A stretch of 32,094 bases of DNA from contig SVNO01000022.1 of the NCBI GenBank assembly GCA_015066845.1, positions 1-32,094 of the forward strand, read 5' to 3'. This DNA comes from Ruminococcus sp. Lineage in GTDB: Bacteria > Bacillota > Clostridia > Oscillospirales > Ruminococcaceae. Numbering within the stretch: position 1 is the first letter of the stretch; every line of letters begins with the position of its first letter. Positions 1-32,094 of the stretch are shown in pieces. The position numbers and the translations under genes were made by a program. The notes under the pieces were generated by a model. That model made no database searches. It worked only from the letters and a program-made list of their open reading frames with translations, and was not told where the DNA came from.

Positions 1-37
1 GATGTGTTTGGGAGAAACGTGTATTTCGGAAATAGTA

Positions 38-77
38 TAAAAACGAGGGTCTGCTGTACTTATGACAGCAGACCTCA
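38..77 (-). terminator. Intrinsic terminator, probably for the dockerin operon
   Basis: Read on the minus strand, the stem AGGTCTGCTGT/ACAGCAGACCC is followed by CTCGTTTTTA, which is a proper U-tract. It lies about 200 bases past the stop of the last dockerin gene. The block between has no other minus-strand terminator with a U-tract. Confidence 0.55.
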
Positions 78-270
78 GCTTGTCGAAAAAGTCTTTTTCT
101 GGGGTTAGCACCCCAAGGCTGCCCCCACCCCAACCCCTCCCCCAAAGGGGGAGGGGCTATTTTTCGGGGACTTCGTCCCCGAACCCCATGTGCGGAGCTA
201 TCGCTCCGCGTTTGTTTTTAGGTTTTTTGACAGACTGGAAGGTCTGCTGTACAATATGACAGCAGACCTT
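46..270. repeat. Hairpin-rich MITE-like element between two copies of a terminator hairpin
   Basis: Two closely similar hairpins bound this block: GGTCTGCTGT paired with ACAGCAGACC at 46-77 and again at 239-270. Between them lie four more perfect or near-perfect hairpins: GGGG/CCCC at 101-114, CCCCTCCCCC/GGGGGAGGGG at 134-156, CGGGGAC/GTCCCCG at 165-181 and GCGGAGC/GCTCCGC at 192-209. The inner flanks (TTGTCGAAAAA at about 80-90 and TTTTTTGACA at about 223-232) are roughly inverted, so the block has terminal inverted-repeat character. I see no credible gene in it. A MITE-like or REP-like palindromic element is my reading; no transposase is present. Confidence 0.55.
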
Positions 271-278
271 TCTTTTAT
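239..278 (+). terminator. Plus-strand intrinsic terminator hairpin
   Basis: The stem AAGGTCTGCTGT/ACAGCAGACCTT with an 8-base loop is followed on the plus strand by TTCTTTTATG. It would end transcription entering from the left edge of the window. It is a near copy of the hairpin at 46-77, which carries its U-tract on the opposite side. Confidence 0.5.
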
Positions 279-1726
279 GTATATTTCTTGAGATACTCCT
301 CCAGCATCAGACTGCCGCCGGTGCCGGTATATGCTGCATACTGAAGAATCAGCGCGGCATCCGCTGCGTTAAAAGCACCATCCATATTGACATCCGCAGC
401 GTTCTCCTGCGTTTTGCTCAGCCCCGAATTGCCGCCGGAACCCATGAAGGAAGCCGCTTTCAGTACCAATGCAGCGTCCGCTGCGTTGACCTGCCCGTTT
501 TCGTCCACATCCCCATAGAGAATGCTCTCTCCGATGATGATATCCACATACTGCACATCCTCCGCATTTCTGACAGTAAAGGGATAGGGCTTCGGTTCAG
601 CGGATTCATCCATGATATCACTCAGATACAAGGTGTAGTTTCCTGCCGGCATATGGGCGAGATTGTAGCCCGTTTCAGGGAGTGCGGGCACTGTCACCGT
701 GATGGCATCCCGATTGCCGCCGTAGCAGCTGCCGCTGAGAACGTCACAGCCCATGAGGTTCGTGTCCCTGAAGTTGTAGGTCAGCTCCGCGGAAATATCG
801 TTGGCCTTGCGCGAAACATAGCAATTGACAAAGCCATTTGCATCGGGGATGGCAGCCGTCACGGCACTGCCGCTGCGCAGAAGGAGCAATGCAGCGCGTT
901 CCCTCGTATCGTTGCGCAGGTCGTAGGTTCTCCCCTCAACGACCACCTTTCCATCCGTCGTCGCTTCCCTGAAAAGATCCTGCATATGGACGCGGCGCAG
1001 GTCGTAGCCCACTGCTTCTTCTGCAAGGATGGGGGAGACACCATGGGACATGAACGATGACGTTTTGTCAGGATAAGTGGCATAGAGCATGTCATCGCTG
1101 CTTGCTGCAGATTTCGGATAGGTGGCAACTGTTCCGAACTGTGTATAGCCATGCTCGTTTGCGGAATCTGCCGGATAATTGACATTGATACTGCCGCAAA
1201 GGGTTTCCATGGTAAAACCAATGGGCTTGTTCTTCCATGCTGCGTCCGCATAGAAAGCCACAGTATTGGCAGGCAGTGTGAATGCAGGAGCAGCGGTGGA
1301 GGAATAGCTCTGAATTTCAAAGGTTTCACTTTCTCCGAAGTGGATATACGGATGATTCTTGCCGTAGGTGTAGAGCGTGGAATGGCCGATGCCCGGTATG
1401 GTCAGCTGTTCGATGGTATCGCCCGATGCATGAGGCTCGAACACCGACCACGGAATAGGCGTAAAGCATTTCTGACCGCCGCGTGCACCGAGAATGTCAC
1501 TGTCCGTTTCGTTTTCGAAAAAACTGCCGTCCAGTGCTAAGTATGCCAGAACGTCATTTTCATTGCAAAGCTGCCCATAATAGGAAGTGATTTCTCTGCC
1601 GCTTTTGTCCGTCACCCGTAAATTTACAATATTCAGCGGCGTATATGTCACATCGGCAGCATATGCCGACAGAGGCGTTTGCAGGAACACGCCTGCACAG
1701 AGCAGTGCAGCGATATGGTTCTTCAT
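275..1726 (-). CDS. Secreted dockerin protein, paralogue 1 of 3
   Basis: Encodes 483 residues with an N-terminal signal peptide (MKNHIAALLCAGVFLQTPLSAYA). The middle shares landmarks with its two neighbours: a PWSxF motif, a YDLRRV/YDLRN segment, IPDANGFV, and a late MPAGNYTLYLSD segment that resembles SpaA/Cna-B-like prealbumin folds. Residues from about 405 form a type I dockerin with two calcium loops, GDVDENGQVNAADAALVL and ADVNMDGAFNAADAALIL. Dockerins bind cohesins on scaffoldins or the cell surface, so the protein is probably exported and anchored non-covalently. No catalytic domain is recognisable; adhesin or structural roles are possible. The ATG at 1726 has AAGGAGG upstream. It is the last gene of a minus-strand run and starts 14 bases after its neighbour's stop. 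Confidence 0.85.
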   Translation of the reverse strand: MKNHIAALLCAGVFLQTPLSAYAADVTYTPLNIVNLRVTDKSGREITSYYGQLCNENDVLAYLALDGSFFENETDSDILGARGGQKCFTPIPWSVFEPHASGDTIEQLTIPGIGHSTLYTYGKNHPYIHFGESETFEIQSYSSTAAPAFTLPANTVAFYADAAWKNKPIGFTMETLCGSINVNYPADSANEHGYTQFGTVATYPKSAASSDDMLYATYPDKTSSFMSHGVSPILAEEAVGYDLRRVHMQDLFREATTDGKVVVEGRTYDLRNDTRERAALLLLRSGSAVTAAIPDANGFVNCYVSRKANDISAELTYNFRDTNLMGCDVLSGSCYGGNRDAITVTVPALPETGYNLAHMPAGNYTLYLSDIMDESAEPKPYPFTVRNAEDVQYVDIIIGESILYGDVDENGQVNAADAALVLKAASFMGSGGNSGLSKTQENAADVNMDGAFNAADAALILQYAAYTGTGGSLMLEEYLKKYT

Positions 1727-1740
1727 GATGGTATTCCTCC

Positions 1741-3225
1741 TTATTTGAGCGTTTGTTGCAGAAAATAATCAATCTCCCATTTTCCGCCTGAACCTATGTA
1801 TGCAGCATATTGCAGGATCAGCGCGGCATCCACAGCGTTAAATGTACCATTCTTATCAAGATCGGCGGCAGTGGTCTGTTCCGTATTCAGACCGGAGGGA
1901 TTGCCGGAACCAATGGCAGAAGCCGCTTTCAGGAGCAGTGCAGCGTCCGTGGCATTGATCAGCCTGTCAGAATTGACATCACCCAGCAACGGTGCCTCCT
2001 CCAGCATAAGCTGGAGATATTGTACTTTCTGCGAATTGGTTACGGTGAGCGTTGTGGTTTTTGGGGCAGCGTAGCCTTTTGGAATATCTTCATAGGTCAG
2101 AGTGTAGGTTCCTGCTGGAACCTGCGTCAGAACGATTTCATCCAGAGGAGGCTGCAGTGCCTCAAGGAAATGCTCCGTGAGATTGGCAGCGATGCCGCTG
2201 TCGCTAAACCCGCTGCCGCCGTAGCTGTGACCATTGCCGGTCGGAACATCTCTGTAATTGTAGCAGAAATCCAATGTGTATTCTCTGGTTGTCTTGTCCA
2301 CATAGAATTCCACATAGCCATTTGCATCCGGAATCACGACATTGATGACCGCACCACTCTGGATGGTGAGCATGGCACTGGTATATTGGGTATCCTGCTG
2401 CAAATCATAGAGCAGACCGTCTCTTTCATACTTTCCGTCCTGACGGAATTGGGAGCTGAGCTGCTGAAGCGGCAGACGGCAGAGGACATACTGTGTTGCA
2501 GCATTGCTGATTTCGATGGAATTGGAGCTGACAGAACCGCCGCAATCTCCATATTCCAGCCCGATATATGCGTCATAATCGGTATGAAAGGCACTGAACA
2601 TGGAAACCTCACCAATCGGAATATTGCTGAGGGACTCCAGCAAACTGGGGGAATTTTTCCGGTTAAAGTAATATGTGAAGGTAGGTGTTGTTACATGTCC
2701 GACAGCTTTACGTTTTGCCCATTTCGGATCAACATAGATGCTGAACTGGTTAGCAGGAACTGTCAGTGCGGTTGCCTGCGATGCGTCATAGCTGTACAGC
2801 TGTATTTTATAAGGAATGCCGCCGTTGATGAAGAACGGCTCATTCTGAGTGATTTGATAGCTTCCCGTCTCCCAGTCTGCACGGCAGGTTTTGATGGCGT
2901 GCAGTGTCTGCGGTGCAACATAGGGCGTGAATGTGCTCCACGGAACATCGTAGCAATAGCGGTCATCTCCCAGCTCCGTGCCGTCAATTCCGGAATTATT
3001 GCGTACAAAAAAGTTCTCATCATTGACAATACCGCCGATCTCCGTGCCGGCTGCATTGTGCAGAGTGACTCGCACGCCTTCAGCAGAACTGCCGTCGGGA
3101 TACTGTACGTCCAGAAATACCATATTGCCCGGTGCGACTTCGATCAGACCTGCTGATGCAGAGAGTGGTACGGACTGCAGCAGCAGGATGCCTGCCGCAA
3201 GCAGTGCAGTGATATGGTTCTTCAT
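1741..3225 (-). CDS. Secreted dockerin protein, paralogue 2 of 3
   Basis: Encodes 494 residues. The signal peptide (MKNHITALLAAGILLLQSVPLSASA) is almost the same as in paralogue 1. Residues 26-70 look like a beta-sandwich start (NMVFLDVQYPDGSSAEGVRV), and a VPAGTYTLTYEDIPKGY segment near residue 370 matches the SpaA/Cna-B prealbumin signature. The dockerin starts near residue 415, with loops GDVNSDRLINATDAALLL and ADLDKNGTFNAVDAALIL, and a KWEIDYFL tail. The ATG at 3225 follows AAGGAGGAATACCATC, identical to the leader of paralogue 1. Its 3' end is about 95 percent identical at DNA level to that of paralogue 3, whereas the middle has diverged, which suggests recent recombination between the copies. 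No enzyme motif is seen. Confidence 0.85.
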   Translation of the reverse strand: MKNHITALLAAGILLLQSVPLSASAGLIEVAPGNMVFLDVQYPDGSSAEGVRVTLHNAAGTEIGGIVNDENFFVRNNSGIDGTELGDDRYCYDVPWSTFTPYVAPQTLHAIKTCRADWETGSYQITQNEPFFINGGIPYKIQLYSYDASQATALTVPANQFSIYVDPKWAKRKAVGHVTTPTFTYYFNRKNSPSLLESLSNIPIGEVSMFSAFHTDYDAYIGLEYGDCGGSVSSNSIEISNAATQYVLCRLPLQQLSSQFRQDGKYERDGLLYDLQQDTQYTSAMLTIQSGAVINVVIPDANGYVEFYVDKTTREYTLDFCYNYRDVPTGNGHSYGGSGFSDSGIAANLTEHFLEALQPPLDEIVLTQVPAGTYTLTYEDIPKGYAAPKTTTLTVTNSQKVQYLQLMLEEAPLLGDVNSDRLINATDAALLLKAASAIGSGNPSGLNTEQTTAADLDKNGTFNAVDAALILQYAAYIGSGGKWEIDYFLQQTLK

Positions 3226-3239
3226 GATGGTATTCCTCC

Positions 3240-4751
3240 TTATTTGAGCGTTTGATACAGAAAATAATCAATCTCCCATTTTCCGCCTGAACCTGTGTAT
3301 GCGGCATATTGCAGAATCAGCGCGGCATCCACAGCGTTAATTGTACCGTTCTTATCAAGGTCGGCGGCAGTGGTCTGTTCCGTGTTCAGACCGGAGGGAT
3401 TGCCGGAACCAATGGCAGAAGCCGCTTTCAGGAGCAGTGCAGCGTCCGCGGCATTGATATCAATATCAAGGTTGACATCACCGAGGAGCAGTTTGCGTTC
3501 CAGTGTGAGCTTCAGATATTGGTAATCCTTGGAATCCTTGACCGTGACAGAGGTGATTTTGGGTTCTGCGTAGCCTTTGGGAAGGTCACTGCAGCTCACT
3601 GTATAAGTGCCTGCCGGAACACTTGCCATGTTGACTCCGGTATCGGGGAGATTTGCGGCTTTGACAATCATTCTTTTGGTCGGACTTGTATAACTGTAAT
3701 ATTGTGAAGTCCATGAACCGCCGATGCCATAGCTGCCGTACAGATAATGGTAGCTGAGCACGGCATTGATATGCCGTGAACTCTCTTTGGTGTAGAATTC
3801 CACATAACCGTCCTTGTCGGGAATGACCACCGAGGACATTGCGCCACTCTGGAGGGAGAGGATTGCAGCGGTCTGGGGATTGGGCTTGGCAAGGTCGTAG
3901 GATTTTCCATCTATGGTGAAGGTCGTCTTTCCGGTGAAAATGCATGTATCGTGGCCCTTGAAAATGTCCGGCAGATACATACGGCATTTCACATATTCCG
4001 TTGCCTCGTCATAGCATTCCAGATAATTCAGGGAATGCTTACTGCCAAGACGACCTTCAAGCGTATCGTAATGGAAAAAATTGTCCGAGCCGACAGCTGC
4101 GTTTTTCACCGAGCCGGCAGGTGCAGAGAATCGGAGAAGCTTGCCGTAAAGATTATTGCCTGTATCGCTCAGATTCAGGTATTGTTTGCTCTCGTCCACC
4201 TCCAGATAGGCGCGGTACGGATTATCCTTCCATTTCGGGTCAATATAGACACCCCATTGATTCGGCTCAATGCGAATGCTTTCCTCTGCAGCAGGATGAT
4301 AGCCGAGCTGGATATAGTTGCTTGTCTCCTCTTCAAAATAGAACGAACCCGGAGAATGTGTGAGCGATCCGCTGCTGAACGTATCGTCAGATGCTTCATA
4401 AACTTCGTGCAGGACATAGCCACTCGGAATCATTGCTTCAAATTCACTCCACGGAATGTAGAAATAGTCGGGATACTCCGTACTTGTGGATGTGCAGTTG
4501 TAGATGTTGCTTGTATAGGAGCTGTAGAATCTCTCACCGGTGATCGCACGACCGATATACTCGCCCGTGGAATCCTTGAAGCTCACAGAAACACCGTTCA
4601 CAGGATTTCCCTTTTCATCCACCACCTGTACATTGAGGAGATTGGTGGGCTGTACGGTGACGGACGGGAGGCTGCCGCTGGCATATGCCGTAGGGGATGT
4701 CTGCAAAAATGCAAGCGCAGCAGCAATTGTAAATGCAGTTAATTTTTTCAT
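3240..4751 (-). CDS. Secreted dockerin protein, paralogue 3 of 3
   Basis: First gene of the dockerin run. I place the start at the ATG at 4751, because AAAGGA stands at proper spacing before it and the protein then begins with a normal signal peptide (MKKLTAFTIAAALAFLQTSPTAYA). An in-frame upstream start at 4790 would add a non-signal extension lying inside the thrS terminator hairpin. The product is 503 residues. It has an N-terminal Ig-like or Cna-B-like segment (NLLNVQVVDEKGNPVNGVSV), a second VPAGTYTVSCSDLPKGY segment, and a dockerin from about residue 424 (GDVNLDIDINAADAALLL, ADLDKNGTINAVDAALIL). The first calcium loop has I where G is usual. It probably attaches to a cohesin partner outside the cell; the ligand of the middle region is unknown. 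Confidence 0.83.
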   Translation of the reverse strand: MKKLTAFTIAAALAFLQTSPTAYASGSLPSVTVQPTNLLNVQVVDEKGNPVNGVSVSFKDSTGEYIGRAITGERFYSSYTSNIYNCTSTSTEYPDYFYIPWSEFEAMIPSGYVLHEVYEASDDTFSSGSLTHSPGSFYFEEETSNYIQLGYHPAAEESIRIEPNQWGVYIDPKWKDNPYRAYLEVDESKQYLNLSDTGNNLYGKLLRFSAPAGSVKNAAVGSDNFFHYDTLEGRLGSKHSLNYLECYDEATEYVKCRMYLPDIFKGHDTCIFTGKTTFTIDGKSYDLAKPNPQTAAILSLQSGAMSSVVIPDKDGYVEFYTKESSRHINAVLSYHYLYGSYGIGGSWTSQYYSYTSPTKRMIVKAANLPDTGVNMASVPAGTYTVSCSDLPKGYAEPKITSVTVKDSKDYQYLKLTLERKLLLGDVNLDIDINAADAALLLKAASAIGSGNPSGLNTEQTTAADLDKNGTINAVDAALILQYAAYTGSGGKWEIDYFLYQTLK

Positions 4752-4768
4752 TGTATATCCTTTCTGAA

Positions 4769-4797
4769 AATCCCCCGTGTAGGAATACACAGGGGAT
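4769..4797 (-). terminator. Hairpin after thrS, weak intrinsic terminator
   Basis: On the minus strand AATCCCCTGTGTA pairs with TACACGGGGGATT (13 pairs, one G-U, TTCC loop), followed by only four T residues. It sits between the thrS stop and the first dockerin gene. No promoter is visible in the 54-base gap, so the dockerin genes either depend on readthrough or on a promoter inside thrS. Confidence 0.55.
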
Positions 4798-4805
4798 TGT
4801 GTTGT

Positions 4806-6752
4806 TTATCTTGCCTTGGCTGCAATCTCTGTCAGAAGCTTGCCAAGCAGCGCGTCCATATCCATTGCACCCAGATTGTCGCCCTTTCTGGAACGAACGG
4901 AAACGGTCTTGTTCTCCACTTCCTGATCGCCCACAGTGAGCATGTAGGGAGTCTTTGCAAGGGTAGCCTCGCGGATCTTCTTGCCCATCTTTTCTGCTCT
5001 GTCGTCAATGGAGCAGCGAATACCGGCAGCTTCCAGCTTTGCCTGTACTTCGCCTGCCCAGTCAAGGTGACGGTCAGCAATCGGGATGATCTTGACCTGT
5101 TCCGGAGCCAGCCACAGCGGGAATGCACCTGCATACTTTTCAATCAGGTAAGCAAGTGTTCTCTCATAACAGCCCAGAGAGGTTCTGTGGATGATATAGG
5201 GCTTTCTCTTGGAGCCGTCCACGTCCACATATTCCATGCCGAACTTTTCAGCTAGCAGCATGTCGATCTGGATGGTAACGATGGTATCTTCCTTGCCGAA
5301 TACATTCTTGTACTGAATGTCGAGCTTCGGGCCGTAGAATGCAGCCTCGTCAATGCCGATCTCATAGTCAACGCCCAGATTGTCCAGAATCTTGCCCATG
5401 ATGGTCTGTGCTTCTTCCCACTGCTCCGCAGTGCCCTCGTACTTGTTCTTCGGATTTGCCGGATCCCACTGGGAGAAGCGGAATGTGCAGTCCTCCAGCA
5501 TACCAACAGTATCCAGACAGTGCTTTGCAAGCTCCAGACAGCCCTTGAATTCTTCTTCGAGCTGTTCAGGGCGGAGAATCAGGTGTCCCTCAGAGATGGT
5601 GAACTGACGGACACGAATCAGACCGTGCATTTCGCCGCTGTCCTCGTTGCGGAACAGTGTGGAGGTTTCGCCCAGTCGCATCGGCAGGTCACGGTAGGAA
5701 CGCTGACGGTTCAGGAATACCTGATACTGGAACGGGCAGGTCATCGGACGCAGTGCAAAGCATTCCTTTGTTTCATCGGTCGGGTCACCCAGAACGAACA
5801 TGCCGTCCAGATAGTGGTCCCAGTGACCGGAAATCTTGTACAGGTCGGATTTTGCCATCAGGGGAGTCTTTGTCAGCAGGTAGCCGCGCTTCTGCTCCTC
5901 ATCCTCGATCCATCTCTGGAGGAGCTGAATGACTCTTGCACCCTTGGGCAGGAGAACGGGAAGTCCCTGACCGATGCAATCCACAGTGGTGAACAGCTCC
6001 AGCTCTCTGCCGAGCTTGTTGTGGTCGCGCATTTTTGCTTCTTCACGACGCTGGATTTCCTCGTCAAGCTGTGCAGCCTTGGGGAATGCAGTACCGTATA
6101 CACGGGAGAGCATCTTGTTCTTTTCAGAGCCTCTCCAGTACGCGCCCGTGCAGGACAGGAGCTTGAATGCCTTGACTGCGCCCGTGCTCATCAGGTGCGG
6201 ACCTGCGCACAGGTCAACAAATTCTTCCTGCTTGTAGAAGGAAATCGGCTCACCCTTGGCAGCGTGTTCCTCGCACAGCTCCACCTTGTACGGCTCATCC
6301 ATTTCCTTGAGCTTTGCAATTGCCTCGTCAGGGGAGAGGGTGAAGGCTTCGAGTGCCTGATTCTCCTTGACGATCTTCTTCATTTCCGCTTCAATTTTCA
6401 GCAGTTCTTCGGGGCTGAACGGATGGGGAGCATCGAAATCGTAGTAGAAACCATTGTCAATTGCCGGACCGATGGCAAGCTTGGTTTCGGGATACAAACG
6501 CTTGACAGCCTGTGCCAGAATGTGGGATGCAGTGTGCCAGAATGTCTTTTTGCCCTCTGCATCGTCAAAGGTCAGCACTTCAAATGTGCAGTCCTCTGTC
6601 AGAACGGTACGCAGGTCGCAGACCTCGCCATTGATCTTCACGCAGCAAGCGGACTTGTACAGTCCCATGCCAATGCCCTTGACAACCTCCGCAGCGGAAA
6701 CCGGTGCTTCCACTTCACGAATGCTGCCGTCTTTGAGTGTGAGTTTTAACAT
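4806..6752 (-). CDS. thrS: Threonyl-tRNA synthetase
   Basis: Encodes 648 residues, full family length. It charges tRNA-Thr with threonine in the cytoplasm. The N-terminal TGS domain spans about residues 1-63. The editing domain carries the zinc-site-like motifs HTASH (H73, H77) and CAGPH (C182, H186). The class II catalytic core has zinc ligands C339 (RPMTCP), H390 (ISEGH) and H522 (HRTSLG). Motif 2 reads LFRNEDSGEMHGLIRVRQF, and the C-terminal anticodon-binding domain starts near WLAPEQVKIIP. The text RLGETSTLFRNE and HRTSLGCYERT differs from the Escherichia coli version but keeps the key residues. The ATG at 6752 follows AGGAGAG. A small membrane-protein gene lies 47 bases upstream, and both stand behind a Thr T-box. 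Confidence 0.97.
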   Translation of the reverse strand: MLKLTLKDGSIREVEAPVSAAEVVKGIGMGLYKSACCVKINGEVCDLRTVLTEDCTFEVLTFDDAEGKKTFWHTASHILAQAVKRLYPETKLAIGPAIDNGFYYDFDAPHPFSPEELLKIEAEMKKIVKENQALEAFTLSPDEAIAKLKEMDEPYKVELCEEHAAKGEPISFYKQEEFVDLCAGPHLMSTGAVKAFKLLSCTGAYWRGSEKNKMLSRVYGTAFPKAAQLDEEIQRREEAKMRDHNKLGRELELFTTVDCIGQGLPVLLPKGARVIQLLQRWIEDEEQKRGYLLTKTPLMAKSDLYKISGHWDHYLDGMFVLGDPTDETKECFALRPMTCPFQYQVFLNRQRSYRDLPMRLGETSTLFRNEDSGEMHGLIRVRQFTISEGHLILRPEQLEEEFKGCLELAKHCLDTVGMLEDCTFRFSQWDPANPKNKYEGTAEQWEEAQTIMGKILDNLGVDYEIGIDEAAFYGPKLDIQYKNVFGKEDTIVTIQIDMLLAEKFGMEYVDVDGSKRKPYIIHRTSLGCYERTLAYLIEKYAGAFPLWLAPEQVKIIPIADRHLDWAGEVQAKLEAAGIRCSIDDRAEKMGKKIREATLAKTPYMLTVGDQEVENKTVSVRSRKGDNLGAMDMDALLGKLLTEIAAKAR

Positions 6753-6799
6753 TGTGAATCTCTCCTCTATCTGAATTTTGATTGGATTTGTCCGGGGAA

Positions 6800-7279
6800 T
6801 CAGACCGATGTGGTTTTATCGGGATGATCCGCCTGAAACAGCTGTTCCATCTGATCACGCTGGTTGGACATCATTTTCTTGATCAGGTGATCCGGAATGA
6901 CTTCCCCAAGCACTGCGAGTATGAACAGCAGTGCAGCAAGCACGACCAGCAGAAAGTTATTTTCATTCTCATGAAACGCACAGATCAGACAGAAAACTGA
7001 TGCCGTCAAAAGCAGGAATTCCCACAGGGAAATGAGAATCCGCCAGAGTCTGCCCATGACAAATCTGATGGTAATGGTGCAACCATTTTTCTTTGGGTTG
7101 AACTGGTACTGCAAACCGCCTAAAACGGAAAATGCAGGCGGTACATGCTGGACATGCACACATTTGCTGACGATTTTTTCATCAAGACAGTCATTGAGCA
7201 TTGTCTGAAGCCTTGCAGCTGTTTCCTCTGCGGAAAGCGGCGAATGCAGTCTGATCCGGCAATATTGTTCCCAGAACAT
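6800..7279 (-). CDS. Small two-helix membrane protein of unknown function, T-box controlled
   Basis: I start the gene at the ATG at 7279, which has GGGAGGG six bases upstream. The longer frame to 7387 would run through the T-box terminator and antiterminator. The product has 159 residues. Residues 1-78 are soluble (RIRLHSPLSAEETAARLQ, then a beta-rich NGCTITIRF stretch). Two membrane helices follow at about 81-101 and 108-126, with a short basic tail. The ribosome binding site starts just after the U-tract of the T-box terminator, so expression must depend on tRNA-Thr antitermination, and the message continues into thrS. I do not recognise the family. Being in a threonine-starvation operon might suggest a role in threonine supply or stress, but this is inference. 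Confidence 0.75.
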   Translation of the reverse strand: MFWEQYCRIRLHSPLSAEETAARLQTMLNDCLDEKIVSKCVHVQHVPPAFSVLGGLQYQFNPKKNGCTITIRFVMGRLWRILISLWEFLLLTASVFCLICAFHENENNFLLVVLAALLFILAVLGEVIPDHLIKKMMSNQRDQMEQLFQADHPDKTTSV

Positions 7280-7290
7280 CCAATCCCTCC

Positions 7291-7556
7291 CAAAACAAAA
7301 ACGCCCCGAAGTCACAGTTTTCCTGTAACTTCGGGACGATGACAATACCGTGGTTCCACCCGAATTTGCGCATAGAATGCGCCTCATTGCGCACCCGATA
7401 ACGGTGGTGAGCCGCCGTGGATTAGCACGGACTCCGAGGTGGTATACACTGCTGACACATCCTGCCCTGAGTTTCAGCCCAATTGCTCACGGCTCTCTGT
7501 AGGATGGTGGAATCTTCCTGTCTGCATTGTCTTCCTCATCTGCGTTTTTGATTGTA
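7291..7556 (-). promoter_or_regulatory. T-box leader specific for tRNA-Thr
   Basis: On the minus strand the conserved T-box GGGTGGAACCACGGT lies at 7347-7361. It is followed by a strong terminator (stem CCCGAAGTTACAG/CTGTGACTTCGGG, loop GAAAA, then CGTTTTTG). Upstream is a long Stem I region whose apical part includes AGAGAGCCGTGA and GGGCTGAAAC. The specifier region reads TATACCACCTCGG. Both candidate triplets (7441-7443 and 7438-7440) read ACC, a threonine codon, which agrees with the thrS gene downstream. Known logic: uncharged tRNA-Thr pairs with the specifier and with the T-box bulge and prevents termination, so the operon is induced on threonine starvation. Confidence 0.95.
7297..7336 (-). 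terminator. Regulated terminator of the T-box leader
   Basis: The stem CCCGAAGTTACAG with CTGTGACTTCGGGG and a GAAAA loop is followed by CGTTTTTG on the minus strand. It ends directly before the ribosome binding site of the small membrane-protein gene. Confidence 0.93.
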
Positions 7557-7561
7557 ATCTT

Positions 7562-7590
7562 ATGATAGCACATTTTCGGAGGTTTGTCAA
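7562..7590 (-). promoter_or_regulatory. Sigma-A promoter of the thrS T-box operon
   Basis: On the minus strand TTGACA (7585-7590), a 17-base spacer and TATCAT (7562-7567). The expected transcription start is near 7555, right before Stem I of the T-box leader. Confidence 0.85.
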
Positions 7591-7606
7591 GGGGGAAATG
7601 ATGAAA

Positions 7607-8401
7607 TTATGTATCCTTAGTAATTTCAATTAAGCCCAAGTCAAGCAGTGCAATGCCAATCAGACTTAGGGCATTGTAGAGATTGGTTTTTTGTTTTTGT
7701 GCCTCTTCGTATGTAAATACATCACGATTGCACTTACCAAAGTTATCCAGCTCATATTTGCAACCATTAATGATGTCCAATGACAGAAGGAGCTCATTTA
7801 TTGCGTGAATTAGTGTGTCCTCCGTCATGTTGCTCTGGTTAATTTTTTCCGAGTGCAGGTAATTCTTGATTTTTACCCCATCACTTTCCTTTGTTGAAAA
7901 CTGCAATTGAAATGTATTGGTTCTGAAATTACTGAGTGTGAAGCTTTCTACAGCCGGATAGCTGAGCAGGAGCATTCCATGTCCATCCTCAGCATCAGGA
8001 TTGTCGTAGGCATTGACTAATCTGTTCATCAGATCTTGTATTAATGCGGCATCGGTATTGGATTCATCATCCCTGTCAAACAGATAGTAAATAGCCGCGT
8101 TGTCCACATCAAAAGCATAATCCTCTAACAATTTGGAGAAGAGCTGATTTAAAAATTCGTTATCTTTTTTGATATATTTAATATTGCTTTCTTCCGTGTT
8201 AATAACAAAAACTCTTGCATTCGGATTGTCTTTGGGATTATAGCATTTGTATTCAAAATTTTGGGAACGCTTGATAGTTTCGTATTGGTAATCGAAAATT
8301 TTTTCAAATATTTTATTTAAAATATAGAATTCCGTTTTAGCTCCTTCTACAACAAACAAAACCTCGCCGATATTTTTGTTTTTATTCAATGTGATTTTCA
8401 T
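7607..8401 (-). CDS. TOPRIM/RloB-like protein, partner of the ATPase gene
   Basis: Encodes 264 residues from the ATG at 8401, which overlaps the end of the upstream ATPase gene by 20 bases; an in-frame ATG at 8416 is also possible. The N-terminus has VLFVVEGAKTE (E19), followed by YYLFDRDDES (D109, D111, D112) and SYPAVESFTL (E152). An EG.xTE strand, then a DxD loop, then an acidic ESF helix is the layout of TOPRIM-like nucleases of the RloB / AriB / AbiLii kind. This assignment is from motif order, not from a search. Known families pair such proteins with an ABC/AAA ATPase that holds the nuclease inactive until phage infection. The coding sequence is AT-rich compared with thrS and the dockerin genes, which suggests horizontal acquisition. 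Confidence 0.7.
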   Translation of the reverse strand: MKITLNKNKNIGEVLFVVEGAKTEFYILNKIFEKIFDYQYETIKRSQNFEYKCYNPKDNPNARVFVINTEESNIKYIKKDNEFLNQLFSKLLEDYAFDVDNAAIYYLFDRDDESNTDAALIQDLMNRLVNAYDNPDAEDGHGMLLLSYPAVESFTLSNFRTNTFQLQFSTKESDGVKIKNYLHSEKINQSNMTEDTLIHAINELLLSLDIINGCKYELDNFGKCNRDVFTYEEAQKQKTNLYNALSLIGIALLDLGLIEITKDT

Positions 8402-9524
8402 AATTCGGTACTCCATTGAATCTTCCGGAAAGGTACATCTTTTCCATATTCTGAGACGGTCTTGGATTCTCATCCGAAACACGATTCAGCCGGCTGCCGT
8501 CATCATCAAAATCCACTGTATAAATCTGATCGGGACGAAGCAGCCCCATGGAAAGAAGGTTAGTAGAGTGGGATACAAAAATCAGCTGTGCCCCCTTGGA
8601 TTCCTGCATGAAATACCGCACTAACAGTCTTTCCAGATCATTGTGAAAACCGCTGGAAAACTCGTCGATCAACAAAATGCCGTTGTTGTCAAGACAGTGG
8701 AAAATGGCTGGGAGAAGGCGGAGGAGGTTCTGGTTGCCGAGGGATTCCATGTCATAAGGTATTGGTTCATTAATGGAATGACGCTTGAAAAAAATGTATT
8801 TTTCATCCGATTCTGTGCTGAATGTAAAGTGCGTACCCACAACTTTCTTTGCATATTCAACACTCTGATCAAAACGATACATCTGAAAAAAGGTATTGAT
8901 TCTGTCCGCACCATTCTTTTTTAAATACTCAGGCAGTTCAAGATCTGCATTAATATATCTCCTACCCTCTGGTTTATACAAATCAAAATATACAGAATTC
9001 CGAAGCTCCTCAAACCACAGTTGAAGTGTAGAATTGCCACGAAATTTAGTACTAAAATAGATTTCTCTAAGAAAAAGAATCTCCTCAGGCAGATTATTAT
9101 GTTCAGTCGGCGTATCGATCGTTACTTTCGCATAGCTGCCCTCTCGTTCTAAAAGAACCTGACCGTCTGACGAAAGCCTTTCGTAGGTACAGCCTCTTTC
9201 TAAATCAAACCCGATTGCATAAATAATTTCGGATTCGCCCACAGAAAATGTATATCTAAGTTGGATGACTGAATCATCACAAAACAAACATTGATAAGCA
9301 CCAATGTTGATTTCCTCATTTTTGAATAACAAATCTAACAAAAATCTCATCGCAATAATTGCATTCGACTTACCGGAAGCATTTGCACCAACAAACAACA
9401 ATCCCTTCAAAATGCCGTCCTTCGTGTTGCGGTCGGTGAGCAGTTCGTAGGATGTAGTTGTCAGGTCAATGGTTGTCGGATTTTTGAATGATTTGAAATT
9501 GGTGATTTCATAGCTTTTGAGCAT
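8382..9524 (-). CDS. AAA/ABC-type ATPase (COG1106-like), likely defence sensor
   Basis: Encodes 380 residues from the ATG at 9524, chosen because GGAGGGG stands six bases upstream and the protein then begins with MLKSYEITNFKSF, the usual start of SMC/OLD-like ATPases. Walker A is GANASGKSN (46-54). An ABC-like signature SLGNQNLL starts at 261, Walker B is ILLIDEF (283-289), and the switch histidine lies in FVSHST (about 319). The region between Walker A and the signature has no coiled coil long enough for an SMC protein, so this is a compact AAA_15/AAA_21-type ATPase. It is translationally coupled to the TOPRIM-like gene. Similar pairs are RloA/RloB, PARIS (AriA/AriB) and AbiL. Which of these, if any, cannot be decided by eye. 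Confidence 0.8.
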   Translation of the reverse strand: MLKSYEITNFKSFKNPTTIDLTTTSYELLTDRNTKDGILKGLLFVGANASGKSNAIIAMRFLLDLLFKNEEINIGAYQCLFCDDSVIQLRYTFSVGESEIIYAIGFDLERGCTYERLSSDGQVLLEREGSYAKVTIDTPTEHNNLPEEILFLREIYFSTKFRGNSTLQLWFEELRNSVYFDLYKPEGRRYINADLELPEYLKKNGADRINTFFQMYRFDQSVEYAKKVVGTHFTFSTESDEKYIFFKRHSINEPIPYDMESLGNQNLLRLLPAIFHCLDNNGILLIDEFSSGFHNDLERLLVRYFMQESKGAQLIFVSHSTNLLSMGLLRPDQIYTVDFDDDGSRLNRVSDENPRPSQNMEKMYLSGRFNGVPNYENHIE

Positions 9525-9572
9525 ACTATTCCCCTCCATTTCTGCTTTGATAGTATGACTTTTTCTGAATTA

Positions 9573-9601
9573 AGTATACCATAGATACCGGATTTTGTCA
9601 A
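9573..9601 (-). promoter_or_regulatory. Sigma-A promoter of the ATPase-TOPRIM pair
   Basis: On the minus strand TTGACA (9596-9601), a 17-base spacer and TATACT (9573-9578). The leader to the ATG at 9524 is about 40 bases, so the two genes form an independent transcription unit. Confidence 0.8.
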
Positions 9602-9703
9602 GAAACTGCGGTTTCATTTTTATCAAAATACATCCAATATTTCCCCCTCTCAGTTGTTATATAAATAAAGGGCTTGTGCCTCACACAGAATGGAGGAATA
9701 CAC

Positions 9704-11119
9704 ATGAAAAAACAACTGACCGCAGCTCTGACTGCGTTCCTGCTCTGTGCCAATACGCTGCCGCTTGGTGCGTGGGCTGCGACAAATACAAGCGGTGAAT
9801 ATGAGGGACTGCACTGGTCGCTTGCCGATGGTGTGCTGACCATTGGCGGAGAGGGGCGTATTGTCTATGATACGGGCTTTCCCGATGGAGATTCTGCAAA
9901 ATATCCGGATTGGGGACAGTACGCCGATGAAATCACCGGAATCATCATTGAACAGGGCGTGACAGGTGCGGATGCGGACTGCTTTCGGGAATATTCCGCG
10001 CTGGAATCCGTCATCCTGCCAGAGGGCTTTGCAAGCCTGAGCGCGCGGGTGTTTCAGGATTGCCCGAAGCTGCGCGAAATCGAAGGGCTGGAGCATGTGA
10101 CGCAGTTCCATCAGCATTGCCTGAACGGCACTGCTATGACTGCCGAAAATCCCTTTGTCATTGTCGGCGGCAGGCTGCAATACTGCGACTACACCGAGGT
10201 GACGGACATCGTTGTCCCCGATGGCGTGACCTCCATCGGCGCGAATGCGTTCGGCAATCTGATGGAGGAATCGAGTGAATCCATTCTGACCGATCCCTTT
10301 GATAAGAGAACAGTGGAGGATCTGTATTTTACGATCACACTGCCCGATTCTGTCGAAATCATCGACGATTACGCCTTTGCAAATCTTACCACGCTGACTT
10401 CCGTCAACATCCCTGAAGCTGTCACCACAATCGGAGCATATGCCTTCCTTGACTGCGTACGGCTTGACGCGCTCACGCTCGGACAGAATGTGCAGTCTGT
10501 CGGGGATTATGCCTTCTTCAACTGCAAGGAGCTGGACACCCTGACGGTGCTTTCCGGTGATACCCGGTTCGGTACAATGGCATACGGTACACTGTGCGAT
10601 ATGGTCGGCTGTTTGATGGAAGCAAACCCCGACAATTTCACAGCGGAGTACATGGCGGAGTATCTGGAGTTTGACCCTTACTTTTATGATGCTGTGGCTT
10701 ACTACAACGTGGACTGGTTCGGAACGGGGGATTATCTGTGGTTTGACCAGTACCTTATGATGGAAAAGATCTCCCATCATCTCTATACCACCCCCGATGC
10801 CTTTGTACGCGGTATTGCCAATTCTTCGGCAAAATCCCTTGCCTATGACACAGGCGTGGGCTTTCTGGAGCTGGAGCAGCTCGGCGACTGCAATGGAGAT
10901 ACGGCTGTCAACAGCAGTGACGCTGCCATCCTGCTCTATGCCGCCGCGCAGGAGGGCGTGACGGGGGAGAGTGGATGCTCCGCTTTGCAGGAATGCGCAA
11001 TGGATGTGGACGGCAGCGGTACCATGAATGCCGTGGACGCTGCGTGGATGCTCAAATATGCTGCTTATAAAGGCAGCGGAGGAACAATGGGATTGTACGG
11101 ATATGTGAACAGTCTCTGA
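9704..11119 (+). CDS. Secreted BspA-like leucine-rich-repeat protein with dockerin
   Basis: Encodes 471 residues from the ATG at 9704, which has TGGAGGA upstream; the longer frame from 9674 lacks a site and would mask the signal peptide (MKKQLTAALTAFLLCANTLPLGAWA). A WSLADGVLTIGGEG segment, typical of the start of BspA-family surface proteins, follows. Then come LRR_5 repeats of the form VTSIGANAFGNL, VEIIDDYAFANL, VTTIGAYAFLDC and VQSVGDYAFFNC (about residues 90-290). The dockerin starts near 394 with loops GDCNGDTAVNSSDAAILL and MDVDGSGTMNAVDAAWML, and ends in an aromatic tail. LRR_5 proteins usually bind host or bacterial surface ligands, so this is probably a cohesin-docked adhesin or binding module, not an enzyme. 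It is monocistronic, ending in the terminator at 11181. Confidence 0.88.
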   Translation: MKKQLTAALTAFLLCANTLPLGAWAATNTSGEYEGLHWSLADGVLTIGGEGRIVYDTGFPDGDSAKYPDWGQYADEITGIIIEQGVTGADADCFREYSALESVILPEGFASLSARVFQDCPKLREIEGLEHVTQFHQHCLNGTAMTAENPFVIVGGRLQYCDYTEVTDIVVPDGVTSIGANAFGNLMEESSESILTDPFDKRTVEDLYFTITLPDSVEIIDDYAFANLTTLTSVNIPEAVTTIGAYAFLDCVRLDALTLGQNVQSVGDYAFFNCKELDTLTVLSGDTRFGTMAYGTLCDMVGCLMEANPDNFTAEYMAEYLEFDPYFYDAVAYYNVDWFGTGDYLWFDQYLMMEKISHHLYTTPDAFVRGIANSSAKSLAYDTGVGFLELEQLGDCNGDTAVNSSDAAILLYAAAQEGVTGESGCSALQECAMDVDGSGTMNAVDAAWMLKYAAYKGSGGTMGLYGYVNSL

Positions 11120-11180
11120 CGCATAAAGAGCGCATTATCTTTTCCATGAAGAACGATTTTCCGTGGTTTGCTCACCTATG

Positions 11181-11218
11181 AAAACATCCCCGATGCATCG
11201 CGTATCGGGGATGTTTTT
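11181..11218. terminator. Bidirectional intrinsic terminator
   Basis: The stem AAAACATCCCCGAT/ATCGGGGATGTTTT has an A-tract on one side and a T-tract (GTTTTTG) on the other. It serves the LRR-dockerin gene from the left and coaBC from the right. Confidence 0.88.
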
Positions 11219-11232
11219 GTTCTGTTCGGGGC

Positions 11233-12432
11233 TTATTCCCCCATCCTCTCCAGAATCTTTGCAAAAATCCGGTCGGCAGCTTCTTCCTTGGACATGCACG
11301 GCAGCTCCAGTGCACCGTCCGCTGTGATGAGCGTCAGGATGTTGGTGTCCGTGCCGAAGCCTGCACCTTCCTGCCGCAGGGAATTGGCACAAATCATGTC
11401 CGCATTCTTTTTCAAAAGCTTTTTCTGCGAATTTTCAAGCATATTCTCCGTTTCCATCGAGAATCCGCAAACGAACTGCCCCTCGCGCTTGTGTGCGCCC
11501 AGATGGGCAAGAATGTCCTGCGTTCTTGTCAGCGGAATGGACATTTCCCCATCGGATTTCTTGATTTTCTCCTGCGCCGTGACCGCTGGACGATAGTCCG
11601 CAACCGCTGCTGCCATGACGAAAATATCCTGCTCCTGCGCGTGTTCCGTTGCTGCCGCGAACATTTCCGCCGCGCTCTCCACCTGCACGACCTTGACAAA
11701 GGGCGGTGGTGTCAGTGCGCTTGCACCGGTGACAAGTGTTACCTGCGCACCGCGGAGCATTGCCATTTTTGCCAGTGCATAGCCCATTTTTCCGGTGGAA
11801 TGGTTGGTGATGAAGCGTACAGGGTCAATGCGCTCACGCGTTGCGCCTGCCGTGATGAGGACTTTTTTTCCGGCAAGCGTCTTTTCACAGGCAATCGCCT
11901 TTTCAATATATGACAGCAGTACTGCCTCCGAGGGCAGCTTGCCGTCCCCGATGTCACCGCAGGCAAGATAGCCGCAGTCGGGGGCAATGACCTCGAAGCC
12001 GTAGCCGGCAAGGGTTTTCAGGTTGTCCTGCACGATCGGGTTGCGGTACATGTTCGTGTTCATCGCCGGTGCAATAATTTTGTGGCACGGGCAGGCAAGG
12101 AGCGTGGTGGTGAGCATATCGTCCGCAATGCCGTGCGCTGCCTTGGCAATGACATTTGCTGTGGCAGGTGCAACCAGTACCACGTCCGCTCGCTTAGCAA
12201 TTGCCACATGCTCCACGCTGTACTGGAAATTCCGGTCGAACGTGTCAATCAGGCATTTGTTGCCTGTGAGCGTTTCAAAGGTCACAGGGCTGATGAACTG
12301 TGTAGCGTTCTCCGTCATGGTGACAATGACATCCGCGCCGGTTTTCTTCAATGTGCTCGCAAGTCCGGCAATCTTGTACGCGGCAATGCCGCCGGTTACG
12401 GCAAGGACAATGCATTTTCCTGTCAGATCCAT
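11233..12432 (-). CDS. coaBC: Bifunctional phosphopantothenoylcysteine synthetase/decarboxylase
   Basis: Encodes 399 residues. It joins cysteine to 4'-phosphopantothenate (CoaB) and decarboxylates the product to 4'-phosphopantetheine (CoaC), steps two and three of coenzyme A synthesis. The N-terminal flavoprotein half has the catalytic H75 (SVEHVAIAKRAD), N125 in PAMNTNMY and C158 in GYLACGDIGDGKLP. The C-terminal half has ITAGATRERIDPVRFITNHSTG with N210, and K289 in AQEKIKKSDG. These numbers coincide with those of the Escherichia coli enzyme. The ATG at 12432 follows AGGAGGAACTGACC and lies two bases after the stop of the upstream kinase gene. It is the last gene of the pantothenate/CoA unit. 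Confidence 0.97.
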   Translation of the reverse strand: MDLTGKCIVLAVTGGIAAYKIAGLASTLKKTGADVIVTMTENATQFISPVTFETLTGNKCLIDTFDRNFQYSVEHVAIAKRADVVLVAPATANVIAKAAHGIADDMLTTTLLACPCHKIIAPAMNTNMYRNPIVQDNLKTLAGYGFEVIAPDCGYLACGDIGDGKLPSEAVLLSYIEKAIACEKTLAGKKVLITAGATRERIDPVRFITNHSTGKMGYALAKMAMLRGAQVTLVTGASALTPPPFVKVVQVESAAEMFAAATEHAQEQDIFVMAAAVADYRPAVTAQEKIKKSDGEMSIPLTRTQDILAHLGAHKREGQFVCGFSMETENMLENSQKKLLKKNADMICANSLRQEGAGFGTDTNILTLITADGALELPCMSKEEAADRIFAKILERMGE

Positions 12433-12434
12433 GG

Positions 12435-13205
12435 TCAGTTCCTCCTGTTTCGTTCGTAAATCATTCGCAATCCCTGTAAGAGCAAATCATCATCGCAGGT
12501 GATGGCATGGGTGCAGTGCGGTACAACGATATGGGAAAGTCCCCCCGTTGCCACGACCTGCGTTTCGTAGCCAAGCTCCTCCCAGATGCGGTCGATCATC
12601 CCATCCAGTGACGCTGCCGTACCATAGAGAATACCGCTGCGCAGACAGTCAGCAGTATTCCGGCCGACGACCTTTTCCGGCACAGTCAGCCCGATTTTCG
12701 GGAGCTTTGCTGCATGGGAAGTCAGCGAATCCAGAGAAATCCGTGCACCCGGCTGGATAATCGTACCCACATAATCTCCTTGCTTGTCGAGTACGGAAAA
12801 GGTGGTTGCCGTGCCCATGTCAATGACGATCACGGGCGTACCATAGAGCGCGGAAGCAGCAACGGCATCCACGATCAGGTCACTGCCGACTGCCGCCGGA
12901 TTGTCCATGCGCAGGCGCAGCCCCGTGTCCAGTTCCAGTCCCACCACCATGACGGCAGTTTCCGTGAGCTTGCCCAGTGCCGCACGGAGTACCGGAATCA
13001 GGGGCGGTACGACCGAGGAAATGATGATGCCGTCAAGTGATTGCGGCGAAATGCCGTAAAGCTCCAGAACCGACTGGAACATCACCGCATATTCAAGTTC
13101 CGTCTGGCGCAGGGACGTTGCCATGCGTTCTGTGAACAGGACACGTTCTCCCTCCAGACAGCCAAGGACAATGTTTGTGTTGCCCATGTCAATGGTCAGC
13201 AGCAT
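12435..13205 (-). CDS. coaX: Type III pantothenate kinase, apparently active copy
   Basis: Encodes 256 residues, normal length for CoaX. It phosphorylates pantothenate with ATP, the first step of CoA synthesis, and the family is not feedback-inhibited by CoA. The phosphate loop is TIDMGNTNIVLG (residues 4-15). The substrate-site segment is DNPAAVGSDLIVDA, and the catalytic Asp129 lies in VIVIDMGTATT. The dimer and ligand segments IQPGARISLDSL, GRNTADCLRSG and ATGGLS are present. The ATG at 13205 follows GGAGGAGG and overlaps the stop of the upstream paralogue by 10 bases, so the two are translationally coupled. Together with coaBC downstream it covers three CoA steps. Confidence 0.93.
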   Translation of the reverse strand: MLLTIDMGNTNIVLGCLEGERVLFTERMATSLRQTELEYAVMFQSVLELYGISPQSLDGIIISSVVPPLIPVLRAALGKLTETAVMVVGLELDTGLRLRMDNPAAVGSDLIVDAVAASALYGTPVIVIDMGTATTFSVLDKQGDYVGTIIQPGARISLDSLTSHAAKLPKIGLTVPEKVVGRNTADCLRSGILYGTAASLDGMIDRIWEELGYETQVVATGGLSHIVVPHCTHAITCDDDLLLQGLRMIYERNRRN

Positions 13206-13987
13206 GGCGCATCCTCCTCCCTTAAAAAATCGTAGATAATCCGCAGACCGAGCAGCGGCAGCTCTGTATCCACAATAATATTGTGCCGACAGCAGGGAAT
13301 GACCGTCTGCGCAAGGTCGCCCGTGGCAACCAGTGCCGTGGATGCATAGCCGCGTTCTTTCCAGATGCGGTCGATCATTCCGTCGATTGCCGCAGCATTG
13401 CCGAAAATCACACCGCTGCGCATGGAATCGACCGTGTTCGTGCCGAGGACATGCGCCGGTCTTTGCAGGCTGATGCCCGGCAGCTGGGATGTACCCGATA
13501 CCAGAGAATGCAGTGACAATTCCACACCCGGCAGAATCGCACCGCCCAGATAGCAGCCGTACACATCCACAAGGGAGAGTGTCGTTGCTGTGCCAAATTG
13601 GATGACAATGACCGGTGCACCGTATTTTTCGTGCGCTGCCGTTGCGGTAATCACAAGGTCGCTTCCGGCTTGTTCGGGATTGTCAATGAGCAGCGGCACA
13701 TTGGCAGGCGTTGAACTGTCCGCCTTGAAAATGGGGATATCCGGTGCAATTTTTGCAAGTGCATCACGCAGCACCGTGGTCATTGACGGCACAACCGTGG
13801 AAATCACTGCGCCCTCAAGGGCGGACAGCGGTACATGGTGCAGGCGGAACACTGCCTTGAAAATGACAGCATATTCCAGTCCCGTCCTGTGTGTGTCCGT
13901 GGAAATGCGCTCGGTCAGCGCAAGACGTTCCCCATCATAGCATCCCAGAACCAGATGGGAATTGCCGACATCAATTGTGAGAATCAT
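13196..13987 (-). CDS. Type III pantothenate kinase paralogue lacking the catalytic Asp
   Basis: Encodes 263 residues from the ATG at 13987; a GTG at 13996 lies too close to the AGGAAAGG site. The fold and most motifs of CoaX are kept: TIDVGNSHLVLG, DNPEQAGSDLVITA, LGGAILPGVELSLHSL and GTNTVDSMRSG. The aspartate of the DxGTATT motif, proposed as the catalytic base in CoaX enzymes, is glutamine here (Q130, codon CAA at 13598-13600, text VIVIQFGTATT). The late TGG motif is changed to TGD (ATGDLA). It may be an inactive or regulatory partner of the second copy, since CoaX works as a dimer whose active site lies at the interface. A kinase with a different substrate is also possible. Confidence 0.85.
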   Translation of the reverse strand: MILTIDVGNSHLVLGCYDGERLALTERISTDTHRTGLEYAVIFKAVFRLHHVPLSALEGAVISTVVPSMTTVLRDALAKIAPDIPIFKADSSTPANVPLLIDNPEQAGSDLVITATAAHEKYGAPVIVIQFGTATTLSLVDVYGCYLGGAILPGVELSLHSLVSGTSQLPGISLQRPAHVLGTNTVDSMRSGVIFGNAAAIDGMIDRIWKERGYASTALVATGDLAQTVIPCCRHNIIVDTELPLLGLRIIYDFLREEDAPCC

Positions 13988-14005
13988 CAGAATCACCCTT
14001 TCCTG

Positions 14006-14036
14006 TAAACAAAACGGACTGCATCGTGCAGTCCGT
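14006..14036 (-). terminator. Terminator-like hairpin between the ECF transporter and the kinase genes
   Basis: On the minus strand ACGGACTGCA and TGCAGTCCGT form a perfect 10-pair stem with a CGA loop, followed by TTTGTTTAC. It starts ten bases after the transporter stop and ends about 20 bases before the start of the first kinase gene. No promoter fits in the remaining space, so it is probably a partial terminator that lowers coaX/coaBC expression relative to the transporter. Confidence 0.75.
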
Positions 14037-14045
14037 CAGTTTGCA

Positions 14046-14702
14046 TTATTCGCTTTTCAGCTCGATATGCAGCGGACGCAGCTTGCGCAGAATCGGGCAG
14101 ATCGCCGCTGTAATCAGGCAGGCTACAATTGCCTCCGGTACACCGTTTGCACCGATAACGCCCATAATCACGCCGTACAATGCTTCAAATTCGATCTCCT
14201 TTGCCGCAGCGTATGCTTCACCAAACAGCACATAGATGCCGCCCATGACAAGGATGGTATTGGTCAGAGAGCCGGCAAGACCGCCGATGATGTAGGAAAT
14301 TGCCTTCTTGTTCTTTGTCAGCTTATACACCAATGTGAATGCATAATATGCAGTCACGCCGATGAGGATACGCGGCAGGAAGCAGATGGCAAGGCTCTTG
14401 ATGGCAGCGAGGAAACCGTTTCCCTCCAGACCTGCGGACAGGAACGGGGAAAAGACGAAGGACACGACACTCGGTTTCAGCGTATTGTTCATCAGACTTG
14501 TCACGCCGAACATTGCTCCCAGAAACGCGCCTTTTTTCGGGCCGAGAAAGATCGCGCCGACAATCACCGGAATGTGGATGGTGGTTGCATTGATCACGCC
14601 AAGCGGAATGTAGCCGAGGTACGGAACAAACGCCAGCAAAAAGATGATTGCCGTAAACATGGCGGTCAATACAAAGCTTTGGGTTTTTTCTGTTGTGTTC
14701 AT
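14046..14702 (-). CDS. panT: ECF transporter S component, probably for pantothenate
   Basis: Encodes 218 residues, mostly hydrophobic, with about six membrane helices: residues 10-30 (VLTAMFTAIIFLLAFVPYLG), 40-60, 95-125, 135-160 and 175-205. The PYLGYIPLGVINATTIHIPVIVGAIFLGP stretch is typical of ECF substrate-binding S subunits. S components work with a shared EcfA/EcfA'/EcfT module encoded elsewhere. The specificity for pantothenate is inferred from the neighbours: two pantothenate kinases and coaBC lie directly downstream. The ATG at 14702 follows AGGAGATGG. The charged C-terminal tail LRPLHIELKSE is cytoplasmic. The gene symbol depends on context. Confidence 0.8.
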   Translation of the reverse strand: MNTTEKTQSFVLTAMFTAIIFLLAFVPYLGYIPLGVINATTIHIPVIVGAIFLGPKKGAFLGAMFGVTSLMNNTLKPSVVSFVFSPFLSAGLEGNGFLAAIKSLAICFLPRILIGVTAYYAFTLVYKLTKNKKAISYIIGGLAGSLTNTILVMGGIYVLFGEAYAAAKEIEFEALYGVIMGVIGANGVPEAIVACLITAAICPILRKLRPLHIELKSE

Positions 14703-14846
14703 AAATCCATCTCCTATTCAGAATTTTCAGAGTATGCAGAATACTCTGTATGACAAACCGTTGGAACGGCATTGTCTGAATGTTAGTGCACTGAAAGGAT
14801 AAAATGTTACAGCATTAAATCAAATTTTCTGTACTATCCTGGATTT

Positions 14847-14875
14847 ATTATACCACAATTCTTTTCGCTTGTCAA
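14847..14875 (-). promoter_or_regulatory. Consensus sigma-A promoter of the pantothenate/CoA unit
   Basis: On the minus strand TTGACA (14870-14875), a 17-base spacer ending in TGTGG and TATAAT (14847-14852). The leader to the transporter ATG is about 135 bases and holds a small hairpin (AGAGTAT/ATACTCT near 14728-14746). I recognise no known riboswitch in it. Confidence 0.92.
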
Positions 14876-14884
14876 TTTCTACCG

Positions 14885-15025
14885 GAGAAAAAAGGGGTGA
14901 CAGCATGGTTTTCCGGCATCTTTCCCATTGAAGCCGAATCGGGTGCAAGGCCGCAAGCTCCAAAGAAAAGCAGGTGGAGGGTGTGCTGCATCCTCTCGAT
15001 AACGCCGCTATACCTATTATAATAG
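14885..15025 (-). ncRNA. GC-rich block, possible structured RNA
   Basis: This stretch is GC-rich while the following 350 bases are strongly AT-rich, and no credible gene fills it. Read on the minus strand it has a TATAAT-like box at about 15016-15021 with a poor -35. Possible stems are GCAGCA (near 14993) with TGCTGT (near 14903), CTCCA/TGGAG enclosing a pyrimidine-rich loop, and GCACCC/GGG...TGC. It ends in CACCCCTTTTTTC. It does not match any RNA family I can name with confidence; a degenerate gene remnant is the alternative. Confidence 0.25.
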
Positions 15026-15333
15026 GGAAACGCTGCAAAACCAGTATATACAACAAAATGTGAATTTTTTTCTATTTTTTTGTATCCATCCCTCCTGAAC
15101 CCCCCGCATATCACAGAGTATTACACAAAGCTAATTAGTGATTGAATTCTTATTTGTTTAAGATGTACAAAGAAATAGAGCTAACTTTCTTCTAATTGAT
15201 TAACTGATTTAACTTACATAATATTACGGGGCATGAGCAGGATTAAATTCACTCCACTTTCTACCAAAAGTATAAAAAATATGAACGTTTAGTGATTATT
15301 TCTAAAAATTTTCTCTTGTTTTATGTAAAAAAG
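15026..15333. other. AT-rich intergenic region upstream of the pilus operon
   Basis: About 300 bases without a gene. The word TTAGTGATT occurs twice (15135-15143 and 15290-15298), with a looser variant TAATTGATTAACTGATT near 15195-15211. These could be binding sites for a regulator of the pilus promoter at 15337, but no known operator is recognised. Confidence 0.35.
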
Positions 15334-15336
15334 CAG

Positions 15337-15365
15337 TTGCAATTTTAAAAATCAAATGGTATAAT
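15337..15365 (+). promoter_or_regulatory. Sigma-A promoter of the type IV pilus operon
   Basis: TTGCAA (15337-15342), a 17-base spacer and TATAAT (15360-15365). The expected start near 15372 leaves a leader of about 60 bases before the pilC ATG, too short for a c-di-GMP riboswitch of the kind found upstream of some clostridial pilin genes. Confidence 0.85.
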
Positions 15366-15433
15366 TATGATACTGGAGTATTATGCTGTATTGTACTCAC
15401 TACTTTTACAGAAAAATTATTGGAGGTGGTCGA

Positions 15434-16630
15434 ATGAAGAGTTTTTCCTACGTTGCAAAAACCCCTGCAAACAAGCAGATAAAGGGTACAATCAACGCGG
15501 AGGATGAGAGAGAATTCAGTGCGAAGCTCAGAGAAAAGGGCTATACTCTCATCAGCTATGAGGAAAAAGAAATCGGCGCAAAGAAAACTGTGAAGAAGTT
15601 CAAGACCAAGGAGCTGGCATTTAACTGCCGTCAGCTTGCAGCAATGCTGACATCCGGTCTGACGCTGGTCAAAGCACTGGACATTTTGAGTAAGGAGCAG
15701 CCCAATGAGGCATCCAAGGCAGTCTGGCAGAGCGTGTATGAGAACGTGCAGAAGGGTGAATCCTTCTCCTCGTCCCTGGAAGCGTTCAAGGGCGTATTCC
15801 CTGACTTCCTGATCTCAATGGTATCCGCAGGTGAGTCCAGTGGTTCGCTTGATATTATTATGCAGCGAATGAGTGACCATTATGCAAAGGAAAACAAGAT
15901 GAACAATACCGTCAAGGGTGCGATGACCTATCCTATCATCCTCTTGATACTCTGTATTGCCATCGTTATCGGTATGTTTACCTTTATCATGCCGACGTTC
16001 GCAAATCTGTTTGAAAGCGAAGAAGATATGCCGCCTCTGACACGCGTCATGATGGGCTTCAGTGATTCGCTGGTAAACTACTGGTTCGTTTATCTTGGTG
16101 TCATTGTTGTAGTTGTATTTGCAATTATCTATGCATTGAAGCTCCCGAACACTCGTCTGAAATGGGACAAATTCATCATCAAGGGTCCGGCATTCGGCCC
16201 TCTGGTTGTCAAGATTTATACAGCACGTTTTGCAAGAACACTGGCTTCTCTGTACTCCAGCGGTATCCCGATGGTAGAGTGCCTGCAGCGTTCTTCTGCG
16301 ATTCTCGGCAACCGTTACATCAGCCAGTGCTTTGAAAATGTAGTCGATGAAGTAAAACAGGGTGAAACCTTGTCTGCGTCCATTACCAGAACGGAAATCT
16401 TCGACTCCATGTTCTGCTCCATTATCTACGTCGGTGAGGAAGCCGGTGCGCTGGATACCATCCTGCAAAAGACTTCCGACTACTACGATGAAGAAGCGGA
16501 CTCCGCAGTTGGACGACTCGTCAGCCTGCTCGAACCGGTTATGATTATCATCATGGGTATCGCTGTAGCTCTGGTCGTTGCATCTGTACTGCCTGCAATG
16601 TATGGCTCTTTCGAGGCTATCGCAGCATAA
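15434..16630 (+). CDS. pilC: Type IV pilus inner-membrane platform protein PilC
   Basis: Encodes 398 residues from the ATG at 15434, which follows TGGAGGTGG; the longer frame from 15383 has no site. PilC/GspF proteins sit in the cytoplasmic membrane and couple the PilB and PilT motors to pilin addition and removal. The N-terminal KSFSYVAKTPANKQIKGTI is the usual PilC opening. Two T2SSF domains span about residues 58-190 and 260-395. Membrane helices lie near 170-195 (YPIILLILCIAIVIGMFTFIMP), 215-240 and 368-390 (EPVMIIIMGIAVALVVASVLPAMY). The repeated VSAGESSGSLDIIMQRM and VGEEAGALDTILQKTSDYY motifs mark the two halves. It is the first gene of the operon. Confidence 0.95.
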   Translation: MKSFSYVAKTPANKQIKGTINAEDEREFSAKLREKGYTLISYEEKEIGAKKTVKKFKTKELAFNCRQLAAMLTSGLTLVKALDILSKEQPNEASKAVWQSVYENVQKGESFSSSLEAFKGVFPDFLISMVSAGESSGSLDIIMQRMSDHYAKENKMNNTVKGAMTYPIILLILCIAIVIGMFTFIMPTFANLFESEEDMPPLTRVMMGFSDSLVNYWFVYLGVIVVVVFAIIYALKLPNTRLKWDKFIIKGPAFGPLVVKIYTARFARTLASLYSSGIPMVECLQRSSAILGNRYISQCFENVVDEVKQGETLSASITRTEIFDSMFCSIIYVGEEAGALDTILQKTSDYYDEEADSAVGRLVSLLEPVMIIIMGIAVALVVASVLPAMYGSFEAIAA

Positions 16631-16663
16631 AACCAATTCAATTAACGAGAGGTGGAAAAGTAA

Positions 16664-18313
16664 ATGCTTTCATTTGATATTACCGATAGAAATATACGCA
16701 TTATCAGAGGTACTGAAAACGGCGGCAAGATTAGAATCAGTGCAGCCGCTAACCTCGACCTGGAGGAAGCAGTAATCGTCAATGGCCATGTTAACGATAT
16801 TAACCGCGTGGCTATGATGATCAATCAGGTATGTAAGCAGAACGGCATGACCGATAAAGAGGCCATCGTCTGCATCTCCTCCAACCAGACCGTGTTCAAG
16901 GAGCTTCTGATTCCTCCGAATCCGAAGGAGAGCGAGTTCCTCAAGAACGTTCGTCATGAGCTGCAGATGCAGATCAACGTCGATGACTCCTATGCAGTGG
17001 GCTACCTGAGTGTGGGCGAACTGGAAGAAAATGAGCATGGCGAAAAGGTACAGCGCATCCTTGCAACAGCATGTCCGTATGATGTGGTTGACTGCTACAA
17101 GCGTATCTTCAGTATGCTGGGCATCACCCTGAAGACCATCATGATTGGCTGTAACGCGATCACCAAGGTACTGCTTGCTGATGTAAAGGTAAAGAGCCTG
17201 ATGCCGCTGCTGGCTGTACAGATTGACAAGAACTTCATCTCTCTCAACCTGTACGAGAATAACCAGCTGTCCTTCTCCCGTTTCGCGTCCATCGATCCTG
17301 AGGACTACGAGAATCCGGACGACTATGTATTCGAGGCTGTGAACGAGAACATCTTCCGTATGATTCAGTTCGCAAGAAGCCGTGGCTCTGAAGCAATTTC
17401 CAACGTTGTATTCTATGGTGACATTAACGCATCTCCGAACCTCTACAACCGTCTGGTTGATGAGATGGAGAACAACGAAATCAGCGTAAGCCAGCTGAAC
17501 GTACCGCCGCAGATTCATGGTTATCAGAACCTCGAATTCTCCCTGTATGCTAACGCGATCGGTGCGATGTTCAAGCGTAACAAGATTACTGAACACGTTA
17601 ACCTGCTCGATGGCGATATCAGCAATGCATTGACCAATGCAATGAAGGCACGTCAGTCCGAGGGCGGCGTTCCGGTAGTACCGCTTATCTGTGCAGTACT
17701 GAGTGCAGTAGTTGTTCTGGGTTCATGGGGTTTCCTGACACTCAAGAATAACAGTGTAAAGAATGAAACCAAGAGATTGCAGGCAGAAATTGACAGCCCT
17801 GAAACAGCTGCAAAGCTGCAGCAGTATGAGGACCTGAAGGTACTCCGAGAGGAAGTCAAGAATTACCACACTCTCATTACAAACTCCAGCGAAGCATACA
17901 AGAGCCGTCCGGTTCTGGTTGAAGAGGCTTTTGTAGCAGTGGATGAGACACTCAAGCTGATGATGGAGCAGAATCCGGGTACACGCGAGGCGGCAGTTGT
18001 TGAACGCTGCGACTATGATAAGGGTGTTCTTGCTGTACCGATTGAAATTCTGACAGTGGATGAATTCTCCCAGAAGTATCCGACAATGGTTGTAGATCAT
18101 CTCTATAATGAGTATGGCGATCTGTTTGGCGAAGTAGAATATGTTGGTTATACTGTAGATGAAGTAACAGTGATTGAAGGTGAAACTGCAGCACCGGGTG
18201 CGCGTGATGGTAAGGAAATTCATTTCTCACTGCTTCTGAACTTGCAGCAGAATGAAAAGCCGGATCTCGACAGAGATGCAGTGGAGGAATCCACTGAGGA
18301 AGCAGCAAGCTAA
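16664..18313 (+). CDS. PilM-PilN fusion protein of the type IV pilus alignment complex
   Basis: Encodes 549 residues. Residues 1 to about 325 are PilM-like, an actin-fold cytoplasmic ring protein: LSFDITDRNIRII start, VCISSNQTVFKELLIPP, HELQMQI and VQIDKNFISLNLYEN. A membrane helix follows at 337-358 (PVVPLICAVLSAVVVLGSWGFL). Then come a coiled coil (about 361-410) and an extracytoplasmic alpha/beta region, which is the PilN layout. In most bacteria PilM and PilN are separate, joined by a short cytoplasmic PilN tail; here the link is covalent. The ATG at 16664 follows AGAGGTGG. pilO starts 15 bases after the stop, so the order C-MN-O matches the usual pilM-N-O cluster. The acidic C-terminus (DAVEESTEEAAS) is unusual. 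Confidence 0.85.
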   Translation: MLSFDITDRNIRIIRGTENGGKIRISAAANLDLEEAVIVNGHVNDINRVAMMINQVCKQNGMTDKEAIVCISSNQTVFKELLIPPNPKESEFLKNVRHELQMQINVDDSYAVGYLSVGELEENEHGEKVQRILATACPYDVVDCYKRIFSMLGITLKTIMIGCNAITKVLLADVKVKSLMPLLAVQIDKNFISLNLYENNQLSFSRFASIDPEDYENPDDYVFEAVNENIFRMIQFARSRGSEAISNVVFYGDINASPNLYNRLVDEMENNEISVSQLNVPPQIHGYQNLEFSLYANAIGAMFKRNKITEHVNLLDGDISNALTNAMKARQSEGGVPVVPLICAVLSAVVVLGSWGFLTLKNNSVKNETKRLQAEIDSPETAAKLQQYEDLKVLREEVKNYHTLITNSSEAYKSRPVLVEEAFVAVDETLKLMMEQNPGTREAAVVERCDYDKGVLAVPIEILTVDEFSQKYPTMVVDHLYNEYGDLFGEVEYVGYTVDEVTVIEGETAAPGARDGKEIHFSLLLNLQQNEKPDLDRDAVEESTEEAAS

Positions 18314-18328
18314 AGGAGGGTGAACACA

Positions 18329-19141
18329 ATGAAAATGGAAATGAGTTATCGCGATAAAATCATTCTTATCGTACTGTTTATTATTCTGATTCTGGTAGGC
18401 GGCTTCTTTGCACTGATCAGACCGAAGTACAAGGAACTCAAGGTAAGTAAAGAGGCACTGGAAGTTGTAAGAACAGAGTGGGAAGGCATCGAGAAGAAGT
18501 TCGAACAGATCCCGATTATCCAGAAGGCTATCACAAAGAATTACGAGGAAGCAAAAAAAGAAGCAAAGGTATTTGAGAATACTGCATTTGTTTCTGCAAA
18601 CGAATCCTGGACACATGAAAAGTCCAGCTATGAGATTGACGAATATCTCCAGTCAGCCATTGATGAGTGTGAACTGAAGGTAGAAGCATTCACGCTTGAT
18701 GAGGTTGACTCTGAGGAAATGTCCTACTACTTCATCGAACCCGATGTTGTAACACATTCTCTGCTGGAAGCTGCGGATGTGAACGGCAACCATGCTGAAA
18801 AGGTTGCAAAAATCATGAAGGAAAATACAGTACTGAACGAGCGTCAGGTTGCAGAGGTAATGGTTCAGAATCTTCAGCTGACTGTAAACTGCAAGAGAGA
18901 AAACCTGATGAAGTTCCTCGCGAAGATTGACGAAGACAATAATGCGGTTCTGGTAACTACAGTGAACATTGAGAACTATCAGTTCGACGAGAGTGAATCT
19001 CCTTCCGCAGGTGGTGCAGGTGATGAGGCAGCTGTGATTCAGAAGGTTGAACCGAACACTGGCACATCCAGAGTAATCATCAATATCAGCTTCTATAGCG
19101 CAGTTCCGATTGACGAGCCTGATCTTGGTGAAATCGCATAA
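18329..19141 (+). CDS. pilO: PilO-like type IV pilus alignment protein
   Basis: Encodes 270 residues from the ATG at 18329, eight or nine bases after AAAGGAGG; a GTG at 18320 is too close to that site. A short cytoplasmic start (MKMEMSYRDK) leads into one membrane helix (about 10-30, IILIVLFIILILVGGFFALI). A coiled coil follows (about 33-95, RPKYKELKVSKEALEVV and beyond), then a mixed extracytoplasmic domain. This is the PilO/GspM-like layout. Position directly after the PilM-PilN fusion supports it. Direct sequence motifs are weak, as is normal for PilO, so the name rests on topology plus neighbours. PilO pairs with PilN to carry signals between the motor and the pilus base. Confidence 0.8.
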   Translation: MKMEMSYRDKIILIVLFIILILVGGFFALIRPKYKELKVSKEALEVVRTEWEGIEKKFEQIPIIQKAITKNYEEAKKEAKVFENTAFVSANESWTHEKSSYEIDEYLQSAIDECELKVEAFTLDEVDSEEMSYYFIEPDVVTHSLLEAADVNGNHAEKVAKIMKENTVLNERQVAEVMVQNLQLTVNCKRENLMKFLAKIDEDNNAVLVTTVNIENYQFDESESPSAGGAGDEAAVIQKVEPNTGTSRVIINISFYSAVPIDEPDLGEIA

Positions 19142-19191
19142 GTACAAGAAAAAATGAAATCGCAACAGACTTCATCGGAAAGGTGGTAAGG

Positions 19192-21948
19192 ATGATGAAG
19201 GATAACAAAAGTACTCCGAAGGTAAAGGGTACCGTTTTGTACACTGTTGTTTCCGTGCTCATGGTGCTCATCGTTTTTCTGATGGGCACGCTGGCACTTG
19301 CAGCAACAGCAAACAGACGGTCTTACACCAATTACCAAAAAGAACAGACCGAGTACACCGCAAGACTGCTGCTTGATTCCGTTGTTAAGACAATTGAAGA
19401 TGACACCACCACGACAGGTATCCGTCAACAGATGGTAAATGGACTGACCTCCGTAGGCAGTTCCATGACGGTAACGGTTACACTGGAGGGTGTGGACCAC
19501 GATGTAGAAATCACCAATGTCGGCGAAAAGACATTGTATGATGAAGCAAGAACACAGTGGGTAACCGGTGATGTCTATGAAGTTGCTGCGGTCAACAGCA
19601 AGCTGTTGGCAGATACAACATTCTGTGCATACATCGTAGGTGAGCACGAAGTTACCAGAAGAAGCAATGGCGGCGGCGGTGCGTTCGTCTCCATGGGTGA
19701 CCTCGGCGGAAGCGAAATCGGTACCGGTGGTTACATCACTGGCGGTACTTATGTCGGTGTAGGCGAGGCAGAGCATGACTATGAGCTCGGTTACATGGGT
19801 GAAACCATTATGGATGCGCCGTTCTTTGCAAAGGGCAATGTTAATGCAGAAAACGAAGTGTTCTTCCACTTCACAAAGCCCGGCGACTCCTTTATTGTAA
19901 CAGGCAATTACACAGCAAATAACGCAGGTGGTCTGATTCCGGTTTTTGACGGATTCCAGTGGGATCCCACACTCACAGACCAGTCCTACGAACAGCTGCC
20001 GTACATTTTTATCGGCGGCACATTCAAGGTGGATTCTCAGTACAAGAGAGTCAACAATTTCAACCCCTTCGGTGAACCCGATTATGCAGTAAACCTCTAC
20101 TGCGGCAACATTGATGTTCACAGCGATGTCGGCTTGAACCTCTATGGTGACCTGTATACCTTTGAGTCAGGTACAGAAAACAAACTCGGCAGTAACGGTG
20201 CAGACAGTAAACTGTATAAGTGGACTGCAAAGACACTGCAGAAGAAGGATTCTACTACCACTGAGCTTGGTAACTGGTACTCCATGGGTGCTGTCAGACT
20301 CAGCGGCAACAGAGATATTGTTATTGAAGGCGACCTTCGCGTAGACAATGACATTTATATTGAAGGCAATTGCAAGCTCAATGTACAGGGCAACATCGTA
20401 TGCGGTGGTACACTGTATAACAGCAGCAATAATGTCATTGCAACAGGAATTTATGCAAGCGACATCAGTAATAGCGGCAAAATCGAGTGCAGACGTTCTG
20501 TCCATTCCTTTGCAGCGGATATCGGAAATGTTGTATGCGCTACTCCCTATGTGCCGCACACACCGAGTGCTGCCGACATTGTCGGTGCGAAGAGAGTGTG
20601 GTATGATGATTTTGTAATTCGTACTGATGCGGCAGCGCAGAATTGTGAGTATTCCTATAATGAGTATGTAGACCTTCTTGGTGCTATTACTACCATACCC
20701 AAAACTGGTATGATTTACACCGGTGGTTATGATCCGGCATCCGGTCAGACATTTGAGGAGTTCTTCGAGGCAACTGTGCCGGAATTCCATGAAGTCATGG
20801 AAAAGAGTCGCAACAGCGGCGAAGCAAATGCAACAGTGGAAAACCTCTACAGCATTGCTGGAGTGTATGGCGACATTTATCCGCCTGACTTCACAAGACA
20901 GAAGCTGCTCGACCCCGCAAACGGCATTGTAAAACAGCCGGAAGCAGCGGATTATGAGAATGTATACCCGACCAAGATTTCTGAGCTTGGCCCGAACGTT
21001 TACGATTCGACAACCGGTACACTGAAGATCCCGACGTACAACGAAGCTAATCTGGCAAGCATGAAGAAGAATATTCCGGGCGGCAACACACAGGATGAAT
21101 GGTTTGAAATTACTACCTCCTGCGAGCTGACTGGTACGTTCAACGACAACATCTACATTAAGCCCAACGGCAACCCGATTACCGTTATCCTGAACAATGT
21201 AAGAATGAGTCAGGACGGCGGCGGCGGTAAGACGCAGATCATCATTGACGATGAGAGCCAGGTAACACTCTTTATCAGAGGTACTACCAAGATTGACAGT
21301 GGTTTCATCGTTACCGCAGATTGGATGGACGCTATCTATGGCGATACCCATACATTGGCACCCAGACCCGGCAGACCGGGTAACCCCGGACATGGCAGAG
21401 GCGGCGGATGGTTTGCAGGTACAAGAGCATCCAGCACACTTCCCATGGCAGCTGATGTGACAACTGTCAGACAGAATGCATCCGTAACAGACTGGTTCTA
21501 TCCGAACGTTATCATTTATGGTGAAGAAAATTCTGTTCTCGATATGTCCACGAACAACTCTCTGGTAACTGCACATGTCCGTGCACCTGAGATGAAGTTC
21601 CTGCAGAAGATGGGTATGCAGCTCGGTAATAAGATTGAGTACATCGGTACCGGCACCATGATTTATGGACCGGGCGGCAGCTATTCCGCAGACGCAAATT
21701 CGCTGGGCGTTGTTGGTCAGCTTATCGCTGGTCAGATCGTAATGGACAACAACCAGAAGTGGGGTATGCTTTACGTTACCGATGGCGGTGCAGGCGCATC
21801 TTGCAGCTGTGGTTGTCCGCGTTGTAACGTGACAAGTCCGAGTACTTGTGCATGTAATTGTGGCACTCCGGGCTGTATCTGTACCGGTGCTACGCCTTCC
21901 GGTTCTATTCCGGCAAGATTCACCACATTGTATTATAACTACTACTAA
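19192..21948 (+). CDS. Very large PilX-like pilus-associated protein with Cys-rich tail
   Basis: Encodes 918 residues from the ATG at 19192 (AAAGGTGG upstream; the next codon is also ATG). A short basic start leads into a membrane helix at about 14-38 (VLYTVVSVLMVLIVFLMGTLALAATA) followed by NRRSYTNYQKEQTEYTARLLLDS. That resembles the PilX N-terminal layout rather than a class III prepilin, since there is no G-FTLIE site. The rest is extracytoplasmic. It includes a bactofilin-like or beta-helix stretch at about 370-425 (DIVIEGDLRVDNDIYIEGN), a Gly/Pro-rich stretch at about 723-743, and nine cysteines at about 870-898 in CxCxCxxC-type clusters. It sits between pilO and the prepilins, so a tip adhesin or minor-pilin-like role is likely. 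I do not recognise the family. Confidence 0.75.
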   Translation: MMKDNKSTPKVKGTVLYTVVSVLMVLIVFLMGTLALAATANRRSYTNYQKEQTEYTARLLLDSVVKTIEDDTTTTGIRQQMVNGLTSVGSSMTVTVTLEGVDHDVEITNVGEKTLYDEARTQWVTGDVYEVAAVNSKLLADTTFCAYIVGEHEVTRRSNGGGGAFVSMGDLGGSEIGTGGYITGGTYVGVGEAEHDYELGYMGETIMDAPFFAKGNVNAENEVFFHFTKPGDSFIVTGNYTANNAGGLIPVFDGFQWDPTLTDQSYEQLPYIFIGGTFKVDSQYKRVNNFNPFGEPDYAVNLYCGNIDVHSDVGLNLYGDLYTFESGTENKLGSNGADSKLYKWTAKTLQKKDSTTTELGNWYSMGAVRLSGNRDIVIEGDLRVDNDIYIEGNCKLNVQGNIVCGGTLYNSSNNVIATGIYASDISNSGKIECRRSVHSFAADIGNVVCATPYVPHTPSAADIVGAKRVWYDDFVIRTDAAAQNCEYSYNEYVDLLGAITTIPKTGMIYTGGYDPASGQTFEEFFEATVPEFHEVMEKSRNSGEANATVENLYSIAGVYGDIYPPDFTRQKLLDPANGIVKQPEAADYENVYPTKISELGPNVYDSTTGTLKIPTYNEANLASMKKNIPGGNTQDEWFEITTSCELTGTFNDNIYIKPNGNPITVILNNVRMSQDGGGGKTQIIIDDESQVTLFIRGTTKIDSGFIVTADWMDAIYGDTHTLAPRPGRPGNPGHGRGGGWFAGTRASSTLPMAADVTTVRQNASVTDWFYPNVIIYGEENSVLDMSTNNSLVTAHVRAPEMKFLQKMGMQLGNKIEYIGTGTMIYGPGGSYSADANSLGVVGQLIAGQIVMDNNQKWGMLYVTDGGAGASCSCGCPRCNVTSPSTCACNCGTPGCICTGATPSGSIPARFTTLYYNYY

Positions 21949-21965
21949 TGAGAGGAGTGCTGTTT

Positions 21966-22397
21966 ATGAAAAAACTGAAGAAAAAACGCGTAAAGGGCAT
22001 GACTCTGATTGAGGTCATCATTTCTCTGGCGATTTTCACCGTTCTCACTGCCATGATGGTAGAAGTAGGTTCGGTGACAAAATCCCTGATGATGTCCACC
22101 AATCACCTGACAAACAAAACAACAGCAGAATCTCCCATCGGTGCTGTGCGCGATGTTACAGGATTGCAGGATGCTGCGAAAACTGTTGTTGTTGACCCCG
22201 CTGATGCTGCGCAGGTGGACGCTGCAATGGGTAAGACGGACCTTACGGTTACTGTCACATCCCGCGGCTACACGAATGATGTTGCAGTAACACGCTATTC
22301 CACAGGTGCGGCTGCACAAATGGCAACAGCAAACGGCACAAATTGTGATACCTCCAAGCATATGAACGGCGATCTCGTGTTCTATGATATCCACTAA
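21966..22397 (+). CDS. Type IV prepilin, short
   Basis: Encodes 143 residues from the ATG at 21966, after GAGGAG. The class III signal KKLKKKRVKG-MTLIEVIISLAIF is cut by PilD after G11 and leaves an N-terminal methionine, with Glu5 conserved. The hydrophobic helix continues to about residue 32. The globular part is small, with an Ala-rich segment (DPADAAQVDAAMGK) and one cysteine. The hydrophobic core and short head fit a pilin subunit or minor pilin (PilV/GspI-like). Which of the two prepilins here is the major subunit cannot be told. It overlaps the upstream stop region closely and lies 15 bases before the next prepilin. Confidence 0.9.
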   Translation: MKKLKKKRVKGMTLIEVIISLAIFTVLTAMMVEVGSVTKSLMMSTNHLTNKTTAESPIGAVRDVTGLQDAAKTVVVDPADAAQVDAAMGKTDLTVTVTSRGYTNDVAVTRYSTGAAAQMATANGTNCDTSKHMNGDLVFYDIH

Positions 22398-22412
22398 GTA
22401 AGGAGGATTCAC

Positions 22413-23378
22413 ATGAAAAAAAGAGTTAAGGGTTTTACCCTGATTGAATTGATTGTTGTAATGGCAGTCTTTGCTATCATCATGTTCGGCGCACTGCAAT
22501 TGATCCCGTCAGTGCTGAAAATGATGGTGCAGGCGGATGTCCATGAGGGAGGAAATGCTGCTGTCAGCAGTATTTCCAACTACCTCGAAAGTGAGCTGTC
22601 CACGGCTGAATACCTGTATGCGACTGATACAATGCCTGTAATCAATGACAAGGGCGGCAATGAGCTTGAGCTTGCTGACAAGAGCATGGTAAAGGAATTT
22701 GTTGAACGCTTCTATGAGGGTGTTCTGAAGGATGGCGCAAGACCGGCATCTCCGCAGTACGGTAACGGTAAGGTGCATGTCCTTCTCATTGACAACAATA
22801 ACAATGGTAGAATCAGCGAGATCGTATACAGAGTCAGTGACTTTGGCATTGGTGTTACCGATGCAGATATTGTATATGAATCTTCCTCCATGTACGCAGT
22901 GAACAAGGCATATTATGATACCTATCAGTTTGAAATTCTTTGCGGAACTTATGACGAGAGTGGTTTTGATTTGACAGACCCTGTTGATTATCAGAATTTC
23001 GTGAACAGTCTTTCCAATAAGAACACTGCATTCAGCATTCGTGCAACAACAAACAGAAACAATACAGACTATTCCTTTGTAACAAATTCCACAATGTCAC
23101 TCGTTAACCTCTATAACAACCGTGCGTCTGGCGGCGTTCCCACTGGCACATACTATGTTGTGACTGAGGAAACAGAGGGCGGTTCAATTGTACCGTATAT
23201 TGTAGATATCAGCAAAGGTTATGGTGTAGCCCAGACCGTTACCAGCTATGACACTGTACATACCAATTCCCGTAAGTACGGTAAGCTGACGGAGGGCAAA
23301 ATCATCAACTATGTGGGCGGTACAAATGACGGCTACTGCTTCATCTATAGTTATGGTTCTGAAATCGAAACAGACTAA
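22413..23378 (+). CDS. Type IV prepilin, long, with a calcium-loop-like motif
   Basis: Encodes 321 residues. The signal MKKRVKG-FTLIELIVVMAVF is a textbook class III prepilin site (cut after G7, Phe1, Glu5). The head is larger than a typical major pilin and fits a minor pilin of the PilW/GspJ type. DNNNNGRISEIV (127-138) resembles an EF-hand or dockerin-type calcium loop, with Asp/Asn at positions 1, 3 and 5, Gly at 6 and Ile at 8, but without the final Glu at 12. TAAGGAGG lies before the ATG. It is the last gene of this operon segment, ended by the bidirectional hairpin at 23389. Confidence 0.9.
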   Translation: MKKRVKGFTLIELIVVMAVFAIIMFGALQLIPSVLKMMVQADVHEGGNAAVSSISNYLESELSTAEYLYATDTMPVINDKGGNELELADKSMVKEFVERFYEGVLKDGARPASPQYGNGKVHVLLIDNNNNGRISEIVYRVSDFGIGVTDADIVYESSSMYAVNKAYYDTYQFEILCGTYDESGFDLTDPVDYQNFVNSLSNKNTAFSIRATTNRNNTDYSFVTNSTMSLVNLYNNRASGGVPTGTYYVVTEETEGGSIVPYIVDISKGYGVAQTVTSYDTVHTNSRKYGKLTEGKIINYVGGTNDGYCFIYSYGSEIETD

Positions 23379-23382
23379 GTAA

Positions 23383-23425
23383 AAAAATCGGCAGTCGGAA
23401 GGATTGCTCCCGACTGCCGGATTTT
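23383..23425. terminator. Bidirectional terminator between the prepilin operon and pilD
   Basis: The stem CGGCAGTCGG (23389-23398) with CCGACTGCCG (23410-23419) is flanked by a seven-A run on the left and GATTTTA on the right. The minus-strand U-tract is strong, so it mainly ends pilD transcription, and it also ends the plus-strand operon. Confidence 0.88.
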
Positions 23426-23430
23426 ACAAG

Positions 23431-24270
23431 CTATTCCATGACAACTACTGCGTAGGGGTCATATGTCAGCAGTTCTATGTACCACTCCATGACTGCCTCT
23501 CCGAACAGTGTTCCGAGGAACAGTCCCATTGCAAGATACGGGCCGAATGCGAAGATGGATTCGCCGCTGCGGTACTTGCTGATGACACCGCCGACTGCTG
23601 CGAGCAGGATGCCGAAGAATGCGGAAATGCAAACCGCCTTCCATCCGATCAACGCACCGCTGACAGCCATCAGAATGGTATCGCCCAGCTCAATGCCACG
23701 AATGCGTTCACCGGTTTTCGCCTTCTTGTAGACGGCAACGATCTCACCAATGAGGAAGAACGGTACACTGATGCAGACAAGCCCAATCAGACGATCCGGC
23801 AGGCTGACAGCTTCCGTGAAAATTGCATCCGGTACAGCAAGTACCAGAATGAGTGCGAGCATCCCAAGGTCCATCCACTGCTTGTCGTAGTCGATAAACC
23901 CGACGCAGATGAGAATGGAAAAGAAGATGCAGCAGAGAATGGAATGCAGATTGAAGTCGAGCACGGCAAAGGTGACCACATAAATGATACCGTTGAGTGC
24001 CTCAACGATGGGGTAACGCGGCGAGATTTTCTGACCGCAGCTGTGACACTTTCCTCTGAGAAAGAGCCAGCTGAAAATCGGTACCAGGTCGCGGAACCGG
24101 ATTTTTGCACCGCAGCTCATACAGTGCGATGACCGTTTGATCAGGGATTCATTTTCGGGCAGTCTGTAAATGACAACATTTAAAAAACTGCCGATACAAA
24201 TACCATAGAAAAAAACGATCGGGTAGAACATCAGGTAAAAACCAATGTCCATGAATTCATTGTGCAGCAT
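23431..24270 (-). CDS. pilD: Prepilin peptidase / N-methyltransferase PilD
   Basis: Encodes 279 residues, an integral membrane aspartic protease that cuts the leader from the prepilins in this locus and methylates the new N-terminus. The N-terminal domain has IGSFLNVVIYRLPE and two zinc CxxC pairs (C50/C53 and C75/C78) with the PRYPIVE segment. Catalytic aspartates are D127 (GFIDYDKQ) and D197 (GIELGDTIL). The second motif reads ELGD where GxGD is usual. Several membrane helices follow. The start at 24270 has AAAGGAGG upstream. The gene is transcribed against the rest of the pilus locus, from a promoter in the 94-base gap to pilB. Confidence 0.95.
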   Translation of the reverse strand: MLHNEFMDIGFYLMFYPIVFFYGICIGSFLNVVIYRLPENESLIKRSSHCMSCGAKIRFRDLVPIFSWLFLRGKCHSCGQKISPRYPIVEALNGIIYVVTFAVLDFNLHSILCCIFFSILICVGFIDYDKQWMDLGMLALILVLAVPDAIFTEAVSLPDRLIGLVCISVPFFLIGEIVAVYKKAKTGERIRGIELGDTILMAVSGALIGWKAVCISAFFGILLAAVGGVISKYRSGESIFAFGPYLAMGLFLGTLFGEAVMEWYIELLTYDPYAVVVME

Positions 24271-24305
24271 GATGTTTGTCCTCCTTTAAGGTCGATGATA
24301 TATAT

Positions 24306-24334
24306 ATTATAGCATAATGTAAGACATTTTACAA
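24306..24334 (-). promoter_or_regulatory. Sigma-A promoter of pilD
   Basis: On the minus strand TTGTAA (24329-24334), a 17-base spacer and TATAAT (24306-24311). I could not identify an equally clear plus-strand promoter for pilB in the same gap. Confidence 0.75.
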
Positions 24335-24364
24335 GTAGAATTTTTATGTATGGAGGTTATCATA

Positions 24365-26035
24365 ATGAGAAACATTCGAATCGGTGATTATCTTGTAGAA
24401 CAGAAGTTAATCACACCTGAGCAGCTCGACAAGGTTCTGGCAGCGCAGAAGGAATCACAGGGCTCCAAGCGTTTCGGCGACATGGTTGTGGAGATGGGCT
24501 TCATTTCTGAAGTACGTCTGGCACAGGCACTTGCCGGCAAGCTGAGAGTACCCTATGTGGACCTTGGCAACATTGAAATTGATGAAGAAGCAGTTCGTAA
24601 GATTCCGGAAAATCTTGCGAAGAAGTACACTGTTATCGCCATCAATATTCAGGGCAGAAGACTGACAGTTGCAACGGATGACCCGATCAACTTCAACATT
24701 CTTGAGGATATCAAGATGCAGACCGGTATGGACACCATTCCGGTACTGGCGACCAAGACTGCCATCAACAAGGCAATTGGTCAGCTGTATTCCATGGAGA
24801 ATGTTGACAGCGTACTTGAGAGTGTATCGCAGTACGGTTCTGTAGAAGCAGAGGATGAAGAATCCCGTGACCGTGTTGAGAGTGCGCCGATCGTAAAGCT
24901 GGCTACAACCATCATCGAAAACTCCTACCGTGCAGAGGCAACCGATATTCATATCGAGCCGTTCAAGACCTATACCAGAATCCGTATCCGTGTAAACGGC
25001 GACCTGGTAGAGCTGATGAATGTCTCGAATGTTGTACATAACGCACTGACCACACGTCTGAAGCTGATTTCCGGCATGAACATCGCTGAAAAGCGTATCC
25101 CGCAGGACGGTCGTTTCACACAGGTTGTAGATGGTACAACACTTGACGTCCGTGTATCCTCCCTGCCGACAGTAAACGGCGAAAAGATCGTAATTCGTAT
25201 TCTGTCCACCGGTCAGATCGCACTGCGTAAGATTACTGACCTGGGTATGTCCGATTATAACTACCAGCTCTTTGAATCCATGATTAAGTGCCCGCATGGC
25301 GTTATTCTGGTAACTGGTCCTACCGGTTCCGGTAAAACGACCACACTGTATGCGGCTCTTGGTGAAATTGCAAAGCCCCATGTAAACGTTATCACCGTTG
25401 AAGACCCTGTCGAAAAAGCAATCGACGGCATCAATCAGGTACAGGTTAACTCCAAGGCAGGTATGACCTTCGCAGCTGCTCTGCGTTCCATCCTCCGTCA
25501 GGACCCTGATATCGTAATGATCGGTGAGATGCGTGACTCTGAGACTGCGGATATCGGTATCCGTGCCGCTATCACAGGTCACTTGGTACTCTCCACACTG
25601 CATACAAACGACGCAGCTTCCACCATCGTCCGTCTGGTTGACATGGGCGTTGCTCCTTACATGGTAGCAACTTCTCTGATCGGCGTTATCGCACAGCGAC
25701 TCGTTAAGGTACTGTGCCCGAAGTGCAAGAAGCAGCGTATGTCCAATGAAGAAGAAAATGGTCTGATGAAGATCGCAACCTCTGTTCCGGTATGCGAAGC
25801 TGTTGGCTGCTCCGAGTGCAACAACACCGGCTACCGCGGCAGAACTGCGATTCATGAAATCATCCACTGTACATCCGGTATTTCCACCATCGTTGCAAGA
25901 AACGGCAGCAAGGAGGAAATCGAGGAGCAGGCAAAGAAGAACGGCACAAAGCTTCTGCGTGACAACGTTTCCGAGCTGGTACAGAAGGGTGTTACTTCCA
26001 TGGATGAGCTGGTTCGTGTAACCTACGCTGTATAA
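24365..26035 (+). CDS. pilB: Type IV pilus extension ATPase PilB
   Basis: Encodes 556 residues from the ATG at 24365, eight bases after GGAGG. It is the hexameric motor that drives pilus assembly. The N-terminal MshEN (T2SSE_N) region has two RxGxxxVExxxI-type motifs, RIGDYLVEQKLITPEQL at 5-21 and RFGDMVVEMGFISEVRL at 36-52. Walker A is GPTGSGKTT (318-326), the Walker B region DPDIVMIGEMRD (380-391) and the His box GHLVLSTLHTNDA (405-417). The C-terminal zinc site is C451/C454/C482/C485. The MshEN repeats are of the type that binds c-di-GMP in MshE and some PilB proteins. pilT follows 62 bases downstream, with a hairpin (TTCCT/AGGAA, about 26047-26068) in between. Confidence 0.97.
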   Translation: MRNIRIGDYLVEQKLITPEQLDKVLAAQKESQGSKRFGDMVVEMGFISEVRLAQALAGKLRVPYVDLGNIEIDEEAVRKIPENLAKKYTVIAINIQGRRLTVATDDPINFNILEDIKMQTGMDTIPVLATKTAINKAIGQLYSMENVDSVLESVSQYGSVEAEDEESRDRVESAPIVKLATTIIENSYRAEATDIHIEPFKTYTRIRIRVNGDLVELMNVSNVVHNALTTRLKLISGMNIAEKRIPQDGRFTQVVDGTTLDVRVSSLPTVNGEKIVIRILSTGQIALRKITDLGMSDYNYQLFESMIKCPHGVILVTGPTGSGKTTTLYAALGEIAKPHVNVITVEDPVEKAIDGINQVQVNSKAGMTFAAALRSILRQDPDIVMIGEMRDSETADIGIRAAITGHLVLSTLHTNDAASTIVRLVDMGVAPYMVATSLIGVIAQRLVKVLCPKCKKQRMSNEEENGLMKIATSVPVCEAVGCSECNNTGYRGRTAIHEIIHCTSGISTIVARNGSKEEIEEQAKKNGTKLLRDNVSELVQKGVTSMDELVRVTYAV

Positions 26036-26097
26036 GAAAAGGTATCGCATTCCTGCGTAAGGAAGCGACAATATAGATTTGACAGGAGGAACTATCA

Positions 26098-27165
26098 ATG
26101 ACAATTGATATTAATCGTATTCTGAACGAAGCGCGTGTAATCGGCTGTTCGGACTTGCATTTCACATACGGCATCACCCCCATTGTCCGTCTGAACGGTA
26201 TGCTGCGTAAGATGAGCAAATATCCGGAAATGGATGAAGAAACCATCATGGATATTGCCAATCAGATGACAAGCGAGCAGCAGATGGCAAGCATTCGTAT
26301 GCACAAGGACACAGACTTTTCTTTCCAAAGCTCCTCTGGCTATCGTCACCGTGTTAACGTGTACTTCCAGAGAGGCAAGACGGCGATTGCGATCCGTCTG
26401 CTCCGTAACGATATCCCGACACTGGAAGACCTGAGCCTGCCGCCGGTTCTCGCGGATTTCGCAATGCGTCCTCGTGGTCTGGTGCTCATCACTGGCCCTA
26501 CCGGTTCTGGTAAGTCCACCACACTGGCTGGTATGCTGGACTTCATCAACGTAAACAGAAGTGCGCACATCATCACCATCGAAGACCCGATTGAGTATGT
26601 GCACCAGCATAAGCTCTGTATGATCAACCAGAGAGAAGTTGGCGACGACGTTCCGGACTTTGCGTCCGCACTTCGTGCCGCACTTCGTGAAGACCCCGAC
26701 GTAATCCTCGTAGGTGAAATGCGTGACTTTGAAACCATCACCGCTGCGGTAACTGCCGCTGAAACCGGTCACTTGGTTCTTTCCACCCTGCATACCACCT
26801 CCGCAGCTGATACCATCAACCGTATCATCGACGTATATCCGGAGCATCAGCAGGGTCAGATTCGTACACAGCTGGCAAATACACTGGTTGGTGTCGTATC
26901 CCAGACACTGCTTCCGAAGCGTGACGGCAGCGGACGAATTGCCGCAATGGAAATTCTCTCTGTAACTGACGCTTGTGCAGCGATGATTCGTGATGATAAG
27001 GTACACCTCCTGCTGTCTGCAATCCAGTCCGGTAAGCAGCACGGCATGATGTGTCTTGACCAGGAGCTTGCGCGTATGGTAAAGCGCGGTATCGTTTCCG
27101 AACCGGATGCCATCGACAAGTGCCAGAGCAAGCAGGAATTCTACCGCTATCTCAATGGTCAGTAA
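26098..27165 (+). CDS. pilT: Type IV pilus retraction ATPase PilT
   Basis: Encodes 355 residues, usual PilT length. It powers pilus retraction and twitching motility. The N-terminal PAS-like domain has SDLHFTYGITPIVRLNG. Walker A is GPTGSGKST (133-141), with IEDPIEY, Walker B DPDVILVGEMRD (199-210), the His box GHLVLSTLHTTSA (224-236) and PLLP-like VSQTLLPK. The C-terminus lacks an obvious AIRNLIRE motif; it reads AMIRDDKVHLLLSAIQSG in that place. The ATG follows AGGAGG at seven bases. Codon use (many CGT, GTA, ACA) matches pilB. It ends the cluster before a strong terminator. Confidence 0.97.
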   Translation: MTIDINRILNEARVIGCSDLHFTYGITPIVRLNGMLRKMSKYPEMDEETIMDIANQMTSEQQMASIRMHKDTDFSFQSSSGYRHRVNVYFQRGKTAIAIRLLRNDIPTLEDLSLPPVLADFAMRPRGLVLITGPTGSGKSTTLAGMLDFINVNRSAHIITIEDPIEYVHQHKLCMINQREVGDDVPDFASALRAALREDPDVILVGEMRDFETITAAVTAAETGHLVLSTLHTTSAADTINRIIDVYPEHQQGQIRTQLANTLVGVVSQTLLPKRDGSGRIAAMEILSVTDACAAMIRDDKVHLLLSAIQSGKQHGMMCLDQELARMVKRGIVSEPDAIDKCQSKQEFYRYLNGQ

Positions 27166-27184
27166 TTTATTCAATTGCAAATGG

Positions 27185-27216
27185 AAGGACGATACTGCGC
27201 GTGTCGTCCTTTTTTG
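27185..27216 (+). terminator. Intrinsic terminator after pilT
   Basis: AAGGACGA with TCGTCCTT (loop TACTGCGCGTG) is followed by TTTTTG. It closes the pilus cluster. Confidence 0.9.
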
Positions 27217-27312
27217 TACGCAAAGATTCCCAAAATCGGGGGAATGCACAAAAATCAAGGGATTTGTAAACAGAAATTTTTGCGTAATTTTCTGCCAAAC
27301 ATAGGGGAAAAC

Positions 27313-27341
27313 TTGACAAAACAGGAGAAATGTGGTATAAT
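27313..27341 (+). promoter_or_regulatory. Consensus sigma-A promoter of the SH3-array gene
   Basis: TTGACA (27313-27318), a 17-base spacer and TATAAT (27336-27341). The leader is about 75 bases, with no known regulatory RNA seen. Confidence 0.93.
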
Positions 27342-27424
27342 AAGGTATAAAATTGCGGGCAGCACAGGGCTTGTCCGGATTTTGCTATATTTTTTTGATG
27401 TGATAATTAAAGGAGGAGTATCGA

Positions 27425-29386
27425 ATGAAACACATGACGAACAAACACCTGAAGCGCAAAATCAGTGCTGCATTGGCAGCTTGCTGCATGACCGTATCTG
27501 CTGTAATCCCGACGACTGCTATGCTGTCTGCAAACGCAGCATACAGCACCGGCACTTATACCGTTTCTGGACAGAGTGCGAACATCCGTGAAACTCCCGG
27601 TGATAGTATTCTGGGCTACGCAGTGAAAGGCTCTACCTTCACCGTATCGAAAATTGACGATAGCTGGGGTTATTCCGACAGTATTCCGGCAACCAACGGC
27701 AAAAAGATCGCAGGCTGGATTTTCCTTGAAAACTGTGCACTGACCTCCACACCGTCCGATACCGGTACAAGTGCATCCTATGCTGTGGGCAGCAAAGTGC
27801 AGATCGCAAACACAAGCGAAGTTAACTTCCGTACAGGCGCGTCCACAAGCTACAGCAAAATCGGCACAATTCCGCGCGGCACAGTTCTGACCGTTATGGA
27901 AGTTTCCGGCGCATGGCTGCGTGTGAACTACAACGGCAAGGACGGCTGGTTCAAGTCCACATACTGCAAGGCATATGTGGAAACAACTGTGACCACGACC
28001 GTTGCCAAGGTGGGCGATAAGGTAGAGGTTGCCAATACCGACAATGTGAACTTCCGCACCGGCGCAGGCACGGGCTATGCACTGCTCGGCACGATTCCGC
28101 GCGGCACAGTTTTGACCGTTTCCGAGGTATCCGGCAAGTGGTTCCGCGTCAACTACAATGGCAAGGACGGCTGGTTCTCCTCCGATTATGCGAAGAAGTA
28201 CACAGAACCCGTACAGCCGAACGTTCCGAACACCAACAATGTTGCCGCAGTCGGCGATAAGGTGGAAATTACCAACACCGATGTGGTAAACTTCCGCAGC
28301 GGCGCAGGTACGACCTACAGCAAAATCGGCACGATTCCGCGCGGTACAGTCCTGACTGTACTGGAAATTTCCGGCAACTGGTTCCGCGTAACCTATAACA
28401 ACCAGAATGGTTGGTTCAGTTCCGGTTACTGTAAGAAGTATGTGGAACAGACGCAGGAACCGACCACCAACTATGCAAAGGTTGGTGAAAAGGTAAAGGT
28501 AACTGCTCCGAATGCAGTCAATATGCGCAGCGGCGCAGGCACGGGACATGCACTGCTCGGCACTATCCCGCGTGATGCAGTGCTGACAGTTGAGGAAGTG
28601 ACAGCAGATGGCTGGTACAGAGTGACCTATGAGGGCACAACTGGTTGGTTCACTTCCCGTTATGCAGAGAAGTACACCGAAACCACACCTGCTCCCTCAC
28701 AGCCCTCCACTCCCTCCGGTACAATTGCAGCCGGCACAAAAGTGAAAATCAATGCAGCCGTAGCAGTCAACCTGCGTACAGGTGCGTCTACATCCTACAA
28801 GGTACTGGGCACTATTCCGAGAGGCGCAGTTGTTACCGTTCTCGAAGCTTCCAACGGCTGGTTCAGAACCGAGTACAACGGCAAAACTGGTTGGTTTGTA
28901 TCCCAGTATTGCGAGAAATATGAGGAACAGTCCCCCACACCGTCCACTCCCTCCACAGAGCAGGGCTTCAAGGTGAATGACAAGGTGAAGATCGTTGCTC
29001 CCAGCTCCGTAAACCTCCGTTCCGGCGTAGGTACGGAATTTGTACCGGTTGACGTTATCCCCAATGGTACATCTCTGGTTGTTGAGGAAGTCGTAACTGA
29101 CTGGGTACGCGTGACCTATGCAGGCAAGACTGGTTGGATTATGTCCCGTTATGTGGTAAAGCAGGATACCGAAATCAATGAATCCGTTCCTGCTGCCGGT
29201 AAGGTCACTGTCAGCGCGGCAGTATCCGTTACCCTGCGTAAGGAACCGACCGCTTCTTCCGCAGCCATCGGATGGATCAAGGGCGGCACAGTATTGCAGT
29301 ATTCCGAAATTTCCAATGGTTGGTACAAGGTTGTGTACAATGGCAAGACCGGTTGGATTTCCGGACGCTATGCAAAAGTAAACTGA
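27425..29386 (+). CDS. Secreted protein with eight bacterial SH3 modules
   Basis: Encodes 653 residues. The signal peptide ends at about A38 (TTAMLSANA). Eight bacterial SH3 (SH3b/SH3_3) modules follow and fill nearly the whole mature protein, six of them with the core VNxRxGxGTxYxxLGTIPRGTVLTVxEVSxxWxRVxYNGKxGW. Modules 2-6 are the most alike, and short Thr/Pro/Ser linkers separate several of them. The first module is divergent (TVSGQSANIRETPGDSILGY) and the last reads VTLRKEPTASSAAIGWIKGG. SH3b modules bind peptidoglycan in the family; no hydrolase domain is present, so a wall-associated binding or spacing protein is likely. AAAGGAGG stands before the ATG. Repetition makes copy-number change by recombination plausible. 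Confidence 0.9.
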   Translation: MKHMTNKHLKRKISAALAACCMTVSAVIPTTAMLSANAAYSTGTYTVSGQSANIRETPGDSILGYAVKGSTFTVSKIDDSWGYSDSIPATNGKKIAGWIFLENCALTSTPSDTGTSASYAVGSKVQIANTSEVNFRTGASTSYSKIGTIPRGTVLTVMEVSGAWLRVNYNGKDGWFKSTYCKAYVETTVTTTVAKVGDKVEVANTDNVNFRTGAGTGYALLGTIPRGTVLTVSEVSGKWFRVNYNGKDGWFSSDYAKKYTEPVQPNVPNTNNVAAVGDKVEITNTDVVNFRSGAGTTYSKIGTIPRGTVLTVLEISGNWFRVTYNNQNGWFSSGYCKKYVEQTQEPTTNYAKVGEKVKVTAPNAVNMRSGAGTGHALLGTIPRDAVLTVEEVTADGWYRVTYEGTTGWFTSRYAEKYTETTPAPSQPSTPSGTIAAGTKVKINAAVAVNLRTGASTSYKVLGTIPRGAVVTVLEASNGWFRTEYNGKTGWFVSQYCEKYEEQSPTPSTPSTEQGFKVNDKVKIVAPSSVNLRSGVGTEFVPVDVIPNGTSLVVEEVVTDWVRVTYAGKTGWIMSRYVVKQDTEINESVPAAGKVTVSAAVSVTLRKEPTASSAAIGWIKGGTVLQYSEISNGWYKVVYNGKTGWISGRYAKVN

Positions 29387-29393
29387 TTTTTCC

Positions 29394-29427
29394 AACGCTC
29401 CGCAGATTGCTGCGGAGCGTTTTTTTC
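29394..29427 (+). terminator. Intrinsic terminator after the SH3-array gene
   Basis: AACGCTCCGCAG with CTGCGGAGCGTT (ATTG loop) is followed by TTTTTTC. Confidence 0.93.
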
Positions 29428-29596
29428 GCTGTATTCCTGCGAAAATTTGTCCTATTAAGAAAGATGCGTTAACAGAATTGTAATAGATTACTACGGTAAA
29501 GTGCACAAATTTCAAGAACGGAATTGTATAATATTTCCAATTTTAGTGCATTTGGAGGGTGAAAATGCCACGAAACGTAGAAAATATGAATACTCC
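29428..29596 (+). other. Intergenic leader with a weak promoter-like box and a 12-codon frame
   Basis: A TATAAT box lies at 29527-29532 without a good -35. At 29565 a 12-codon reading frame (MPRNVENMNTP, stop at 29598-29600) follows TTGGAGGG and overlaps the -35 box of the next promoter. It could be a leader peptide or chance. Confidence 0.25.
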
Positions 29597-29625
29597 TTGA
29601 CAAAATGATTGCGGAGGTGTATAAT
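29597..29625 (+). promoter_or_regulatory. Consensus sigma-A promoter of the SH3-amidase gene
   Basis: TTGACA (29597-29602), a 17-base spacer and TATAAT (29620-29625). Three copies of TTGTAC follow in the leader, at 29641, 29652 and 29675. Confidence 0.92.
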
Positions 29626-29790
29626 AAACTTAAGGCAATATTGTACAGACATTGTACTATATGTCGAAAAATAGTTGTACAAACCCATGGACATTTTTTG
29701 TGCAGCTTGCTAAGATACTGTAATGAAGAGGCAGATTAAGTGGGGAACGCAGTGTCTGAAAAGAAACTTTACAAGAGGGAGAATACCAAG

Positions 29791-30852
29791 ATGAACAAGA
29801 CACTGACGATGCGTTACGCATTGGCAGCTTTTTTTGCTGCCGCCATTTTTCTGTTGGGTTTCTGCGCACCTGTGCGCGCGTCTGCTTATAGCACGGCGAC
29901 CTATGTTGTGGACTGCTGCAGTCTTGTAGTCCGTGACAGTGCCGGCGGCGATGCGGTCGGGTATGCGTGTGAGGGAACGGACTTCTATGCTTCAAAGGTC
30001 AGCGGCGACTGGCTGTACACAGAGAGTATTGCAGGTACAAGCGGCAAGACCATTTCCGGCTGGATTTATGCACCGCTTTGCGCAAGCTCCAACGGTTCTG
30101 CATCCACAGGTTCAACGTCTGCAAGCAGTTCCACAGCAGCCTACACGGCATCCACAGGCAGCCGTGTGACGGTGACTGCGCCGGTTTCCGTGACCATGCG
30201 CAAGAGTGCGACAGCGGAATCCGATGCGATCGACTGGATCAACAATGGCGTAACACTGAACGTTCTGGCAAGCTCCAACGGTTTTTATCAGGTAAGCTAT
30301 GACGGAAAAACCGGCTGGATTTCCTCGAAATATGCTGCGGCATCCGGCAGCACATCCAAGCCTGTACTGAATGCCTCAGTCAGCACACCCAAGCCGAATG
30401 CAGGTGCAGCTGCAAGCTCCTCCGAGGTCAAGGGAACGCTGAATTTCTGGGCAGCCTACAATTATGCAGAGAAGTACTGCTATACGTCGAATCCGGCGTA
30501 TCGTTATTACGAGGACAACAACTGCATGACTTACATCAGCCAGATTCTGGTAGCCGGTGGTCTGCCGGAAACGGAAGAATTCCGTGACGAGAGCTTTCCT
30601 TTTGTACGCGTTGCAGAATTTGGACCGTACATGAAGCGTACCTACGGCATTGACCGTCTGGAGTATCCGTCCATCAGCTGGATCGAACCGGGTGATTGTG
30701 TTCTGACAAATGACTGCGGACATATCATGTGGGTAACGAGTGTGGAAAACGGCAGGGTATATACCTGCGCGAATACCAACGACCGCTGGGCTTATAACCT
30801 GAGCGTTGATGCGATCGACGCAGTGATCAAGACTTCCGATTTGTTTGCCTGA
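29791..30852 (+). CDS. Secreted SH3-domain protein with Amidase_6-like cysteine hydrolase domain
   Basis: Encodes 353 residues from the ATG at 29791 (AGAGGGAG upstream); a GTG at 29740 would add an unlikely extension before the signal peptide (MNKTLTMRYALAAFFAAAIFLLGFCAPVRASA). Two SH3b-like modules lie at about 36-97 and 123-182, split by a Ser/Thr/Ala-rich linker, and a second linker runs to about 215. The C-terminal domain (217-353) has NYAEKYCYTSNPAYRYYEDNNC with C245, ISQILVAGG, and GHIMWV with H311, followed by TCANTND. This order matches the putative amidase domain Amidase_6 (NlpC/CHAP-like). D is replaced by N before the Cys. It probably acts on peptidoglycan. The N-terminal module is paralogous to module 1 of the upstream SH3 array. 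Confidence 0.85.
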   Translation: MNKTLTMRYALAAFFAAAIFLLGFCAPVRASAYSTATYVVDCCSLVVRDSAGGDAVGYACEGTDFYASKVSGDWLYTESIAGTSGKTISGWIYAPLCASSNGSASTGSTSASSSTAAYTASTGSRVTVTAPVSVTMRKSATAESDAIDWINNGVTLNVLASSNGFYQVSYDGKTGWISSKYAAASGSTSKPVLNASVSTPKPNAGAAASSSEVKGTLNFWAAYNYAEKYCYTSNPAYRYYEDNNCMTYISQILVAGGLPETEEFRDESFPFVRVAEFGPYMKRTYGIDRLEYPSISWIEPGDCVLTNDCGHIMWVTSVENGRVYTCANTNDRWAYNLSVDAIDAVIKTSDLFA

Positions 30853-30937
30853 GATGTTGCATCAAAACGTGCAACTTTCCCCTGCATATCCCCCCTGTTT
30901 TGAGGGACATCCTCAGAAAGCGCAAAGGGGGAATACC

Positions 30938-31159
30938 ATGGGATGGCATATTGAGTCCGGCAGTTATCCGCGGCTTTTGCAGGAAGAACCTGCGAAAATC
31001 GGCTGCTTTGCCAATGCACAGCAACTCACACAGCTGCGCTTTCGCGGCACAGTTCCGCAATGGGAACAGGTGGAGTGCGGTGCGGACTGGACGGCGGCTG
31101 CGCCGCTTGCACGGATTGTCTGCGATAACGGGACAATTCTCAAAAAAACCGAAAAATAG
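30938..31159 (+). CDS. Small orphan protein, 73 residues
   Basis: Starts at the ATG at 30938 with AAAGGGGG eight bases upstream, and is followed closely by a hairpin at 31162-31192, which supports a real gene. The product has 73 residues, no signal peptide or membrane helix, and reads as a compact soluble chain (GWHIESGSYPRLLQEEPAK, LRFRGTVPQWEQVE) with two cysteines. I do not recognise it. The 85 bases upstream hold two small hairpins (GTTGCA/TGCAAC at 30856-30875 and TGAGG/CCTCA at 30901-30915) and no clear promoter. It may be read through from the amidase gene. Confidence 0.5.
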   Translation: MGWHIESGSYPRLLQEEPAKIGCFANAQQLTQLRFRGTVPQWEQVECGADWTAAAPLARIVCDNGTILKKTEK

Positions 31160-31161
31160 CC

Positions 31162-31198
31162 ATTTCAGCCCTGCTTGATGCAGGGCTGAAATTTATAC
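31162..31198 (+). terminator. Hairpin after the small orphan gene
   Basis: ATTTCAGCCCTG pairs perfectly with CAGGGCTGAAAT around a CTTGATG loop. The T-tract (TTATACTT) is weak, so termination may be partial. Confidence 0.65.
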
Positions 31199-31227
31199 TT
31201 GACATTTGTGCAATTTTGTGGTATCAT
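31199..31227 (+). promoter_or_regulatory. Sigma-A promoter of the pspA gene
   Basis: TTGACA (31199-31204), a 17-base spacer and TATCAT (31222-31227). The leader to the pspA ATG is about 175 bases long and holds a TTTCA/TGAAA hairpin near 31312-31332. No known riboswitch is recognised. Confidence 0.85.
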
Positions 31228-31407
31228 ACATATATAGCGTATAGGGATTTGTCGAAAATGCTTACCAGGTCGTGCTGACACTAAGCCTGACAACACATTT
31301 TTTCAGCAAAGTTTCACGCATTCTGCATGAAATTTCTGCTCGAAAATCTGCGCAGTATTTAGCGTCATCACTTCCAAATTGCAAAACACAGAACGGAGGA
31401 ACACATT

Positions 31408-32094
31408 ATGGGAATTTTTCAGAGAATCAGTGACATTTTTAAGTCCAATGTCAACGACCTCATCGACCGCGCAGAAGATCCGGAGAAGATGGTAAAGCAG
31501 ATTATTGCAGACATGCAGAAAGAACTGAGCAAGTCCACACAGGCTCTGGGCAAGGCTGTAGCAAGTGAGCGTATGGCTGAGCGTCAGTACACAGAAGCTG
31601 CTCGTAAGGCTGCTGATTGGGAAGCAAAGGCAAAGGCTGCACTGGCTGCCGGCAATACTGACCTTGCAAAGCGCGCATTGCAGGAAAAGGTGAAGGCTGA
31701 CGAGGAAACTGCAAACTACAAGCAGATGTTTGAGACAATTTCCGAGCAGACGGATGCGATCCGTACACAGGTGGAAACACTCAAGTCCAAGCTGGAGGAG
31801 GCAAAGAGCCGTCAGGCAATGCTGATCGCACGTTCCCAGATGGCAGATACCCAGAAGAATCTGGCGCAGTCCATTGGTGGTATCGACACCAGCAGTTCTT
31901 TTGATAAATTCGCGCGTATGGAAGAAAAGGTAGCGCGTAAGGAAGCAGAAGCTGAGGCATTTGCAGAAATCGCAGGCGCAAACGGCGTAAGCTCCTCTGA
32001 AATGGAAACATTTGAACAGATTCAGACCAATGCAAAGGTAGATTCCGAGCTGCAGCGTCTGATGGCAGAGATGGGACAGGCTGCCCCCACAGCG
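31408..32094 (+). CDS. pspA: PspA/IM30 family membrane-stress protein, 5' part
   Basis: The gene starts at the ATG at 31408 (ACGGAGGA upstream) and runs in frame off the window end after 229 codons. PspA/Vipp1/IM30 proteins are ESCRT-III-like and coat and stabilise damaged membranes. The amphipathic start MGIFQRISDIFKSNVNDLIDRAEDPEKM is the family hallmark, including the GIFxRxxDIxxxNxNxLxDKAEDP pattern. Long coiled-coil helices follow (residues 30-185). A helix with VARKEAEAEAFAEI and a DSELQRLMAEMG tail segment matches the PspA end, so only a few residues are probably missing. It has its own promoter. Confidence 0.93.
   Translation, partial: MGIFQRISDIFKSNVNDLIDRAEDPEKMVKQIIADMQKELSKSTQALGKAVASERMAERQYTEAARKAADWEAKAKAALAAGNTDLAKRALQEKVKADEETANYKQMFETISEQTDAIRTQVETLKSKLEEAKSRQAMLIARSQMADTQKNLAQSIGGIDTSSSFDKFARMEEKVARKEAEAEAFAEIAGANGVSSSEMETFEQIQTNAKVDSELQRLMAEMGQAAPTA

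What the first reader, a model, noticed from the sequence alone, without database searches (positions are those of the whole stretch)
7607..9601. ATPase plus TOPRIM/RloB-like pair: candidate two-gene phage-defence system
An ABC/AAA-type ATPase (Walker A GANASGKSN, signature SLGNQNLL, Walker B ILLIDEF) overlaps by 20 bases a protein with EGAKTE, FDRDDES and PAVESF, the order expected of a TOPRIM or RloB-like nuclease. The pair has its own perfect-spacing promoter and is AT-richer than both flanks. It sits as a cassette between a housekeeping thrS operon and a dockerin gene. Known pairs of this design (PARIS, RloAB, AbiL) act by abortive infection. The sequence does not match any of them closely enough by eye to name it, so a new subtype is possible.
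Basis: partly seen in the sequence, partly recalled or inferred. Interest (0 to 1): 0.75.

Follow-up and report, generated by a model that had tools for sequence, protein, structure and literature searches.

The report
ATPase–TOPRIM nuclease phage-defence gene pair
A two-gene cassette inserted next to a housekeeping gene encodes an ATPase and a probable nuclease that very likely form an abortive-infection type phage-defence system, a poorly catalogued branch of the known AbiL/RloAB/PDC-M12 group.

Summary
Window 7607-9524 (minus strand) encodes an intact SMC/Rad50-type ABC ATPase (start at 9524; 380 aa) followed, with a 20-base overlap, by a 264-aa protein with invariant TOPRIM/RloB-type acidic residues. 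Fifteen relatives of the small protein in Ruminococcus, Paenibacillus and other Firmicutes all have the ATPase directly upstream. E24, D109, D111, SYP and E152 are invariant (E19 in 14 of 15), although the proteins are as little as 30% identical. The pair is accessory: no intact copy in the other 37 genus genomes searched. Removing about 2.0 kb (7592-9602) restores the flanks of a close relative. Elsewhere the family lies beside Gabija, GmrSD, type I restriction fragments, integrases and recombinases. Best reading: a two-gene abortive-infection (toxin–antitoxin-like) defence system, in which the ATPase senses infection and restrains a TOPRIM nuclease. The ATPase scores best with AbiLi and the effector best, weakly, with PDC-M12B; the effector fails the RloB, AbiLii and DUF4435 (PARIS) models. 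It is a distinct, half-catalogued branch of a known kind, not a new kind. Defence activity, nuclease activity, substrate and trigger are inferred, not shown.

The parts
8382..9524 (-). ABC/SMC-type ATPase gene (AbiLi/AriA-like; 380 aa; start ATG 9524)
   Evidence: Open frame; Pfam AAA_21 84 bits; PADLOC AbiLi 179 bits, PDC-M12A 110 bits; model fold SMC/Rad50/PtuA/AriA, Z 14-16.
7607..8401 (-). TOPRIM/RloB-like effector gene (264 aa)
   Evidence: Open frame; PDC-M12B 41.5 bits, E 3e-11; family profile versus RloB family 90% probability; AF2 model.
8382..8401 (-). 20-base overlap of ATPase 3' end and effector 5' end (suggests translational coupling)
   Evidence: overlapping or abutting in relatives too.
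9366..9389 (-). Walker A GANASGKS (residues 46-53)
   Evidence: G46, N48, A49, G51, K52 invariant in 15 homologues.
8736..8744 (-). ABC signature S261-L-G263
   Evidence: S261 and G263 invariant in 15 homologues.
8661..8666 (-). Walker B D287-E288
   Evidence: invariant; H-switch H319 also invariant.
8330..8347 (-). TOPRIM motif 1, E19-GAKT-E24
   Evidence: E24 15/15, E19 14/15 (one member shifted by one residue in the alignment).
8069..8077 (-). TOPRIM DxD, D109-R-D111
   Evidence: 15/15; aligned with D-x-D of the RloB family.
7946..7963 (-). SYPAVE, S147-E152 (RloB SNPxFE / PDC-M12B YPxxES equivalent)
   Evidence: S, Y, P and E 15/15.
7865..7867 (-). invariant K179 (candidate TOPRIM lysine)
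   Evidence: 15/15; role inferred.
9573..9601 (-). promoter of the pair, TTGACA-17-TATACT
   Evidence: 11/12.
9531..9537 (-). ribosome-binding site GGAGGGG before ATG 9524
   Evidence: read from sequence.
7592..9602 (-). approximate extent of the inserted cassette; bounded by two copies of TTTGTCAAG (7583-7591, 9594-9602), which are also the -35 regions of the two promoters
   Evidence: flanks joined without it align to relative G704 at 284 identities and 55 mismatches; empty site in alignments.
7329..7551 (-). thrS T-box leader (neighbouring landmark, not part of the system)
   Evidence: RF00230, 58.8 bits, E 2e-12, below the gathering score of 93.

Best explanation
A two-gene abortive-infection defence system of the AbiL/RloAB/PDC-M12/PARIS design. 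The ATPase is made first and, as an oligomeric SMC/Rad50-like ABC ATPase, senses an infection cue and holds the co-translated TOPRIM nuclease inactive. On infection an ATP-dependent rearrangement releases or activates the nuclease, which uses E19/E24, D109/D111 and E152 with metal ions to cut nucleic acid (RNA, perhaps tRNA, or DNA) and stops growth before phage release. Shown here: gene structure, co-inheritance, invariant catalytic-type residues, predicted ATPase fold, accessory and inserted status, defence genes beside the pair in relatives. Inferred from related systems: sensing, restraint, nuclease activity, target, growth arrest.
For: 15 of 15 loci have the ATPase directly upstream of the effector and pairwise identities of the two proteins go together, rho 0.85 (expected of any co-inherited pair). 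Complete ATPase motifs and invariant effector acids. AbiLi model 15/15, AriA model 15/15. Effector family versus RloB 90% and versus PDC-M12B 60% hhalign probability, against 0.2-0.3% for DUF4435 and ATPase controls. Defence neighbours in distinct contexts: Gabija gajAB directly downstream in L013/L014/L020 (protein models checked in L013); GmrSD in L022; HsdR-like fragment, PDC-S14 and PDC-S31 in L086. Integrase or recombinase neighbours in L011, L012, L014, L020. Patchy distribution. Published precedents: an AAA + RloB-like TOPRIM pair of Clostridium algidicarnis validated as toxin and neutraliser (PMC10440598); Fusobacterium AbiLii toxic in E. coli (PMC3985639); AriB a TOPRIM tRNase held by AriA (PMC12409363).
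Against: No activity data for this family. L. lactis AbiLii was not toxic in E. coli and Fusobacterium AbiLi did not neutralise its AbiLii (PMC3985639), so the restraint step is not universal. Structure search of the effector gives only weak TOPRIM matches (OLD 6njv Z 5.0, below unrelated rows; no Foldseek E below 0.001). In the window itself the pair stands alone, without a known defence gene directly beside it. Several relatives (Paenibacillus) also appear to sit in ordinary surroundings.
Confidence: 0.75

Rival explanations
1. A direct anti-DNA restriction pair (OLD/Gabija-like DNA nuclease) that cuts phage DNA rather than killing the host.
For: TOPRIM nucleases of OLD and GajA cut DNA (established knowledge; GajA paper PMC8136825 listed); ATPase fold is Rad50/SMC-like.
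Against: Tested relatives nearest at the effector level are growth-inhibiting toxins; the related AriB is a tRNase.
Confidence: 0.15
2. A toxin-antitoxin or addiction module that stabilises mobile DNA and only incidentally affects phage.
For: Related AAA + TOPRIM pairs behave as toxin and neutraliser (PMC10440598); relatives adjoin integrases and recombinases.
Against: Found next to Gabija, GmrSD and restriction genes; no record of the plasmid collection carries a recognisable effector.
Confidence: 0.07
3. A housekeeping or repair function unrelated to defence.
For: Sits beside thrS and coaBC; SMC/Rad50-like ATPase fold.
Against: Absent from the orthologous site of close relatives and, as an intact gene, from 37 other genus genomes; AT-rich insert; decayed copies in other genomes.
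Confidence: 0.03

Closest known systems
AbiL (AbiLi/AbiLii), Lactococcus abortive infection
   Same: Two-gene ATPase + RloB-type TOPRIM design; ATPase scores best with the PADLOC AbiLi model (179 bits; all 15 family members).
   Different: The window effector gives no AbiLii match at E of 1; only 8 of 15 relatives do, best 1e-6.
PDC-M12 (PADLOC phage-defence candidate)
   Same: Best effector match (41.5 bits, E 3e-11; YPxxES signature shared with the own-genome PDC-M12B at C60) and full-length PDC-M12A match of 110 bits.
   Different: The best PDC-M12B model detects only 8 of 15 members; ATPases form separate clades; the own genome carries a separate, canonical PDC-M12 pair (129 bits).
RloAB (RloB, PF13707)
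   Same: EGxxTE, DxD and S(N/Y)PxxE order; hhalign 90%.
   Different: No RloB match in the window protein, 3 of 15 relatives weakly; lacks the FELW(L)LHF signature seen in RloB proteins.
PARIS (AriA/AriB)
   Same: ATPase + TOPRIM pair; ATPase matches AriA models and AriA structures (8v46 Z 14.6, 8ux9 Z 14.3).
   Different: Effector is not DUF4435 (no match; hhalign 0.2%).
Gabija (GajA) / OLD nucleases
   Same: ABC ATPase plus TOPRIM nuclease combination; a gajAB pair lies directly downstream in some relatives.
   Different: Two separate proteins here, and no UvrD-like helicase in the window pair.

Membership tests
AbiL | ATPase matches AbiLi | tested here: met
   PDLC02335, 179 bits, 15/15 members.
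AbiL | Second protein matches AbiLii | tested here: not met
   No hit for the window protein at E of 1; 8/15 relatives hit, best 1.2e-6.
AbiL | Abortive infection against phage | not testable with these tools
   needs plaque and growth assays.
PDC-M12 | Matches PDC-M12A and PDC-M12B side by side | tested here: inconclusive
   M12A 110 bits full length, M12B 41.5 bits over 209 of 251 positions; PADLOC's own cut-offs not available here; ATPase separate from M12A in tree.
RloAB | Effector passes Pfam RloB PF13707 cut-off (31.5 bits) | tested here: not met
   No hit; 3/15 relatives, best E 8e-5.
PARIS | AAA_15/AAA_21 ATPase above cut-off | tested here: met
   AAA_21 83.9 bits, AAA_15 51.9.
PARIS | DUF4435 (PF14491) effector | tested here: not met
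   No hit; hhalign 0.2%; detection rule from PMC9122126.
TOPRIM nuclease superfamily | Acidic residue after strand 1, DxD after a later strand, in TOPRIM order | tested here: met
   E19 follows strand 12-18, D109/D111 at end of strand 103-109.
TOPRIM nuclease superfamily | Fold match to solved TOPRIM domains | tested here: inconclusive
   OLD 6njv Z 5.0 (144 aligned, 5.0 A), retron Eco2 Z 3.7, not above unrelated rows.
SMC/Rad50-type ABC ATPase | Walker A, signature, Walker B, H-switch and fold | tested here: met
   invariant motifs; Z 14-16 to PtuA, Rad50, AriA.

The most novel reading that the evidence does not exclude
The family is a separate defence type whose effector attacks a target, or whose ATPase senses a trigger, not used by AbiL, PARIS or Gabija; the invariant N-terminal K-x-K-x-IG motif before the TOPRIM core, absent from the own-genome PDC-M12B protein, would be part of that difference.
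Probability: 0.25. Interest if true: 0.55.

Novelty: new variant of a known kind. Interest (0 to 1): 0.4.

Why it matters
ATPase + TOPRIM pairs are widespread but mostly uncharacterised. This branch runs from rumen Ruminococcus to Paenibacillus, is missed at the effector level by Pfam and about half the time by PADLOC, and has defence neighbours, so it is a good test of whether restraint of a TOPRIM nuclease by an ABC ATPase, known in detail for PARIS, is the general rule. It also adds a defence candidate for anaerobic gut Firmicutes.

Tried and rejected
PARIS membership: rejected on DUF4435. RloAB, AbiL and PDC-M12 as exact filings: each fails or is inconclusive at the effector. Core-gene reading: rejected by presence/absence and the empty site. 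Effector in plasmid and phage record collections: no match; two predicted viral contigs of IMG/VR carry the pair, one with a phage-tail-like gene about 6 kb away, so prophage linkage is possible but not shown. Foldseek of the effector against solved and viral structures gave no significant match; AriB was not listed, which proves nothing. A first genome-contig scan with the single protein found nothing; the 3-sequence alignment worked. The G149 hit is an unrelated ORF. Phmmer hits of the effector to IFIT1 and others are chance. PDC-M12 is not described in the paper library.

Full report
What is there. On the minus strand, window 8382-9524 encodes a 380-aa ATPase and 7607-8401 a 264-aa protein; the genes overlap by 20 bases. 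The ATPase probably starts at ATG 9524, since the upstream ATG 9539 lies in the Shine-Dalgarno run GGAGGGG and homologous proteins begin at the equivalent of MLK. A promoter-like site TTGACA-17-TATACT lies at 9601-9573. The pair has GC 0.383 against 0.535-0.539 in its neighbours and GC3 of about 0.41 against 0.61-0.65.

Relatives. The small protein gave 52-61% identical relatives in two family genomes. An alignment of the three then found 15 loci in genome contigs: Ruminococcus, other Clostridia, Paenibacillus, Bacilli and Erysipelotrichaceae. In each the ATPase gene lies directly upstream, overlapping or abutting. The window plus 14 of these loci make alignments A3 (effector) and A6 (ATPase). 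Pairwise identity falls to 30% (effector) and 34% (ATPase), yet E24, D109, D111, S147, Y148, P149, E152 and K179 of the effector, and the Walker A core, signature, Walker B and switch histidine of the ATPase, do not vary. Identities of the two proteins go together (rho 0.85), as expected if they travel as a unit.

What the proteins are. The ATPase is an SMC/Rad50-type ABC ATPase: AAA_21 84 bits; its model (pLDDT 77.8) matches PtuA, Rad50, SMC and AriA at Z 14-16. Among defence models AbiLi scores best, then PDC-M12A, then AriA, for the window protein, and all 15 members match all three. The effector has no Pfam family, matches PDC-M12B at E 3e-11, and across the family RloB is found in 3, AbiLii in 8 and PDC-M12B in 8 of 15 members. 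Profile comparison gives 90% probability with RloB proteins (over the DxD to SxPxxE region) and 60% with the PDC-M12B protein of the same genome, in which EGxxTE, the DxD and the YPxxES all line up; DUF4435 and ATPase controls give 0.2-0.3%. These are small alignments and the probabilities are indicative. The AlphaFold2 model (pLDDT 83.5) places E19 right after strand 12-18, D109/D111 at the end of strand 103-109 and S147 at the end of strand 142-147, the TOPRIM order. Fold search is inconclusive: OLD TOPRIM domains are listed at Z 5.0 and 4.7, retron Eco2 at 3.7, but unrelated P-loop proteins score as high or higher. The TOPRIM assignment thus rests on residues, order of elements and the link to RloB, which others have tied to OLD TOPRIM (PMC10440598).

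Accessory and mobile. No intact copy exists in the other 37 genomes of the genus searched (one, G713, has a 34-residue fragment); 3 true carriers, the window's genome included, were found in 297 family genomes and 2 others in 398 of the phylum, one broken by stops. In relative G704 the thrS T-box leader and promoter are followed directly by a gene for a secreted protein that starts like the window's dockerin gene. Leaving out window 7592-9602 and joining the flanks gives an alignment to G704 with 284 identities and 55 mismatches. In G263 and G700 a homologue of the dockerin protein (46% identity) also lies 0.5-0.7 kb from thrS. The two cassette ends share TTTGTCAAG, which is also the -35 region of each promoter, so it may be a recombination point or coincidence. 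Many of the genomes are incomplete drafts, so absence counts are approximate.

Neighbourhoods. In L013, L014 and L020 the pair is followed about 20 bases later by two genes; those of L013 are gajA (706 bits) and gajB (555 bits), and L014 and L020 have the same neighbours by length and N-terminal sequence. In L022 a GmrSD-type gene lies upstream. In L086, a predicted viral contig, an HsdR-like fragment, PDC-S14 and PDC-S31 lie upstream. Integrases or serine recombinases lie near in L011, L012, L014 and L020, and L087 has recombinases, Fic, Schlafen-like and Panacea genes. L013/L014/L020 count as one lineage. No random-gene control was run. In the window no defence gene was found adjacent.

How it most likely works. 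Related pairs give the model: AriA holds AriB and releases it on infection, and AriB is a tRNase (PMC12409363); an AAA + RloB-like TOPRIM pair was validated as toxin and neutraliser (PMC10440598); Fusobacterium AbiLii is toxic, though its AbiLi did not neutralise it and L. lactis AbiLii was not toxic in E. coli (PMC3985639). Here ATPase-first order and overlapping genes fit a restrained toxin. Sensing, restraint, cleavage and growth arrest remain inferred, and the substrate is open; RNA seems somewhat more likely than DNA.

Known or new. The design is known. This branch is distinct in an ATPase tree (15 members, support 95/92, apart from RloA, AriA and M12A; long branches) and only partly covered by current models, so 'new variant of a known kind' fits. 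Filing it as PARIS or RloAB fails on the effector; AbiL fails on AbiLii; PDC-M12 stays inconclusive. It may coincide with a family already defined in databases not held here.

Noticed in passing
window 7329-7551 (-): A T-box leader (58.8 bits, E 2e-12, below Rfam's gathering score of 93) with terminator 7338-7302 precedes thrS; the ORF called at 6800-7387 begins inside it, so its true start must be further downstream.
   Followed up: partly
own genome C60:37344-39229 (L064, L007): A second ATPase + TOPRIM-like pair, a canonical PDC-M12 (M12B 129 bits), lies next to a flavodoxin/rubredoxin-like gene; relative L065 shows a similar ATPase with a shortened M12B frame.
   Followed up: partly
L013/L014/L020, downstream of the pair: The pair and Gabija gajAB stand about 20 bases apart, possibly one combined defence operon.
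   Followed up: partly
L009/L010 (G571) and L085 (G713): Decayed copies of the effector gene (several stops; a 34-residue fragment), suggesting gain and loss.
   Followed up: no
window 8382-9524 versus phrog_5836: A 1071-position phage protein family of unknown function matches the ATPase over its first 400 positions (E 9e-37), perhaps a fused phage-borne version.
   Followed up: no
window 9704-11119 (+): Neighbouring secreted protein has BspA-type leucine-rich repeats and a dockerin domain; the gene beside the thrS leader promoter differs between relatives (for example G699).
   Followed up: no

Follow-up and report, generated by a model that had tools for sequence, protein, structure and literature searches.

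Pantothenate kinases (PanKs) characterised before those of Apicomplexa were all homodimers, and apicomplexan PanK1/PanK2 is a heteromeric PanK whose complex was shown experimentally (PMC8366970). Type III PanKs, the CoaX enzymes, are not feedback-inhibited by CoA (PMC12570885), and the CoaX of Mycobacterium tuberculosis is reported to be inactive and pantothenate-responsive (PMC7770189, PMC12288473). An inactive CoaX and a heteromeric PanK are each already known; the literature searched, mostly outside subscription journals, contained no account of a panT-linked pseudo-CoaX that recurs as the tandem partner of an active type III PanK. Here, we analyze a 32,094-nucleotide stretch of DNA from Ruminococcus sp. 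(the window; all coordinates are positions within it) in which two coaX genes lie in tandem, the upstream of which, coaX*, most likely encodes a retained pseudokinase.

The pair belongs to an operon whose genes all lie on the (-) strand and are transcribed in the order panT, coaX*, coaX, coaBC. panT (14046-14702) encodes an ECF transporter S component (PF12822) whose closest solved structures, 4RFS (E=2e-15) and 6ZG3 (E=5e-15), we take to be ECF-PanT; this linkage of the coaX pair to panT was absent from an earlier, sequence-only reading of the same DNA. coaX* (13196-13987; 263 aa) and coaX (12435-13205; 256 aa, a canonical type III PanK) are both PF03309 members and share 13196-13205, so that the 10-bp overlap and both frames are exactly as that reading had placed them. 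A ribosome-binding-like stretch, GGGAGGAGG, lies within the 3' end of coaX*, directly ahead of the coaX ATG. The last gene, coaBC (11233-12432; TIGR00521, 461 bits vs. a cut-off of 219.7), encodes the phosphopantothenoylcysteine synthetase/decarboxylase, i.e., the next steps of the CoA pathway after PanK. A search for an Rfam motif 5' of panT returned a single weak, sub-threshold match that is not credible.

Outside the operon, the window holds several other features of this Ruminococcus-like genome. A type IV pilus or type II secretion-like set (T2SSF, two T2SSE ATPases and a prepilin peptidase; 15383-27165) adjoins the CoA operon. An overlapping gene pair at 7607-9539 (-) is a candidate two-gene anti-phage system, one gene encoding an AbiLi-like AAA_21 ATPase (PDLC02335, E=6e-54; PDC-M12A, E=5e-32) and the other a protein matching PDC-M12B (E=5e-11). 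Several secreted proteins (275-4790 and 9674-11119) carry, as judged by eye, C-terminal dockerin-like repeats (DVNxDGxxNAxDAALxLxYxA), which are typical of cellulosome-forming ruminococci.

The downstream enzyme CoaX has D6, D105, D125 and the TGG motif (Thermotoga maritima, Tm, numbering). No other canonical PanK was detected in the assembly, which is 93% complete and contains no PF03309 genes beyond coaX* and coaX. Neither a type I PanK (CoaA) nor a pantoate ligase (panC) was found in the assembly with models that match in control genomes, and a type II PanK search, which had no positive control, was likewise negative. With no panC and no CoaA, supply therefore appears to depend on pantothenate uptake and the CoaX pair: the organism appears to import its pantothenate and to rely on these two genes.

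CoaX* is 48% identical to CoaX and scores almost as high against PF03309 (195.7 and 208.8 bits, respectively; cut-off 24.7), and it differs at two motifs that the sequence-only reading had singled out correctly. Where CoaX reads VIVIDMGTATT, CoaX* reads VIVIQFGTATT, Gln130 (codon CAA, 13598-13600, (-) strand) replacing the Asp that aligns to Tm D125, and ATGGLS of CoaX is ATGDLA in CoaX*, with Asp224 (codon GAC, 13316-13318, (-) strand) at the site of Tm G216. The same reading had identified the replaced Asp as the catalytic base. By HAMAP MF_01274, however, the proton acceptor is the Asp of GADR (D105 in Tm, D109 in Bacillus), and the Asp of VDxGTATT (D125 in Tm, D129 in Bacillus) is instead a monovalent-cation ligand. 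We further take D6 to be the phosphate-1 Asp, TGG the adenosine motif, Gly216 the ATP-site Gly, and T179 (T184 in B. anthracis) a substrate contact that acts across the CoaX dimer; B. anthracis CoaX numbering (D109, D129, T132, T184) agrees with this assignment. Since the lost Asp is that of position 125 and D105 is kept (D110 in CoaX*), CoaX* would be altered at the cation site and at the ATP-site Gly, with the catalytic base intact. The statement that all other motifs are preserved stands for D6, D105, GTATT and T179 (T185 in CoaX*), but not for SSVVP, which has become STVVP.

The CAA codon is two base changes away from any Asp codon, so Gln130 is not a single miscall, and sequencing error was further dismissed because every relative has its own lesion. 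All the single-copy coaX genes read from the genus encode Asp at position 125. The GSDL sequence, in which the Arg of GADR is lost, is not peculiar to CoaX* because it occurs in both window copies and in the single-copy relatives, and we rejected it as a sign of inactivity. CoaX* falls below every CoaX equivalog cut-off among the NCBI model matches listed (best 207.4 vs. 233) and passes only the subfamily model TIGR00671, whereas CoaX passes one NCBI equivalog model (252.1 vs. 233). Its AlphaFold model (pLDDT 84.5) best matches B. anthracis CoaX (2H3G, TM 0.85-0.90) and also 9B78 and 3DJC. Set against type III PanKs, CoaX* has the family, the fold, D6 and D105, and lacks the cation-site Asp, TGG and an equivalog-level score.

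CoaX* shares with B. anthracis (2H3G) and T. maritima (3BEX/3BF3) CoaX the family, fold, length, D6, the D105 and T179 equivalents, GTATT and a gene adjoining CoA genes, but differs in the Gln at the cation site, the TGD, and the overlapping gene for a canonical partner. M. tuberculosis CoaX (Rv3603c; 9B78, 9CKU), a Dop/PanB regulator in pantothenate metabolism, likewise has an altered TGG motif (TGH in 9B78), but it keeps the cation-site Asp; its gene lies with panC/panD, whereas the window genome has no panC; it is a hexamer that binds Dop, whereas the proposed partner of CoaX* is CoaX or PanT; and M. tuberculosis has a separate active PanK (CoaA), whereas here no canonical PanK was seen other than the neighboring CoaX. 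The overlapping window pair encodes together two paralogues, one with an incomplete active site, and in this resembles apicomplexan PanK1/PanK2, in which two paralogous subunits have incomplete residue sets and one complete site per dimer is proposed. The apicomplexan enzymes are eukaryotic and type II-like, with another dimer and a demonstrated complex; the window pair is bacterial and type III, its complex is a proposed one, and one of its partners looks complete.

Overlapping or abutting coaX tandems occur in 5 of the 38 genus genomes (L040-L043 and the window), all arranged panT-coaX*-coaX-coaBC. The remaining genus genomes carry an intact coaX, and none of those read with flanks adjoins panT and coaBC, the exception being a second coaX copy in G026 that adjoins a panT-like gene. 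All five downstream copies keep D6, D105, D125 and TGG, and all five upstream copies carry Gly216Asp (TGD, or AGD in one). Four of these upstream copies also lack a core Asp, the site of which varies: D125Q in the window, D6N with D125N in G013, and D105N in both G007 and G016, with G008 keeping all three Asps and changed only to TGD. Because the tree joins the upstream clade to the downstream clade as its sister (support 96), as expected from one duplication, and every upstream copy shares Gly216Asp, the simplest reading would be that Gly216Asp came first and that Asps were lost later and repeatedly. The downstream copies of this clade have a change of their own: in five of five, Thr replaces Gly143, so that GGxI reads GTII. 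The upstream copies keep this Gly, as do 77 of 80 other canonical CoaX (3 of 80 lack it), and the change is a possible complementary loss in the active copies.

The pattern extends beyond the genus. Approximately 97 genomes outside it, in a set of 398 family genomes, have at least two PF03309 matches; the genomes of the set are metagenome assemblies of mixed completeness. Tandem pairs number 12 in at least three lineages (five in the genus, six genomes of g30 and one of g64, G194), and the g30 and g64 tandems, which also lie downstream of panT, arose by duplications separate from the genus one. In these, one copy has lost D105 (Asn; Gly in one), the degenerate copy being the downstream gene in g30 and the upstream gene in g64. 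The partner keeps D6, D105, D125 and TGG in all 12 pairs, all of which adjoin panT, and 11 overlap (by 4, 10 or ~14 bp, the last from an uncertain start) with one pair not overlapping. A survey of tandem pairs for the same Asp-to-Gln change, as the sequence-only reading had proposed, thus shows other active-site Asps lost in tandem copies; Asp-to-Gln is not the common change, Gln at position 125 being found in only 2 of ~200 sequences, the window copy and L139. In many other family genomes a degenerate copy lies at a second locus, most often with panT immediately downstream of it (24 of 38 non-tandem degenerate copies are paired with panT). Some panT-less copies neighbor housekeeping genes of no evident relation to the pathway (citrate synthase, pseudouridine synthase, glycogen phosphorylase, YpeB). 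Of the 201 CoaX sequences placed in a tree, 61 lacked at least one of the three core Asps, and the state changed between degenerate and canonical at least six times on supported branches (19 by parsimony), "canonical" being defined by the three Asps and carrying no independent proof of activity. The 24 single-copy genomes checked were chosen for low score, and the degenerate share among them is not a rate.

Nine genomes had only degenerate CoaX, including all five sampled of g123 (G159, G235, G289, G335, G375), and CoaB/C went undetected in eight of the nine. The g123 genomes, in which canonical CoaX, CoaA and CoaB/C were all undetected, keep a degenerate coaX*-panT pair (L213, L214, L217, L221, L223). 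Their "PanT" may carry another CoA precursor. In degenerate-only genomes the protein must work without CoaX, presumably with PanT, or else on a changed substrate.

Several explanations can be weighed against the way these copies have diverged. Gly216 is kept in 11 of 60 degenerate sequences vs. 134 of 139 canonical ones, while the substrate-contact Thr179 is kept in 56 of the 60 and SVVP, G103, G148, L163 and G186 are practically unchanged; with Gly216 mostly lost and Thr179 and the other motifs kept, the nucleotide/cation side erodes and the substrate/dimer side stays. A redundant duplicate heading for loss, its Asp changes neutral, could account for different species having lost different Asps, and the second coaX copy of G050 (L150), split by a frameshift, is a case of real decay. 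However, dN/dS is 0.029-0.058 for the degenerate copy of the closest g30 species (0.054-0.076 for the canonical partner), and 0.13-0.29 in the window genus (0.07-0.21 for canonical copies), where dS is near saturation. On these low values, the degenerate copies are, where measurable, under purifying selection and not decaying; given also that the reading frame is full-length in every one of the 12 tandem pairs, that the overlaps are precise, that motifs of the substrate site and interface are selectively spared and that such copies arose repeatedly, plain decay is very unlikely, and the sequence-only view that the upstream copy is not a decaying gene holds up. An active kinase with a changed cation need or substrate (e.g., pantetheine or some other molecule resembling pantothenate), in which the Gln and the TGD Asp would be adaptive, is compatible with the intact D6 and D105 of the window copy, and a changed substrate is conceivable for the CoaX*-PanT pairs of g123. 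One new activity should nevertheless conserve one new motif, whereas different species lost different catalytic Asps, D6 and D105 included, and Gly216 is gone in most; CoaX enzymes are moreover reported to be highly selective for pantothenate (PMC11487621). We consider such an altered kinase improbable; CoaX* has probably lost all or nearly all catalytic activity and been retained for some other function.

The main rival to a partnership with CoaX is a stand-alone pantothenate sensor, which would bind pantothenate without ATP and regulate PanT or another target with no need of CoaX. The coaX*-panT pairs that predominate outside tandems would suit this role, as would their residue losses, since non-tandem copies typically lose D6 and D125, many keep D105 (or have Glu instead), and nearly all keep T179. 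The persistence of some degenerate copies where canonical CoaX, CoaA and CoaB/C are undetected points the same way, as does M. tuberculosis CoaX, inactive, pantothenate-responsive and also off TGG (PMC7770189, PMC12288473). Within tandems, however, the degenerate gene is tied no less closely to coaX than to panT, and it tends to lose D105 or D125, often D105 itself; in g30 the canonical copy, not the degenerate one, is nearer to panT. Nor does panT linkage stand as a statistical correlate of degeneracy: the raw counts (43 of 61 degenerate vs. 40 of 104 canonical, p=1e-4) gave no trend on the 8 usable phylogenetically independent pairs, and because panT-linked CoaX copies form related clades, the association cannot be shown to be independent of kinship. 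We regard a stand-alone sensor as somewhat unlikely for the window copy, but this may be the ancestral role, and sensor and heteromer roles could both be true in tandem operons.

A regulatory or heterodimeric role for CoaX* is plausible, and our leading, if tentative, interpretation is that it joins the active CoaX encoded next to it in a heteromer and regulates it. This is favored in the window because translational coupling to an intact partner recurs in three independent duplications. CoaX*, with a full CoaX fold, an altered ATP/cation site, and a retained pantothenate side and dimerisation region, would have its translation coupled to that of the canonical CoaX directly downstream; the two would form a heteromer in which CoaX* walls the active site from the partner side, and the second site, dead but pantothenate-binding, would tune CoaX, and hence the trapping of imported pantothenate, to supply. 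Several observations count against this partnership: the upstream copy of G008 has all three Asps, identity between CoaX* and CoaX in the interface region showed no clear excess over other regions, and no natural CoaX-CoaX or CoaX-PanT fusions were found, the long open frames encountered being unstopped upstream sequence. Degenerate copies must have some role besides heterodimerisation with CoaX, since many, which the sequence-only reading had not noted, have no tandem partner and some no other detectable CoaX in their genome; partnering CoaX is likewise not the general reason for retention, because degenerate-only genomes lack a canonical partner.

Possibly, these proteins form a pseudo-CoaX class that evolved repeatedly in this Oscillospiraceae-like family and acts through heteromers with active CoaX and/or gating of PanT, which would make the window pair a first bacterial heteromeric PanK linked to vitamin uptake. 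A constrained pseudo-CoaX, repeatedly evolved beside PanT, is a candidate control mechanism for CoA synthesis in CoaX-dependent bacteria, and one that is testable because the two proteins are small and soluble. Among genes annotated as "coaX" in gut bacteria, many probably encode proteins without kinase activity, and predictions of vitamin B5/CoA pathways from the presence of coaX may therefore be wrong.
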